In this document: positions 1 to 64,000 of the stretch, one piece after another
Layout of the letters: every line of letters starts with the position of its first letter
Numbering within the stretch: position 1 is the stretch's first letter
Origin: Halobacteriovoraceae bacterium
Lineage (GTDB): Bacteria > Bdellovibrionota > Bacteriovoracia > Bacteriovoracales > Bacteriovoracaceae
Length of the DNA stretch: 64,000 nt
Assembly: GCA_002713145.1 (NCBI GenBank)
Contig: PAVS01000020.1
Location: 1-64,000 of the forward strand
Direction of reading: 5' to 3'
Made by a program: the position numbers and the translations under genes
The notes under the pieces: generated by a model
Seen by the model: the letters and a program-made list of their open reading frames with translations, nothing else
The model's database searches: none
What the model was told of the DNA's origin: nothing

Positions 1-1
1 C

Positions 2-124
2 GAGATGTGGAGAAGAGAATATAATCAATTCAGACCACATAGTTCACTTGGTTATAAGCCTCCAGCACCTTTAGCTGTGTTGCCTAGTTATGAGAAGAAA
101 TATGTGCTAGAAAAGATACATTAA
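2..124 (+). mobile_element. C-terminal end of an IS3-type transposase (integrase core), truncated by window start
   Basis: Frame 2 reads EMWRREYNQFRPHSSLGYKPPAPLAVLPSY..., the typical IS3 OrfB C-terminus (YNxxRPHSSLGYxxPxxF); possible terminal IR GGGGGCAGATCA at 140-151. Confidence 0.8.
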
Positions 125-180
125 CCTGTGAGTAAGAATGGGGGCAGATCAGTAAGCTGAATATTATTTGCTTAGAGTAT

Positions 181-687
181 TTATTCATTTCGTTCATTCT
201 CAATTAAAAGAATATTATCTAATCTATTTATTAATTCCTTTTCTTCTGTTTTATTTAAGTAGATCAAGAATGAGTTACCATTTTTGAACAAAATTTTTAA
301 ATGATCTTTTCCAGAAAAATGTACTTTCAGATTGAACTCTTTTCCTCCAGAAACTTTTTCATAATTAGCTATTTGTTCAACCGAATACCTATGCCTAGAC
401 TGCCTACTAAACGAGTACCCTTCAATAATACTCTCGCTTAAAGTGATTCTATACTTTCTATGGTAGAAATACCCAATAAAAGGATAGAAGACTAAGATGA
501 GTAGAAGTATCGTAACAGTGTAATTACTTAAAAAATCCCTTAAAGATTCGCTTGAAAGATACCAAAAGAATAAAAAGTGTATTAATGCTAAGAAAGAGCT
601 AACTATAAAATCTTTATAGTTGGGTCTAAACCTAAAAGTTTCTGTGCTAGTTTTATCCAGTAATATATCTTTAGATGCTTTAATCAT
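181..687 (-). CDS. Two-TM membrane protein, unknown function
   Basis: 168-aa ORF with two hydrophobic segments near the N-terminus; 24 nt downstream of the nuclease-like ORF. Confidence 0.6.
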   Translation of the reverse strand: MIKASKDILLDKTSTETFRFRPNYKDFIVSSFLALIHFLFFWYLSSESLRDFLSNYTVTILLLILVFYPFIGYFYHRKYRITLSESIIEGYSFSRQSRHRYSVEQIANYEKVSGGKEFNLKVHFSGKDHLKILFKNGNSFLIYLNKTEEKELINRLDNILLIENERNE

Positions 688-711
688 AATTTTTCACTTA
701 ATAACTTTTCA

Positions 712-2190
712 TCAATGACTAAAATATTTATGCGTTATTTCTCTTAAATATTCTTCGTATAAAGGGTACTCTTCAATTTTTATCAACTCCTCTTTAAATA
801 ACTCTTCTAAGTACATTGTAAAAATGTATCGCCTATTTCTAGTGTCTTCACCAATAAATTTATCTATTTTTTCTAAAACAGTACTGAAATCTCCGACAAT
901 GCTAGCTACTTTAAGCAGTTTTTCGAAACAATTTAAAGATAACACAAATATATTTTCTAGCTGGATTCCCATATTATAATATTTCAACTTATAATCTAGA
1001 TGGATAAATTCTTTCCATGCTTCATCAACTGTTCCAATGTATAAATCTTTATACGTAACAATGAATGCAAAGTTAGTTTTAGATTTCTTTGAATATTCGC
1101 TATTGACTGAAAAAATTTGTTTTAATGCTTTTATTAAGTGATTATCATAGGAATTCAACATTACATATTGAGTTGGAGTGATACTTGATTTTTTACTTGC
1201 TTCAATGCCCTTAAATTCTATATAAAAGTTATGCCTCTCTTCATCTACGATAGCATCTACTTGCTTACTGAGTCCTAACTTCTTTTGTTCTTTTTCAGAT
1301 ATAAAACGAATATTCCTTTTTGCTAACAAAGATTGGACATGCTTATCAAAGGTAGGGCCAAAAACATTACCAAGCTTATCTGAATTTATTGATTTTAATA
1401 TATCATATAAACCGAATTCTAATATTACTTCAAGAAAACGAACACTCCATAAGTAATATTTATCATCTTTCTTAACAAAGGGTTTATACAAAAGATCGGT
1501 TTTTCCAAATATATCTAAAAAGTAATCACTTATTTCAATTTTAGATGAGTGAGTATCTAAATCATAATAATCTAAACTCAAGTAATTAAAATAATTTAGA
1601 ATTTTTTTATTATCGATATCATTTACAATTGTAGATATAGTCTCAATTTCGATCAAATACCTAGTCTCATCTATAGTAAATGCAAACCAACATAAAAAGG
1701 TAAGATCAAAAAAGCTTTTCATATCAAGCCCTGTATTTTCTTGGAAAGCTTTGTTTAAGGACAAAAACTTAGGATTGTTTACTAGCAAAGAGATTGATTT
1801 TGAAACTTTTGATTTATTAATTTTAGATTGATACCAAAATTGTTGTAGCGCCGTTCGTCTAGAAAATTGTTGTAACTTAAAATTGTTTTCCTTCTTAAAA
1901 ACTTTATCTAATTCAATATTTTCTTGAATTTGTTTCATTGAATTTAATACTTTATGAATTTCATTTTTATCTAATAATTTTTTCCCATCTATATTATTCC
2001 AGTCATTTAGAATCCATTTTACTAAAGTGAATATCTCCCATGGTATATACCCTGATTTCGGCCATGATATTGGTTCTTTTACCGATATATCACGTGAGAG
2101 TTTTAATAAGGAAAACAGCAAGGTTTCTTTGTCATACTTTCTAAATCTATTCCTTACTGGTTTGTATAAATTATAATTAATACCCAACAA
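712..2190 (-). CDS. Putative PD-(D/E)XK nuclease-fold protein
   Basis: 492-aa ORF; segment QVDAIVDEERHNFYIEFKG fits the D...ExK signature. Confidence 0.5.
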   Translation of the reverse strand: MLGINYNLYKPVRNRFRKYDKETLLFSLLKLSRDISVKEPISWPKSGYIPWEIFTLVKWILNDWNNIDGKKLLDKNEIHKVLNSMKQIQENIELDKVFKKENNFKLQQFSRRTALQQFWYQSKINKSKVSKSISLLVNNPKFLSLNKAFQENTGLDMKSFFDLTFLCWFAFTIDETRYLIEIETISTIVNDIDNKKILNYFNYLSLDYYDLDTHSSKIEISDYFLDIFGKTDLLYKPFVKKDDKYYLWSVRFLEVILEFGLYDILKSINSDKLGNVFGPTFDKHVQSLLAKRNIRFISEKEQKKLGLSKQVDAIVDEERHNFYIEFKGIEASKKSSITPTQYVMLNSYDNHLIKALKQIFSVNSEYSKKSKTNFAFIVTYKDLYIGTVDEAWKEFIHLDYKLKYYNMGIQLENIFVLSLNCFEKLLKVASIVGDFSTVLEKIDKFIGEDTRNRRYIFTMYLEELFKEELIKIEEYPLYEEYLREITHKYFSH

Positions 2191-2298
2191 TTAGCCTTTG
2201 ATAAACATTAAAAAATATCGTAGATTATTATTCTAAATGGTATCACAGAACTCAACCTTAACTTTTCTTAAGTCTTAACTGTTGATTGTAGGAGCAAT

Positions 2299-3036
2299 AT
2301 GAAAGTAGAAAATCAAATCTTCTCAAACGCTAATGATTTAGTCGAAGTTAATTATGATGAATTGTTCAAAAAGTGCCAGTCATTACATCATGGAATTAAT
2401 GAAAATGACTTTTCAAGACACAAATTGGAGCTTGAAGCCTATTACTTAAAATACAATTTGATTGAATCACTTATAACTACTGAAAACATGTCAAAATACT
2501 TAGATCCTAGCTGTAATACTCCACATATCAGAAATGCTATAAAGCATTATATGCGCTATTTGATTTTTTCGAACTCATTTAGAAGTAGAAAGATAAGAAA
2601 GTCTATTCTCAGATTGCCCTCAAATACTCAATACGGTCTTCATCAAGCAAGAAAAAGCCTCAGAGGATTTAATGTCTCAGATTGTATCATTGATGAAGTC
2701 GCACAATCATACATAAGCGAAGTTAACTTCGATGAGTTAAAGAAAGGTATCGATTGCGAACTTAGAGATGTGGTAACTGCATTGAATGAAAATATTAACT
2801 TCTACGAAATGCTTTTATTTACCGGCATTAGAGCTGAGTTTAAACAGGTAGAGTTAAATTACTGGCAAAGTTTCATTCATTTATTCAGACTATTACATAA
2901 TGAATTCCCTAACCAATTTCACTTGAAAATAGACTTTCAACCAGAAACGGTGCAAAAAAGTGAAATAAAATCCCAAATCCTCAAATACGAAAGCACTATA
3001 AAGCTTAACCTTAAGGCATTGAATTTATTTGATTAG
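2299..3036 (+). CDS. Hypothetical protein
   Basis: 245-aa ORF, no recognised motif. Confidence 0.6.
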   Translation: MKVENQIFSNANDLVEVNYDELFKKCQSLHHGINENDFSRHKLELEAYYLKYNLIESLITTENMSKYLDPSCNTPHIRNAIKHYMRYLIFSNSFRSRKIRKSILRLPSNTQYGLHQARKSLRGFNVSDCIIDEVAQSYISEVNFDELKKGIDCELRDVVTALNENINFYEMLLFTGIRAEFKQVELNYWQSFIHLFRLLHNEFPNQFHLKIDFQPETVQKSEIKSQILKYESTIKLNLKALNLFD

Positions 3037-3119
3037 GGGGTTGATTTAGATAGCTTTTTTATTTTTTCAATCTCCTACAACCTCCCAACAACAACATAAC
3101 CTCCTAAGCTCTAATTAAC

Positions 3120-3141
3120 TAATCAACAATGAAGTTGATTA
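3120..3141. promoter_or_regulatory. 8-bp inverted repeat (possible operator) upstream of excisionase-like gene
   Basis: TAATCAAC-aatgaa-GTTGATTA, just 5' of the 3161 start. Confidence 0.35.
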
Positions 3142-3160
3142 ATCGCCATGGAGGATAAAT

Positions 3161-3373
3161 ATGATTAATGGCACAAACAAATTATTAACAATTCAAGAAG
3201 CTTCTGAATTCTTGTCAGTCAAAATTTCTAGGCTTAGAACGGCTGTCTTCAAGAGAGAAATTCCCTACGTGAAAATTGGTCGCCTAGTCCGATTTAAGGT
3301 CGAGGATTTGAATGAATGGATTGATTCCAAAACTCAACCAGAAAAAAAGGGGTTTTTCGATGAACTCTTCTAA
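3161..3373 (+). CDS. Excisionase/AlpA-like helix-turn-helix protein
   Basis: 70 aa; LLTIQEASEFLSVKISRLRTAVFKREIPYVKIGRLVRFKVEDLNEWI is the DNA-binding excisionase-family pattern. Confidence 0.8.
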   Translation: MINGTNKLLTIQEASEFLSVKISRLRTAVFKREIPYVKIGRLVRFKVEDLNEWIDSKTQPEKKGFFDELF

Positions 3374-3671
3374 ACAGAACAAAGACTTCACAATGGTTCC
3401 TAACGAATTGTTCAGGGATGGCTCGCTCTCTATAAAAGAGATCGGATTGTACTCTTATTTAGCTTATAGATCATTTGGGGGTAATGGCATTAGCTGTTAC
3501 CCTTCTCAAAAACGAATGATCAAGGACCTAAAAATGGGAAGCAGGTGCACTTTGAGAAAAGTTCTTAATAGATTGGTGGAATCAAACTTTCTACGTATCA
3601 AAAAGGGTTCAAATTACTACGGAAGTTCACTCTATTTACTAACTAAGCCTAAAAAGGAGGCATCGGAATGA
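3312..3671 (+). CDS. Helix-turn-helix (replication-initiator-like) protein
   Basis: FTMVPNELFRDGSLSIKEIGLYSYLAYRS...CYPSQKRMIKDL pattern of plasmid/phage HTH proteins; true start may be downstream (3360 or later). Confidence 0.6.
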   Translation: MNGLIPKLNQKKRGFSMNSSKQNKDFTMVPNELFRDGSLSIKEIGLYSYLAYRSFGGNGISCYPSQKRMIKDLKMGSRCTLRKVLNRLVESNFLRIKKGSNYYGSSLYLLTKPKKEASE

Positions 3672-3743
3672 ATAATAGATATTCAAAGGATGAATATAAT
3701 CTAGTCACTAATAATATAATAAAAAATTTAAAAGGATTTAAAA

Positions 3744-4691
3744 ATGAAAACTAATAATGAACTAAAAATTCCAAGTTTTAAATTACCAAAGGAGCTATTA
3801 GGTCCAACTAAGTCAGCTCCCCTGGATAAAAAACCTAACGATTTTAATTTAAACAACATACCTCGATCAGATATAGCTAGTAAAGGCTATCAATCAAAGT
3901 TTAATTTTATAAAAGCTCACGATGGCCTCCAAAAAGGACATATACACGTTCTATTAGGTAGAACTAATAAAGGTAAATCTTCGTTAATCTTGGAATTGAT
4001 CATTGAACAAGCTAAAAAAGGTGTCAGGTCACTTCTATTTCTATCAGAAGGCAACAAAGGCGATATAAGAGTTCAGATTGAACTCTTATTAGCTGCTAAA
4101 AGAGTACCAAAGAGCGAATATGATTCTGTTATCAAAAATATAGTAGTACTAAGCGAGTATGATATAAGTGGTAAGACAGATTCCTCTGATCCACTACGCT
4201 GGGTTAACTCACTCTTTAGGTATCATCAAGATTATCGCACTGATATTGTATTCCTAGATAACATATCTGGCTTAAAATATGGAAACTGTGATCCGGAAAC
4301 TCAGTCCCTCTTTATCAAAATATTGAATGATACATGCATCAACACCGCTACCCCATTAGTGGTAGCTGTACACCAGTCTAAAGGAGTTGCGGCTGATAAA
4401 GAATTAGAGGTTCATGATATTCGAGCAAATCAAAGTTTTTCGAATATTCCGTCATATATTTATGCTTTGAATGATTTTTGTAATCTCAGTAAAGACAAAA
4501 GAATTATTAAGATTCTTAAGAGTAGATGTCATGCGCTCGCTATTGGTAAATATTTTGAAACAAATTTTGTTTTTTCTGGAAAAACTGGCCATTACAAAGG
4601 TGATAAAGAAATAGAAAGTAACTATGCGAAATTAGCCTTTATCAACAACCGTAAAGCTGGTTATTCAACTAAAAGCTATAATAAATTTTAA
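3744..4691 (+). CDS. RepA/DnaB-like RecA-fold ATPase
   Basis: GLQKGHIHVLLGRTNKGKSSLILELIIEQAKKGVRSLLFLSEG (Walker A); DIVFLDNISGL (Walker B). Confidence 0.7.
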   Translation: MKTNNELKIPSFKLPKELLGPTKSAPLDKKPNDFNLNNIPRSDIASKGYQSKFNFIKAHDGLQKGHIHVLLGRTNKGKSSLILELIIEQAKKGVRSLLFLSEGNKGDIRVQIELLLAAKRVPKSEYDSVIKNIVVLSEYDISGKTDSSDPLRWVNSLFRYHQDYRTDIVFLDNISGLKYGNCDPETQSLFIKILNDTCINTATPLVVAVHQSKGVAADKELEVHDIRANQSFSNIPSYIYALNDFCNLSKDKRIIKILKSRCHALAIGKYFETNFVFSGKTGHYKGDKEIESNYAKLAFINNRKAGYSTKSYNKF

Positions 4692-4811
4692 GTGTTTTTA
4701 TGATTGGCCTTGAGTTGTTTAGAATATTTGGTATAAAAGCTCAGCTCTTTGACAATAGAATATTTTGGACAACAAAAGGTCATAAGTCTCTTTTCCAAAA
4801 AGGAGAACTTT

Positions 4812-5921
4812 ATGACACTTAAAAAAGACGAGAAAACTTCAGGTTTTTCCAAGAAAATTAAAAAAACTCGCGGAAAATCTGAAAAAACTAGAAAAAAATC
4901 TGTTTATCGAGTCGATGTGAGAATGCCAAACGGTAAAAGAGTTACAAAAACTTTTCACCGTAAATTTGATGCTGAACAATTCAAAGCAGAACTTAGAATT
5001 AAAAAGCAAAAAATTAATGATACTGGCGCTGATATTGATTACGATAAAACTTTTAGTCAATTTGTGAGTTATTGGTTTGAGATGGAAGTACAAGGCAGAA
5101 AAGCTCAAAAAACTGAGCTTTGCTATAGGTCTGATCTCAAAAACTATATCTTACCTCTTATAGGTCATATAAAACTTAAGCATCTACAATATACACATGC
5201 AAAACAGATTGAATCTTTCGTAATTTCTACGAACAAAGCTAACCGCACAGTAAACAAAGTAATGATGGTAGCTAAAACGATTATGAATGATGCTGTTAAG
5301 TATGGTTATATCCTGAAAAGTCCTTTTAAAGGTTATCCAGAATTAAAAGAAGATCCTAGGCCAATTAATTATTGGAACAAATCTGAAATATACCAATTCT
5401 TGGAAGCCAACAAAAACGATTTTTATATTGATGTATATAAGGTTGCACTTAATACTGGCTTAAGACTTGGTGAGATTTGTGGTTTATGTTGGGATAGAGT
5501 TGATTTGGAGTCGCAGACTATTACAGTATCTAGGACTCTTACAAGAAATGGTCTTAAAAACACTACAAAGACTCATAGAGCTCGCCACCTTCCGATGAAT
5601 AATGTCGTTAGGGATATTATGAAGAAACGCTTTAAATCGAAAATTTCGAAGTTTGTTTTCAATAATCCTGATGGAAAGCATATTCCATATGACCATTTTT
5701 CACAAAGAGACTTCAGACTTGCTCAAAAAAGGGCAGATCTACAAAAAACCATTCGCTTTCACGATTTACGTCACACTTACGCTAGTCATTTTGTCATGAA
5801 TGGCGGTGATATATTTGTGCTTCAGAAACTACTCGGACATTCCGATATGAATACCACAATGATATATGCGCATTTGAGTGAGAAGTACATGAAGAGTGCG
5901 AGTGAGATAATAAGTTTCTAA
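4812..5921 (+). CDS. Tyrosine recombinase / phage-type integrase
   Basis: ALNTGLRLGEICGLCWDRVDL ... HDLRHTYASHFVMNGGDIFVLQKLLGHSDMNTTMIYAHL; ORF track opens at 4749, but 4812 ATG has a strong SD (aaaggagaactttATG). Confidence 0.95.
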   Translation: MTLKKDEKTSGFSKKIKKTRGKSEKTRKKSVYRVDVRMPNGKRVTKTFHRKFDAEQFKAELRIKKQKINDTGADIDYDKTFSQFVSYWFEMEVQGRKAQKTELCYRSDLKNYILPLIGHIKLKHLQYTHAKQIESFVISTNKANRTVNKVMMVAKTIMNDAVKYGYILKSPFKGYPELKEDPRPINYWNKSEIYQFLEANKNDFYIDVYKVALNTGLRLGEICGLCWDRVDLESQTITVSRTLTRNGLKNTTKTHRARHLPMNNVVRDIMKKRFKSKISKFVFNNPDGKHIPYDHFSQRDFRLAQKRADLQKTIRFHDLRHTYASHFVMNGGDIFVLQKLLGHSDMNTTMIYAHLSEKYMKSASEIISF

Positions 5922-5943
5922 ATTGAGTATTTATTGAGGCTGT

Positions 5944-6966
5944 ATGAGTGAGGATAACAATAAAGTAAGCTTTTTAAGTTTAATTACAGTTGGTATATAT
6001 TTTTATTTGCTACCAACCATTGTATTTTTTATTACTTATTTACACTTTCTTAGAATTCCTCATACAGTTTCAATACAAGACTCTATCTTCTTTTTGTTAA
6101 AACTTATAGTAGGCTCAATAAATAACTCAATTGTTAACCTTGCTCTATTATTTTTTATCTTTCTTATACTCATTCTTTCAGAGTATATAATTCCAAGGCT
6201 GAAACTTAGCAAGTTAAAAACTTTTGTTAAACAGACAATGCCAATTCCTTTTATTCTTGAACTTCTAAGTAAAAGGTTTGTTCGTCTTTACCTATATTTG
6301 GTATTTTTAACTCATGTATCAATACTAGGTAGAAACTATTTACCAGACAATGTAGTTAAAAGCCTTATTCTTGCTGCCTTTCTGACAACTCAATTTATTT
6401 TACCGCTTATCATTCTATTAATCGGCTCTTACTTTTATAAGCTTATAAAGAAAATTGAATTTGTTGAAAGAAGCTTCAATGAAGCAAGGTCTACTACTGA
6501 ATATTATGAATCAAGGTTGGAACATTTAAAAGAAGACTCAATAAGAAAAGATGAAAAAGAATATATTGAAGATGTTAAGGAGCTGGAACGTTACCATAAA
6601 AAGATAGGTTTAAAGTCGAAAGACATTGAAATCCAATTAAAACAAAACAAGTTAAGCTTACATTTACAAATTGGAGGATTTATCGGTCTTCTAATTTTAA
6701 GTTTTTTTTTAACTATAACAATTTCACAGTCTTTTATATTAAACAATGTGAACTTCCAACATGTTGGTAATAAAAAACTTCGAATATGGATAGATACAAA
6801 CTCTGAATATTTACTTAATTGTGACTTACACAGAGGTTCCGTCACCATCAGAGAAAGCATTGTTTCTCCAAAAGCTTTCTCAAAGGAACTTGAGGATTTG
6901 AATGAAAAAGAAATTAGTCGTATTGATTCTTACCTTGCAGACAGGATTTGCTCTAGAACTTTCTAA
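5944..6966 (+). CDS. Multi-TM membrane protein with coiled-coil
   Basis: 340 aa; several hydrophobic segments and a charged helical segment (EARSTTEYYESRLEHLKEDSIRKDEKEYIEDVKELE). Confidence 0.6.
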   Translation: MSEDNNKVSFLSLITVGIYFYLLPTIVFFITYLHFLRIPHTVSIQDSIFFLLKLIVGSINNSIVNLALLFFIFLILILSEYIIPRLKLSKLKTFVKQTMPIPFILELLSKRFVRLYLYLVFLTHVSILGRNYLPDNVVKSLILAAFLTTQFILPLIILLIGSYFYKLIKKIEFVERSFNEARSTTEYYESRLEHLKEDSIRKDEKEYIEDVKELERYHKKIGLKSKDIEIQLKQNKLSLHLQIGGFIGLLILSFFLTITISQSFILNNVNFQHVGNKKLRIWIDTNSEYLLNCDLHRGSVTIRESIVSPKAFSKELEDLNEKEISRIDSYLADRICSRTF

Positions 6967-7240
6967 ACTTGAAAAAGATTTGGGAATGGAAGGTAAAATT
7001 CAAAAAAAATTCTGTGAATTTACACTAGATGGTAAATACATAAGAGGGATTTGTATTCTATACATGAACAAAGAAATTAAACCTATCATTCATGAGTGCT
7101 TAGGCTACACTTGCGAAATACCGGATGATAGAACCCAACATATAAAATATTACGACTCCAATGTATGTGAAAAAAACACTCCTGCACTAGCTCTAGAAAA
7201 ATATTATAATGGTAGTCTAGAAGTTGAGAAATGCAGATAG
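6902..7240 (+). CDS. Small secreted Cys-containing protein
   Basis: MKKKLVVLILTLQTGFALELSK signal-peptide-like N-terminus; overlaps the preceding ORF by 65 nt. Confidence 0.6.
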   Translation: MKKKLVVLILTLQTGFALELSKLEKDLGMEGKIQKKFCEFTLDGKYIRGICILYMNKEIKPIIHECLGYTCEIPDDRTQHIKYYDSNVCEKNTPALALEKYYNGSLEVEKCR

Positions 7241-7272
7241 TATTTTTATTCCACAATCCTGCCACATAAACA

Positions 7273-7301
7273 ACAAAAGGACCGAAAAAGTCCTTTTATT
7301 T
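7273..7301 (+). terminator. Rho-independent terminator-like hairpin
   Basis: AAAAGGAC cgaaaaa GTCCTTTT followed by A/T. Confidence 0.6.
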
Positions 7302-7319
7302 CAACAAGTTAAATGATCT

Positions 7320-7440
7320 TGGTGGAGGTGGCCACCTTTTTGTAACTCCCCTTTATCATTGAAGAAACTTTCAAAGGGTAGCCAAAATAGCCACGGGGCT
7401 CTTTTCTCTAGACTGCTTCAGACTGGGCGAGACAGGTTTG
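7320..7440. repeat. att-like repeat copy 1 (tmRNA 3'-end core + TAGCCA and AGACNG motifs)
   Basis: TGGTGGAGGTGG at 7320-7331; TAGCCA at 7379 and 7388; AGACTG/AGACTG/AGACAG at 7410/7420/7430. Confidence 0.75.
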
Positions 7441-7533
7441 AAACTTTTAGAGTTCTTAATCAACTTTACGATAAAACTATTTAAAAATGTAGTTTATTTC
7501 CCGTATCAGCAGATATTTTTACCTGAAAACTTA

Positions 7534-7872
7534 CTAAATAAACTTCGTGGCATATGAATGTACAAAATAACCGACTCCTAAAAGGACAATTCCGAATGAG
7601 TAACAAGTCCAAAATCCAAGATTGAATTTCTGTGCAAATAAAAATGGGATGAAAAAGAGTAACGAGACAGGGATCGCTACAAATACACTTTTTGCAAACT
7701 CTACGGATTGTTTAGAATCTCCCCACTCTAAGTGGGAGAAAGCTAAAGCAAGTAAAGTTGTTAATGGAAGAGCCGTTAAAAAGCCAGCTAATCCGGTCTT
7801 CTTTCCAGATAACCAAGATGCAAAACTAATGAGTATTGCAGCAACTATAGTTTTCCCTATCGCAAGCATCAT
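7534..7872 (-). CDS. DUF3147-like membrane protein
   Basis: ISFASWLSGKKTGLAGFLTALPLTTLLALAFSHLE...; in the cueR/copA operon. Confidence 0.65.
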   Translation of the reverse strand: MMLAIGKTIVAAILISFASWLSGKKTGLAGFLTALPLTTLLALAFSHLEWGDSKQSVEFAKSVFVAIPVSLLFFIPFLFAQKFNLGFWTCYSFGIVLLGVGYFVHSYATKFI

Positions 7873-8273
7873 TTTTGAAAAATGACAGAACTTTCAAGAT
7901 TACTCAATATTGGGCAATCCGGTCTATCATCTCCATGGCAGTTCTGAGTTAGGTGCTTGAGAGTTTTGAGCATTGTATTTATCTCACTAGATTTAATCTC
8001 TAAATTTTCAATATGTTTTTCCGCTATTTTTTTAACTTTTGAACTCGCTCTTTTTTTATTTTTCCAAAGACTCAATAATTCCTTAATATCTTTCAAAGAA
8101 AATCCTAATGACCTAGCTGTTTTTATAAATCTAAAAGTATGAATATCATTCTCAGAATAAGTTCGATATCCAGCATCACTACGTCTTGCTTTCGGGATTA
8201 ACCCAGAGTCTTCATACTTTCTTATCATCTTAGACGATATACCACTTTGTTCAGCGGCTTCTCCAATATTCAC
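7869..8273 (-). CDS. cueR: CueR-like MerR-family copper regulator
   Basis: MNIGEAAEQSGISSKMIRKYEDSGLIPKARRSDAGYRTY; C-terminal metal loop CHGDDRPDCPIL. Confidence 0.9.
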   Translation of the reverse strand: MNIGEAAEQSGISSKMIRKYEDSGLIPKARRSDAGYRTYSENDIHTFRFIKTARSLGFSLKDIKELLSLWKNKKRASSKVKKIAEKHIENLEIKSSEINTMLKTLKHLTQNCHGDDRPDCPILSNLESSVIFQK

Positions 8274-10474
8274 CTGTTACCTCCTGACTTAGGTCTCCAC
8301 CTTTTCAATAATAAGGAATTACTTAAAACGCTAACTGAGCTTAAGGCCATCGCCCCACCGGCAATCATAGGATTAAGAAGTCCCATCGCAGCTAGAGGTA
8401 TTCCAACGATATTGTAAAAGAATGCCCAAAATAGATTTTGTTTTATTTTTTTGTAAGTGGCATTAGAAACTGAGATCGCATCAGGTATGAGGAGAGGATT
8501 TCCTCTCATTAATGTAACCTCAGCACTATGCATTGCTACGTCAGTTCCTGTAGACATGGCAAATCCGACATCACTTACTGCTAAAGCAGGTGCATCGTTC
8601 ACCCCATCCCCAACCATCGATACTGTTTTATAATTAACTTTTAGCTTTTTGATAATTTCTGACTTATCTTCTGGCAATACTTCGTAATAAAAATCTTCAA
8701 TTTGAAGTTCAGAAGCAACCTTTGTCACGCTCCCTTTATTATCTCCTGAAATAAGAACGGGCTTTACTCCGAGTTTTTTAAGTTCTTTTATTGTCTGTTT
8801 AGCACTTTCTTTTAATTTATCAGTAAAGCTAAATACAGATAGGACTTCTTTAGAATTTGAGTCAATCAGCAGTGATACGGTCTCTCCTTCATCCTCCCTG
8901 TGTTTAATCAAATCTCTTATCTTTCCTGAAAATTCACGTTCATCCAGTATTTTTTTACTAGCTATTATGTACTTTGATTTATCGCTCCTAGCTTCAATTC
9001 CCTTACCTCGAATTGTTTTGACTTCTGAGACTTCAACCTTTCTGGCATTTTTTCCTCTCAGATAAGCTGCAAGAGCTTTACCTAAGGGATGTTCACTGTT
9101 CGACTGAATACTGTAAAGAATATTATTTATATATTCAATATCCTCAGAAAAATATTCGATAGTGCTGACAACAGGCTTTCCCTCGGTTAATGTCCCTGTT
9201 TTATCAAATGCCACAACATCTATTGAGTGAGCCAACTCCAGCGCTTCAGCATTTTTAATCAAAACTCCACTTTTTGCCGCCTGCCCTGTTCCTACCATTA
9301 TAGAAGTTGGTGTAGCTAATCCCAAAGCACAGGGACAAGCTATAACCAATACGGCGACAGCATTTAATATTGCTGTCTCAATATTTGATTCGAGATAAAG
9401 AGTGATTCCAAATGTTAAAAATGCTATAACAACTACTATCGGAACAAAGTAAAAACTAACTTTATCGACCATTCTTTGAATAGGAGCTTTTTCAGCCTGA
9501 GCCTCTTCAACGAGCCTAATTATCTTAGAGAGCACTGTTTCGGCGCCAATTGAAGTTACCTTCACCTCGATTAATCCATCAGCATTTATTGAACCTCCAA
9601 CAACTCTATCTCCCTCTTTTTTTGAGACTGGTACACTCTCACCAGTAATCATAGATTCATCGATCTCTGTTTCTCCTTTGATGATCGTTCCGTCTAAAGG
9701 TAATCTCTCTCCTGACCTAACGACTACAATCTCACCAACAGTAACAGACTCAATACTTTTTTCGCTTATCTCTCCGTCACTTGACTTGATATTTGCTGTT
9801 TCTGGTTTCAATTTTTGGAGTGCTCTGATTGCCTCTGTGGTTTGCATCTTCGCTTTAGACTCCATAAACTTCCCCAAAAGGATAAGGGTTATAATAACGC
9901 TTGAACTCTCAAAATAGAGGTGAAGCGATTTGTGATGTAGGTGTTCTAAGTTTTTCATAACAAGATATAGACTTAAAAAATAGGCAGCACTTGTACCTAT
10001 AGCGACCAATAGCTCCATATTTCCACTTTTATTTTTAAGAGCTCCCCACGCTGATTTATAGAACCTTGCTCCTATGATAAATTGGACAGGAGTAGCAAGA
10101 ATAAGCTGTATCCACGCGTCGATATGAAAGCTGATACCAAAAGGCATAAATAGCATCGGAATCACTAATGGTGCTGTTAATACAGATGATATAATTAGAA
10201 TATATTTTTCTTTTTCTAATTTTTTAATTTTTTCGTTTTGAAGATCATCATTCGAAGCTGTACTCATAGTCGAAGCCTCATAGCCAGCATCCTTAATCAT
10301 ATCTATTATTTCCTTTGCGTTAAGGATAGAATCGTTATATGAAACATTTCCTTTTTCTGTTGCTAAATTTACCGAGACCTTTGAAATGTTTTCGTTGGAT
10401 TTTAGTTTTCTTTCGATTCTCCCTACGCATGATGCGCATGTCATACCTTCGATTTTTAAGTCTATTGTTCGCAT
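8270..10474 (-). CDS. copA: Copper-translocating P1B-type ATPase
   Basis: N-terminal GMTCASCVGRIE, VIACPCALGL (CPC), DKTGTLT, GDGVNDAPAL. Confidence 0.97.
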   Translation of the reverse strand: MRTIDLKIEGMTCASCVGRIERKLKSNENISKVSVNLATEKGNVSYNDSILNAKEIIDMIKDAGYEASTMSTASNDDLQNEKIKKLEKEKYILIISSVLTAPLVIPMLFMPFGISFHIDAWIQLILATPVQFIIGARFYKSAWGALKNKSGNMELLVAIGTSAAYFLSLYLVMKNLEHLHHKSLHLYFESSSVIITLILLGKFMESKAKMQTTEAIRALQKLKPETANIKSSDGEISEKSIESVTVGEIVVVRSGERLPLDGTIIKGETEIDESMITGESVPVSKKEGDRVVGGSINADGLIEVKVTSIGAETVLSKIIRLVEEAQAEKAPIQRMVDKVSFYFVPIVVVIAFLTFGITLYLESNIETAILNAVAVLVIACPCALGLATPTSIMVGTGQAAKSGVLIKNAEALELAHSIDVVAFDKTGTLTEGKPVVSTIEYFSEDIEYINNILYSIQSNSEHPLGKALAAYLRGKNARKVEVSEVKTIRGKGIEARSDKSKYIIASKKILDEREFSGKIRDLIKHREDEGETVSLLIDSNSKEVLSVFSFTDKLKESAKQTIKELKKLGVKPVLISGDNKGSVTKVASELQIEDFYYEVLPEDKSEIIKKLKVNYKTVSMVGDGVNDAPALAVSDVGFAMSTGTDVAMHSAEVTLMRGNPLLIPDAISVSNATYKKIKQNLFWAFFYNIVGIPLAAMGLLNPMIAGGAMALSSVSVLSNSLLLKRWRPKSGGNR

Positions 10475-10496
10475 AATATATCTCCTTATTCAGTAT

Positions 10497-10527
10497 AACA
10501 TAAGCCCTCCCCAAGGGGGAAGGTCAA
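10497..10527 (-). promoter_or_regulatory. MerR/CueR-type promoter for copA operon
   Basis: minus strand TTGACC-19 bp (TTCCCCCTTGGGGAGGGCT)-TATGTT. Confidence 0.8.
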
Positions 10528-10535
10528 CATTTTTC

Positions 10536-10566
10536 TTGACTCTACCCCGGGGGGAAGGGTTAAAAA
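10536..10566 (+). promoter_or_regulatory. MerR/CueR-type promoter for copper chaperone
   Basis: TTGACT-19 bp (CTACCCCGGGGGGAAGGGT)-TAAAAA. Confidence 0.75.
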
Positions 10567-10596
10567 AGTTATACCAAAAACCAAAAGGAGATAAGT

Positions 10597-10791
10597 ATGA
10601 CAACATTAAAAATTAAAGATCTGCACTGTAACAGCTGTGTTGCAAATATCAATGAAGGTATTTTAAAGGTAGATCAAGATGCCAAAGTTAAAGGTGATAT
10701 TAAAAATTCTGAAATCATGATTAAATCTGAGCTCAACGAGAGTCAACTACGTGAAATCATATCAAATGTCGGTTATGAAGTTTTAAATTGA
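10597..10791 (+). CDS. copZ: Heavy-metal-associated (CopZ-like) copper chaperone
   Basis: 64 aa, MTTLKIKDLHCNSCVANINEGI, HMA-domain CxxC. Confidence 0.85.
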   Translation: MTTLKIKDLHCNSCVANINEGILKVDQDAKVKGDIKNSEIMIKSELNESQLREIISNVGYEVLN

Positions 10792-10887
10792 GCTGGGTTT
10801 TCCAGCTCTCTCACTCCTACTGTAAAGCCTAGTACAGTTTATTTCTTCACGCGATTTTCAGACTTCACCCCCATTAAAAATAAACTA

Positions 10888-10918
10888 TTGACCTTCCCCT
10901 TGGTGTATGACCTAAACT
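10888..10918 (+). promoter_or_regulatory. MerR/CueR-type promoter
   Basis: TTGACC-19 bp (TTCCCCTTGGTGTATGACC)-TAAACT. Confidence 0.7.
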
Positions 10919-10949
10919 CAACCTAATTTTAATCTACATAGGAGAAAAT

Positions 10950-11786
10950 ATGTTCGCGATAAAAAAACAATTAATAACCTTAATGGTCTCTACCTTTTTA
11001 ATTTTGTTTATATTTATAAATGATGGATATGCATCTGAAAAAAATGAACCGAAACAGCAAAAAAGGACAAGCCTAGAGCTTCAACTTAGTGAAACTAATT
11101 TTAATGCCGGTAGAAATAACCTGCAGTTCAGGTTAGTCTCTTCAAGCGGAGAAGAATATGACGATGATGATCTAGTTCTTAAGCATGAAAAAAAAATCCA
11201 TTTAATTTTGTTTGACGTATCATTGTCAGAATTTCGTCACCTTCACCCAATCTATGAGAAGGGACTTTGGCAGGTTGATTTCAACCTAGCTAGAAACGGA
11301 GAATACTACGTTTGGGCAGAAGGAAAAATCAAAGGTTCTAATCACTCTTTTTCCGTATCTTCGAAGCTTAACCTACAAGGAGGATCAGTAGCCCTTCCAA
11401 GAAACGATCACTTAAATGAAAAAAGAAGTGGAGAAAATGACAAATCTGTAGTCATGCTATCTGATGATAGGTTAGTTGCAAACCATGACGCCACCTTAAG
11501 CTTTCAATTTGATAGAACCGATGAACGCAAACCTAGCCTTTCAACTTACTTAGGAGAATATGCTCACGTCCTTGTTTCAGATTTGGATGGACAGATAATT
11601 CACGCCCACCCAATGAATCACGGAGCTCAATTCGTTATTCACACAAAGTTTCCTAAATCTGGTGACTATAGAATTTGGATAGAATTTATCGACTATGGTA
11701 AACTAAAAATTATACCTCTAAACGTACGTGTTTATGAGAGTAAAAATAACACAGACCATTCAGCAACGAATGGTCACAATCACTAA
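10950..11786 (+). CDS. Secreted His-rich (putative copper-binding) protein
   Basis: Signal peptide; two similar segments HLILFDVSLSEFRHLHP and HVLVSDLDGQIIHAHPMNH; C-terminal DHSATNGHNH. Confidence 0.65.
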   Translation: MFAIKKQLITLMVSTFLILFIFINDGYASEKNEPKQQKRTSLELQLSETNFNAGRNNLQFRLVSSSGEEYDDDDLVLKHEKKIHLILFDVSLSEFRHLHPIYEKGLWQVDFNLARNGEYYVWAEGKIKGSNHSFSVSSKLNLQGGSVALPRNDHLNEKRSGENDKSVVMLSDDRLVANHDATLSFQFDRTDERKPSLSTYLGEYAHVLVSDLDGQIIHAHPMNHGAQFVIHTKFPKSGDYRIWIEFIDYGKLKIIPLNVRVYESKNNTDHSATNGHNH

Positions 11787-11865
11787 TATTAAAATCGCTG
11801 CTTATATATAAGTGGAGTTAACTAAGAAATAACTCCACTTTCTTGGGTTCTAATCCAATACGTGG

Positions 11866-12867
11866 TCAATTTTGAGCATAAAAAGGGTCAGTATATATAT
11901 CATCTGCCCACAACCCCTTTTCTTCGAGTAATTCCGCTAAACTTCTAACAAGAGGAGGTGGACCGGCGAGATACGCTTGCCATTGCCCTTCAAGAATTGG
12001 CCATTCGGCATCAATTATATTTATGACCCGTCCAACGACTATGTCTGAACTTGAGTTAATTTTATCAGCAACATATTTCACTTGAAAATTGGAGTGTTTC
12101 GTAGCTAATTCGACGAAATACTCTTTCAAATAAAAGTCTCTTTCCTCTCTCACTCCAAAGTATAAATAAAGTTTTTGCTTTAAACCAAGTGTTAATGCAC
12201 TATCAATGATGGATTTAATTGGTGCAATACCAGAGCCGCCGGCGACTAGCATAATAGGTCCAGTGTGCTCAGCTCTTAAATAAGCGCTACCAAACGGTCC
12301 TTCAACGCGAACGGTGTCACCTTCTTTTAGCTCGGACATTATTCTATCGCTAACGCTGCCATTCGGCAATTTTCGAATGAAGAATGTTAAAAGCTCATCG
12401 CTCGGCAGATTTGCCATTGAGTAGCTTCTAGAAATCCCACCATCAAACTCAAGCCTCACAAACTGCCCTGATTTAAAGATCCAATCGGTTTTATTTTTCA
12501 TCTTTAACTGTAAGCACCAAGTATCATGATTAATCATACTTTTTGAAATCACAGATGCTTCCTCTTTTTGCACACTTATCTCAAAGTCGTCTTGATTAAC
12601 TATAGAAACTTCAACATCGGTAAGTGGAAATGCTCTACATGACAGTATAAGACCTTCTTCTTTTTCAAGTTCACTTAAGCTATGGGGAGAATGATCTAAA
12701 TGATCAACTTTTCCATCAATTAACCTTAACTTACACATTCCACACAGACCAGTTTTGCATGAATATGGGTGATCAATCTTTTCTCTCATAGCCCCTTCAA
12801 GAATCGACTCTCTCGCTCCAACTTTAAAACCATTATTAGTGGGAAATATCTTTACTTTTTTTCTCAT
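11866..12867 (-). CDS. 2Fe-2S ferredoxin + FAD/NAD(P) oxidoreductase (phenol hydroxylase reductase-like)
   Basis: CKTGLCGMCKLRLIDG...C (2Fe-2S), RSYSMANLPSD, GPIMLVAGGSGIAPIKSI. Confidence 0.9.
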   Translation of the reverse strand: MRKKVKIFPTNNGFKVGARESILEGAMREKIDHPYSCKTGLCGMCKLRLIDGKVDHLDHSPHSLSELEKEEGLILSCRAFPLTDVEVSIVNQDDFEISVQKEEASVISKSMINHDTWCLQLKMKNKTDWIFKSGQFVRLEFDGGISRSYSMANLPSDELLTFFIRKLPNGSVSDRIMSELKEGDTVRVEGPFGSAYLRAEHTGPIMLVAGGSGIAPIKSIIDSALTLGLKQKLYLYFGVREERDFYLKEYFVELATKHSNFQVKYVADKINSSSDIVVGRVINIIDAEWPILEGQWQAYLAGPPPLVRSLAELLEEKGLWADDIYTDPFYAQN

Positions 12868-12898
12868 AAAAAACCATCCTTCTCATGCTCAAAGATAA

Positions 12899-12929
12899 AT
12901 TATAAAGTTTCCCCTTGAGACAAGGTCAA
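12899..12929 (-). promoter_or_regulatory. MerR/CueR-type promoter for ferredoxin-reductase gene
   Basis: minus strand TTGACC-19 bp (TTGTCTCAAGGGGAAACTT)-TATAAT. Confidence 0.75.
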
Positions 12930-13446
12930 GCCTTTTGTAAACATTCTAATCTTCAAAAAGCCTACACTATGCGATCTTGAACAACTCATTTTTCAAAGGC
13001 AAGACAAATTAACCTAAATGCGATCCTAGTGCCTTCGACTCAGAATACACAAATCTAAGAAGAGAAACTCTTAACCCAAGAAATTTGAAAGTTTCAGGAT
13101 TGATCAACCAGTTAAAAAGTATCGGATAAGATATAGCAAGCAAGTTCTTTAAATCTGGCGGCTTCGCGATATTTTATTTGCAGTTTTTGGATCGGCCAGA
13201 TAAAAGAACGGTGCCTTTCTAAACCTAAAACTTATATTTACTGAAATCTCGATATATGGGATTTTCATGTCCGCGTTTTTGAAGCGTTTATAGGCTGCTA
13301 AATCATGTCGTTATACTTTGAATAAGGCAATAAAGATTCTGAGGTCGAAAAACTTGTGACCAAGGATTCGGTTTAGCATTTCAGTCAAAAAATATTTATA
13401 CTCATTTTCAGAGCTGTAATATTTTGAGATTGATTAAAAGAAAAGT

Positions 13447-13607
13447 AGCCACAAAAACCGAAAAAACCCATTAAATTCAACCACTTAGGCGTGGTGGAGG
13501 TGGCCACCTTTTTATAACTACCTTTTATTATTGATAAAATTTTCAAAGGGTAGCCAAAATAGCCACAAGACTCTTTTCTCTAGACAGCTTCAGACAACTC
13601 AAGACAG
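13447..13607. repeat. att-like repeat copy 2
   Basis: TGGTGGAGGTGG at 13492-13503; TAGCCA at 13551 and 13560; AGACAG/AGACAA/AGACAG at 13582/13592/13602; clearly homologous to 7320-7495. Confidence 0.75.
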
Positions 13608-13805
13608 GTTTGAAACTTTCAGAGTTCTCCATTCATTATAAAGTTAAACTATTTAAAAGTGTAGTTAATTTTCTATGTTACCAAAATTAAATTCAATGGA
13701 TTTCGTTGGTGCCTTTACTCTCAAAACATGAGCTAAAATTGAAGTGCTCAGTTTTTATCAGCCAATCTTCACCAACCTCATTTTATTATTATTCTAAATA
13801 CTCTT

Positions 13806-14126
13806 CTACCATATCCACTTTGTTTGAATATCTTGATAATCTTCTGAATAAACTCCCCAACATTTAACTTCTTGGTTAATACTTACTCGAATCACATTTC
13901 CCCTTGTCCAAGCAATCAAGAAAGTACCGAGGTGAACTCTTCTTTTTCCTTTAATTTTTGTATGGAACTCTCTTAAATCTGGCCTATTACTTTGATCCGC
14001 TCCCCGACGTCCAAAAATCTCATATACACCTAATGGAATAAAGTTTAATATTGTAAAAAATGTTTTAAACAATGCTACAAAAGGAAGTTTCAATAAAGAA
14101 GTTATAAAGTTTAAAGTTTGTTCCAT
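13806..14126 (-). CDS. Small hypothetical protein with hydrophobic N-terminus
   Basis: 106-aa ORF, last gene of the candidate operon. Confidence 0.5.
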   Translation of the reverse strand: MEQTLNFITSLLKLPFVALFKTFFTILNFIPLGVYEIFGRRGADQSNRPDLREFHTKIKGKRRVHLGTFLIAWTRGNVIRVSINQEVKCWGVYSEDYQDIQTKWIW

Positions 14127-14168
14127 ATTATCTAAATCTCACAATCTAGCTATTATTAGCGCATTTAA

Positions 14169-14717
14169 CTAAAGTCTCAATGTCATATATTTTTCAAATA
14201 TAGCATTGACCTCTTCCCCTGTAAGTTCTTCCTTTAATAGGAGTTCATCAACAATAGACTGAATCAATGCTTTGTGCGGCGCAAGCATTTTGATACAATC
14301 TCCCATCTTATAATCTATATAAGCCCTTATTGATGGGTTCTCAATCATATCTAAAGCACTTGGACTTGGTATTGGCAATTCAGCTATCCAATTTTTAAAT
14401 TCAGGAATTTGAAACATGTTTTCTGTTGTTCTAGCCGCAATAGTTAAATCATCACCACCAATATTTGCTACCCCATCAAAAAAGAGTATCTCACTGGCAT
14501 AGCCTCCTAACGAAATCATAATTTTTTTGATTGCCTTTTCTCCTGTAAACTTAACATTCGTATCAGCAGGCTCAAGCTTCATAAAAGCAAGATATTTATC
14601 CCCCCCTAAAGGTGAATCCATCTCCCTCAACGAAATTTTTTGAATCTTTTGCTGACATATTAATGCCATAACGGCATGGCCGGTTTCATGGAATGCAATC
14701 TTTATTTTTTTATTCAA
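14169..14717 (-). CDS. FtsH-protease-domain-like (M41-like) metalloprotein without AAA domain
   Basis: IAFHETGHAVMALI (HExxH), GGYASEILFF, GGDDLTIAARTTENM, matching the FtsH M41 domain order. Confidence 0.75.
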   Translation of the reverse strand: MNKKIKIAFHETGHAVMALICQQKIQKISLREMDSPLGGDKYLAFMKLEPADTNVKFTGEKAIKKIMISLGGYASEILFFDGVANIGGDDLTIAARTTENMFQIPEFKNWIAELPIPSPSALDMIENPSIRAYIDYKMGDCIKMLAPHKALIQSIVDELLLKEELTGEEVNAIFEKYMTLRL

Positions 14718-14758
14718 ATTTTATCTCCCTACCTAAAAGTAAGACTGCTTTGTTATGA

Positions 14759-16087
14759 TTAGCCATGTATTAAGTACTCACTTATCAGAGTATCAGCTAA
14801 TGGTAATATTTTTTCTTTTATTTTATCAATTAAATTCGTATTAATTAGCAACATAGAACTATCAATTGATTTTTGAAATGTATCGACTTTTCCAACTTGT
14901 GGATCTAATTCAAGTAACAAACTCACAACAATTGAAGTTCTAAGTATGTTTAATATTTGCCAACTAAAATCTTCAAATTTTCCATACCTTTCAATTACTT
15001 TCTTCTCATATTTTTCAATTTCAACATTTCCATGAGCATAATCACTTCTAATATTATATGCTAATTTGATTAACTGACTATAATCTTGCTGGTGTAACAA
15101 CTTAAAAAGGTGACTCACTCTCATTGTTAAGCGATAGGACAGTTCAGCCCCTTTCTCTGTAAAGATTGCTTCCAGCCCCATTACGGCTGATGATATTTGC
15201 TTTTGGAAAGAATCATAATGAAGTCCATCCCTGTATCTTTCAAATGCAACTTGTAGTGCATTTAACTTCCCTTTAACAAATCCTGCCTCAATCAAAGACT
15301 TCCTTAATAATGGGTATAAATGTTTCAATCCCTTCAATTTTTTTTCGTCTAAACTATAAACAAATCGAATATTTTGACTTGGACGTCCACTCGTTGACCT
15401 ATTATAAACAGAAGAATCGTCACTTGAATATTTTGTCTCGATAGATGAAACACTTCCAACTCCAAACAAGGCAAGTATCCAATGAAACATATCCGTTTCT
15501 CGGTGCAAGTTAATCTCTTTGAGTTTGACTGGTTTTTCGATCTCAACATAAAAAGCTGGGAATTTATATTTTGTGATAAATGATCTTGATGAGTAATAAT
15601 CTTGGAGATCTTTCAATTCTGTTCTACAAAAAGTAATCTTAATCTTATCGAATATAAAATAAAAGCTATCAACTTCAATCCCAACACCTTCTATAGCTGT
15701 TTTAGAGCGAAAAAATAGTTCTCCACAATTAAACTTATTAATTATTCGATCTCGCTCTTTAGAAATACCTTTTGAGTTCTTAGAAAAAATCTCTTGAGCA
15801 AAATCTCGAAAAAGCGAATTATTCTCTGTTATAAAAACGATTTCTTCATCTAGTTTTAAAGTATCCTTAAAGTCATTAATAGCATTAACAAAATGTGATT
15901 CAGAAAAATGCTTGTAAAGGACTGGTGTAATTCGGTTTGGTTCGGTTTTTAAAAAGCCTTTCTCAAACTCAAAGACATAATCAGAACCAAATGACACAGT
16001 TTTACTCTCAACAGGTTTATATGTATTATCAGAGACTTTTTTGTATATAAAATCAACAAATTCATCTAGCAATTTTTCAACATTCAT
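14759..16087 (-). CDS. HEPN-domain (ApeA/Apea-like) protein
   Basis: SSAVMGLEAIFTEKGAELSYRLTMRVSHLF...AYNIRSDYAHG (RX4H). Confidence 0.75.
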   Translation of the reverse strand: MNVEKLLDEFVDFIYKKVSDNTYKPVESKTVSFGSDYVFEFEKGFLKTEPNRITPVLYKHFSESHFVNAINDFKDTLKLDEEIVFITENNSLFRDFAQEIFSKNSKGISKERDRIINKFNCGELFFRSKTAIEGVGIEVDSFYFIFDKIKITFCRTELKDLQDYYSSRSFITKYKFPAFYVEIEKPVKLKEINLHRETDMFHWILALFGVGSVSSIETKYSSDDSSVYNRSTSGRPSQNIRFVYSLDEKKLKGLKHLYPLLRKSLIEAGFVKGKLNALQVAFERYRDGLHYDSFQKQISSAVMGLEAIFTEKGAELSYRLTMRVSHLFKLLHQQDYSQLIKLAYNIRSDYAHGNVEIEKYEKKVIERYGKFEDFSWQILNILRTSIVVSLLLELDPQVGKVDTFQKSIDSSMLLINTNLIDKIKEKILPLADTLISEYLIHG

Positions 16088-16282
16088 TTAAAACCTTTCA
16101 GTTCAATATCAATAAGCTACATTAAATAATTTCATTAAAACAACTTATATACTTAGCCAGGAAGAATTGTAACAATATAAACTTTCTTAAATATACTCTT
16201 CCTCACGCCTCTAACACAGCATTCTAATAAAAGACTCAGAGCAATCCAGCTCTCCAACATCATCACACGAAAAAACCAGTGC

Positions 16283-17221
16283 CTATTTAAATATTAATTC
16301 CTGGAAGAAAGAGCGAAGTCCTTCTTCTTTTCCTAGAATGATATTTATGTGGTTATCATCTCCTATTATCTTTAAAAAAACTTTTTTAACTATAAACTCT
16401 AGATCTCCAGACTTACTCAGCAGTACATCTCTCCGAGTCTTTTTCATAGATTTGCCATGAAATACATAAGATCTAACTTTGTACATATCTTTCAAAAAAG
16501 AATATATTTTCAATCTCTCTTCAAATTCTCTCGCCAGAAAGAAACTTACTCTTTCAGAGACCTGATGTGACAATTCCGTACTTTCTGTATTAAATATGCA
16601 TTCTAAGGAAGATATAAAGAAAGATATTCTCATTGGTAAATCTTGCTGAGACCTCGCGACCTGTATGTGGTAAAGCGCAAGGGAAATTCTTTCGCTATTA
16701 CTAAAAAGTTTATCTCTTGAGTCTATATACTCCCTAGGCATTACTCCGAAGATAGCTTTTACTGAATCCCTTATGACTTTTAACTTTTTTGTGTTTAATG
16801 TTATGAAGTCATTCGTCTCTATTGCCGCACGAACTCTAACTCCAAGATTATTCTTGTCCGTTATCATACCGTGAGAAGGATGATTGGAGAACATGAAGGC
16901 ATCATCTAAATGTATTCCATTATCCTCATAAAACCAACTTCCTGTTAAAAACAACTTTACTTCATACATAAAGTTCAATAGCTCTTTTCTTCTGTCACAA
17001 TCATCATCAACTTCTTCACTCTTATAAAATATAGCCTTAGAGTTAAAGAGGCTATTCACTTCTACAGCGCCAATACTGAACAATAAATCTTTTTCAGAAA
17101 TGTTAGCCGTTATATTTTTATAGCTGTTAGTTAGATAGACACCATCGAGAAATTGTATTCCTTTTTTTTCATTAGTTTGGACTGTAAGTCCGTTTAAATT
17201 CACATAGAAAAATGCATTCAT
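16283..17221 (-). CDS. HEPN-domain protein
   Basis: FISSLECIFNTESTELSHQVSERVSFFLA...VRSYVFHG (RX4H), same architecture as the 14759 ORF. Confidence 0.7.
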   Translation of the reverse strand: MNAFFYVNLNGLTVQTNEKKGIQFLDGVYLTNSYKNITANISEKDLLFSIGAVEVNSLFNSKAIFYKSEEVDDDCDRRKELLNFMYEVKLFLTGSWFYEDNGIHLDDAFMFSNHPSHGMITDKNNLGVRVRAAIETNDFITLNTKKLKVIRDSVKAIFGVMPREYIDSRDKLFSNSERISLALYHIQVARSQQDLPMRISFFISSLECIFNTESTELSHQVSERVSFFLAREFEERLKIYSFLKDMYKVRSYVFHGKSMKKTRRDVLLSKSGDLEFIVKKVFLKIIGDDNHINIILGKEEGLRSFFQELIFK

Positions 17222-17245
17222 AGATCCTCATTCTATATAGAAAAG

Positions 17246-17686
17246 CTAAAAATTACCCTCATGACATTGCAGGCATACAAGGCCACTACTTCGCCACATT
17301 TTTACAACTTGATCTCTATCATCGAGGACAAAAAGAATCGAAAACCTTTTCTTTATTTTTAAATCGTAGATTTCTTTTTTTATAATCGCATCACCCCTAA
17401 AGTCATTCGTACTTCTTAAAAAAAGATAATTATAAGAAATATCGTACCGACCAAGCCAATCCTCTGTTACTTCTCTATATTTCTCTTCTCGACCACTAAC
17501 AAGGATAATTTTGTAGTCTGCTTTAAATCTGTTGATGACTTCCAAACACCATACATTCAAAGAATCTGAACTCATGTTTGCTTTAAACATTTTCCAATCA
17601 TTCGAATCAATAAGAAACTTACGTCGATGTTCAACATTGGCTAATGTCCCATCAATATCGACTATAATCGCCTTTTTTCTTTCCAT
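17246..17686 (-). CDS. Stand-alone T4 Pnkp/PseT-type polynucleotide 3'-phosphatase (HAD)
   Basis: VDIDGTLANVEHR, VSGREEKYREVTEDWL, LRSTNDFRGDAIIKKEIYD, DDRDQVVKMWRSSGLVCLQCHEGNF match the T4 polynucleotide kinase phosphatase domain; no kinase P-loop. Confidence 0.85.
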   Translation of the reverse strand: MERKKAIIVDIDGTLANVEHRRKFLIDSNDWKMFKANMSSDSLNVWCLEVINRFKADYKIILVSGREEKYREVTEDWLGRYDISYNYLFLRSTNDFRGDAIIKKEIYDLKIKKRFSILFVLDDRDQVVKMWRSSGLVCLQCHEGNF

Positions 17687-20337
17687 TATTCAACGAGCTC
17701 TGCTTGAGGGGGTTTTGTTACTGAAGCCCTTCTTTTAATATCTAATTTATTTTTTCTTGCTTTAATTACTTTGTAGTATTCCTCTAAAATTTTAATATCT
17801 TGATTTATTTCATGAATCTGTGGTCTAACGTCCGAAAGTTGTAACGATTTGTCATGACCTATCATGTACTTTGAAGTTTTACTCATTTCAAAATATATTG
17901 TCCTGTAGTCTTCATCTTCAATCTGTACTCCACTCAATTGCTGTGTATGAACTGCTTGACCAAATCTAGAAATGACTCCATTAAACAGGATTTCTTCAAT
18001 TATTCTCTCCCATACCTCTCTCAGTCGACCATATATAATTGCTGCTCGATGATTATAGTCTTCCCCAGATATTTTATCATTTTCAAGCTTCCTAACCATA
18101 TCTTTTAACACCACAACTCTATTAGCAACTTTTTGAGCATGCCAAGGTTCCTTGTCCAATACGACCCCTGATATGGCTCCATCTTTCCTAATGTTTTGGA
18201 CGTGAACTGGTATGCTAAGTCTTGCTGCTTCATTTGATAAGTCAAATAAAAATGATATATCATGGGTGAAGATTACCACCTGACGCTTTTTGGCTTCCTC
18301 TACTAATCTCGTAGCGATCTTATGCTTGAATTTATGATCTAGTGATGTAACCGGATCGTCCAGAATTATACCATTTTCGTGTTTAGCTGTATCTAATTCT
18401 GCTAAAAATCCTGCAAGGGAAACTATCTTTTGTTCACCTTCACTCAAAACACTGTCTAGTCTAAATTTTTTGGGCAAACTTGTCCCATCAAGAAATAGTT
18501 GAAAATTTGGTTCTCCACCTTTTGTTGAGGACTGAACATCTATAGGCAATCTACTCCCTCCGAGCCTTTTTAGTTCACTTTCAACTGAGTTTATAAATGA
18601 CTTTTTAAGTGAATTAGTGATAATAGCAGAACCTTTGCGAGATATTGCTCCTGTTTCAAATTCTTTTAGAATTTTTTCGTAATTCTTTATTTCTTGAAGG
18701 TATTTGATGTATTTTCCAATTTCGCTAATTTTACTACTAGCAATTTTCAATGAATTCAATTCCTCTTTGTATTTCTTCTTCTTAATTAGCTCTTCTGGAT
18801 TTATACTACCTTTAATTTTTATAATATTTTCTTGAATCAGTTTTTCAGCATCTTCAAAGATCTTGGTTGAGTCGAAATCTTCAATTGTGGTTTGATCTGA
18901 AAGGCTAGTCATGTTTAAATGGCCAATAAACTTCAGTCTGTATTTTTCATACTTTTTTATACGGGAATTCAACTTCCCTCTATCTTCTTTTGATATAAAA
19001 GGCTCTAGATTTTCAATTACATCTAATAGGTGCTTTATCTCAATTTCTTTTTCATTGAGTAACTTGATTGCTTTTTCCTTCCAGTCTTTGAGCTGTTCAA
19101 AAGCTTTGTTTATTCTACCTTCGACAAATTTTTGAAAAGTTAATAATCTTTCTTTTGCATCACTCGAGAGTTTTTGTTGACATAATGGGCACTCTTCACC
19201 AGATTCAGGAAATGTGTAGGCTGGATCAACTATTGCTTCAGCGAAATCTTTTGCGGCAATATACATGACTTTCCATAAGTCACCACCTGTTCCTTCAATA
19301 TGCACCCCTTCTGACATTTCCTTGGTTAAGTCGTCTAATGCTTTTTTTGCACAATTGAACTCGTCTATTTTCGTTCGTAGATTTTGTAATTTTGAATTAG
19401 TAAAAAGCTTCTCTATACTCAAAAAAGAATCTCTAAATGTATCTATCTCTTTCTTTTTAGTTTTAATGTTTTTAATTTTGTGTTCGATTTCAGTTTCATT
19501 CGCAGCTAAGATATCCTTCGAAACTTCAGTAAGCTCAGTATCCTTTTCCTTATTCCAACTAAGCATTTCTTTAAGATCTGTGATATTAGATTGTGAGTTT
19601 ATTTGCGTTAATATTTTATGGATTTTTGTGTTTTCGTTGATACCATCTAAAACTAATTCCACCTCTGCAGGTTTATAGGAAGTAACAATACCCTTTATAT
19701 TATTAATGGCTTCAATAAGCTTTTTAAAAATATCCGTTCCTCCAGGCAAATAGATCAATTCATTTTTATCATTAACCTGTACTTTTCCACACTTAGAGTC
19801 ATATACAACTATTTGACTAAGTTCACTGACAGGCTCACAACCATCTTCCCATATAAATTCTTTTTTCTGACCATTAACCGAATATGCTATCAAAGCATTT
19901 GCAGCTTCCGATGGATCATCTTTAAATACATCCGGTAATATTTCGTCGACTTCCCTTGCTTTACAACTTTTCTTTAGGATTCTAGTAAATCCCGATTTAC
20001 CAACCCCGTTTTCACCATATACAATAGTTAATCCATTTCTGGCAAAAAGCAATTTAGACTGAGCAGATATCGCATTCACATTCTGAGGAGACTTAAGGCT
20101 GTGAAGCTCAATGTTTGAATTTTCGAGATTACCCATCGTAGGAATTTTATTTTTATCTATTTTTGTAGGTTTTATATCTAGATTTTCTATATATTTGTGC
20201 TTGTACAGAACCATGTTTGCAATTTGTTTTATATCTACTTCTGTATATATTCCTTGAGTTAAAATTCTTTTGATCAAATCTTGTTTCCAATCTTCTTGTT
20301 TCTCTGCCCACAGAACTATCTCGTTTAAAATCGTCAA
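17686..20337 (-). CDS. RloC/PrrC-like (AAA_13-type) ABC ATPase with Zn-hook-like CxxC
   Basis: GENGVGKSGFTRIL (Walker A), ECPLCQQKL inside coiled coil, LSEGEQKIVSLAGFLAEL (signature), GIILDDPVTSLD (Walker B); stop overlaps next start as TAATG. Confidence 0.8.
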   Translation of the reverse strand: MTILNEIVLWAEKQEDWKQDLIKRILTQGIYTEVDIKQIANMVLYKHKYIENLDIKPTKIDKNKIPTMGNLENSNIELHSLKSPQNVNAISAQSKLLFARNGLTIVYGENGVGKSGFTRILKKSCKAREVDEILPDVFKDDPSEAANALIAYSVNGQKKEFIWEDGCEPVSELSQIVVYDSKCGKVQVNDKNELIYLPGGTDIFKKLIEAINNIKGIVTSYKPAEVELVLDGINENTKIHKILTQINSQSNITDLKEMLSWNKEKDTELTEVSKDILAANETEIEHKIKNIKTKKKEIDTFRDSFLSIEKLFTNSKLQNLRTKIDEFNCAKKALDDLTKEMSEGVHIEGTGGDLWKVMYIAAKDFAEAIVDPAYTFPESGEECPLCQQKLSSDAKERLLTFQKFVEGRINKAFEQLKDWKEKAIKLLNEKEIEIKHLLDVIENLEPFISKEDRGKLNSRIKKYEKYRLKFIGHLNMTSLSDQTTIEDFDSTKIFEDAEKLIQENIIKIKGSINPEELIKKKKYKEELNSLKIASSKISEIGKYIKYLQEIKNYEKILKEFETGAISRKGSAIITNSLKKSFINSVESELKRLGGSRLPIDVQSSTKGGEPNFQLFLDGTSLPKKFRLDSVLSEGEQKIVSLAGFLAELDTAKHENGIILDDPVTSLDHKFKHKIATRLVEEAKKRQVVIFTHDISFLFDLSNEAARLSIPVHVQNIRKDGAISGVVLDKEPWHAQKVANRVVVLKDMVRKLENDKISGEDYNHRAAIIYGRLREVWERIIEEILFNGVISRFGQAVHTQQLSGVQIEDEDYRTIYFEMSKTSKYMIGHDKSLQLSDVRPQIHEINQDIKILEEYYKVIKARKNKLDIKRRASVTKPPQAELVE

Positions 20338-20629
20338 AATACCGCCCTTCTATAAAGTTGAAACTTCACAATACCAAAAAAGTTATGACCCGCTTTTTGA
20401 AAAATTAAATACTAAGTGTTTACAAGAATATTTAAAAGCCAGCCTAAAAACAACCCGGATATATATGCTTTACGGAATATTCAACTCTTAACTAAAATGC
20501 GATTAGTTGAATGTAGTCTTAAGTTTCCTGAAGTATAAGGGTTTTACTAAAGTTTACTTGTAGGATAACTATTTTACGAAAACAGTTAAAAGATTTCTAA
20601 TTTTCTGCTCAAAAATTTTACTCCATTTT

Positions 20630-21727
20630 TCACTTATGAATAAAATCCAATCCTTCTGTAGCACCATTCTCCTCAACTCCTGTTAACCTCATGTAATAAG
20701 CCATAGTTTTTAAATCCTTCCAACCACAGATTTTCATTACCTTAATAGGTTCTACACCTGTGCTAATCAGTTGCGTGGCAAAACAAGCTCTTAAAGTATG
20801 AAATTGAATCTCAGGTATCCCAATAGTGCGGCAATGCAATTTTAAAATTTTAGCTTGATTGCCTTTTCTCCATTCAACTAATCGTGGTAAAACAAAACCA
20901 CCTCTAGACCTGTCTAGACTTAATAATATTTTCTTAAGGCTTGAAGAAATAGGAACGTTTCTCCAATAACCAGCCTTTGTACTCTTAAATTCACCGGTTC
21001 TTCGATTGAAAGATCTTTGAACTGTTATTTGCATAGTTGATAGGTCGACATCACTCCATTTTAGAGCATAAAGCTCACCGTTTCTCATTCCTGTTAGTAG
21101 TGCTACTGCCCAAATAGAAAACCATTCATGGTTGGATTCATCCGCTTTATTTAATAAATGAATGATTTCGTTTTTTTTAAGGATTTCAGGCTTTTTGTCA
21201 TATTTTAATATAATTTTCAAGCCAAAGACAGGGCTGTTGTGAACTCCTCTTACAAGTCTTTCTTCGATTGCCCAATTGAATATCATATTGATAGTGTTCT
21301 TAAGCCTTTTTTGAAATGACTTACTTTTACCTTTGCTAATTACTGCATCTAAAACTTCACGACCATCACCTCTAGTAATCTCAGCAGCAGGTCTATCGAG
21401 CCAATCTACTGTCCAGTTATACATCATGCCTACATAATCCTTAATCGTGGCAGGATTATAAGGTCGCTCCAAAAAATTTGACTCTCTTGCAAAACTTTCC
21501 CATTTCAAAACAATCATTCGCCAAGTGAGTCCGTGACCTTCTCTTACGGCAACTTTTGAGGTAAGCCTTTTAATAAGTAGTCTTTCTTGCCTCATTGCTT
21601 CAGACCTTGATTTTAATCCCTTAACTCTTTTCTGAAAACGAATATGAGGCATGGTTTTACTTCTAATATTCACATATACAGCAAAGTTTTTTATTCCCTG
21701 ATTATTCAGATACTCTGTGATTGCCAT
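20630..21727 (-). CDS. Tyrosine recombinase / integrase
   Basis: ALLTGMRNGELYALKWSDVDL ... FHTLRACFATQLISTGVEPIKVMKICGWKDLKTMAYYMRL. Confidence 0.92.
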   Translation of the reverse strand: MAITEYLNNQGIKNFAVYVNIRSKTMPHIRFQKRVKGLKSRSEAMRQERLLIKRLTSKVAVREGHGLTWRMIVLKWESFARESNFLERPYNPATIKDYVGMMYNWTVDWLDRPAAEITRGDGREVLDAVISKGKSKSFQKRLKNTINMIFNWAIEERLVRGVHNSPVFGLKIILKYDKKPEILKKNEIIHLLNKADESNHEWFSIWAVALLTGMRNGELYALKWSDVDLSTMQITVQRSFNRRTGEFKSTKAGYWRNVPISSSLKKILLSLDRSRGGFVLPRLVEWRKGNQAKILKLHCRTIGIPEIQFHTLRACFATQLISTGVEPIKVMKICGWKDLKTMAYYMRLTGVEENGATEGLDFIHK

Positions 21728-21738
21728 GCCTCTATCCT

Positions 21739-21909
21739 TTAACCAATACCTGTTTCTATAAAGTGATCAAGTTCGGATTTCTTAAAATATAGTCTTCCGT
21801 GCCACTTTCTTTTTTCAATGAATCCCCTACTCACCATCAGCCATAAAGCATTTTTGGTGCGACCAATGTATTTAACTGCCTCTTCAGTTGTTAACCATTT
21901 TTTTTCCAT
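21739..21909 (-). CDS. AlpA/excisionase-like HTH protein (not in ORF track)
   Basis: Hand-translated: MEKKWLTTEEAVKYIGRTKNALWLMVSRGFIEKRKWHGRLYFKKSELDHFIETGIG. Confidence 0.75.
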   Translation of the reverse strand: MEKKWLTTEEAVKYIGRTKNALWLMVSRGFIEKRKWHGRLYFKKSELDHFIETGIG

Positions 21910-21918
21910 TCATCCCCC

Positions 21919-22227
21919 TTAGAGATTCGAGAATCCAATTAGACTAGCATTCACCTCTTCATACCTTTTCATTTCGCCTTCAGTCGTTCTAAATTCTTTT
22001 AATAACTTACGGCCCTGAACAAAAACATCACTACCTTTTCTTAGATATTGATTGGCAAGCTCTGCCTGTTTTCCCCACACTACAACTTTATTCCAATGGG
22101 TCTTTTGCTGTTCTTCATCATTAACTGCTACAGATAAATAACATACAGGCTTTTGATTTCTGGTGTATCTGAGTTCTGGTTCTTTACCTAGTCTTCCAAT
22201 AAATAATTGTCTGTTCTCATTGTTCAT
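21919..22227 (-). CDS. ssb: Single-stranded DNA-binding protein
   Basis: MNNENRQLFIGRLGKEPELRYTRNQKPVCYLSVAVNDEEQQKTHWNKVVVWGKQAELANQYLRKGSDVFVQGRK; start trimmed from 22257. Confidence 0.92.
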   Translation of the reverse strand: MNNENRQLFIGRLGKEPELRYTRNQKPVCYLSVAVNDEEQQKTHWNKVVVWGKQAELANQYLRKGSDVFVQGRKLLKEFRTTEGEMKRYEEVNASLIGFSNL

Positions 22228-22243
22228 AATAGTTCTCCTAGTG

Positions 22244-22618
22244 TTAATTAATTCCAAGCTTCTTTACTAAAAATTCACCCAAGGTTAGCGACTGGCCAGT
22301 CTTCTTGTTGTGATCTAAAAGAGCAATCTCTACCTTTTCCATCTCACTGAGGCTTTGCTCTTTTATTTTGTCGATGTCTTTAGCTGTGAGCTTGCTAACA
22401 GCATAAAGACAAAGGTCTTTGAAAAGGATTGGCTTGCCATAATTCTTTTCATTGCATTTAAGTAGAAAATCAAAAATCAAACTTAGACTCTCTTGTTTAT
22501 TACTTAAATCTACAAAAAACTTTGTTTGCTCTTTATTGATTTGAACTTCCTTTATTTGATTTTTTGGTTTTCTTCCTCTTCTTTTTACTTCTTCTTTATC
22601 TATATTTTCCATACTCAC
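22244..22618 (-). CDS. Hypothetical protein (possible mobilisation accessory)
   Basis: 124-aa ORF between ssb and the inverted-repeat region. Confidence 0.5.
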   Translation of the reverse strand: MSMENIDKEEVKRRGRKPKNQIKEVQINKEQTKFFVDLSNKQESLSLIFDFLLKCNEKNYGKPILFKDLCLYAVSKLTAKDIDKIKEQSLSEMEKVEIALLDHNKKTGQSLTLGEFLVKKLGIN

Positions 22619-22629
22619 TCCTTTTTTAA

Positions 22630-22761
22630 CTTGCTCGCATTACGACTGATAATTATTACTCGCGCGTAGAAACTGACTCCATCCATCGATCAACGTGAGA
22701 GGGAGGGAGTCAGTTTCTCCGCGCGGGATTCATTAATAATTTCAACGAATTAGCGAGCAAG
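22630..22761. repeat. Nested inverted repeats; candidate oriT or replication origin
   Basis: CGCGCGtAGAAACTGACTCC (22661-22680) - 25 nt - GGAGTCAGTTTCTcCGCGCG (22706-22725); outer arms CTTGCTCGC (22630-22638) / GCGAGCAAG (22753-22761). Confidence 0.7.
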
Positions 22762-23527
22762 AATTTTTATCACTGTTGTGCTCTTTCACCCCATTTTCAC
22801 CCATCAAAAACTTTGAAATCAAAACCTTTTGCCCATGACAAATACCTTCCAAATTATCCAGTTCTGTGACTTCGGCAGTCATGGCCTTATCAGTTACAAA
22901 CAAAAACTTATCTATATTCTTCTCACCAACAGCTTCGCTAATAACTTCAATATAAGTTTTCATGACAGATTCTTTTGAAAAAAAGTAAACAATATAGTTA
23001 TACCTGCTGTTGATAATGTATTGCTTTGCCTTTTCTTTAATTCTTTGTTTGTGCTTCTGAGTTAACTCAAGCTCAAAGGCAATTTGAACCTTCTTCCCTT
23101 CTCTTCTAGTTTCTAATAAGGCATCTGGAATAACCTTATAAACAGCTCGAAAATCTCTTTTGTTTTGAAGTTCATGCTCTAAGGTAATCTGATCAATCCA
23201 GCCAAGTTTTATGAAGTTTCTGGCAATCTCAGTTACTTTTATGTCATGAATAAGAGATTCCTTAGAAATGGCTGTAGGATTTTTTTCTTTTGCGAGTTGG
23301 CTTTCTCCGAAATGGCTAAAATAGATATATTTTTTGCCATTAAATCTGTGTTTATAACCTTCAAGTACATTTGCTTTTTCCATTTTCCTGATGACTCTAG
23401 CAAAGTGAGAATAATTCGGATCAGCGTCACATTCACTTCTTAAGCTTTCTAGATCCATAACACGCCATTTTAATAGCGGTGTTAAATAGTTTACATAAAT
23501 ACTGTTCAAATGATTTAAATCCTTCAA
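22742..23527 (-). CDS. Replication-relaxation-family-like protein
   Basis: N-terminal winged-helix-like region, then VIPDALLETRREGKKVQIAFELELTQKHKQRIKEKAKQY; next to the coupling protein. Confidence 0.65.
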   Translation of the reverse strand: MKDLNHLNSIYVNYLTPLLKWRVMDLESLRSECDADPNYSHFARVIRKMEKANVLEGYKHRFNGKKYIYFSHFGESQLAKEKNPTAISKESLIHDIKVTEIARNFIKLGWIDQITLEHELQNKRDFRAVYKVIPDALLETRREGKKVQIAFELELTQKHKQRIKEKAKQYIINSRYNYIVYFFSKESVMKTYIEVISEAVGEKNIDKFLFVTDKAMTAEVTELDNLEGICHGQKVLISKFLMGENGVKEHNSDKNSCSLIR

Positions 23528-23535
23528 GTTACCCC

Positions 23536-24999
23536 CTAATAGTTTTTAGATGTAAGACGATTCAATTTCGCCATGTCTTCTAACTTTCTATTTCTTATAT
23601 TAATTAAATTGATTCTTGTTGGGCCTTGCCTTAAGAGAATGCATTGACCAATATTTAAATTCTTGATGATGTCAGGATGCACAAGAAGTTCATTAACCTC
23701 TCTTATACTTCCTTTGGTTTGCTGCTGGCCATCTTCCATCATGAAGGTCTCTTTCTTAGAAGTAATTGTTCCAATGGCATCAGCAAATAACGATGCCGAA
23801 TTATCTAATCTTTGCTTTAAGACAAACAAATTACCTGCATTCTCTATTACTTGTTTGGTTAGATCTGGATTGATTCGATCAATATCTGATGCAGTTTGAA
23901 CAGCAAGTGTTAGCTCAATCCCTGCACCTCTGCATTTATTTTGTAATTCTATAAAGTCAGGTGTAACTAAAGAGCCAAACTCATCGAAATAAACACTTAT
24001 AGGATTTTTAAGTCCTCCTTGAGGGTCATCTTTAGCACTTAAGGTTTTATAAGAATTATATAAGAGTTCTCCTAAAAATAATTTTCCAATGGCCATAGCT
24101 GTTTCTCCATAGCCTTGAGTTGAAAGTCCGATATAAAGGCAGGCTCTCTCTTCCCTTATCTTAGATAGGGTCAATCCATCATGTTCTGAATTAAGAATCT
24201 TTCCAAAATCTGACTCAAGTATCGCCTCTATCTTAGCTATTAATCCTATATTTTCTTTTGATTCCAGCTTTAAAAGCTCTTCAAAGATGGCTTGAAGCGT
24301 GAAAGCTTGTCCTTCTAAATCTAAAACCTTCAATGCTTGAGTTAAGCTTCTTCTAGAGGAATCTCGATAAAAAGGTTCGCTCCAATCAAAAGATCTCATT
24401 ATTCTGTCCACTACTTGGTTAACAGTTCCCTCTAATACTGGATTTAGTGAAATTGAATTACTGTAGTGTTCCGAAAAGATATAACAAGCTCTATCATGTT
24501 TTTCACATATCTCTTTAAACGTTGTTAAGGCTTCCATATCACCTTTAGGATCAAAGAAAACAATAGGTTTATTATTTCTTAGAGTGTGTTCTTGCAGGAT
24601 ACTCATTAGGTTTGTTTTCCCAAATCCTGAAGCTCCCACTATAAAGCTATGACGTCTAAAATCTATATCCTTCATAAGAAAGTCTTTTTTGTTTTTTGCG
24701 TCAACCCCAAGTGCTTCTATTTGAGAAGTTTGTTTTGATGTTCGTAATGAGTTTCTTTCAATCTTCGATAAATCTGGTTTCTTCTTTAAAAGCTTTCTGA
24801 ATAGCCATTTAGCAATTAAGTTAAGAACTTCCCCAATAATCATACATATTTCGTGGAAAACCTCATAAACTGGTGTGAAAAGATCAATTGGCTGTGAGGT
24901 TTTCTTATTGCTCATAAACGTGCTCCCATGCTTTAAAAGGACTGATTTGAATGGTTCTATTGCCCAGATCAAGTGTTCTGGCTTCAGATTTATATTCAA
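23536..24999 (-). CDS. virD4: VirD4/TraG-type coupling protein
   Basis: RRHSFIVGASGFGKTNLMSILQEHTLRNNKPIVFFDPKGDMEAL; ISVYFDEFGSLVTPDFIELQNKCRGAGIELTLAVQTASD. Confidence 0.9.
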   Translation of the reverse strand: MNINLKPEHLIWAIEPFKSVLLKHGSTFMSNKKTSQPIDLFTPVYEVFHEICMIIGEVLNLIAKWLFRKLLKKKPDLSKIERNSLRTSKQTSQIEALGVDAKNKKDFLMKDIDFRRHSFIVGASGFGKTNLMSILQEHTLRNNKPIVFFDPKGDMEALTTFKEICEKHDRACYIFSEHYSNSISLNPVLEGTVNQVVDRIMRSFDWSEPFYRDSSRRSLTQALKVLDLEGQAFTLQAIFEELLKLESKENIGLIAKIEAILESDFGKILNSEHDGLTLSKIREERACLYIGLSTQGYGETAMAIGKLFLGELLYNSYKTLSAKDDPQGGLKNPISVYFDEFGSLVTPDFIELQNKCRGAGIELTLAVQTASDIDRINPDLTKQVIENAGNLFVLKQRLDNSASLFADAIGTITSKKETFMMEDGQQQTKGSIREVNELLVHPDIIKNLNIGQCILLRQGPTRINLINIRNRKLEDMAKLNRLTSKNY

Positions 25000-25411
25000 T
25001 AATAAATTGTTTTTTTACCTTTCCTTCAAGTTCAGGAGGTAGCTTTTCTAATGGAACCTCATACTTTTTAACAGGTTTAAAATTAACCTCAGGCTTGATG
25101 TTTTTAAGCTCATCACTAAAGTCAAAGAGCGGCACATTTTCTTGTTTAATTTCATGATCATCAAGCAACAGGGAATGCTTTTCTTTTTTAGGCTTCTTGT
25201 CGTGCATTAAATATGCAATGCCTGCACCTGCAACCGCACCAATGACGCCACCTAAATAAGCATTTTTGTTGGTAGATTCCTCGTTGGGTGAAAATACTGC
25301 ACCACCAGTGCCACCAACGAGCCCCCCAACCATAGCTCCACTTACTATCGATTTTTTAAGAGTAGAGCACGAAGAAAGCATTAAAACTAAAGGAAGTATA
25401 AAAGTTTTCAT
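24905..25411 (-). CDS. Lipoprotein with glycine-zipper, T4SS-associated
   Basis: LMLSSCSTLKK lipobox; GAMVGGLVGGTGGAVF...GGVIGAVAGAGIAYL. Confidence 0.7.
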   Translation of the reverse strand: MKTFILPLVLMLSSCSTLKKSIVSGAMVGGLVGGTGGAVFSPNEESTNKNAYLGGVIGAVAGAGIAYLMHDKKPKKEKHSLLLDDHEIKQENVPLFDFSDELKNIKPEVNFKPVKKYEVPLEKLPPELEGKVKKQFIIEYKSEARTLDLGNRTIQISPFKAWEHVYEQ

Positions 25412-26154
25412 TTCAGTGCCTCCATAAAATAAATAATGACATCGGTACCCGCATCAACAGTAATTTTAGGAACGGAGCTTTTCCTTTCCTCCAATAAAAC
25501 ATCTGATGTTGTATCAGCAGAGCTTATGGCTCCTTGAAGAATTTGATTTCTCACGGAATTGTCTTGAACTGATCCAAACGGAGTAGAAATTCGATTCTGA
25601 GCGGCTGACAGCATCCCTTTTGAGAAATCTGATATCACAGCCCCAGCAATTAGAGCTTCTTTGTTTCCTTCATAAAGCCCTTCAAGACCACTTGATCCAT
25701 CAAGATTTAGTAATTGAGCAGAAATCACTAATTCTTTACTTTCCGTAATCATTTTGCTGCAAACGCAAAACACTCTTTTATCTCTAGTTGTAGCCTGACA
25801 AGAAAATTTTGTATTATATGGAAGTCCTTGATTAGGATAAGCTTTAACCAAGACTGGACTAGCTAAGTTTGTCGAAACGATAGTGTTTAAAAGTCTTCCT
25901 TTATAAGCCTTCCCTGTAAGTATTCTATCATTTGACTCCCATATTATTGGCTTAGCGGAACGGGCCCTCAGCAATTGATTTATCTTTTTGTTATTCTCAA
26001 TTAACTTTGAAATGACATCATCCTTTTCCCTACTGTTTGCTTTTTTTGAACTTTCTATCTTTTTAGGCTTACCAGATAGTCTTGTTATTCTTGGTTCTTT
26101 CGAAAAAAGGTTGAAGGGAATCACTACGACTAAAAAAATCGTTAAATACTTCAT
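25408..26154 (-). CDS. virB10: VirB10/TrbI-like T4SS protein
   Basis: ILTGKAYKGRLLNTIVSTNLASPVLVKAYPNQGLPYNTKFSCQATTRDKRVFC...; C-terminal VDAGTDVIIYFMEAL. Confidence 0.7.
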   Translation of the reverse strand: MKYLTIFLVVVIPFNLFSKEPRITRLSGKPKKIESSKKANSREKDDVISKLIENNKKINQLLRARSAKPIIWESNDRILTGKAYKGRLLNTIVSTNLASPVLVKAYPNQGLPYNTKFSCQATTRDKRVFCVCSKMITESKELVISAQLLNLDGSSGLEGLYEGNKEALIAGAVISDFSKGMLSAAQNRISTPFGSVQDNSVRNQILQGAISSADTTSDVLLEERKSSVPKITVDAGTDVIIYFMEALK

Positions 26155-26168
26155 AAATTTCCTTAATT

Positions 26169-26639
26169 TTAGTTTAAAACACGTTCGTTATTGATGAATA
26201 TTGGCACGCCCTTCGAAAAATACTCCTTCCGATTGATTTCTTTAGAGTTTACAAATAACGGTTCACTTTTTTTATTTATAATCAAAACTGAACTTTTACC
26301 TTCGAGGATTTCATAGTCAGTCGTATGAAGTTTTTTACTTAAGTTATGACTTTTAACTCCATCAAAGACTTCTATAAATTGGTGAGGCTTAGTTTCAGAA
26401 TATTTAAGATTGAAGTAATACTTATTCGATTTGGTTATAACTAACAAATTAGAATAATCAGATTTCATTAATGGTTTAATTGCAAGTGTCTTATTCTTAT
26501 TTGTGACTTTAAAATAAATTTCTTCCTTACTACCACCGTACATATAAGATATTATTTCCGAGTCAAAGCTTAACGTCGTCATTAAGTTCAAACTTAGCAG
26601 CAAAAAAGTAACTTGATTCGCTAGAATATAAAAACTCAT
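26169..26639 (-). CDS. VirB9/TraK-like T4SS protein (by position and character)
   Basis: Secreted beta-rich protein between VirB8-like and VirB10-like genes. Confidence 0.5.
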   Translation of the reverse strand: MSFYILANQVTFLLLSLNLMTTLSFDSEIISYMYGGSKEEIYFKVTNKNKTLAIKPLMKSDYSNLLVITKSNKYYFNLKYSETKPHQFIEVFDGVKSHNLSKKLHTTDYEILEGKSSVLIINKKSEPLFVNSKEINRKEYFSKGVPIFINNERVLN

Positions 26640-27091
26640 ATCACCTCCTCTTTAATTGGAAGTTCATCAAGTTGAATTAATTTATAGTGAAATGGAAAAC
26701 TCGAGTTTTCTGCTAGACCAATTTTAAAAGCTAAAAGTTTCGCTTCACTTTTGATAATTATCTTACATGCTCCATTCTCAAGCGATGAAATTCTCAATAT
26801 ATTATCTAGCTTTATGTAGAAGGGCTCTTTCTCTACAAGTTCGATAATATCTTTGGAGATTAGGCTGGAATTTGGAGTTCCGCTTGCCAGACTTTCAAAA
26901 GATGCCTTACAAACATCTTCAGCTAGAAGTCTCTCCTCAAATATCTTTCCATTATTATAAATGAAGTACGTTTTGCTCGTGATAACAGATAAACAAGTTA
27001 TACTACAAATGAAAAGACACAAGACTAGTGCTGTTTTGAATCTTCTATTTTCTTTTACAAAAATTGCTTCAAAATCTTTATAATCGACCAT
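26636..27091 (-). CDS. VirB8/TraE-like T4SS protein
   Basis: Single N-terminal TM plus periplasmic domain; syntenic position. Confidence 0.5.
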   Translation of the reverse strand: MVDYKDFEAIFVKENRRFKTALVLCLFICSITCLSVITSKTYFIYNNGKIFEERLLAEDVCKASFESLASGTPNSSLISKDIIELVEKEPFYIKLDNILRISSLENGACKIIIKSEAKLLAFKIGLAENSSFPFHYKLIQLDELPIKEEVI

Positions 27092-28385
27092 TTTTCCCCC
27101 TTAGATACTTAGGTTTTTCTGCTTTGTTTTTATAAAAAGTAGGTTTGGATGAAATCTTACTTTCGACCTTCTTAAATCCTGTTATTTCTCTGTCAAAATT
27201 TTGTTTCACTTTTACCTTTGAATTTATTTCATTTTTTGGATTTCTTTTTATGAATTCTGAACCGCTGGTTTGCCTTATAAGGCCACTACTTTGTTTACTT
27301 ATTGATTTACCGCTGTTCTCAGTCACTTGAGCATTAGTTGCAAGTGCCCCATTGTTCACGTTTTTATTTACAATGGAACCTCGTTCTACCGTCTTTTCAC
27401 TTTTCTTGTTTGAGCCTGACTCTGGGGTAATTACTCTATTTGAAGAATTCTTTATTTCTTTTGATTTACTTGGTTGTAATTTCAAAGAACTATAATTGGA
27501 TTTCTTATTATCCTGTAATTTATTATTTAAAGTTCTGCTAAAAGGGTTAATGTTATTTAGTCGAGATATCGCCATCATTTTAGATATCAGAGGATAAAAT
27601 GCCATAGCTTTAAATCCAGAACTAACGACCATTGAGCCCATCTTCGAACCAAACGAGTGAACTCCATCACCTCGTATCATTCCGAATGTGATTAATGGAG
27701 AAATAAGCAACAACAAAGTTACTCCAAACAACCAGATGATTGAGTCTATTTTAGCAATGATTAGCTCACCATTTATTGCTTGTGACTCTATACTGTTCCC
27801 AACTAGGGCCAAGATAGCCACAATCACAAATGGCATTATCATGCACCATAGGGATGCTTGAATGGTTCCTTTTAAAGCATCTTTGGTCCAGCCTAGAAAG
27901 TATAGAATTGCAGTAACACCTGCAAATATATAAGTTAAATGATAAACGCTAGAATATATGAGCTTAAGCAACCAAATAAAGATTTTTGCGAGCACAAAAA
28001 ATGCTGTTCCTACAAGATCGTTAAAGTTAGGTATGATTATTTCTTTAAAGCTATCCCAAGAAGCTTTTGACTTTGTTTTTAACTTTTTTTGAGTCCACTT
28101 TTTAATAAATAGATTTGTGGGACTCACTCTCTTAAGAGTACTATTCGCACTATCTAGCGAGATTTTTGTTGCTTCAGTATGAAAAGAATAGAAACTTCCT
28201 ATAAACAGGATTACAATAATTAGTTTTTTAATAACTTGTCCGAAGTTCATATCATTAAAATATTCAATAATTAGTGCTAGCGTAAATATTGGTAGAATAA
28301 AATATTCAGCAATATCTATTAATTCCTTGTATAAACGGAAAATACTAGGATCTTCTATAAGGAGCATATCTTGAATTATATTCAT
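27078..28385 (-). CDS. virB6: VirB6/TrbL-like membrane protein
   Basis: Multi-TM N-terminal half and a long Ser/Lys/Asn-rich tail; T4SS position. Confidence 0.65.
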   Translation of the reverse strand: MNIIQDMLLIEDPSIFRLYKELIDIAEYFILPIFTLALIIEYFNDMNFGQVIKKLIIVILFIGSFYSFHTEATKISLDSANSTLKRVSPTNLFIKKWTQKKLKTKSKASWDSFKEIIIPNFNDLVGTAFFVLAKIFIWLLKLIYSSVYHLTYIFAGVTAILYFLGWTKDALKGTIQASLWCMIMPFVIVAILALVGNSIESQAINGELIIAKIDSIIWLFGVTLLLLISPLITFGMIRGDGVHSFGSKMGSMVVSSGFKAMAFYPLISKMMAISRLNNINPFSRTLNNKLQDNKKSNYSSLKLQPSKSKEIKNSSNRVITPESGSNKKSEKTVERGSIVNKNVNNGALATNAQVTENSGKSISKQSSGLIRQTSGSEFIKRNPKNEINSKVKVKQNFDREITGFKKVESKISSKPTFYKNKAEKPKYLRGKNGRL

Positions 28386-29044
28386 TCCTTCTCCTCCTTA
28401 TTGGTATAGAACTTTTCTTTTTGAATTTGTTCTAACCGTTTCTCTTCAAGCTCTTCCGCTTTTAATCTATTACTGGTCGATAATTTCTCTAATATTTCTA
28501 ATTGGGTATTGTGCATTTCTAAATTTTGTTCATAGATTAATGCAGTGTTTTGAGCAGTTAACTGTGAGGTCTTCCCTGTCGTTTTCGCTTTTTTAGCACT
28601 TTGAATTTGATGTTTAGCTAGTTTAGATTTTTTATTATTTATCTGCTTTTGAATCTGAACTTGATACTTAGCTCTATCCTCATCGTTTTTGATTATTTTG
28701 TATTCTTTCATTAGTGATTTTAATTCGCTCATTGAATATTTTAACTCTCTAATGGTCCAATTTAGCTGTTCCAAATTCTGCGCATCTTTTCTTGCTGCAA
28801 GGGATTCAGCTATAAAAAGAATTCTTTCGGCTCTCCAGTAGTGATCCATAGCAAGCTCGTTATACTTCTGTATTTTCTCGGTGTACTTTTCAGCATTAGA
28901 TAATAATTTTTCAAGCTCATTTAATTGACTCACAGTTGTAGAAGCAATTTCCAATAGCACGAGGGTCTCTTCTCCAAACATAGAGCTATGCACCGGTTTT
29001 ATAAAACTAAAAGACATCAGAAGTAGTACTAATTTAAATTTCAC
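28382..29044 (-). CDS. VirB5/TrbJ-like secreted coiled-coil protein
   Basis: Signal peptide, long charged helices, located between VirB4 and VirB6 genes. Confidence 0.6.
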   Translation of the reverse strand: MKFKLVLLLMSFSFIKPVHSSMFGEETLVLLEIASTTVSQLNELEKLLSNAEKYTEKIQKYNELAMDHYWRAERILFIAESLAARKDAQNLEQLNWTIRELKYSMSELKSLMKEYKIIKNDEDRAKYQVQIQKQINNKKSKLAKHQIQSAKKAKTTGKTSQLTAQNTALIYEQNLEMHNTQLEILEKLSTSNRLKAEELEEKRLEQIQKEKFYTNKEEKE

Positions 29045-30911
29045 TATCGACCTCCCAACGTGGATATTTTAGAGAGGTATAATTAATGATAGATTTTTTA
29101 AATCCAAAGTACCTCTGTGTTTCCTCAAGATATTTTTCTAAAGAATTGTTATCGTTCTTGTCAGAGGTGAATATCTCATATTCAATTTCCGAAGGATAGA
29201 ACCTCATAATCTTTTTTAAGGTTTCACTTAGCAATAAGAATTCGCTGAAGTTCCCTTTCTCCGACTGGACACCACTCAAAAGGTCAATGGAATGTTCATC
29301 CACAAATTCATTAATTGATAAGTTTTGCTTAAATAAAAATTTCCAGAAAGTATTTTGAATAATAACTCTCCCAAGTTGGGTTTCGGAAAAATCATCCAGA
29401 TTTTGTGAAATTGCAATGGCACTAGCATTATGTTTTCTGAATGTGCGAAAACACTCAGCTATATAGTCACCGTTCTTTTTTAATAAATGCCAACATTCAT
29501 CAAAAATGAATATTTTCTTTCCTTTTAAGTTTCTAAAATACTCAATTAGATAAATTATCAAAGGTGCTTTCATTGATTCAGGATAGTTAGAAAAGTCACA
29601 GTATGTAAGTTTATTTAATTCTTTAAAATCTTCTTCGAAAAACTCCTTCAATTCCGAGAAATAAAAACCTATTCCTGCAAAGTCTTTCTCAAGATGCTCT
29701 AGTAAGACACTAAATGATTTGCATTCGCCATCAGATATTATTCTGGAAATACACTCATATAATTTACCTTGGTCTTTCTTATTTAAAGCATCATCCATAC
29801 CTGCAAGGATGAATTCCTTTAAGTATTTAGGATTTCTAAATTGCATTGGATTGAACTTTCTAGATAATACTGTTCCGTTATTGTATCTGGTGGTTTTGTA
29901 AAAAGAGTTTCCTAGGTCTAATACAACTCCAGAAGCTCCTGTTTTAAGCTCCTCGTTTAAAATCTTATTTGCGATAACTGATTTTCCCTGACCAGAAGTC
30001 CCAGTGATAAGTAGGTTATAATTGAGTGCATTCTTTTGAAATAGGTCAAAATTAACGTTTTTGAGCATTCTACTTTTCAATGAAAAGCCCTTATCGTGAA
30101 CATAGTCACTGTGGAAAGGAACGAGATAGCTCAGATAGTCAGAAGGACATAATTGAGATCTTTTGAAAGATGGTTTAACTCCAGGGAGGCAAGTCGTGTA
30201 AAAATATGATAATCCTCTTGTCTCAACTATAACCTCAGCTTCTATCTCCCTCAAATACTCAACAAAACTATCTGTTTTTAAATCTAAACTATCTTTAGTT
30301 TCTGCCGAAATTATTAAAAACATCTCCACATCGAAAAGTGACTTATCTCCACGAGTGATATTTTCTAATATCTCTTCTGCTTCTTTGTAGGCATTTTCAG
30401 AATCAACATCTCGCATATCCTTAAACAGATTTGAGTAGTGAATTCTTCGTTTAAAATTAATCTTATTTTTAGCCTCTATTTTAGATAATTTCCTAATATT
30501 TATCACAAAATCAGGCCAATAAGTTGTATCTAGTAAGTCGATAGAGTTTGGAAACTCTTTTATCGAAATCACTCTTTGATAAGTATTGTTGCTCAATAGA
30601 TAGTTTTCATAAAAATTTATTTCATCAGCGTTTTTTCCACAAAATTTCTCTAATGGACTTATAGCTTCTTGAGCATTTAGCCCACTGGGGCTATCACCAC
30701 CAAAGTAGTTAAAATATAATTCATTATTTATTGAAAAAATCTTTAGAGTGTTTTGAAGACTACTGAGATTTGTTTCCAGCTTTTTAAGTAGTGATAGTTT
30801 TTGAGAAAAAGTCACTCCCTCCATGTCTGGAGGGGTGACTTTTACAAAGGAGCTATAATGTCCATCAGTTGATACTAGCTGATGTCCGTCTACTTTAAAT
30901 AAAGGGATCAT
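29034..30911 (-). CDS. virB4: VirB4/TraC ATPase
   Basis: NYNLLITGTSGQGKSVIANKILNEELKTGASGVVLDLGNSF; KKIFIFDECWHLLKKNGDYIAECFRTFRKHNASAIAISQNLDDF. Confidence 0.93.
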   Translation of the reverse strand: MIPLFKVDGHQLVSTDGHYSSFVKVTPPDMEGVTFSQKLSLLKKLETNLSSLQNTLKIFSINNELYFNYFGGDSPSGLNAQEAISPLEKFCGKNADEINFYENYLLSNNTYQRVISIKEFPNSIDLLDTTYWPDFVINIRKLSKIEAKNKINFKRRIHYSNLFKDMRDVDSENAYKEAEEILENITRGDKSLFDVEMFLIISAETKDSLDLKTDSFVEYLREIEAEVIVETRGLSYFYTTCLPGVKPSFKRSQLCPSDYLSYLVPFHSDYVHDKGFSLKSRMLKNVNFDLFQKNALNYNLLITGTSGQGKSVIANKILNEELKTGASGVVLDLGNSFYKTTRYNNGTVLSRKFNPMQFRNPKYLKEFILAGMDDALNKKDQGKLYECISRIISDGECKSFSVLLEHLEKDFAGIGFYFSELKEFFEEDFKELNKLTYCDFSNYPESMKAPLIIYLIEYFRNLKGKKIFIFDECWHLLKKNGDYIAECFRTFRKHNASAIAISQNLDDFSETQLGRVIIQNTFWKFLFKQNLSINEFVDEHSIDLLSGVQSEKGNFSEFLLLSETLKKIMRFYPSEIEYEIFTSDKNDNNSLEKYLEETQRYFGFKKSIINYTSLKYPRWEVDSEI

Positions 30912-31159
30912 TCTTGGCTCCTATTTTCAACTCTAATTTTTAGGTATTTCAGATTTGAAACAAAAAAGACCTTAAGGTCATATTTTCTACGGACATAGCA
31001 CATTGCGCATACAAATAATCCACATACTAAGAAGCTGACTAGAGAATCTAATCCTAGAAAGATACAACCATATAATCCTAATATAAGGGCAATCAGTTCA
31101 TGATGACCCATTCCCCATATTTCAGGATTTGCCTTTAAAAATTTTGGGAATCTTATCAT
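30908..31159 (-). CDS. VirB3-like inner-membrane protein
   Basis: 83 aa, hydrophobic, directly upstream of virB4. Confidence 0.6.
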   Translation of the reverse strand: MIRFPKFLKANPEIWGMGHHELIALILGLYGCIFLGLDSLVSFLVCGLFVCAMCYVRRKYDLKVFFVSNLKYLKIRVENRSQE

Positions 31160-31417
31160 TTAGGCTAAACCTTTTATGAAACTAACAATACTCGGCCCTA
31201 AAGCAATAATTAGAATTCCGAAAAAGGCTTGAGTAAATTTAGTAGATGCATCTTGTTTTCCTAGTGCAAAATAAATACCTGCCAATATGATGCCTATTAG
31301 TCCGCAAATCATTGCCAATTGAGTTGTTTCTTGTGCGAACTTATTTGCAGTTGATCTTAAGCTTCGAGCATTAGCATCGAATGTAAAAAAGTAATATAGC
31401 GTTATTAAGTACTTCAT
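31160..31417 (-). CDS. VirB2-like pilin/TrbC
   Basis: 85 aa, signal peptide and two TM segments, between virB3-like gene and lipoprotein. Confidence 0.6.
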   Translation of the reverse strand: MKYLITLYYFFTFDANARSLRSTANKFAQETTQLAMICGLIGIILAGIYFALGKQDASTKFTQAFFGILIIALGPSIVSFIKGLA

Positions 31418-31424
31418 ATGAATC

Positions 31425-33329
31425 CTAGTTATAAAAATTTGTTATTGTTGCAGCGATATCTAATACAGGTGCTTCGAAATAGCGTTTGAGTTCACCTTTC
31501 ACTGGGGTGTATTGACCTCTTGGATCCTTCTTTCCCCAAGGAACATTTTTCTTCCATTTGTCGAATCCCCAACTTGAGACCGCAATAGGTAGATTTCGTT
31601 TTGCAGCTTCGGTAAAATTTATTAAGCCAGCATGAAAATTCCTATCAATGTTTTTTCCAGATATAGAACTTAAGTGTACACCTTGGCCTATTTGATTATC
31701 TTTCAATGGTTTTACTTCGACTTTAAGAAAATTCGCGACATCTTCTTTGAGAATATCCAACTGCTCCAAATTGACTAATTTGAGGTTTATACTTGGATTT
31801 CCGTTCTGATCAGTCACATTAAGAAAAAGGTTGTTGGATTTAATCAACTCAGGGATATTCAATTTATTATTATTAACGCTCAAAGAGTAGCTTTCTAAGA
31901 ATTTTTGTAAATCTGAAGAATCTATATCCCGCATGAAATCTTCAAATTTATTTATTTGAAATTCTGCGCTCACACTCCAATTTGTGCCACTACAATTTCT
32001 GCATCTAGGAGGTTTAAATGAGAATCTCTTCTTGTCAGCGTTGAGTTTTACACCTTTTATGTTTTCCAAGAAAAATGAAAGATTTACTTCACTATTCTTA
32101 GTAATTGCTCCGAGTTTAATCGTTTCACTATTTTTAAAGTACTTATCTTTTTCATATAGATAGCTTGATGATTTTTTACGACTAGATAACTCTTTACCTG
32201 TTAGATAACTTAGAGATAAAAAATTAGTTTTCTTAAATCTATAATCATAAACATTAGTGTTTTCCGTATCTGTTAGAATAAACCATTTCCCTGCTTTATC
32301 TTCCATCTTGAGTTCCGACAACTCCTCGAAGTCTCCTAAATTGTTCGAAAATTGATCAATCTGAACAATTTCATTGTCCTGAACAAAATAATTATTAGGA
32401 AACAGTATGTTCAATATACTTGCAATTCCCTCACCTTTCTCACCTACTGCAACATATTTAGTATTTGTTTTTAATGGATCTGAAATAAATACTGGCAAAC
32501 AATTGGAATTTACAGATTTCATTAGGTCAGAGTATTTTAATCCATGCTTTGGAATATAAAAATCTCTTAACTCTGAAATAATGAACTCACCTCTTCTGAA
32601 GTAATTATCATCAACAAGCTCAAGAGGAAAATCAGTGATCTCAACTTCAAATTCCTCCAAAGTGTCAACGGAGAATGATCTTTTAACAACTTGAGATTTA
32701 AGTCTTACATATCGCTCTTGTGAATAGCTATAATAGAAATAATCAATTTCAAGATCTTTGATAGAATCATAGACTAGGTTTGAATAAAGCTTAATTTTAC
32801 TCTTTAGAGTGATTTTGGTTTTCAACTTATCATCTTTTTCAAAGCGTCTATAATCTCTTGATTTTTTAAAGTAAAACTCACTATTTACTTTAGGAAACTC
32901 AATCCACGACAAATCTTCTTTATTTATTTTACCAGTTGTCACCTGACTAAACTTGCCCACTTCCGCTGCTTTGTCATAAGATAGCTCTTTGACTTTCAAT
33001 GCACCTATCTTGAATTTAAACCTAGGATCATCTCTATCTATTGAATAGGTTAGATTGAACTTCTGATCTTGGCTGTTTATGAGTTCAATTGAGTAATTTT
33101 GAAGAAAGCTTATTTCTACATTAGGAATATCTGCGACTTTAGTATTAGTACCAATTCTCGTCTCTTCCACGTCAGTAAGAAGATCACCATCTGTATCTGC
33201 ATTTATTAAAGATTCTAAACTCCGACTTCCTCGATTTCCACCAGAACCGTCTCCTTTCTCATCAGAAGAGTTAAATGAACACGATGCTAGTGACGTTGTT
33301 ATAATAAGTAATAAGACATTTTTTAACAT
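31425..33329 (-). CDS. Large surface lipoprotein with TSP3-like Ca-binding repeat
   Basis: LASCSFNSS lipobox; DTDGDLLTDVEETRIGTN motif; first large gene of the T4SS cluster. Confidence 0.65.
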   Translation of the reverse strand: MLKNVLLLIITTSLASCSFNSSDEKGDGSGGNRGSRSLESLINADTDGDLLTDVEETRIGTNTKVADIPNVEISFLQNYSIELINSQDQKFNLTYSIDRDDPRFKFKIGALKVKELSYDKAAEVGKFSQVTTGKINKEDLSWIEFPKVNSEFYFKKSRDYRRFEKDDKLKTKITLKSKIKLYSNLVYDSIKDLEIDYFYYSYSQERYVRLKSQVVKRSFSVDTLEEFEVEITDFPLELVDDNYFRRGEFIISELRDFYIPKHGLKYSDLMKSVNSNCLPVFISDPLKTNTKYVAVGEKGEGIASILNILFPNNYFVQDNEIVQIDQFSNNLGDFEELSELKMEDKAGKWFILTDTENTNVYDYRFKKTNFLSLSYLTGKELSSRKKSSSYLYEKDKYFKNSETIKLGAITKNSEVNLSFFLENIKGVKLNADKKRFSFKPPRCRNCSGTNWSVSAEFQINKFEDFMRDIDSSDLQKFLESYSLSVNNNKLNIPELIKSNNLFLNVTDQNGNPSINLKLVNLEQLDILKEDVANFLKVEVKPLKDNQIGQGVHLSSISGKNIDRNFHAGLINFTEAAKRNLPIAVSSWGFDKWKKNVPWGKKDPRGQYTPVKGELKRYFEAPVLDIAATITNFYN

Positions 33330-33469
33330 AGCTCCTCCACTTCAAAGCTTTTAACCATTAGATAGTCAGCATCTGGGTTGTCGGCCCAGATACTAAAATG
33401 ATTGTAGTAATCATTGGCCTCTCTTAATTCCTGTAGATCAATTAGATCCATCAAATCCTGCAATTTCAT
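33323..33469 (-). CDS. 48-aa small ORF coupled to the lipoprotein gene (not in ORF track)
   Basis: Hand-translated: MKLQDLMDLIDLQELREANDYYNHFSIWADNPDADYLMVKSFEVEELC; SD ggaggg; stop overlaps next ATG. Confidence 0.5.
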   Translation of the reverse strand: MKLQDLMDLIDLQELREANDYYNHFSIWADNPDADYLMVKSFEVEELC

Positions 33470-33621
33470 TTTCTTTCCCTCCGAAAACTTGTTTATCAAT
33501 GAGCGAATTATAAAATTTTTATTAGGAGTTTCTCAAAGCAACTTTTGGAATATTGCAAGTTTGTTAACCATGGTGGTGAAATGGATAAATCAGATTTTTT
33601 AAACATCTAGAAATTCGTAGA

Positions 33622-33646
33622 TTTTGTCGCCATGGTGGCGATTTTT
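33622..33646. terminator. Terminator-like hairpin
   Basis: CGCCATGGTGGCG followed by ATTTTTT. Confidence 0.45.
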
Positions 33647-33768
33647 TGTCAGAATCAATAACTTAGCGGTTAAACAGTATTATTCAATAATGAATTATTT
33701 ACATTCTTATATAAAGTTTGTTTGAAACTCTAGAATTTAATCTGTAACAAAAAAGTATAAATAGAATT

Positions 33769-34572
33769 TTGGAGATTAAATTGGAAACATCTACTATCAC
33801 TATTCAAGATATTAATATCGAGAAGTGTAAAAAGATAAAGAACTGTATCGAGAGCTATCTAATTCAGAAGCCAAAGATCTCTCTATTCACTTTAGAGAAT
33901 ATTACAAAAGTTCCTTACAGTACTTTGCGCAGAATAATCAGTTTAAAAGCGAAACCTAAAGCTGAGACTGCGGCTAAAATCTTTTCGACATTAGGAAATG
34001 ATAAAGGACTTTTTGATTTTATGAGGGATTATCACCCAGCTATAGCGGCTGTTATGACCAAAAAATTTGAACATAATAAAGAATACACATATGTTTCTGA
34101 AAAAACTAAGTCCTATTTTTCTAATCCTTCATATTACCTAATTCTAAATTTAGCCTGTACGACATCTGGTACAACTAAAAAGGAAATTACATTCCATATC
34201 GGTGATATTGGAATAGAGAGATTAAATCATTTAATAGAAGAAGGCTTAGTTGAAGAAAGACTCGAAGGTAGATACTTTGGCAAAGTGGGTAATTATAAAC
34301 TTCCATTCTCTGACACTAAAGAAAGAATAAGACTTTCTCTAGACTATTACCGCCTAGATGAAGCCGGTTCGATTAATAATTGGATGAGCTTCCAGACAGA
34401 ATCTATAAATGATGATGGCCTAAAGGCATTGAAAGAATTAAATCGAAAACATTTTAATGAACGAAAAGACCAAATTTACAATAATCCAATGTACAAGGGT
34501 GAGATCAAACATTATAGTGCATGTGTATCAAGTACCTTTCTGCCGTATGCAGAAGACGGAGGTGTCCAATGA
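33769..34572 (+). CDS. HTH regulator (TIGR02147-like)
   Basis: N-terminal HTH (LFTLENITKVPYSTLRRIISLKAKPKAETAAKIFSTL); winged-helix-like middle. Confidence 0.5.
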   Translation: MEIKLETSTITIQDINIEKCKKIKNCIESYLIQKPKISLFTLENITKVPYSTLRRIISLKAKPKAETAAKIFSTLGNDKGLFDFMRDYHPAIAAVMTKKFEHNKEYTYVSEKTKSYFSNPSYYLILNLACTTSGTTKKEITFHIGDIGIERLNHLIEEGLVEERLEGRYFGKVGNYKLPFSDTKERIRLSLDYYRLDEAGSINNWMSFQTESINDDGLKALKELNRKHFNERKDQIYNNPMYKGEIKHYSACVSSTFLPYAEDGGVQ

Positions 34573-34877
34573 GAATTCTATTATCACTTACACTATTATG
34601 GACTGCAAATACCTTCGCAGTTGAGCCTGTAGAACTTATTGAAGAAGTTAAACTTACTAACGGCTTAATATTAGAAGCTAATAATATTGATCGAATAAGA
34701 TTTAATCGTTTTGATTCTAAAAAAGTTGATTGGATAGAGTCTAAAGATGGTGTTTACCTAGATCGCTATGATATCGAAAGAGTAGAATTAAAACTTCCAA
34801 ATAATCCTAGGTCTTTGGATATTATTAATGAGAATGCTCTTGTTGAAGCGGCAGCTGGTGATGGTTCAGGTGGCTAA
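34569..34877 (+). CDS. Small secreted protein
   Basis: MRILLSLTLLWTANTFAVEPVE signal peptide; start trimmed from 34521. Confidence 0.6.
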   Translation: MRILLSLTLLWTANTFAVEPVELIEEVKLTNGLILEANNIDRIRFNRFDSKKVDWIESKDGVYLDRYDIERVELKLPNNPRSLDIINENALVEAAAGDGSGG

Positions 34878-35037
34878 ACAATGAGTTTTCAACAACTTAA
34901 GACCAGCAAGTCATTACACACAAGTTAAAAATCAAAAAATAGTGACAAAAAAAGTCACTACTTCCAATGAAAAAGATTGCAACCAGTGACATTTTGTATT
35001 ACATTAGAAATGAATAAAGATTTCTGGAGGTTATAAT

Positions 35038-35880
35038 ATGGAAGTTTTTGAATGTACTCACAAAGGTGAACTTGAGATTGGTGATAAAAAGATTTCATGC
35101 GCCGTTTTAAGCAACGGAACAAGAATCATAACTCAAACCGCTCTCTTCGATGCATTTAACAGACCTAGGAAGGGAGAAAAAAGAATTGAAGGGCTACCTT
35201 CAATTATCGGTGCTAAAAATCTGATACCTTTTGTATCTGATGAGTTAGTAGAAATGTCGAAGCCAGTTCATTATCAGACCAACTCTGGGAAAATGAGTAG
35301 TGGTTATAGAGCTGAATTGATACCAGAAATTTGTGACATTTACTTAAAAGCTTTCGACAAAGGTGCTCTCCTAGAGAGTCAAAACAAAATAGTTGCTCAA
35401 GCCAATATTCTCGTTCGAGCACTAGCAAAGGTCGGTATCACTGCTTTAATCGATGAAGCGACTGGCTATCAGTATGATAGAGAGCAAAACGCTCTCCAAA
35501 CAATTTTGAAAGCTTATATAGCCGAAGATTATTTAAAATGGCAGGCAAGATTCCCAAGAAAATATTATCAAGAAATTTTTAGGCTTTATGATTGGGAATA
35601 TGATCCAATGAGCATGAGAAGACCAGTATATTTGGGTAAATTTACAAATGAATACGTCTACCAAAAACTACCAGATGGAATACTTGAAGAGCTTAGGAAA
35701 AAAAATCCAAAAACCTCAAAAGGTAATAGAAAAATGAAGCATCATCAGTTTCTAACAAATGAGATAGGTATTCCTCATTTGGAAAAGCACATTACAAAGC
35801 TTATTACAGTGATGGAGCTTTCAGATAACATTGATGAGTTTAAAAGTAATTTTAAGAAAATTTTTGATAAGGAAAATTAA
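35038..35880 (+). CDS. P63C-domain-like protein (phage/mobile-element associated)
   Basis: RFPRKYYQEIFRLYDW plus N-terminal CAVLSNGTRIITQTALFDAFNRPRKG. Confidence 0.75.
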   Translation: MEVFECTHKGELEIGDKKISCAVLSNGTRIITQTALFDAFNRPRKGEKRIEGLPSIIGAKNLIPFVSDELVEMSKPVHYQTNSGKMSSGYRAELIPEICDIYLKAFDKGALLESQNKIVAQANILVRALAKVGITALIDEATGYQYDREQNALQTILKAYIAEDYLKWQARFPRKYYQEIFRLYDWEYDPMSMRRPVYLGKFTNEYVYQKLPDGILEELRKKNPKTSKGNRKMKHHQFLTNEIGIPHLEKHITKLITVMELSDNIDEFKSNFKKIFDKEN

Positions 35881-36034
35881 AAACCTAAATTTCTGAAAAC
35901 GGTCTTTCGCAAAAACAGTCCTGATTTTCGAAAGATCGTTATAGTTGAATTCGAAGATATCGACATGATTCAGATTTTTGATATTGTTTTGATTGAATTT
36001 TTTTCTCAATTCAAACAAGAAAACATTGTGAAAC

Positions 36035-36505
36035 TTAAGAATTAGAAAATAACGAGAACCAATCTTTATTATCCAAAGTTCTACAGCCGCCCATAAGTAC
36101 CACTCCCCATTTTGACATATTTTGAGGACAGAATGAAAGTTTACTAATCTTTTCTTTAACCTTTATCGGAACTTCTAACCATTGAACGTTTGAAAAATTT
36201 AAGAATAAATATGCAGGCTCTTCAATTAAATAATCGTCAGTCATTGAATAGCTAGAATTGAGTACTATATTTTCGATTTTTGCTGTAGCTATAATTTTAC
36301 CTGACGCTTTAGACATTCCTCCGATATAGAAAGCTATTTTTGAGCCTTTTGTGAATAATTTTCGGCCTCTCGTTTTTTCATATATAGGCCATGAATTTCT
36401 TTCGATTCGTCTCTTGATTACATCAAGTGCAGATACTTTGCATCCATCGAAGGATTCACCATCTTTTGTGACTAAAATAAAATTTATTTCCCCACTACTA
36501 TGCAC
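36035..36505 (-). CDS. EVE/PUA-like domain protein
   Basis: RGRKLFTKGSKIAFYIGGMSKASGKIIATAKIEN; divergent from the DNA MTase. Confidence 0.5.
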   Translation of the reverse strand: MHSSGEINFILVTKDGESFDGCKVSALDVIKRRIERNSWPIYEKTRGRKLFTKGSKIAFYIGGMSKASGKIIATAKIENIVLNSSYSMTDDYLIEEPAYLFLNFSNVQWLEVPIKVKEKISKLSFCPQNMSKWGVVLMGGCRTLDNKDWFSLFSNS

Positions 36506-36621
36506 TGCGTATGGACCTTTCTCTTTATATAATTAAAATTGGTTTAGGAAATACTATTTATCATTTTATAAATAGTCTACTATTATAAACAAGTACACAC
36601 ATACATTGAGGAGGGGCTGTC

Positions 36622-37821
36622 TTGACTAAAAAATATATGTCTTTTTTTTCAGGAGCTTTAGGACTAGATCTCGGTTTAGAAGAAGCTGGTTTAGAAGCGG
36701 TATCATACAATGAGATTGAAAAAGTTTTTTGTAAAACAATAAAAACAAATAAACCTGAAACTCACCTTTATGAATGTGATATCAGAGAATTAAATGCCAA
36801 AATGCTTCTCAAAGATCATGGATTAAAAAAAGGTGAACTCTTCGCCATCGTTGGTGGCCCACCATGCCAAGCATTTAGCACTGCTGGAAAAAGAAAAAGC
36901 CTGCAAGATGAAAGAGGAAATGTTTTTCTACATTTCATTGACATCATTGAAGGTATGAGACCCAAATACGCAATCATTGAGAATGTCAGAGGGTTACTTT
37001 CTGCAGCTATGAAACATAGGCCTCATAATGAAAGGGGGGAAGGTTATCCTGCCCTCACAGTTGAAGAATCCCCTGGAGGGGCACTAGCACATATAATAGC
37101 GAAGCTGGAAAAAGCTGGCTACAAAGCATCTTTTACACTTTATAATTCTGCCAACTTCGGAGTACCTCAAGTAAGAGAAAGAGTTGTGATACTTGCTAGT
37201 CGAGAAGGAAAGGAAATTCCTTTTGTTGCTAAAACTCATTCAGACAAAGATGATAACTTACCACCTTGGAAAACGACTAAAGATGCTATCTGGGACTTAA
37301 GAAATAGAAAAACCTTGGAACATACTAAGTTTCCTGAAAAAAGATTAAAATATTACCGATTGCTTACCTCAGGTCAAAACTGGAGATCACTTCCTGTAGA
37401 ATTACAAAAAGAAGCTATGGGAAAGAGCTTTTACTCAGGAGGAGGAAAAACTGGATTTCTCAGAAGATTAGATTGGAATAAACCATCACCTACACTGGTA
37501 ACAAGCCCAACCATGCCAGCGACAGACCTATGTCATCCTGACAAAGACAGGCCTCTATCTGTTGAGGAGTATGCTAGGATTCAAACATTTCCTGATACTT
37601 ATAAATTCGAAGGAAAAACTCTTGATAAATACAAACAACTAGGAAATGCGGTTCCTTGTGGTTTAGGCAAAGCCATTGGCGAACATCTTATAAAATTTGA
37701 TGAAGGTAAATTAGAAAAATATAATACAGACGGTAAACTTTCTCGATACCTAAATACTGATCATAAATCTTGGTATCAAAATCTCAGAAAAGAGCATACT
37801 GACTTAACACTATTTCAATAA
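36622..37821 (+). CDS. DNA cytosine-5 methyltransferase (type II)
   Basis: FSGALGLDLGLEEAG, VGGPPCQAFSTAGKR, ENVRGLL, YARIQTFPDTYKF, QLGNAVPCGL. Confidence 0.97.
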   Translation: MTKKYMSFFSGALGLDLGLEEAGLEAVSYNEIEKVFCKTIKTNKPETHLYECDIRELNAKMLLKDHGLKKGELFAIVGGPPCQAFSTAGKRKSLQDERGNVFLHFIDIIEGMRPKYAIIENVRGLLSAAMKHRPHNERGEGYPALTVEESPGGALAHIIAKLEKAGYKASFTLYNSANFGVPQVRERVVILASREGKEIPFVAKTHSDKDDNLPPWKTTKDAIWDLRNRKTLEHTKFPEKRLKYYRLLTSGQNWRSLPVELQKEAMGKSFYSGGGKTGFLRRLDWNKPSPTLVTSPTMPATDLCHPDKDRPLSVEEYARIQTFPDTYKFEGKTLDKYKQLGNAVPCGLGKAIGEHLIKFDEGKLEKYNTDGKLSRYLNTDHKSWYQNLRKEHTDLTLFQ

Positions 37822-37843
37822 AAATCATGGAGCAAGAAATATT

Positions 37844-38560
37844 CTAAAATAGATCTTGCTCCAAACGTAGTACTACCCTAGCTACCTCTTCCTCAATAAC
37901 ATCGTAATACAAACCTATCTGGCTCCAAAAATCTTGTCCAGATACACGCTCGATCCCAGTATCTCCTGAAGAGAAGGTCCATTTACCTAGATCCAATAAG
38001 CTTACAAACATTGAATTTGTATGGATTGATAATTCGACCCTCGACCTCGGTACTTGAGAACCAGTGAGAGTATCACGTTTGGTCTTAAGTTGAGCATAAA
38101 CTAGTTCATTATCTCTTATAAAGATGACATCGACTCCAGTAATTTTAAGTCCTTCAAATTCGCTTTCTGTACTAAAGCAATAAGGACTAAACTTTGAAAC
38201 ATCTTCTAAATATTCTCCAAGCCTTTTATTTATCAATCTTGTGTAGTCGTTAGCCTTCGAGAGCAAAGCCGTACTAGAAAATGTGAATACGTTTTTTCTA
38301 AAATTTCTTGGATGAATAGGATTATCTCTAATTAAAATTAGCTTAGGAAGAATTTCTTCATAGAACTCGTCCATTTTTTGCACAACATGTTCCTGAAAAT
38401 TTTCTCTTGTTGGAAGATTGTTTCTGATATTTAAGGTTAGAATGCTCAATATATAATCATGAGTATATCTAGAAATTTGATATGCTCTATGCATTCCTGG
38501 ACTTACATTGGTAGGAATAGTTATTTGGTTAAAGTTAGATTCAATTTCTACTCTATTCAT
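37844..38560 (-). CDS. R-M-associated protein, possible PD-(D/E)XK/QxK domain
   Basis: GVDVIFIRDNELVYAQLKTKRDTL; adjacent to the REase gene. Confidence 0.45.
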   Translation of the reverse strand: MNRVEIESNFNQITIPTNVSPGMHRAYQISRYTHDYILSILTLNIRNNLPTRENFQEHVVQKMDEFYEEILPKLILIRDNPIHPRNFRKNVFTFSSTALLSKANDYTRLINKRLGEYLEDVSKFSPYCFSTESEFEGLKITGVDVIFIRDNELVYAQLKTKRDTLTGSQVPRSRVELSIHTNSMFVSLLDLGKWTFSSGDTGIERVSGQDFWSQIGLYYDVIEEEVARVVLRLEQDLF

Positions 38561-39322
38561 TTATTTTACTTTTATATTATCTAACAGTTTTCGAGTATCT
38601 TCACCTACTTCCTCTGCTATTTGTAATAAATTCGAATAAGTACCTTTGCCTCCCAAAATATCCCAATAATCCTTTCCTATCAAAACCACTTCATCTTTTA
38701 TCATGTTAAAAATTTTAAATGGAGGATTGTGGGCGTATAATTTTTTTTCTTCACCATATGGGTTGTAAGGTAAAGCAAAGTAAGCTTTACACTCGGGAAA
38801 AACGGAATAGAGACGAAGAATATCCCTTTTCGCTTCCATTGTTTGATCAATGTTAGGCTTAACTGTTTTAATACTAAAATAATGATCTATATTTCCTCTC
38901 CTAAACCATAGATCACTGATAACTCTTTGTTGTTCCAGTTTATTTTTGGCAACGGTAATAGATTTTATATCCTCAAGCCAGTCAGCAGATCTTCCTAATT
39001 TATTATCCCTCAATAATTGTAAATGAAGATGAATTGATAAAGTTGTATCATGAGGAATATCGATAATTGTTATTTTTTGATTTTGTACATCGGTTGTTCC
39101 CTTTGTATCTTCAGCGATGATTTTGGAAATCTGTTCAATGACTCTTTGTCCAAAACTAGTACTAAAAGATCTTTCAAACAAACTTGCTTTTAAAATTTCT
39201 TCGCTAAGTAACTGACTATGAAATGGCCTGTGGTTACCTTTAGATTTTTTTAACCTCTCGATAGTATTAACAACACAAGAATAGAATTCGTCTTTGACTT
39301 TTAATTTTGTAGTTTTTCTCAT
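38561..39322 (-). CDS. Type II restriction endonuclease, TdeIII-like
   Basis: ALFALPYNPYG-like segment (AYFALPYNPYGEEKK), FNMIKDEVVLIGKDYWDILGGKGTY, HYFSIKTVKPNIDQT; adjacent to the 5mC MTase. Confidence 0.65.
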   Translation of the reverse strand: MRKTTKLKVKDEFYSCVVNTIERLKKSKGNHRPFHSQLLSEEILKASLFERSFSTSFGQRVIEQISKIIAEDTKGTTDVQNQKITIIDIPHDTTLSIHLHLQLLRDNKLGRSADWLEDIKSITVAKNKLEQQRVISDLWFRRGNIDHYFSIKTVKPNIDQTMEAKRDILRLYSVFPECKAYFALPYNPYGEEKKLYAHNPPFKIFNMIKDEVVLIGKDYWDILGGKGTYSNLLQIAEEVGEDTRKLLDNIKVK

Positions 39323-39622
39323 AAGTACCTAAATATTCATAATATAATATTATGATATCAGCCAAAGCAGTTTAGGTCCACGAATGCGGATAAATGACTT
39401 ACAAGACTTGAGCTAAAGACTCAAGCCTTGAGCATTTTTACTTGATCAAATCAGATTGATTACAAATTCGGATAGATTGTAAATATACAATACGAATAAA
39501 ATGAACAACGGTATTCGTATAATATTTTTTAATTTGCATATTATGAAAAGTAAAAATTTATAAGCGATTTCTAACATTAAACTAGTCAGATAGATTTTCC
39601 AAGATTTCATTTCTCCCCTCAG

Positions 39623-40669
39623 TTATAAGAAATTTAGATCATTAGTAATTCCTTGAATGTGAATTCCTGATTTTCTTATATATATTTGCATTGTTTTAAG
39701 ATCCTTCCATCCCCCCATTGCCATGACTTTAATAGGTTCTACACCTTTAGAAAGCATTACAGTGGCCCAGGAAGCTCTAAGATCATGAAATCTAATAACA
39801 GGTAGACTAATCTCATCTAGAAAGGACTTTAGAATCTGGGATTGACCTCCACTTATCCAATTTTTAAGTCTAGGGAGAACAAATTCATCTCTTCTATCTT
39901 TATGAAGCTCATCAAAGAGGGGCATAAGGCTAAGAGCGATCTCCACGGAACGATCATCACCTGACTTTGTATCTTTAAAGCCATTTTCTTTTGTCCATGA
40001 CTCACACACAACCATTACTCTTTTTTCAAGGTCTACACGTTCCCATCTTAGAGCATAGAGTTCTCCATTCCTCATCCCTGTGTAACAGGCGAGTGCCCAT
40101 ATTGGAAACCAAGGATGATTCTGTTCTTTAGCCTTAGTTAAAAGAGTCTTAATCTGACTTTCAACTAGTACTTTTTTGATTTTCTCATTTCTTTTAAATT
40201 TAAGCCTAGGACATGGATCTCTTTGAATAAAATCATTCTCTATTGCAAACCTAAAAACAGCTCTCAAATACTTAAGCATATTTTTTCTATGAGCTTCTGA
40301 GTAACTTGCAAGATCCTCAAGGATAAAATCCCTTATCTCAGAGGTTGTAATTTCATTAATCCTTTTAAATTTCCATTTTTCAAAGGTATGTGCTCTTAAA
40401 GTGGTTTTATAGTTAATTACAGTATTGTTTGCCATGCCTGAATTAACAAAGTGAGTAATAAATCTTTCCACGACTTCAGCCCAATATGGATGAGCCATAT
40501 CGTAAAACTTTCTAAGCAGTTCATTTTTTATTTGCTTGAATACTTTTTGAGCCTCCCCCTTAGTTCTAATTCCTACTCTCCTAATACTTCTTGATTGTTT
40601 TGTTAAGGGATGTCTTCTTGAGTAAGATACCTCATAATATTTTTTAGCTTCGTTATATTTAATTCCCAT
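39623..40669 (-). CDS. Tyrosine recombinase / integrase (tmRNA-proximal)
   Basis: ACYTGMRNGELYALRWERVDL ... FHDLRASWATVMLSKGVEPIKVMAMGGWKDLKTMQIYIRKSG. Confidence 0.93.
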   Translation of the reverse strand: MGIKYNEAKKYYEVSYSRRHPLTKQSRSIRRVGIRTKGEAQKVFKQIKNELLRKFYDMAHPYWAEVVERFITHFVNSGMANNTVINYKTTLRAHTFEKWKFKRINEITTSEIRDFILEDLASYSEAHRKNMLKYLRAVFRFAIENDFIQRDPCPRLKFKRNEKIKKVLVESQIKTLLTKAKEQNHPWFPIWALACYTGMRNGELYALRWERVDLEKRVMVVCESWTKENGFKDTKSGDDRSVEIALSLMPLFDELHKDRRDEFVLPRLKNWISGGQSQILKSFLDEISLPVIRFHDLRASWATVMLSKGVEPIKVMAMGGWKDLKTMQIYIRKSGIHIQGITNDLNFL

Positions 40670-40688
40670 GATGCTTTCCTTATAATTG

Positions 40689-41069
40689 CTAGAACGTGTT
40701 TAAAAATGCCTTAACTGTTTTTAATTTTGAATCTTCAAGGCGATTAATTATATCAATGCACTCAGAACGAGTGTGCTCAGGCACCTCAACTTCACCAGAT
40801 AGCATCAGTTGAAATTGATCCCAAGTGTATCCATAAACCTTAAGGAAGCGTTTAATTAAAGCCTCATCTAGATCTCTTCTTCCATTTTCTGAATGATTGA
40901 CAGTAGCCTCAGATAAACCAAGGATTGGTGCAACTCGCCTCATCGATAAATGCCTAGACTCTCGCATGAATTTTAAAAGGCTCGCCTCTTTCGTCATAAC
41001 TTTTGTGTCTGATCTTCTCTTTTTCTTTCGCTTAGTTCTTAATGGTTTTTTGTCGTCATTTTTCATCAC
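40689..41069 (-). CDS. XRE-family transcriptional regulator
   Basis: LLKFMRESRHLSMRRVAPILGLSEATVNHSENGRRDLDEALIKRFLKVYG. Confidence 0.85.
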   Translation of the reverse strand: MMKNDDKKPLRTKRKKKRRSDTKVMTKEASLLKFMRESRHLSMRRVAPILGLSEATVNHSENGRRDLDEALIKRFLKVYGYTWDQFQLMLSGEVEVPEHTRSECIDIINRLEDSKLKTVKAFLNTF

Positions 41070-41194
41070 TTTCTCCTTAAAAATGAGGTTTATAAAAGCT
41101 CTAAAAAGTTACGAACGGTAGTCCAACAATTACATTTACTTAGGCTCTCTTTCTGCACCGCCAGTTACGGACAATAGTCCAAGGTTTTGCAAAA

Positions 41195-41369
41195 AATTTA
41201 GGGGTAGCCAAAGAATAGCCACAAATAGCCACGCCGAGACAGTTTTAGACAGGTCTAGACAAGTGCTATTAACCCCACAAAAGCCTAACCAACCGTAATC
41301 AAGTGTCTGAATTTTAAGATGTTTAGAGAAAAGGTGCTTCCACCATCCTCGTCGGATGGTGGAGGTGGT
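41195..41369. repeat. att-like region copy 3 (at the tmRNA 3' end)
   Basis: TAGCCA at 41205, 41216, 41226; AGACAG/AGACAG/AGACAA at 41237/41247/41257; core TGGTGGAGGTGG at 41358-41369. Confidence 0.75.
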
Positions 41370-41723
41370 CGGAATCGAACCGACGTGCAAGAGCAGTTCC
41401 AGTAGAGAGTCCTACGTGTGTAGTTCCATTAGAGCAAGGAACGGCTGTGAAAGTTTCGTGCCACTTACAAACCTCGGTGACTGTTTTACGAGGATTCCCG
41501 ACTGCCTCGCGAGGCTTATTTTATCGAGGACCCTCAGTCCTCTTTACCTACTTTTTGTTATTGGTGTAGGCCCCGCAGCATGCGCATAATCGTTGGGACT
41601 ATGCTGCCATTGCAAATTCTGTTTCGTTTCCGAATACATTTGGGCGGCTTTTTACTGGGCCTGCCGACCAACCCAGACACGCACTCAATCCTTCAGTACT
41701 CCTGGCGAAACCAGTGCACCCCC
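41358..41723 (-). ncRNA. ssrA: tmRNA
   Basis: 5' GGGGGTG pairs with 3' CACCTCC-A-CCA; GGTTCGATTCC T-loop; GTAAAAAGCCGC upstream of the tag; tag reading frame GNETEFAMAA* at 41599-41631. Confidence 0.95.
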
Positions 41724-41856
41724 GAAATTGAAGAGTTAGTATAACAAAGTTTCCATGGTTTATCTATATTTAGCTACTTATGTACTTAGACGTCCGTTGG
41801 ACTAAAGTAATATTAATGAGTTAGCGATTTCGTTATTGGCATCTACTTGCAAAACA

Positions 41857-41880
41857 AAACCCCGATGGCTCGGGGTTAAG
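41857..41880 (-). terminator. Rho-independent terminator-like hairpin (minus strand)
   Basis: AACCCCGA tggc TCGGGGTT; T-rich tract on the minus-strand 3' side. Confidence 0.5.
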
Positions 41881-41980
41881 TTCTAGCTATGTAAAACCTT
41901 GACTAAAGTCTTAGGCGTAATTGAAGTTTAACACAGCATCTCTTTCAAGGTCAATGACGACCGACTCCAAAGGAGAACTC

Positions 41981-42058
41981 ATGGAGGAGATGCTATGTAA
42001 AATCTTGAAAGTTTTCTTAATTCTAACAGTTTTACTGTTAAGTTTGGATTGCTTTTGA
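41981..42058 (+). CDS. 25-aa hydrophobic peptide (not in ORF track)
   Basis: SD AAAGGAGaactcATG; MEEMLCKILKVFLILTVLLLSLDCF. Confidence 0.4.
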   Translation: MEEMLCKILKVFLILTVLLLSLDCF

Positions 42059-42181
42059 GTCTGAGGCGGGGGGAAACTCTCGCCTTTGTCTAACTTTCTT
42101 AAATTATATGTGTAGAATTCAAGAGGCTTATGATCGCTTCTTTTACTATTATTCAATGTTAACACTAATAAGGAGTTGAAC

Positions 42182-42604
42182 ATGGAAATCAAAAAGAATG
42201 CATCGGCGAAATGGCAAGGATCAGTAAAAGAGGGAAAAGGACATATCAGTCTAGAAAGCGGTGCTTTTACTGATCAGCCTTACGGTTTTAACACTCGCTT
42301 TGAAGATAAAAAAGGAACCAACCCAGAAGAGTTAATTGCAGCGGCTCATGCCAGTTGTTTCTCAATGGCGCTTTCAAAGATAATTGGGGAAGCCGGTTTT
42401 GAGCCAAAAAATATTGAAACGAATTCTACAGTGACACTGACGAAAACGGATGATGGTTTTAAAATTCCAAAGGTCAAGTTAACGGTTTCTATTGATGCTC
42501 CGGAAGCGAGTGCCGAAAAGATAAAAGAGATGGCCACTCAAGCTAAAGATGGCTGCCCTATCTCTAAACTTCTTAACGCAGATATCTCGTTAGAAGTTTT
42601 ATAA
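42182..42604 (+). CDS. osmC: OsmC/Ohr-family peroxiredoxin
   Basis: GTNPEELIAAAHASCFSMALS and DGCPISKLL; start trimmed from 42176. Confidence 0.92.
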   Translation: MEIKKNASAKWQGSVKEGKGHISLESGAFTDQPYGFNTRFEDKKGTNPEELIAAAHASCFSMALSKIIGEAGFEPKNIETNSTVTLTKTDDGFKIPKVKLTVSIDAPEASAEKIKEMATQAKDGCPISKLLNADISLEVL

Positions 42605-43417
42605 TTAAAAATAATATTGGTATTGCAGCTCCGGATGAATGGCAAAGTCATTGCGAAGCAAATCAGAGTTGCGCTCAACTTTTCGATTTGAATCACTACG
42701 AGAAAGGTTGGCAAAAGCTCTGGGTGTTCCATTAGCAGAAAAGCCAAATTGGAAATAGGCATTTTTCCAACGCCTGCCAAAACTAAATCCAGTAAGAATC
42801 TGTGGGTAGAAATAATTAATTCCATGCACGCCGATTTCATATTGGAGAATATATTTATCGGTATAATCCACTTCAAAGAGATTAGAGATGGAAACCTGAT
42901 AGGCATCATCATTGAGCGGATCTCGCCTAAATGAATGAGGAACGGTCTCGTCATAGAAATACTCGTAGGTTAAGTTATAATGATGAGTCATATACTTATC
43001 AATTTTACGAGAAAGAATAAATTGAGTGCGAATATTTTCCATTTGATAATACTCAGTATCCGTATTGAACGATTTCATATACACACTTTGGACACCCAAA
43101 GTATTTTCGCTATCTATTTTATGAGAGTATCTCGCGGCTAGAGAATGAGTGTTATAATCCCAATACATCCATGTGCTCGTTCCCACCATAAAATTATCTG
43201 TGACTCCACAAGCACTTAAATAAGGACTGAGCACACAATCCCCTGAGTTTAGGGTGTAGGAGTTTCCAGACATATTATGTCCCAGTGTTTTTTTATACTG
43301 AAGCATGTCAGCTGTAGACTTTTCAGACGTGATCTCAGTTGTCATCACTTGTTCTTGGGCGAACACTGGGAAGCTTAAAAGAAAAAGTAAGAAGAGCGTG
43401 CTAAATTTCAACTTCAT
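42605..43417 (-). CDS. Secreted/outer-membrane-like hypothetical protein
   Basis: Signal peptide MKLKFSTLFLLFLLSFPVFAQ; aromatic-rich alternating beta-strand character. Confidence 0.65.
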   Translation of the reverse strand: MKLKFSTLFLLFLLSFPVFAQEQVMTTEITSEKSTADMLQYKKTLGHNMSGNSYTLNSGDCVLSPYLSACGVTDNFMVGTSTWMYWDYNTHSLAARYSHKIDSENTLGVQSVYMKSFNTDTEYYQMENIRTQFILSRKIDKYMTHHYNLTYEYFYDETVPHSFRRDPLNDDAYQVSISNLFEVDYTDKYILQYEIGVHGINYFYPQILTGFSFGRRWKNAYFQFGFSANGTPRAFANLSRSDSNRKVERNSDLLRNDFAIHPELQYQYYF

Positions 43418-44264
43418 ACTCCATTTCTATTTTCAGAGGAAAATTTTCTTCAGCATTCAACACCCCGATCATTTGCTTTAATTCAAATGCCCCACTCACA
43501 GGTACTTGCCAGTCTTTAACGATCCCCAAAGAACTATAATCCAAGATTTCATCTCCAGGGGATCTTCGCGGTAAGTAAAGCAGAATAGATCCTGTCATAG
43601 GTGTGATCATTGATCCATTGTCGTGATTAAACCCAATATAAGTATAGACTTCTTCAAGATTTTCTAAAGGGTTTGGATTTGTGGCCAAAAAGAAATTAGT
43701 TTTTTGATTTCCTAATTCATGTAAGAGCCAAATTTCACCTGTATTTGCCGTTAACTCTGTTTTATCAATTTTTCCTGTGAGAGTGAAAGTCCCTCTTTTG
43801 GAAATAGTCGTATTCACATGGCTTACTTCTTTTTTGTCTTTTAAAACCTTATGGGTGATAAGAAAACTCACACATTCAGGACCTTGATATTTTTTGCACT
43901 TAACACTTAGGTCAAAATCATAATTTTCATATTGATCAGTGATTTGATAATTATCTTCTAAAATCAGTCTGGTGGTTTGTTGGGTGCAGCTGCTATAACA
44001 GCCATATTCATTACGAATAATGCCATGACAAATATTACGGGTCTCGATATCGATAATTTTTTCTGTTAAAAACTGAGAGCGTCCCAGTGATTGAGAGGTG
44101 ACTCTACCATAGGGAGGAAGTTTATTGAGATTACACTGCTCCCCTTCTGCTTGTGAGTTAGGAGAGAGCTTTTTGCGCCTGGCCTTCTCATCAATATTTC
44201 TTTTGCCATCGCAGCCGATGATGACGAGAAGTAAGATAAATATAAACCCACGATTGATTTTCAT
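43401..44264 (-). CDS. Hypothetical lipoprotein
   Basis: FILLLVIIGCDGK lipobox. Confidence 0.65.
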   Translation of the reverse strand: MKINRGFIFILLLVIIGCDGKRNIDEKARRKKLSPNSQAEGEQCNLNKLPPYGRVTSQSLGRSQFLTEKIIDIETRNICHGIIRNEYGCYSSCTQQTTRLILEDNYQITDQYENYDFDLSVKCKKYQGPECVSFLITHKVLKDKKEVSHVNTTISKRGTFTLTGKIDKTELTANTGEIWLLHELGNQKTNFFLATNPNPLENLEEVYTYIGFNHDNGSMITPMTGSILLYLPRRSPGDEILDYSSLGIVKDWQVPVSGAFELKQMIGVLNAEENFPLKIEMEYEVEI

Positions 44265-44812
44265 TAATTATACAAGCACTTAAAACTTTGTTTATAATCA
44301 CTCTTTTTTATTTCAAATTTATAATCTACTTCGTATCCGCCTCTCTTCTTTTTGAGGGTTATCTTTGTCGATTTGGCGGGATAATAAGTATGATTCACAT
44401 AACCAAAGCTTTTCACTTTCTCTTCTTTAAACTTATATTTTATCTTATTGCTTTTAATCTTTAGGTAACGATAGTCGCGACTATCAAACTTACGAACAGG
44501 ATCTTCTCTATAATGGACATCAGATAATTCTCCTCGCTCAAGAGAAAAAATTCTTTTAATACCTTTATGACTGAATAAAAAAAGAGAGTATCTATTCTCA
44601 AATCGCTCTGGTGATGTTTCGCTAGGGTGATACCTTTTAAAAACAAGTTTTTGATAACACTCACGGTCTCCTGAGACTAGATGATAATGGTGTTCCAATT
44701 CTTCTTTGTAAGAGTATCTCTCACTGACCGGGAGATCAAAAAAGCGCTCGAGATTATTCTCACTTGCAAAACAAAGTACTGGTAGGGATAGAATAAAGAT
44801 TAATGTTTTCAT
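44264..44812 (-). CDS. Secreted hypothetical protein
   Basis: Signal peptide MKTLIFILSLPVLCFAS. Confidence 0.65.
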   Translation of the reverse strand: MKTLIFILSLPVLCFASENNLERFFDLPVSERYSYKEELEHHYHLVSGDRECYQKLVFKRYHPSETSPERFENRYSLFLFSHKGIKRIFSLERGELSDVHYREDPVRKFDSRDYRYLKIKSNKIKYKFKEEKVKSFGYVNHTYYPAKSTKITLKKKRGGYEVDYKFEIKKSDYKQSFKCLYN

Positions 44813-44894
44813 GCCCCTATTTTAGAATTATTAAGAAAATTTAGCGATCGCTGAAGTAAGGTTTATAGTGGTGTCTAAAGATTAGACACCCAGC

Positions 44895-46040
44895 TTAAGG
44901 TCTAATGATAAAATTATCTAACGTAACGACATCTTGATCCTGGCCGTTCCTTAGAGCAGCTTGGTATAACTCTTCCAGATCACTGTTCTTTAAGAGCAGA
45001 CTTCTCTCATTGGGAGCATAGTTACCAAAAGGGATATCCTCTCCTGGTTCGGTGCTCATCTCAACATGTCCCCCCAAATAACCAGACACCGGATTGTTTT
45101 GCGAGAACTCCCGCATACGAGCTAGACTATTCACAAATGCGGGATAGTCATTAATATAAAGTCTACCTGGATACATTACATCCCCGGTTATCATCATTTG
45201 TGTTTCTGGATCGTAAAACGCCACACTTGAGTTCTCATGTCCTGGGACAGGTATCACTTGGAGTGATCTACCGCCACCTATATCCAAGGTTCCAATATCT
45301 TCTGGCCAGTTTTCAATTCCATAGACAGAATGTTTTCCATCTCGCATGGAAGCGTCGATGAATGTGACATTTTCTTTGTCTCTAAATTGGTGATCACCTA
45401 AAGTATGATCCCCATGATCATGGGAGTGAGCGATGACAATCTCTCGGTCACCCGCAATCTCAGCCACTTGATCATAAAGACTGCTTTCATCCCAAATATC
45501 ACCGGTATCAATCAATGTGACTTTATCTTCTGTTTCAAATAAATACAGAAAAGGAGCTTCAGCTGTCTCACATTTATTTTGTCTGATAATAGTCAGACCC
45601 ATCCCCATTGATTCTACTTGCATCTCAGGATCATCATTTTCATTACAATTTTGTGCCCCATGTATCCAATGGGTATTTTCTATTTGACTCGCGACTTCAG
45701 CAACTTCTTCTGAATGAGTTAAGTCTCGACAGCTTCTATAAATACGCTCTAGGTCAGCTTGAGAATGTCGAACTGCCATGTCTGTTTCTAACTCTGCTAA
45801 CCAGCGAGTGGCTTGGATCACATTACCAGATAAATCGGAAATTTCTTGAGTTCGTACACATTCTAGGGTGTCACGGCATAGTTGAGAAGTATCATCAGGA
45901 TCGTCTAAATCCTTTGTTTGTTTATTGTATTCGATCCTGAGTGGATCGCTTAGGCGCCTGTGACTTTCATCATCACTGAGATGAGCTAAGGCCAAATTTA
46001 AGTTAAACAAACAAATAAATAATACCGATAACTTTTGCAT
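44895..46040 (-). CDS. Secreted metallo-beta-lactamase-fold hydrolase
   Basis: HSHDHGDHTLGD (HxHxDH), VPGHENSSVAFYD, ITGDVMY, GGHVE. Confidence 0.9.
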   Translation of the reverse strand: MQKLSVLFICLFNLNLALAHLSDDESHRRLSDPLRIEYNKQTKDLDDPDDTSQLCRDTLECVRTQEISDLSGNVIQATRWLAELETDMAVRHSQADLERIYRSCRDLTHSEEVAEVASQIENTHWIHGAQNCNENDDPEMQVESMGMGLTIIRQNKCETAEAPFLYLFETEDKVTLIDTGDIWDESSLYDQVAEIAGDREIVIAHSHDHGDHTLGDHQFRDKENVTFIDASMRDGKHSVYGIENWPEDIGTLDIGGGRSLQVIPVPGHENSSVAFYDPETQMMITGDVMYPGRLYINDYPAFVNSLARMREFSQNNPVSGYLGGHVEMSTEPGEDIPFGNYAPNERSLLLKNSDLEELYQAALRNGQDQDVVTLDNFIIRP

Positions 46041-46065
46041 ACAGGGAACTTATCGACGGGGAACG

Positions 46066-46884
46066 ATGAATAAATTAACCTTTTTTTACATTTTTATTTT
46101 GAGCTGCAATTTTGTCCTGGCCGATGATCCTGCTGATTATATTGATGATCCTCCTGGCTTTCATGGCATGATTTTATTTGGTGAAGGACCTGAATACTAC
46201 CTCTCTCATCTCCCTATGTGGATGGAACCTCATAACTATCAAATGATTATCAAAGTCAGCGTAAGTGCTAATATTCATGAAGCGATTCAAAAACAAAAAC
46301 AAAACGGAGTCGCTCTCTTTTCCATGGCACCAGACACTCGTTTTGGTCTGCCTAGTTTAGCTAATGGCGACGTCACAAGTTTTGAGGGAACGGCTTATGC
46401 CAATCATTTTGAACGAGATGGTACCGAGTTAACCTCAGGGACTTTTACCTTTAGCGAACTTGTTTTTTTTAAAAGACTCAACCCTCATGAACCTAGCCCA
46501 GAACCAAGTGCTCAAAAATATATTCAGTTTGGAAATACTGAGCATCAATATCTTGTACACGTGGCTCATGGAGCGCCGGAGATTGATGAAATTTTAGAAG
46601 TCAACCCTACTCCTTTAAACGTGTCCGTGCAAAGTTTAGTTTGTCACACTGATGATACTGAAAAAAATATGGATGGGCTGGATGAATCAAAACCTCAAAA
46701 CTGCCAAGCTTTAGAACAAGATGCTATCGTCAATGAACAAGCTGTGTGCAGTGACCCAGATCAACTGAGTCGCTCTGCTGCCAGTGATCTCCTCTCTACT
46801 CTCTCGAATCAAATTATAATTAAAAAAGATATATACACAGATACCAGGGATCTGGGATCGATGCCACATGGAGCGCACCATTGA
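46066..46884 (+). CDS. Secreted hypothetical protein
   Basis: 272 aa, N-terminal signal peptide, His-rich C-terminus. Confidence 0.6.
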   Translation: MNKLTFFYIFILSCNFVLADDPADYIDDPPGFHGMILFGEGPEYYLSHLPMWMEPHNYQMIIKVSVSANIHEAIQKQKQNGVALFSMAPDTRFGLPSLANGDVTSFEGTAYANHFERDGTELTSGTFTFSELVFFKRLNPHEPSPEPSAQKYIQFGNTEHQYLVHVAHGAPEIDEILEVNPTPLNVSVQSLVCHTDDTEKNMDGLDESKPQNCQALEQDAIVNEQAVCSDPDQLSRSAASDLLSTLSNQIIIKKDIYTDTRDLGSMPHGAHH

Positions 46885-49586
46885 AAACACTTATTTTATT
46901 AGCACTACTTAGTCTGACAAGTTTCGCTCAAGAAGATAGTTCTGGAAGCTTAGGAACAGCTTGTGCCCACGAAGGATATCCTTGTGGGGCTTGTGAAGAA
47001 GGACTCCAAAATGATTTCAATCAATACCTAGATAGTCTGACTGAAAATGATCTCAGTGCAGAACATTGGGGGGACCTCAGAGATACGCTTCCCGAAGAAG
47101 GCTCTCAAATTCAATGGAAAAGTCCAGCTCCCAAATATAATGATGTCCTCGGTGATATCATGGGAATGATGAGAAATCATAATGATGGAAAACTCAATTG
47201 GTTGGTGATTGGAGAGAGTGAAAGTTTACAAGAAACCAGTGTTGGTCCCAATGGGATGAACCCAAGAATAATGCTCAAATCCCCTAACTCAGAATTTATG
47301 GTGACCTTTTCTACTGACCCAACTCTGCCAGGGTATAATGCTATAGAAATTATGCGCTGGAATGCCAAAGAAGCTCGCTATGAATTTCAAGAATTAAATT
47401 TTCCAGCAGAAGCTTCGGCAGCTGAAAATGGCGCTCCTGATGACAGAGTCCACGGTACTCATCATGGAAGTGGTGATGCGGATGTTGATTTAAGCGGAAG
47501 AAAATGTGCTAACTGCCACAAGTCTCCGAGTATGCGTCCTAACTGGGATACCTATCGTGCTTGGGCCGGAATTGTTCCTTCTCGTGATGATATGCTTGAG
47601 ATGGAATTTAATGGAAGTGAAATAAACTCAGAACAACCCATGCAGCCAGATGCCAGGGCTTATCTTGGTTTCTTAGATCAAGTGGCCGCAGCTCAATCAG
47701 CAGATCCAGGTGCTCGTGATCAAAGAGCACAGAGGCTTGCGATGCTCGATATTCCTTTTGATCAAGAAACGCAACTTGCACAAACCATTCTCGATTACCA
47801 AAATAGAAATAATCCCCCTGCCCCTGCTCCTGAACAAGCTGAGCCTGATGCTCAGGCCAGACGTGGTGGTGCCAGAGATATAGCTGAAGTCGATCCTATG
47901 AGTTTATCTGATGTATCTAAAGAAGGTCCAGATGTCATGGATGTTCCGGACTTTATGAGCAGCTATTTTGGATACCAAGAAGAAGAAAAGTCAGCTCCAG
48001 TTGATATGGAAGCAGTCAGGGCTGCTGCGGAAAACCTCACTCCTCAAGAGCGAGTAGAAATTATTAGAAGAAGAGTGGAGACTGATGGCTTTTATCGCAT
48101 TAGACACCATCCAGATCTCACGCAATTAGACACCTATAATAATGATCGCTTAAGTTTTAATTTCGATCAGAAAACAGCTGATGCGGCGGGGCCTTCCCAA
48201 TTTGCATTTGATCAAATGCAGGGACAAAATATGTGTCGTGTGGCCAATGATCTCGCAAAAGATGAAAATTTTGATAAGTTTAAATATGCCTTGGTTGCTG
48301 CAGCTAAATGTTATACAGAAGCTTCAGACGTTATGCCTGAAAGTTTCAAACAATATGCAGCTCAATACTTTCGAGATCGTGGAACCGAAGCCTTTCTAGA
48401 TTCAGAAGAATCTGATTTGGAGGGGTTGGAAGAAGCAAGTCCTGATCAGATTTTAAGTATGCTTAGTGATGATGTAGCCCGTAACCACGGACGCGCAGAT
48501 GATTTTAAACATGATCGCCATGGACGTTTTTTAAGAAACTACCTCACCACGGCCGAAGGAGTGGATCCCGCTGTCGCAGAGGAGCAAGCAAGTTTTTATG
48601 CTCAAGAAGTCGTCACTCCCACCAGACGCTACCCTGTTCAATTTCATGCGATTGGTGATGAAGGAGGGGTCACCGGTGTACCAGAAGATGCTGGAGATAC
48701 ACTCGCGGATTTAAGATTTTTGTTAGAGCCATTTGGTGTGAATGTGAATCATTGGTCCATGGTGAATGGTCGAGACAATGCATATCACAGCTATTCTTTT
48801 TCAGATCAGTTTAGCCTGTTTTTAGACCAAAAGATTTTTGATGATATTTATGATGATGTAAAAGCAGAGCTAGAAGCAAGTACGGATGAACCTCTTCCAT
48901 GGACTGCTACATGTGATGAAATTAGCGCGAGATCCATTGCGGCACTCGAAGTGGAAGTTCCTGATGACCAAGCAGCTGAAGATCAAATTGATGGTGTGAT
49001 CGCACAAGTCTGTGCTAGTCGTAGCGCAGAAGCGGCTATGCTTCCAAGAGCTGGAAGTGAGTTAGCAGGGCCTATTGCAGCTATCAATGAAAACCTTTTT
49101 GCAGAAGATGCCAGACAGATGCTTACTACATGTAATTCCTGTCACGGAGATAATGGCTTTATGACATTTGAAGGTCTAACTGAACTAGTTGAAACCGGAG
49201 ATACTCAAGTTTTTTCTGAGACCCTTAATCGCTTAGTTTATAACCCCGCAGATCCAGATAATATGGTTCCTTTTTATGTGAAGTTCGAACATAAACTTGG
49301 TGTTCACGGACCAACCAACCCTATGTATGGAGGGCCGATGCCTCCATCAGACTTTCCTGGTAACGCCGCTTACGCTCAAGAGAAAGGACTCGACCCTATC
49401 AATGTTCAGAACCAAAGAAGACTTATTGTGGCCAACTACTTAACCGCAGTTGCAGAATATTCGAATGAAGGTGCTATTGACTGGGATCAAGTTTGTTCAG
49501 GTGTAACCTCACCAAGACGAGCTGAAGCTCCATCTGAGCGCACCAGAGAAGTTATTGATTCACCAAGAGAAGTAATTAGGGAGTAA
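46881..49586 (+). CDS. Secreted two-CxxCH (putative c-type cytochrome-like) protein, copy A
   Basis: 901 aa, signal peptide, CANCHK and CNSCHGD; strongly similar to the 50000 ORF. Confidence 0.8.
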   Translation: MKTLILLALLSLTSFAQEDSSGSLGTACAHEGYPCGACEEGLQNDFNQYLDSLTENDLSAEHWGDLRDTLPEEGSQIQWKSPAPKYNDVLGDIMGMMRNHNDGKLNWLVIGESESLQETSVGPNGMNPRIMLKSPNSEFMVTFSTDPTLPGYNAIEIMRWNAKEARYEFQELNFPAEASAAENGAPDDRVHGTHHGSGDADVDLSGRKCANCHKSPSMRPNWDTYRAWAGIVPSRDDMLEMEFNGSEINSEQPMQPDARAYLGFLDQVAAAQSADPGARDQRAQRLAMLDIPFDQETQLAQTILDYQNRNNPPAPAPEQAEPDAQARRGGARDIAEVDPMSLSDVSKEGPDVMDVPDFMSSYFGYQEEEKSAPVDMEAVRAAAENLTPQERVEIIRRRVETDGFYRIRHHPDLTQLDTYNNDRLSFNFDQKTADAAGPSQFAFDQMQGQNMCRVANDLAKDENFDKFKYALVAAAKCYTEASDVMPESFKQYAAQYFRDRGTEAFLDSEESDLEGLEEASPDQILSMLSDDVARNHGRADDFKHDRHGRFLRNYLTTAEGVDPAVAEEQASFYAQEVVTPTRRYPVQFHAIGDEGGVTGVPEDAGDTLADLRFLLEPFGVNVNHWSMVNGRDNAYHSYSFSDQFSLFLDQKIFDDIYDDVKAELEASTDEPLPWTATCDEISARSIAALEVEVPDDQAAEDQIDGVIAQVCASRSAEAAMLPRAGSELAGPIAAINENLFAEDARQMLTTCNSCHGDNGFMTFEGLTELVETGDTQVFSETLNRLVYNPADPDNMVPFYVKFEHKLGVHGPTNPMYGGPMPPSDFPGNAAYAQEKGLDPINVQNQRRLIVANYLTAVAEYSNEGAIDWDQVCSGVTSPRRAEAPSERTREVIDSPREVIRE

Positions 49587-49993
49587 TGATGAAAAATAAA
49601 TTAGTAATTTTAACCATGATGATGGCCATGACTTCTGCGCTAGCTGCAGAGAGAAAAATAAGTAGTATCTACTTTTATAGTTGTACCTTGGAGCGCCAAA
49701 GTGAATTGAAATACGAATTCAATAAAAGGTTTGTGTTTCCACTGCAAGAAGATATGGAAGAAGATATTGAGATGAGAAAGTCTATGCGCTGGCACACGAG
49801 CAAGATAAAGCTTTCCCCTAGTGGAAATCTTCATTTAAAAATTGAAGAGTTTCAAATGGGTCAGAAAAAAGTTTTAGAAAAAAACTTCAAACTCGAAGGC
49901 TTCTCCTATCAAAACCCGGTTCAGCTCACTCAAGATAATTTAGTCATCAGTTTTGGTGAAAAGAAAGTACGTTTTAATCTTAGATGTGAATAA
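49586..49993 (+). CDS. Small secreted protein, cassette partner A
   Basis: 135 aa, signal peptide; similar to the 52536 ORF (FYSCTLE / FFSCELF; FVFPL / FTFPVP). Confidence 0.65.
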   Translation: MMKNKLVILTMMMAMTSALAAERKISSIYFYSCTLERQSELKYEFNKRFVFPLQEDMEEDIEMRKSMRWHTSKIKLSPSGNLHLKIEEFQMGQKKVLEKNFKLEGFSYQNPVQLTQDNLVISFGEKKVRFNLRCE

Positions 49994-49999
49994 GAATAA

Positions 50000-52594
50000 G
50001 TGAACTCTTTAATCATTTTTCTATCTCTCTTAGTATCAGGCAACTTACTTGCTCAAGATACAGATTCTGATAGCTCACTCCAGGCAAGATGCTCTCAAGA
50101 AGGATATGCTTGTGGAGCCTGTGAAGAGAATCTACAAAATGATTTTAATCAAATCTTAGATAACTTAACCGTTGAAGATTTATCAACTTCTCATTGGGGA
50201 AACCTCAGAGATGATCTAGAAGCAGAAGGTTCAAATCTAACATTCAAAAATCCTATGCCTCCCTACAATGATGTCCTTCAAAATATCATCAATGTTATGC
50301 GAGATAATAATAATGGGCAACTCAATTGGGTTTCCATTGGTGAGAGCGAAAGTTTGCAACAAACGAGTGTTGATGAGAACGGCATGAATCCAAGAATTAT
50401 GTTAAAGTCTCCCAACTCAGAGTTGATGGTGACTTTCTCAACAGACCCTAGCCTACCAGGCTATAACTCGATTGAAATTATGCGCTGGAATGGCCGGCAA
50501 GGTCGCTATGAATTCCAAGAAATAAACTTTGGTGATCAAGGGGAAGCTCCTCATATTGATCTTAGTGGTCGTAAATGTATGGCCTGCCATAAAGAACCTA
50601 GCATGCGTCCTAATTGGGATACCTACCGAGCTTGGGCCGGAGTCGTCCCTTCAAGAGATGATATGCTTGAAATGCATCATACATCCACTGAAGTTGAAGA
50701 TGAATATTATGATGATGGATCTCCGGTAATTGAATTTAATATTGACAGGACAAGACCGGCTCAGCCCGATGCCAGAGCCTATTTAGGATTTTTGGATCAA
50801 GTCGCAGCAGCTCAATCTCAAGACTCAAATGCAAGAGACTCTCGGGCCGAAAGAATTGCGATGTTAGATATACCCTTTGATCAAGAGGATCAGTTGACCG
50901 AAGCCATTAGTGCTTTTCAAGCCGAGAATGGAGAAAGAGAGATAACCCCTCAAGAAAGAGTGGAGATGATTCGCAGACAAGTGGATCAAGAAGGATTTTA
51001 CCGTATCAGACATCACCCTGATCTCTACGATGATGATGATGGTAGTCTTGCATTTAATTTTGATAACAAAGGTGCTCTAGCCGCAGGCCCCAGTCAATTT
51101 GCTTTTGATCAAATGCAAGGACAGAATATGTGTCGGATAGCAACAGACTTAAGTCAAAATGAAAATTTTGATAAATTTAAGTATGCCCTCACTGCAATTG
51201 CTCAATGTGGACAAGAAAACTTACCTCCAGAAAGTTATTTACCGAGCTCATTCATGCAACGTTCGGCTGAATTCTTTAAAGGCAGAGGAAGAGAGAGCTT
51301 TGTAAATAGCACACCTGAAGAACTTGCTAATCTAGCAGAAGCCACTCCCAGAGAAGTCCTAGAACTCATTAACAATGATATTAGTAATAACCAAAATTTA
51401 GCCGATGGTTTTAAAAGGGATAGACATTATAGATTTCTAGAGAGTTTTATGCGAGATGCAGAAGGTCTATCACCAGAACAAGTCAGCGCAGATGCAGCTT
51501 TTTACTCAGCTGAAGTGACAGCTCCCACGAGACTAGGTGCTCGCTCAGATACTGGAGAGAGATATTTCGACAGAGAAGACATCAATTGGCACGCCATTAC
51601 TGATCACGGAGGTGTAGATGGTGTCCCCGAACCTGCAAATCATAGAACAATGATGAGTAATATGAGATTTCTACTTGAGCCATATGGAGTCGATATGAGC
51701 CAATGGTCTTTGGTTAACGGTCGAGACGCCGGTTACAATAGCTACTCCTTCTCAGATCAATTCGTACTTTTGGCCCAGCAGCGCCTCTTTCAGGATATAT
51801 TTGCTGAAGTTAGATCTGAGCTTGAGCAAACTACTGACAATGGAGTTACTGATGATAATATTTGTAACGAATTACTTATTCGGTCTCAAGCAGCGTTAGA
51901 TGAAGCAACTCTCCCCTCTACAGATTTTGATGAACGCAGTGGTGGATTAGTAGAACAATTTTGTGCGACTCAGTTCGATGGAAGTTTTTATCTTCCCATA
52001 GCTGAAGATGATATTATTCAAACCACAATGGCAGCAAGTGCAGAACTTTTGGAGGAAGAAGCTATTAATATAATGGAAACAAGCTGTGTCGGATGCCACA
52101 GTTCAGGAGACCATGCCCTACCTGGGATGATCGAATTTATAGAGCTCACCAGAATGGAATTTGAGGATGAAGATGTTGATAGCCGAGTTGACCGTGAAGC
52201 TCAAAAAGCATTTGCTGACTATTTAAACGAGTTTAGAGAGGTTCGTTTTGATCAAAGTGACCCCAAAAGACAAGTGAGACTCTATGAATATTTTCAATAC
52301 AAACTAGGACTTCATGGAGAAACGCCTATGGAGTTTGGAAATAGCATGCCTAGAATGAGTATACCAGGTAATGAAGAATTCGCACGAAGTAATAATATGA
52401 GTACAAATGAAGCACAAAACCAAAGGCGCCAGCTTCTTGGAAACTACATCACTGCAGTTGCTCAAAATAGTGTAAATGGAGTGACAGAGTGGCAGCTCTA
52501 CTGTGCTAGAATAAGTAACGGAACAAGATCTACAAATGAAGTCTTTGAACAAAACACACCTCAAGGAACAACGAGATCTGTCATTAGGGAGTGA
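50000..52594 (+). CDS. Secreted two-CxxCH protein, copy B
   Basis: 864 aa, GTG start; CMACHK and CVGCHS; long colinear identity to copy A. Confidence 0.8.
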   Translation: MNSLIIFLSLLVSGNLLAQDTDSDSSLQARCSQEGYACGACEENLQNDFNQILDNLTVEDLSTSHWGNLRDDLEAEGSNLTFKNPMPPYNDVLQNIINVMRDNNNGQLNWVSIGESESLQQTSVDENGMNPRIMLKSPNSELMVTFSTDPSLPGYNSIEIMRWNGRQGRYEFQEINFGDQGEAPHIDLSGRKCMACHKEPSMRPNWDTYRAWAGVVPSRDDMLEMHHTSTEVEDEYYDDGSPVIEFNIDRTRPAQPDARAYLGFLDQVAAAQSQDSNARDSRAERIAMLDIPFDQEDQLTEAISAFQAENGEREITPQERVEMIRRQVDQEGFYRIRHHPDLYDDDDGSLAFNFDNKGALAAGPSQFAFDQMQGQNMCRIATDLSQNENFDKFKYALTAIAQCGQENLPPESYLPSSFMQRSAEFFKGRGRESFVNSTPEELANLAEATPREVLELINNDISNNQNLADGFKRDRHYRFLESFMRDAEGLSPEQVSADAAFYSAEVTAPTRLGARSDTGERYFDREDINWHAITDHGGVDGVPEPANHRTMMSNMRFLLEPYGVDMSQWSLVNGRDAGYNSYSFSDQFVLLAQQRLFQDIFAEVRSELEQTTDNGVTDDNICNELLIRSQAALDEATLPSTDFDERSGGLVEQFCATQFDGSFYLPIAEDDIIQTTMAASAELLEEEAINIMETSCVGCHSSGDHALPGMIEFIELTRMEFEDEDVDSRVDREAQKAFADYLNEFREVRFDQSDPKRQVRLYEYFQYKLGLHGETPMEFGNSMPRMSIPGNEEFARSNNMSTNEAQNQRRQLLGNYITAVAQNSVNGVTEWQLYCARISNGTRSTNEVFEQNTPQGTTRSVIRE

Positions 52595-52988
52595 TCTTAT
52601 CAACAAAACTTTCTTTATTTTTATTTTTATTCTCAGTACTCTTAATCATAGTTATGCGCAAAAGAGTAAGTTTTTCTTTTTTAGTTGTGAACTCTTTAGT
52701 ATTGATCACGACTCTAAGAAAAAATTAGAAAGGTTTACTTTTCCTGTACCAAGTAAAAGATCTAAAGATATAGTTGTCGATAGATCAAGAAGATTCTTGA
52801 AGAGAAAACTTATATTACACAAAGATAATCAGATGACTTTGGAGTTAAAGTCCAAAAGAAACAAAACTTTACTCCATACAAAATTTCTTTTGCCTCTAGG
52901 TCGGATTCAAAAGGGCCAAGAGTTTCAAAAAAATGATCTCTCTCTAAAGAGTAAAAAGAAGAAGAAATTACAATTAATCTGCAAATAA
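52536..52988 (+). CDS. Small secreted protein, cassette partner B
   Basis: Signal-peptide-like FFIFIFILSTLNHSYAQ; similar to the 49586 ORF; start uncertain. Confidence 0.55.
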   Translation: MKSLNKTHLKEQRDLSLGSDLINKTFFIFIFILSTLNHSYAQKSKFFFFSCELFSIDHDSKKKLERFTFPVPSKRSKDIVVDRSRRFLKRKLILHKDNQMTLELKSKRNKTLLHTKFLLPLGRIQKGQEFQKNDLSLKSKKKKKLQLICK

Positions 52989-52993
52989 AAAAA

Positions 52994-53040
52994 CTCCATT
53001 TGAGACCTTAAGGCATAATTCGGTCACAAATGGAGCTTTT
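52994..53040 (+). terminator. Strong rho-independent terminator
   Basis: CTCCATTTGaGACC ... GGTCaCAAATGGAG CTTTT. Confidence 0.75.
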
Positions 53041-53045
53041 AAAAT

Positions 53046-53199
53046 TTTAGAAACTAATTTTTAAGTACTGTTAACTTGAGCTTTCACTTGAACTTCAGCA
53101 CAACTCGAACTTTCACTTTTAACACCTTGGTACCACAACAGCTTTCACACAACTTCAGACCTAACCCTTGCTACAAAATTCCCAATTTTAGTTTCTAAA
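53046..53199. repeat. Inverted-repeat-bounded non-coding segment
   Basis: TTTAGAAACTAA (53046-53057) / TTAGTTTCTAAA (53188-53199) flank a C/A/T-rich segment with repeated GCTTTCAC and AACTTCAG words. Confidence 0.5.
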
Positions 53200-53426
53200 T
53201 TATTTTGTTTTATCCCACCCTTTAAAAATTTTGTTGATAGAATCATTATAAGACCTGCAAAACCTGAGGCAAGGGGAACACTCAACTATCACCTTAGTCA
53301 CTTGAAATTATTAGGGAGCCAATGAATTTTCTTAAGATCCACCTGACAGTTATTTTTGGCGAATTTAGTTTTTTTAGGTGATAAGTCCGCATAAATATTG
53401 CGTAACGATAACTACTCTTTATACTA

Positions 53427-54779
53427 GTGGGTATGAAAAAAATTATCCTTATTATCAGTATTCTTGTTATTTTAGTTCTCGGCCTTCTCATAGGTGTTGG
53501 TGTGCCTCAGGGCTATCACCTGCTTGTGCATCAAAAACTGATTGCTGAGAATTTAAAAAATACAGCAATAGAACATAAAGAACTTGCTTTTGATCACCAA
53601 CGCTCCGTTTTTCAAATTGATCGTCCTGAAGAAAGTTATCAAGCGACAGTGGACACCTATACTTTTATCAATCCCCTCGATAATTTTATTCACACTCAAG
53701 TGGTGAACCTCAAAACTCTAGAAGAGTTTGATTTAAAGACTTATGTCCAAATGGGATCTGGTGGGATTCGCTTGAAATTTGTCTTTGCTGATTTTGAAAG
53801 ATTGAGTGAAGAAGAGAGACTGGTTCTCAAAGATGTTATTATCTATGTGGGAGATATAAGCGGTAATGAAAATATTGATCCTAATAACCCTGATGTGGCG
53901 GAACTGTTAAAAAATAAGTACATCGAATTTGATATTGGAGAGATCAATATTGAAGAGGGAGCACAATCTCTAAGGCTCAAAGACCTAGAGCTAAAAGTGG
54001 GAAATAGAACTCAGGAAAATCTCACCACACTTTATGCTGAGGGAGAACTAGAAGAGTACAACGGCATTATGAATATGCGCCCCATCTTTTTTAAAGAGAG
54101 TGAGGTGGAATTTAGTTTTGGAAAGCTTAAATTTGATAGTCTCAAGCAATTAAATCCAGCAAGCTTGGCCCAGAATCAAAACCCGCTTTTTTTGGCTTTT
54201 ACTCTGATGAAAGCAGTTCATTTTCCCCTTGAAATGAGTCTCAATGCTGAAGGAAAAATGGAAGAAAAAGATGTCGCCCTTAAAACTGATATCAAAATGC
54301 TGTCGAAAAATTTTATGGATTATACAAATAATTATCAACTCGATCTTTATGCGAAAAATACTGCGGCCAATTTAGCTCAAATTTATATAGGTTTTATCAC
54401 CACCACGTATGCTAAAGAAGCGGCCCAGTATTATAGTCTCACTAAACTACCTCGAGCTGAACGCAGCACGGAAGATCTCAGTCAAACTCAGTTGAAAATC
54501 AAAGAAATTTTAGCTGAAGATTTAAGCTCCAAACAAAAAATTCTGATGGAAAAACTTGTGGAAATTGAGTTTTGTAAAAAAGTTTCTGATGATTTGTATG
54601 TGATAGATATGGAGTATCAAAAAGGGGCTGTTTTAGTTTCAGGGAAAAAGTACACTATTGAGCAAGTGATGACCATGCCAGAGAAGATCTTAAAAATGAT
54701 CTATTTAGATAGAAAATCCAATAACTTAGATGGCCTGTTACAAGAAAATGGAATCCATCTGATCTCTAAGACTATTTAA
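53427..54779 (+). CDS. Membrane-anchored periplasmic protein (DUF945/YdgA-like)
   Basis: N-terminal TM helix, long periplasmic domain with YdgA-like layout. Confidence 0.5.
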   Translation: MGMKKIILIISILVILVLGLLIGVGVPQGYHLLVHQKLIAENLKNTAIEHKELAFDHQRSVFQIDRPEESYQATVDTYTFINPLDNFIHTQVVNLKTLEEFDLKTYVQMGSGGIRLKFVFADFERLSEEERLVLKDVIIYVGDISGNENIDPNNPDVAELLKNKYIEFDIGEINIEEGAQSLRLKDLELKVGNRTQENLTTLYAEGELEEYNGIMNMRPIFFKESEVEFSFGKLKFDSLKQLNPASLAQNQNPLFLAFTLMKAVHFPLEMSLNAEGKMEEKDVALKTDIKMLSKNFMDYTNNYQLDLYAKNTAANLAQIYIGFITTTYAKEAAQYYSLTKLPRAERSTEDLSQTQLKIKEILAEDLSSKQKILMEKLVEIEFCKKVSDDLYVIDMEYQKGAVLVSGKKYTIEQVMTMPEKILKMIYLDRKSNNLDGLLQENGIHLISKTI

Positions 54780-54851
54780 TAAAATGAAAGATTTACCGGC
54801 CCCCTAGACGATGCTTTTTGTTTAATGATTAAAGTATCCCAAGGGGAATAT

Positions 54852-55577
54852 ATGGCCAGACTAATTCTGATATTAGGATGTGTGGCTTTCAACTGTTTTG
54901 CGATTCGCAATGGCGTAATGAAAAGCCATATTCATCATCCTTATGTAGTAAAATTAGAAATGAATAACTCGATATGCTCAGGGGTGCGAATTTCTGAAGA
55001 CTATATCGTAACGGCCGCCCATTGCTTTCGTGATAACCCAAGAAGATTCACCGTACGTTATATTAATCATGAGGGATATCGCTACTACACCAAACTCTAT
55101 ATGAACTCAGTTAAAATCAAAAGCACTAAGCTTGAAGAAGAACTAGCAGTGATCAAACTCAATGCAGGTGCATTTGTAAAATATCCGGAAATTAAAACAG
55201 TTCAAAGAGGTGATTTTAACTCAGAAAGTCTTTTTGAAATTCTTGGCTTTGGTTTTAATGAAAGAGGACAGGAAGGCAAACTAAGACAAGGTGAACTCAA
55301 CTACGCTCTTGAGTTTTTTAGAGGAGCTGATAAATACACTATGCTTCAGATGAAGCCCACAAAAGACGACCAACTTCCTTGTCCAGGGGACAGTGGTGGT
55401 CCTTTATTTATCAATGAAGAAGGTGATCGAAAACTCGTAGGAATTGTCAGTTATATAACGGATCTTGATGATAGAATTGATGTGAATGATGATGTCACAG
55501 ATCAGTGTAAATTTGCAGACCGGGCCACTTATATTCCCCTCAGCGAGCATATGGACTTTCTTAAAGACTATCTTTAA
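54852..55577 (+). CDS. Trypsin-like serine protease (S1)
   Basis: YIVTAAHCF, PCPGDSGGPLF; start trimmed from 54825. Confidence 0.93.
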   Translation: MARLILILGCVAFNCFAIRNGVMKSHIHHPYVVKLEMNNSICSGVRISEDYIVTAAHCFRDNPRRFTVRYINHEGYRYYTKLYMNSVKIKSTKLEEELAVIKLNAGAFVKYPEIKTVQRGDFNSESLFEILGFGFNERGQEGKLRQGELNYALEFFRGADKYTMLQMKPTKDDQLPCPGDSGGPLFINEEGDRKLVGIVSYITDLDDRIDVNDDVTDQCKFADRATYIPLSEHMDFLKDYL

Positions 55578-56041
55578 AGCTTGGCCACAAACCTGGCTTT
55601 AAACTCCACATGATTTTCTTCTCTGCCACTTGTTCGAATCGAAGACGACACATTTATGCGACCGACCCCTCGGGCCTTTAGCATTTTAAAAAACCTCTCA
55701 CGTTCTTTATCCGCCACGTAAGAGATCGCAAAAAAATCTTTATCAACAGGTCTCAGGTAATCAACTTTTGAGTTTTGAATCACAAGGGATTCAAACTCCA
55801 CTTCATGTGTGTTCAACAAATGATGAACAAGAAGATAACAAGACAGAATACAAACGGTATTTAAACTTCCACCAAAAGCGGTACCTTCATAATTGATATT
55901 GGCATTGAGAGGAGCTCCTACCGTGAGAGAATTAGGTGAAATGTTGTCAATTTCCACATCCATCCCCTTAACCACAGGAATTGAGTCTAGCAGTTTTTGT
56001 TTATAAATCTCTTGTAATTCCATAAATTCGACCCTTTGCAA
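55574..56041 (-). CDS. YiiD C-terminal-type thioesterase
   Basis: NINYEGTAFGGSLNTVCILSCYLLVHHLL. Confidence 0.75.
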   Translation of the reverse strand: MQRVEFMELQEIYKQKLLDSIPVVKGMDVEIDNISPNSLTVGAPLNANINYEGTAFGGSLNTVCILSCYLLVHHLLNTHEVEFESLVIQNSKVDYLRPVDKDFFAISYVADKERERFFKMLKARGVGRINVSSSIRTSGREENHVEFKARFVAKL

Positions 56042-56106
56042 GCTTTCATTGTACCACAGTCCTTACTTGCTTGTAAGGGATTTAAAATAGGTTAAAATAG
56101 TTCTCC

Positions 56107-57471
56107 ATGAATGCACTGATGATATCTAAGCAAATTCAAGTCTCCCTTGAGTACAAAAAATCTTTTGAAGCCAACTATGTTGGACTTAAGGTGAGTATTG
56201 TTCAATCAGAAGAGGAAGCTCTCGAATATTTTGTAAACAATCCTGATATCGCGTTTTTTATTTTGGACGTGGAGTACACCGATAAAATAGATAATTTACT
56301 CTCAAAGCTCATTGATTTATCTGGCAAAAGACCTATTGTCCTTTTTGGTAGCTCAGAGAAATTACAAAAGGTCAGCAAACGTGAACTGATTAAAAATGAA
56401 GAAAATTATGTGATCACAAGCTCTGATGAGAATGACAAAATTAAAGAAGTGATCATGAATGCCATTGCTTGGTATCAGAAAAAGTTTAGAGACCTAAGCT
56501 CTCTTGCGGCCAATGACAGAGATTATCTTCCAATGAAACTTAGAAATTTATATTTTTTTGAGCGCTCCCCTAATGATCTTTATGTCAAAATTAGTGATCA
56601 CCGCTATATGCTTACCTTTGAAAAAGATGCTCCTCTAGCCGAGTATCAAATCAGAAAACTCTCTCAGCGAAGAATTAAAATTCTTTATATCGATAAAGAT
56701 AGGCATATTAAGTTTCTGGAAGAATCTATGGAGCAGGCCATGCTCTTTTTTAAACAGTCCAAAGAACTCAATAAAAAAGTGATCACAGCTCACTTGCGCT
56801 CCACAGCTCTGCTTCAAGATTATATTGTAAATGTGGGAGTCACTGACGAAGTTAATAAATTTATCGACGCTCTGATAGATCATATTTGTCTGGTCTTCGA
56901 AAAAGAAATGACTCTCAAAAAATTAACCGAAGAATATCAATATACATTTAAAAGTAATATTTCACGTTCACTTTTGAGTGCCTATTTCTGCTTTTTTCTG
57001 ATCAGGGCCATGGGTTGGCGTTCTCTAACAGTGAAGAGAAAATTTATATTTGCCTCCCTCATCCAAGATGCGTTCGTTGATAATGATGAACTTTCTCGGG
57101 TGAGAACAGAAGATGAGTTAGTTGAAGATAATTTTACGGTTGAAGAACGAGCCAACTATCCAGAACATCCCCGCCAAATCGCAGAGCTGGCCAGGCAGTT
57201 CATTCAATTTCCCGATGTGGACTTTTTACTTGAACATCACCATGAACTCCCCAATAGAAATGGCTTTCCCGCCACTCCCTCTCCCTCCGAGATGCAAATG
57301 GCGGTCTGTCTTTTTAATACCGCTTCAAACTTTGCCCGTGATGTGGATGGTCTTCCCTTTAAGCTCGCCAATCTTCAGAAAGTTTTTAAATACTATTACA
57401 GTAAGAAATTTAATGTAGGTAATTTCAAAGAACCGATCGCTCAGCTCAAAAAAATAGTGATGCTTAGTTAG
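56107..57471 (+). CDS. REC-like + degenerate HD-GYP-like protein
   Basis: QD in place of HD (ASLIQDAF); HHHELPNRNGFPATPS resembles the HD-GYP HHE..GxGYP region. Confidence 0.65.
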   Translation: MNALMISKQIQVSLEYKKSFEANYVGLKVSIVQSEEEALEYFVNNPDIAFFILDVEYTDKIDNLLSKLIDLSGKRPIVLFGSSEKLQKVSKRELIKNEENYVITSSDENDKIKEVIMNAIAWYQKKFRDLSSLAANDRDYLPMKLRNLYFFERSPNDLYVKISDHRYMLTFEKDAPLAEYQIRKLSQRRIKILYIDKDRHIKFLEESMEQAMLFFKQSKELNKKVITAHLRSTALLQDYIVNVGVTDEVNKFIDALIDHICLVFEKEMTLKKLTEEYQYTFKSNISRSLLSAYFCFFLIRAMGWRSLTVKRKFIFASLIQDAFVDNDELSRVRTEDELVEDNFTVEERANYPEHPRQIAELARQFIQFPDVDFLLEHHHELPNRNGFPATPSPSEMQMAVCLFNTASNFARDVDGLPFKLANLQKVFKYYYSKKFNVGNFKEPIAQLKKIVMLS

Positions 57472-58826
57472 ACTTCTATTTGTCCAAATGCTTCAACAAT
57501 TTTTTTATAAGTATGATTTTTGAATTTCTGTTGGAGATGAGCCTGCATCTTTTCTTTATCTAATTCAAATTTTTGAAGGGAGTCTTTGGTTAATTCCAAA
57601 ACCACCATGGCCACTTCTTCAGCAATGATCATAATTTTTGAAAGTGGTGAGATATCATCTTTAAAAGTTGTCGCAAACCCTTCCCCACTGGTCATCCCAT
57701 GGTGTTGAGTGATGATCATATCTGCCCCCATGGGGCACTTAGGAAAAGTTTTAATAAGCTGGCCTGCTTTTTTTGCGTGCTCTAATACGATTTGTTTATC
57801 TTTTTCATCTACATCATCCCTGAAGAGAAGATCTTCCTCTCCTACCGCATCAGGATATTTTTTAAACACGGGAACAAGATAAATATCATGAAAGAAAAAA
57901 GAAAAAGCGACTTTATTCGCCTGCTCTTCTGAGCCCCAAGAAATATTCTTAATAATTTGAGTGGCGATATAAGTGGATATAATGGAATGCTTGTAACAAA
58001 TATCCCCTTTATCTTCGAGGAGCATTTTAAGAAGGTTTTTCAATTTAGGAACATCTTTAACCGTTTCTCTAATCGACATAACACAAGCCTTGCTGACTTC
58101 GGCCATTTTCTCAGAGATCTCTTCACTGGCAAAGACTTCTTCAGCGACAACATTCATTCCTTGTTTAGTTAATTCAACTCTCTCTTCTGTTGATATATCA
58201 TCACGAGAGAGCTCACTGACAACAGAGGCAGAGGCTTGATTGATAAAATGCAGTCGATGCTTAGAATCAATATAGAGTTCATTTACATCTTGTTCTGTAT
58301 ATTTTTGTATGGTTTCAGTAACGTCACTGCCTTCTTCTAGAATTTTAAAATACTCATATTCAAAATCTGCTTTTTGATTGCGAAAATAAACATCACAAAA
58401 TGTTTTATCCACCTGGGCCAATAGATTAATGGGAACGGGAAAGTATTCAGGAACAGCACGCTGGGCCATATCTTTAGCGGTGATTCCTAAAATCTTCGCC
58501 ATACTTTTAAGCAAAGCTTTAATCTCATAGCGATTCTCGATATAAATCGTTCGACCTTCATCTCTTTTTCGAACCCCGAGGACAATAACCGGTGTTTTTA
58601 GATTGTTTTCATTTAAATAAGTGAATAACTTCTCAAGAGATTTTTCCGTATTTCTGCCATCGATAAAGCTAATGATGGCGTCAATATTAGGAGCGTGCTC
58701 AAGTAATTTCAGAGCTTCACCCATAGTATTTTTTATAGTGACATTTGTCGCCACATAGGCGCGTAGATTCACCTCGTAAAGGGAGTTAACGACTTCGTTA
58801 TTGGATATCAGTATGGCTTGACTCAT
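57468..58826 (-). CDS. REC-like + HD-GYP-like protein
   Basis: CYKHSIIS, FFFHDIY, LEHAKKAGQ, ITQHHGMTSGEGF. Confidence 0.75.
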   Translation of the reverse strand: MSQAILISNNEVVNSLYEVNLRAYVATNVTIKNTMGEALKLLEHAPNIDAIISFIDGRNTEKSLEKLFTYLNENNLKTPVIVLGVRKRDEGRTIYIENRYEIKALLKSMAKILGITAKDMAQRAVPEYFPVPINLLAQVDKTFCDVYFRNQKADFEYEYFKILEEGSDVTETIQKYTEQDVNELYIDSKHRLHFINQASASVVSELSRDDISTEERVELTKQGMNVVAEEVFASEEISEKMAEVSKACVMSIRETVKDVPKLKNLLKMLLEDKGDICYKHSIISTYIATQIIKNISWGSEEQANKVAFSFFFHDIYLVPVFKKYPDAVGEEDLLFRDDVDEKDKQIVLEHAKKAGQLIKTFPKCPMGADMIITQHHGMTSGEGFATTFKDDISPLSKIMIIAEEVAMVVLELTKDSLQKFELDKEKMQAHLQQKFKNHTYKKIVEAFGQIEV

Positions 58827-58877
58827 TGTGCTACTTTGTTGTTATTTCAGTATAGTATAGCATGGATTGAAGTTTTC

Positions 58878-59126
58878 TTAATTTTTCGATGCGTCAAGAA
58901 ATTCCTTCAAATAATGAACGCATAAATCTAAAACTTCCCTAGGGTCATCATGGTTATAGAGGCTTTTAACATGGGAATATATTTTACCCGACTCGCTCTG
59001 TACGATATCAATTTCCGCATTGATGGCGTTGGATTGCTGATAAAGTGTTATTCGACCCACAAATGCCGGAGAGAGACCCTTGAGTTCGATAAGATGTTCT
59101 TGGGGAAACTCTGCTGATAATTGCAT
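58878..59126 (-). CDS. Small hypothetical protein
   Basis: 82-aa ORF. Confidence 0.55.
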   Translation of the reverse strand: MQLSAEFPQEHLIELKGLSPAFVGRITLYQQSNAINAEIDIVQSESGKIYSHVKSLYNHDDPREVLDLCVHYLKEFLDASKN

Positions 59127-59254
59127 CTACTCTCCTTTACCTCTCAATATTGATTTTGATCAACGACATTAGCATTTATATATGACAAAGTATATTCTGT
59201 GACTATAATATCAATTGTTTATCCAATTATTTTCTCGTTAAAACGGAGTTTTTT

Positions 59255-59920
59255 ATGCTGTCTATGCCAAAATATCTGACTGCTTCTATTGGCAAGAAGC
59301 AAATTATGGCCCTGACTGGTTTTGGTCTAGTTGGCTTCACCCTTGCCCACCTTTTGGGGAACTTTTTAATGTTTTTAGGCCCTGATGCATTTAATATGTA
59401 CGGTCACAAACTCACGAGTAACCCGCTTATTTATGTCGCAGAAGCTGGACTTCTCGGTATGTTTTTAGCCCATATTTTCTTGGCCGCATTTCTCACATTG
59501 GAAAATAAAAGTGCCCGGCCTGTAAAATATGAAATGAAAGTGAGAACAGGTCGCGGTGAAACTTTTGCCTCAGCGACTATGCCTTACACAGGTATGATTC
59601 TGCTCGTTTTTGTGATCCTCCATTTAATTAATTTTAAATATGGAGCTCATTACGAAACCACAGTCGATGATATCGTGATGCGAGATCTTTATAAACTCGT
59701 GGTCGAGTACTTTGCGAATATCTATTATGTTGTGTGGTATGTGATAGCTATGATTGCCCTGGGAATACATACATCACACGGGGTGCATTCTATGTTTCAG
59801 AGTCTTGGATTTAATCATCCAAAATATACACCACATCTTAAAACAATCGCACTTTTATACGGGTTGTTTGTAGCAGTTGGTTTTTCCAGTCTTGCTATTT
59901 TTTGTTACTTTCAAAATTAA
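59255..59920 (+). CDS. sdhC: Succinate dehydrogenase/fumarate reductase cytochrome b subunit
   Basis: TGFGLVGFTLAHLLGNFLMFLGPDAFNMYGHKL; upstream of sdhA/B. Confidence 0.93.
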   Translation: MLSMPKYLTASIGKKQIMALTGFGLVGFTLAHLLGNFLMFLGPDAFNMYGHKLTSNPLIYVAEAGLLGMFLAHIFLAAFLTLENKSARPVKYEMKVRTGRGETFASATMPYTGMILLVFVILHLINFKYGAHYETTVDDIVMRDLYKLVVEYFANIYYVVWYVIAMIALGIHTSHGVHSMFQSLGFNHPKYTPHLKTIALLYGLFVAVGFSSLAIFCYFQN

Positions 59921-59934
59921 TTTAGGAGAAATAT

Positions 59935-61854
59935 ATGGCCTTTAATTTAGATGCAAGAATTCCTGAAGGACCAATTCAAGAGAAATGGGAGCAGCATAAG
60001 TTTAAGTGTAAACTTGTAAACCCTGCTAACAAAAGAAAGTTTAGCGTCATCGTTGTTGGAACTGGACTTGCTGGAGGATCAGCAGCCGCTTCTCTAGCCG
60101 AGATGGGATATAATGTTAAATCATTTTGTTTCCAAGATTCACCTAGACGTGCTCACTCAATTGCGGCTCAAGGTGGGATCAACGCTGCTAAAAACTATCC
60201 CAACGATGGAGATAGTGTTTGGCGACTTTTTTATGATACGGTCAAAGGTGGAGATTATAGAGCGCGTGAAGCAAATGTTTATAGGCTCGCCCAAGTATCA
60301 AATAATATTATTGATCAATGTGTAGCTCAAGGTGTTCCTTTTGCTCGTGAGTATGGTGGATATTTGGCCAACCGTTCTTTCGGGGGAGCACAGGTTTCTA
60401 GAACGTTTTATGCCAGAGGGCAAACGGGTCAACAACTTCTTCTCGGTGCTTATTCAGCTATGATGAAAGAAGTGGCGAAGGGTAAAATTCAAATGTACAC
60501 CCGTCGCGATATACTTGATATCGTTATCATTGATGGCAAAGCTCGAGGTGTTATAGCTCGTGACCTTGTCACCGGAGATATTGAAAGACATGTAGCCGAT
60601 GCTGTGGTTTTGGCCACTGGTGGTTATGGTAATGTTTATTTTCTTTCTACCAATGCTATGGGAAGTAATGTTTCAGCTGCTTGGCGTGCTTATAAAAAAG
60701 GTGCTGGTTTTGCCAACCCTTGTTTTACACAAATTCACCCTACGTGTATTCCTGTTTCAGGAGATCACCAATCAAAATTAACTCTTATGAGTGAGTCACT
60801 TCGAAATGATGGTCGCGTTTGGGTACCAAAAGATAAAGATGATAAACGTCACCCGAACGATATACCGGATGAAGATCGGGATTATTATCTAGAGAGAATC
60901 TACCCTTCTTTTGGAAACTTAGTTCCCAGAGACGTAGCTTCTAGAAATGCTAAGAATCAAGCCGATGCGGGAAGAGGCGTTGGTGAATCAGGTCTAGCTG
61001 TCTACCTTGATTTTAGAGATGCGATTAAGCGCGATGGGCATGATGTGATTGCGGCTAAATATGGCAACCTTTTTGAGATGTACCAGCGTATTACTGATGA
61101 GTCTCCTTATGAACAACCCATGAGAATTTATCCAGCTGTTCACTACACTATGGGTGGGCTTTGGGTTGATTATAATCTTCAAACAACAGTTCCTGGACTT
61201 CATGCTATTGGGGAAGCTAACTTTTCTGAGCACGGAGCCAACAGGCTTGGAGCCTCAGCACTTATGCAAGGCCTTGCGGATGGGTACTTTATTCTTCCTT
61301 ACACACTAGGTAACTATCTTGGTTCTACAGAATTAAGTAAGGTGGATATTTCTCACCCTGAATTCCAGAAATCAGAAGACGCTGTTAAAGCGAAATTAAA
61401 TAAACTACTTGAGATTAATGGAACAAAATCTACTGATGAGTTTCACCGTGAACTTGGTCTTATCATGTGGGAACACGTAGGAATGAGTCGAAATGAAGCT
61501 GGCTTAAAAGCTGGGATTGAAAAAATTCAAAAGCTTCGCAGTGAGTTTTGGCAAGATCTTAAAGTTACAGGATCTGAAATTGGAATCAATAGAGAGTTAG
61601 AAAAAGCTGCTCGTGTGGCAGACTTTATTGAACTAGGTGAACTGATGGCACGAGATGCTCTTGAGCGTCCTGAGTCATGTGGAGGTCACTTTAGAGAAGA
61701 GTCACAAACGGAAGAAGGTGAAGCAAAACGTGATGATGAAAATTACGCCCACTCTGCAGTTTGGGAATATAAGGGTGATGATCAAGTTCCTGAGCGTCAC
61801 CGGGAAGAGCTTTCGTTTGAATATGTACCTTTAACTCAAAGAAGTTATAAATAA
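59935..61854 (+). CDS. sdhA: Succinate dehydrogenase flavoprotein subunit
   Basis: [75 protein letters not shown]. Confidence 0.97.
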
Positions 61855-61861
61855 GGAGTCG

Positions 61862-62635
61862 ATGATGAGTGGAAATAAAACAATGACAATTCACTTAAAA
61901 GTCTGGAGACAAAAAAGCAAGAAAGACTCCGGTCACTTCGCTGAGTATACTTTAAACGAAGTCTCTCCAGATATGAGTTTTTTAGAAATGCTAGATGTTC
62001 TCAATGTACAACTGGTACGAGATGGTGGTGATCCCGTCGCTTTTGATCATGATTGCCGAGAAGGTATCTGTGGGATGTGCTCACTTATGATCAATGGCCA
62101 GGCCCATGGACCAGAAAAACTCACCACAACTTGTCAGTTGCATATGAGAAGTTTTGAAGATCAAGATACGATTGTTATTGAACCTTTTAGAGCTGGTGCT
62201 TTTCCTGTTCTCAAAGACCTTATGACTGACAGATCTTCATTTGATAAAGTTATTCAAGCAGGTGGTTACGTTTCAGTTAATACAGGAAACGCTCAAGACG
62301 CGAATAATATTCCTGTCCCCAAAGAAAATGCTGACCTTGCGATGGACGCAGCAGCTTGTATTGGTTGTGGAGCTTGTGTCGCGAGCTGTCCTAACGCCAG
62401 TGCCATGCTTTTTGCCAGTGCTAAAATCTCTCAATTGGCGCTTCTTCCCCAAGGGAAAGTTGAAGCCAGCAAAAGAGCCTCAAGCATGGTAGAAGCTATG
62501 GATGAAGCAGGTTTTGGAAATTGCTCCAATCATGCTGAATGTGAAGCTTCTTGTCCAAAAGGAATTAACCTCTCTAATATCGCTCGTATGAACAGAGAGT
62601 TTTTTAAAGCTAAGATTTTTTCAAGAAACGATTAA
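61862..62635 (+). CDS. sdhB: Succinate dehydrogenase iron-sulfur subunit
   Basis: [57 protein letters not shown]. Confidence 0.97.
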
Positions 62636-62644
62636 TAAACTTGT

Positions 62645-62673
62645 TAGGGGCCATCTTTAGGATGGCCTTTTTT
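62645..62673 (+). terminator. Rho-independent terminator after sdhB
   Basis: GGGGCCATCtttaGGATGGCCTTTTTTA. Confidence 0.75.
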
Positions 62674-62675
62674 AT

Positions 62676-63800
62676 ATGAATCTTATCCATCAGCTCTCTG
62701 AGCAAATTCAAAAAAATATTATTACCACCCGTGATGGTAAATTTCTCCAAGCTGGAGACCATCAATTCCAAAGTTTTTGGACGAGAGATTTTTGTTGGGC
62801 AAGTTTTGGTCTTGTGGCGATCAAAGAATATGAAGTCGTTAAAAACCATCTCCAACATTTATTGGATCGTATGAATACACAAGGCCTTATCCCTCGAATC
62901 TTAGAAACAGGTCGCTCAGATAGAACCGTTGTATTGAATACGGTTTTTCGCTTCCTTCCGAGAAGGTATCTTATCTCAAAGCATAATAGGAAAATTAAAG
63001 CAGAACACTACGGAGAGCATGGAACTCTTTCCATTGATTCGAATGCTTTAGTGATTCTAGCTTTTATAAATTACGTGGAAGCATCAGGTGATCACAAATT
63101 CTTAGAAGATAATAAAGACAAACTTCTTCAATGTTTTAAATTCTATAAAAATCGCTTAGATAATGGACTTGTCTTCCAAAAAGAGTTTGAAGATTGGCAA
63201 GATAGTGCCAAACGTGCAGGCAAAACTTTTTATACTAACCTGCTCTATTTTCAAGCCTGTAAGAAGCTCTCTGAGCATGGAGTTATAGCTGCAAAGCTAG
63301 CTGAAATAAAAAGTAAAATTCATCGTACCTTTTTTACCAATGGACTCTACAGAAGCGTAGAACATTTAGATATTATGAGTACCGAAGCTAATTATCTCGC
63401 TATCATCTGGGATTTTCTCCCTGCTGACCAAGGGGCTAAAGTTTATAAGAAACTGGCTGCCCAAAAATTTCATAGCAAAGAATTTCCCCTTTGCTCTGTT
63501 CCCACATACCCATCCCATGAAATCTCCTGGACAACAAAAATTGTTGGTCTGAGTCGTTATCACGATCACATGCTGTGGTCTTGGATATTGGGCCTTAAAC
63601 TACTCGCAGCTAAAAAACTGAACCTTAGCTCGGAAACTCAGGCCCTTGAGAACTTACTGATTGAGCTCATCTCTGAAAACGAATTTTTATTTGAAATCTA
63701 CCGAGTAAATGACCTCACCCCTTTCAAAAATCCACTTTATTACTCAGAGCATCCATTCAGTTGGGGGCTAGGCATTAATCTTTGGGCGCTGAAGAGTTAA
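62676..63800 (+). CDS. Glycogen-debranching/six-hairpin glucosidase-like protein
   Basis: DHQFQSFWTRDFCWASFGL; IDSNALVILAFINYVEASGD; FEDWQDSAKRAGKTFYTNLLY. Confidence 0.7.
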   Translation: MNLIHQLSEQIQKNIITTRDGKFLQAGDHQFQSFWTRDFCWASFGLVAIKEYEVVKNHLQHLLDRMNTQGLIPRILETGRSDRTVVLNTVFRFLPRRYLISKHNRKIKAEHYGEHGTLSIDSNALVILAFINYVEASGDHKFLEDNKDKLLQCFKFYKNRLDNGLVFQKEFEDWQDSAKRAGKTFYTNLLYFQACKKLSEHGVIAAKLAEIKSKIHRTFFTNGLYRSVEHLDIMSTEANYLAIIWDFLPADQGAKVYKKLAAQKFHSKEFPLCSVPTYPSHEISWTTKIVGLSRYHDHMLWSWILGLKLLAAKKLNLSSETQALENLLIELISENEFLFEIYRVNDLTPFKNPLYYSEHPFSWGLGINLWALKS

Positions 63801-63914
63801 GCGCCCTTTCATTACCCAATAAGAGCTTTTTTTGATATGTTTGGCTTTAATAAGGGATAGTAAAGCTAGGGTTAATTATATGGCCGAAACGAGAGCAGAA
63901 GAACAGAACTATAT

Positions 63915-64000
63915 ATGAAAATTTTTTCAGAAAATTTCTTTATACACGCTCAAAAATGTGAAGGGTTTCTCAAAGAGATACTACAAACTGAATGTGGATT
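63915..64000 (+). CDS. N-terminus of a further CDS, truncated by window end
   Basis: MKIFSENFFIHAQKCEGFLKEILQTECGF; resembles the start of THUMP-type RNA methyltransferases but too short to assign. Confidence 0.35.
   Translation, partial: MKIFSENFFIHAQKCEGFLKEILQTECG

Follow-up and report, generated by a model that had tools for sequence, protein, structure and literature searches.

A window of 64,000 nucleotides from a Halobacteriovoraceae bacterium, the whole stretch of DNA that was analysed, carries a two-gene unit in which a zinc-hook ABC ATPase with an RloC-type C-terminal triad is directly followed by a stand-alone 3'-phosphatase of the T4 Pnkp type. The coupling of these genes is real within the window's phylum and restricted to that lineage; it is neither a coincidence nor a general trait of such ATPases. 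We tentatively read the two genes, at a little under an even chance, as working together in a single module, a modified form of RloC-type defence in which the phosphatase would lock the cut made by its partner.

Structure of the gene pair

Both open reading frames lie on the minus strand, at the coordinates that an earlier sequence-only reading had assigned to them.

17686-20337, minus strand: ATPase ORF, 883 aa, TTG start
17246-17686, minus strand: phosphatase ORF, 146 aa, stand-alone T4-Pnkp-type HAD 3'-phosphatase with a HAD_PNKP match
17684..17688, minus strand: TAATG, in which the stop codon of the ATPase overlaps the start codon of the phosphatase, read from the sequence

The junction sequence, GTTGAATAATGGAAAG, in which TAA and ATG overlap as TAATG, bears out the overlap of stop and start codons that had been noticed before; written as GAATAATGG, the junction likewise contains the stop of the ATPase and the overlapping start of the phosphatase. 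The TTG start of the ATPase falls at the position where its aligned homologues begin with ATG.

Architecture of the ATPase

The motifs and domains of the ATPase were located by alignment with 89 homologues and by structural modelling.

19990..20016, minus strand: Walker A GENGVGKSG, residues 108-116; G108, G113 and K114 invariant or nearly so
19180..19191, minus strand: zinc hook CPLC, residues 383-386, in a long helical insert; C383 and C386 each in 89 of 89 homologues
18430..18447, minus strand: ABC signature LSEGEQ, residues 631-636, from the homologue alignment
18334..18369, minus strand: Walker B / D-loop IILDDPVTSLDH, residues 657-668, from the homologue alignment
18007..18021, minus strand: R773-x3-E777 (REVWE, residues 773-777), triad residues 1 and 2; R in 87 of 89, E in 89 of 89
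17854..17856, minus strand: H828 (IGHD), triad residue 3, E-x50-H; H in 87 of 89
17722..18129, minus strand: all-helical C-terminal domain, residues 737-872, HEPN-like four-helix prediction (AlphaFold, Foldseek)

The motifs that had been named earlier, among them Walker A, LSEGEQ, Walker B, CPLC, REVWE and IGHD, were all found in the 883-aa protein, and C383, C386, K114, G634, D661, E777 and the linchpin His, H692, are invariant across the alignment. Among the C-terminal histidines singled out earlier, that of IGHD is conserved, whereas that of 'AVH' is not. In the AlphaFold model, long helices flank the CXXC motif and the ABC head is SMC/Rad50-like, with Foldseek E-values of about 1e-8 to the heads of cohesin, SMC and Rad50 and lower-ranked matches to Lamassu and retron ATPases. 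The Rad50_zn_hook model matched at E 0.005, under the Pfam cut-off. The window ATPase belongs to the SMC/Rad50-type ABC proteins, bears a zinc hook and ends in a helical domain, and it matches the PADLOC candidate family PDC-S06 (model PDLC04891) over its full length (residues 1-862, E 4e-198). Our literature search returned no report of an experimentally tested member of this subfamily, and a scan for close viral relatives found none.

Membership of the ATPase in PrrC or in AAA_13 was rejected. The Pfam family AAA_13 (PF13166; PrrC/RloC) gave no match to the protein even at E up to 1 and none at 1e-10 across the whole window genome, and no PADLOC PrrC model matched; PrrC proteins are compact (341-416 aa) and lack a zinc hook, whereas the window ATPase has 883 aa and a hook. 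A comparison set of AAA_13 proteins was drawn from genomes also holding a PDC-S06 relative. It includes two full-length RloC-type proteins (L255 and L256) and a partial one (L257), all of which carry an R-x3-E-x38-44-H pattern and are placed by PADLOC under PDC-S06, the same label as the window subfamily. In a profile comparison of the window family with this set, the alignment was confined to the latter half of the ABC domain (probability 98), so that the ABC core is shared and the C-terminal resemblance lies in the triad pattern.

That pattern follows the rule described for RloC, an Arg-x3-Glu-x36-52-His triad (PMC2610378), which R773-x3-E777-x50-H828 satisfies; the spacing between E and H is 47-52 within the family (89 homologues). 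The C-terminal domain was modelled by AlphaFold with a pLDDT of 89 and a pTM of 0.82. When its model was compared with known folds, HEPN toxins ranked first for the four-helix domain, yet the matches are weak (E 0.29-0.5, best probability 0.84 for 7bxo_H), and a profile of the C-terminus found no relative of solved structure. No conserved Arg lies 4-6 residues ahead of the conserved H828, as the canonical HEPN Rx4-6H motif would have it; the R-x3-E...H pattern of RloC/PrrC stands in its place. The model suggests a C-terminus that is likely of HEPN type. The initial description of the protein as PrrC/RloC-like holds for an ABC head that a zinc-hook coiled coil divides in two and for the R-x3-E-x50-H triad, but not for family membership, since the protein falls outside AAA_13. 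An RloC-like function is likely by architecture.

The stand-alone phosphatase

The two HAD motifs of the 146-aa protein align with T4 Pnkp and are invariant in the phosphatases linked to ATPases of this type.

17645..17659, minus strand: HAD nucleophile motif DIDGT (D10, D12)
17315..17323, minus strand: HAD motif DDR (D122, D123)

The match to HAD_PNKP (PF25109) spans positions 2-143 of 143 (E 1.7e-38, 132 bits against a cut-off of 27.6). Within PHROG 505, the phage polynucleotide kinases, only the C-terminal half is covered (positions 159-295 of 295) and the kinase half is missing. Among PDB structures, the phosphatase domain of Pnkp1 (4xrp, E 9e-26) comes closest, and the T4 Pnkp structure 1ltq is also matched. 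Pfam, PHROG and PDB therefore agree with the original identification of this gene as the phosphatase half of T4 Pnkp without the kinase half. We take the catalytic residues of the T4 Pnkp phosphatase to be D165, D167, R176, R213, D254, D277 and D278; in the 1ltq alignment their counterparts are D10, D12, R21, R66, D99, D122 and D123, which are invariant in the linked set. Judged by its sequence, this is a complete T4-Pnkp-type 3'-phosphatase with intact active-site residues and a predicted activity on RNA 3'- and 2',3'-cyclic phosphates. It is the sole HAD_PNKP gene found in the window genome, matches nothing in PADLOC, and is about 50% identical to the other linked phosphatases.

Stand-alone Pnkp phosphatases are abundant in viral contigs (47 of 80 matches), and no PDC-S06 ATPase was found near these viral copies. 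A phage origin of the linked phosphatase was dropped, as the linked copies group in the tree with the phylum's own chromosomal copies.

Recurrence of the pair within the phylum

When the ATPase was sought in 369 genomes of the window's phylum, 12 matches were obtained, 8 of which have the gene complete and the sequence beyond its 3' end readable. The phosphatase lies directly 3' on the same strand in five of these eight loci, at spacings of -1 bp (window), +2 bp (G055 and G322) and -4 bp (G248 and G279); the other three (G225, G229 and G243) have no phosphatase near the ATPase. G055 and G322 are 96% identical and were scored as one event. HAD_PNKP phosphatase genes occur in 53 of the 369 genomes, and nearly all those outside the linked loci are stand-alone genes of family f1 (about 50 genomes), which for the most part occupy one or two chromosomal sites in conserved synteny. 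The search of family f6 turned up a single HAD_PNKP gene, in the ATPase operon of G279, a pattern which indicates that this pair moved together. Granting every genome a phosphatase and assuming about 3,500 genes per genome, we roughly estimate that linkage at four out of seven independent loci would arise by chance with a probability below 1e-11, and chance adjacency was dropped after this phylum-wide survey. Genes were called by simple ORF filtering on contigs of which several are short, and 8% contamination is listed for the window genome.

Outside the phylum, none of 80 loci with a homologous ATPase has a phosphatase beside it; some adjoin restriction-modification-like genes, and no downstream partner recurs. 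On plasmids, no record is common to the best 60 of 597 phosphatase entries and the best 60 of 268 ATPase entries. A general partnership across the ATPase family was dropped on the outside-phylum result. The sequence-only reading had proposed that the coupling would probably be coincidental if homologous ATPases almost never neighbour a Pnkp phosphatase. The survey divides this claim: the coupling recurs in at least two ATPase lineages, but it is absent from the other-phylum homologues, as coincidence would predict. Together with the three phylum loci without a phosphatase, that absence marks the phosphatase as an accessory that is dispensable for the ATPase family, and not as an obligatory antitoxin. 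We searched the literature and found no paper on the pairing of such an ATPase with a Pnkp phosphatase.

The linked ATPases form two subfamilies about 25% identical to each other, and strongly supported branches of the ATPase tree require at least two gains of the phosphatase. The linked phosphatases fall in a clade of ten (support 97/94) with a Pigmentibacter plasmid copy and four chromosomal copies, and in a wider tree that includes viral copies they form one side of a branch with support 79. In the simplest reading, one phosphatase lineage was recruited by, or exchanged between, two ATPase lineages. The phosphatase trees, which are weak at about 150 columns, would allow a single origin of the linked phosphatase.

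Genomic context

In the window the pair adjoins a phage-type integrase, an SSB gene and conjugation genes, and it looks like part of the cargo zone of an integrative conjugative element; a search for attachment repeats found only weak two-copy repeats. R-x4-H motifs occur in both genes downstream of the pair (16283-17221 and 14759-16087), which are HEPN-like; the latter weakly matches an ApeA-type HEPN model. Neighbours at other linked loci include AbiEi/AbiEii-like and Mrr-type restriction genes, in keeping with a defence island, and the downstream genes there comprise an HTH gene, a gene without a Pfam match and a DUF6602 gene. A larger conserved operon was dropped, as the downstream genes differ at all linked loci save the near-identical G055 and G322; the ATPase-phosphatase pair is therefore the conserved unit.

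RNA repair capacity and proposed mechanism

RtcB is absent from all eight genomes examined (the window genome and seven relatives). The RNA_ligase model hits just two proteins of the window genome, both of them DNA ligases (NAD- and ATP-dependent). The T4 RNA-ligase-1 model matches neither this genome nor any control genome, so that a ligase of this type may yet be encoded here. No kinase or ligase gene lies in the ATPase operon; a weak kinase-like P-loop protein (G000:C15, E 8e-8) is encoded elsewhere in the window genome, and 5'-phosphorylation by it is possible. In T4 RNA repair, the 3'-OH produced by the Pnkp phosphatase is of help only when a 5'-kinase and an ATP-dependent RNA ligase then act on the ends. 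The operon without kinase or ligase and the host in which no recognised RNA-sealing enzyme was found thus suggest that the RNA is not healed.

Linear DNA activates RloC, which cuts out the wobble nucleotide and leaves 2',3'-cyclic phosphates (PMC2610378, PMC3874168). For the window pair we infer an RNA target, an end chemistry, a physical or catalytic cooperation of the two proteins and a direction of the phosphatase effect, as follows. The Rad50-like zinc-hook ATPase would sense a state of the DNA tied to infection, which on the model of RloC would be broken or linear DNA, and an ATP-driven change would free the C-terminal R-x3-E/H domain as a metal-independent RNase. This RNase would most likely cut the tRNA anticodon loop and leave 2',3'-cyclic phosphate and 5'-OH ends, from which the co-translated phosphatase would strip the 3' or cyclic phosphate to give 3'-OH ends. 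The cut would become hard to reverse by RtcB-type sealing and the fragments would be exposed to 3'-to-5' exonucleases, so that the phosphatase would in effect lock the cleavage, as RloC does by wobble-nucleotide excision. We favour this reading, in which the phosphatase commits the cut ends to decay by making 3'-OH, over a healing antidote. The idea that the pathway blocked is RtcB of the host itself was dropped, as no such enzyme was found in the eight genomes; an action against a phage-encoded RtcB is possible.

Alternative explanations

The two roles first considered for the phosphatase, a healing antidote or a block of host RtcB, both presuppose that RNA is sealed, and both have become less likely with the missing RtcB and with RNA_ligase matches that are DNA ligases. 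As an antidote, the phosphatase would repair 3' ends after accidental or mild cleavage, and a host kinase and ligase would reseal the tRNA. The T4 enzyme is known to act in this way, Pnkp working with Rnl1 against PrrC (PMC3874168), and the antidote reading agrees with the coupled expression suggested by the gene overlap, with the frequency of stand-alone Pnkp phosphatases in viral contigs and with the weak kinase-like protein of the window genome. The ligase results, the absence of RtcB and the operon without kinase or ligase nevertheless argue against it, and most ATPase relatives live without a phosphatase, which indicates that the nuclease needs no antidote; we regard it as unlikely. A role at DNA ends is rather unlikely: the SMC-like ATPase would act on such ends while the phosphatase clears 3'-phosphates for a nuclease or repair enzyme. 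The T4 Pnkp phosphatase accepts DNA besides RNA, and the ATPase fold is nearest to SMC and Rad50 heads, but the protein carries a conserved RloC-type RNase triad and no DNase is conserved across the linked loci.

The phosphatase could also be a passenger, a resident chromosomal gene that happened to land downstream of the ATPase and has nothing but the promoter in common with it. Such genes are widespread in family f1, mostly at the syntenic sites, and the linkage is limited to the window's phylum. The same position and spacing nevertheless recur in at least two ATPase lineages, the linked copies cluster away from the main syntenic ones, G279 comes from a family otherwise without the gene, and the chance estimate given above is very low; we consider this explanation quite improbable. 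Least probable is that the phosphatase independently counters phage or host factors, such as 3'-phosphates or 2',3'-cyclic nucleotides from another source, in a manner unmatched to the product of the ATPase. HAD enzymes are presumably versatile enough for this, and the many viral Pnkp phosphatases suggest that phages use the activity, but a specific and recurrent pairing with one ATPase type speaks against it.

Relation to known systems

The phage answer to anticodon nucleases is RNA repair, and T4 Pnkp and Rnl1 against PrrC is the textbook arms race. PrrC-EcoprrI and T4 Pnkp/Rnl1 hold between them both chemistries of the window pair, an R-x3-E/H RNase and a Pnkp-type 3'-phosphatase. In T4, however, the phosphatase is owned by the phage and works with a kinase and a ligase, whereas in the window it stands on the nuclease side and neither of these is present; PrrC, in addition, lacks a zinc hook and is only half as large as the window ATPase. 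T4 Pnkp and Pnkp1 (4xrp) share the complete HAD domain and all aligned active-site residues with the window phosphatase, which differs in being a stand-alone protein without a kinase domain in a bacterial operon. With RloC, the window ATPase has in common an ABC ATPase interrupted by a coiled coil with a CXXC zinc hook and the R-x3-E-x36-52-His pattern (Davidov and Kaufmann 2008, PMC2610378), as well as a length within 658-897 aa, a rare start codon and a mobile or defence context. It differs in lying outside AAA_13, with profile likeness limited to the ABC region, in its dedicated 3'-phosphatase gene and in a cleavage activity that is putative. The matched PADLOC models of PDC-S06 cover the ATPase alone. 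The ATPases of Lamassu, retron and PARIS systems resemble it in using an SMC/Rad50-like head as a defence sensor (Foldseek and HMM similarity), but their effectors are separate nucleases or Toprim proteins, while the putative effector of the window ATPase is fused to it.

That this would be the first RloC-type anticodon-nuclease defence to use its own RNA-end phosphatase offensively, hindering resealing by host and phage alike, is a proposition we hold to be doubtful. If true, a Pnkp-type repair activity would have been turned into a commitment step for abortive infection. An RloC-like protein co-translated with a Pnkp phosphatase, gained at least twice, would move repair chemistry to the opposite side, and it makes testable the question of whether removal of the 3'-phosphate locks the toxin's cut or helps to reverse it. 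In conclusion, a PDC-S06 subgroup gains a partner gene that predicts an RNA-end substrate, and the recurrence of the pair in related bacteria suggests a defence gene that may have acquired its own end-processing partner.

Genomic setting of the ATPase-phosphatase pair

The region carrying integrase, SSB and conjugation genes is apparently an integrative conjugative element, of which the pair of RloC-like zinc-hook ATPase and Pnkp-type 3'-phosphatase would be the cargo; no convincing attachment repeats of this putative element were found. The neighboring genes of the window are as follows.

14169-14717, minus strand: stand-alone M41 (FtsH-type) metalloprotease domain, 182 aa
14759-16087, minus strand: second R-x4-H gene (weak HEPN_Apea match, E 0.025)
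16283-17221, minus strand: first R-x4-H gene
20630-31000, minus strand: integrase, SSB, TraG/TrwB-like coupling protein, TrbI-like, CagX-like and TraG-type ATPase genes
36622-37821, plus strand: C-5 cytosine DNA methyltransferase (match at E 2e-65), on the far side of the conjugation genes

The two R-x4-H genes lie just downstream of the pair and encode the motifs RSYVFH (16283-17221) and RSDYAH (14759-16087), a pattern typical of HEPN RNases. Neither HEPN-like gene is conserved at the other linked loci, where the phosphatase directly follows the ATPase. Downstream of them, the M41 protein is encoded without an AAA domain, an unusual arrangement as a solo gene.

The PDC-S06 label

The PADLOC models PDLC04886-PDLC04898, grouped under the candidate defence label PDC-S06, include both RloC-type proteins of the Pfam family AAA_13 and the non-AAA_13 subfamily of the window ATPase. 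Survey counts of PDC-S06 therefore pool two separate groups, of which only one consists of RloC-type proteins of AAA_13.

The phosphatase away from the ATPase

Stand-alone phosphatases of the same type were located elsewhere.

L166 (Pigmentibacter ruber plasmid), 8998-9444, plus strand: phosphatase about 51% identical to that of the window
L150 (genome G126), 3322-3786, minus strand: phosphatase overlapping the end of a 564-aa gene (gap -4 bp)

The plasmid, which also bears phage structural genes (baseplate J), has the phosphatase without the ATPase. Among genomes of the window's family (L126-L165), the stand-alone phosphatase is a common, syntenic chromosomal gene, often lying immediately downstream of a large transporter/acyltransferase-like gene. 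The overlap in G126 represents a further coupling of the same phosphatase with a different partner, whose N-terminus appears ribonucleotide-reductase-like.
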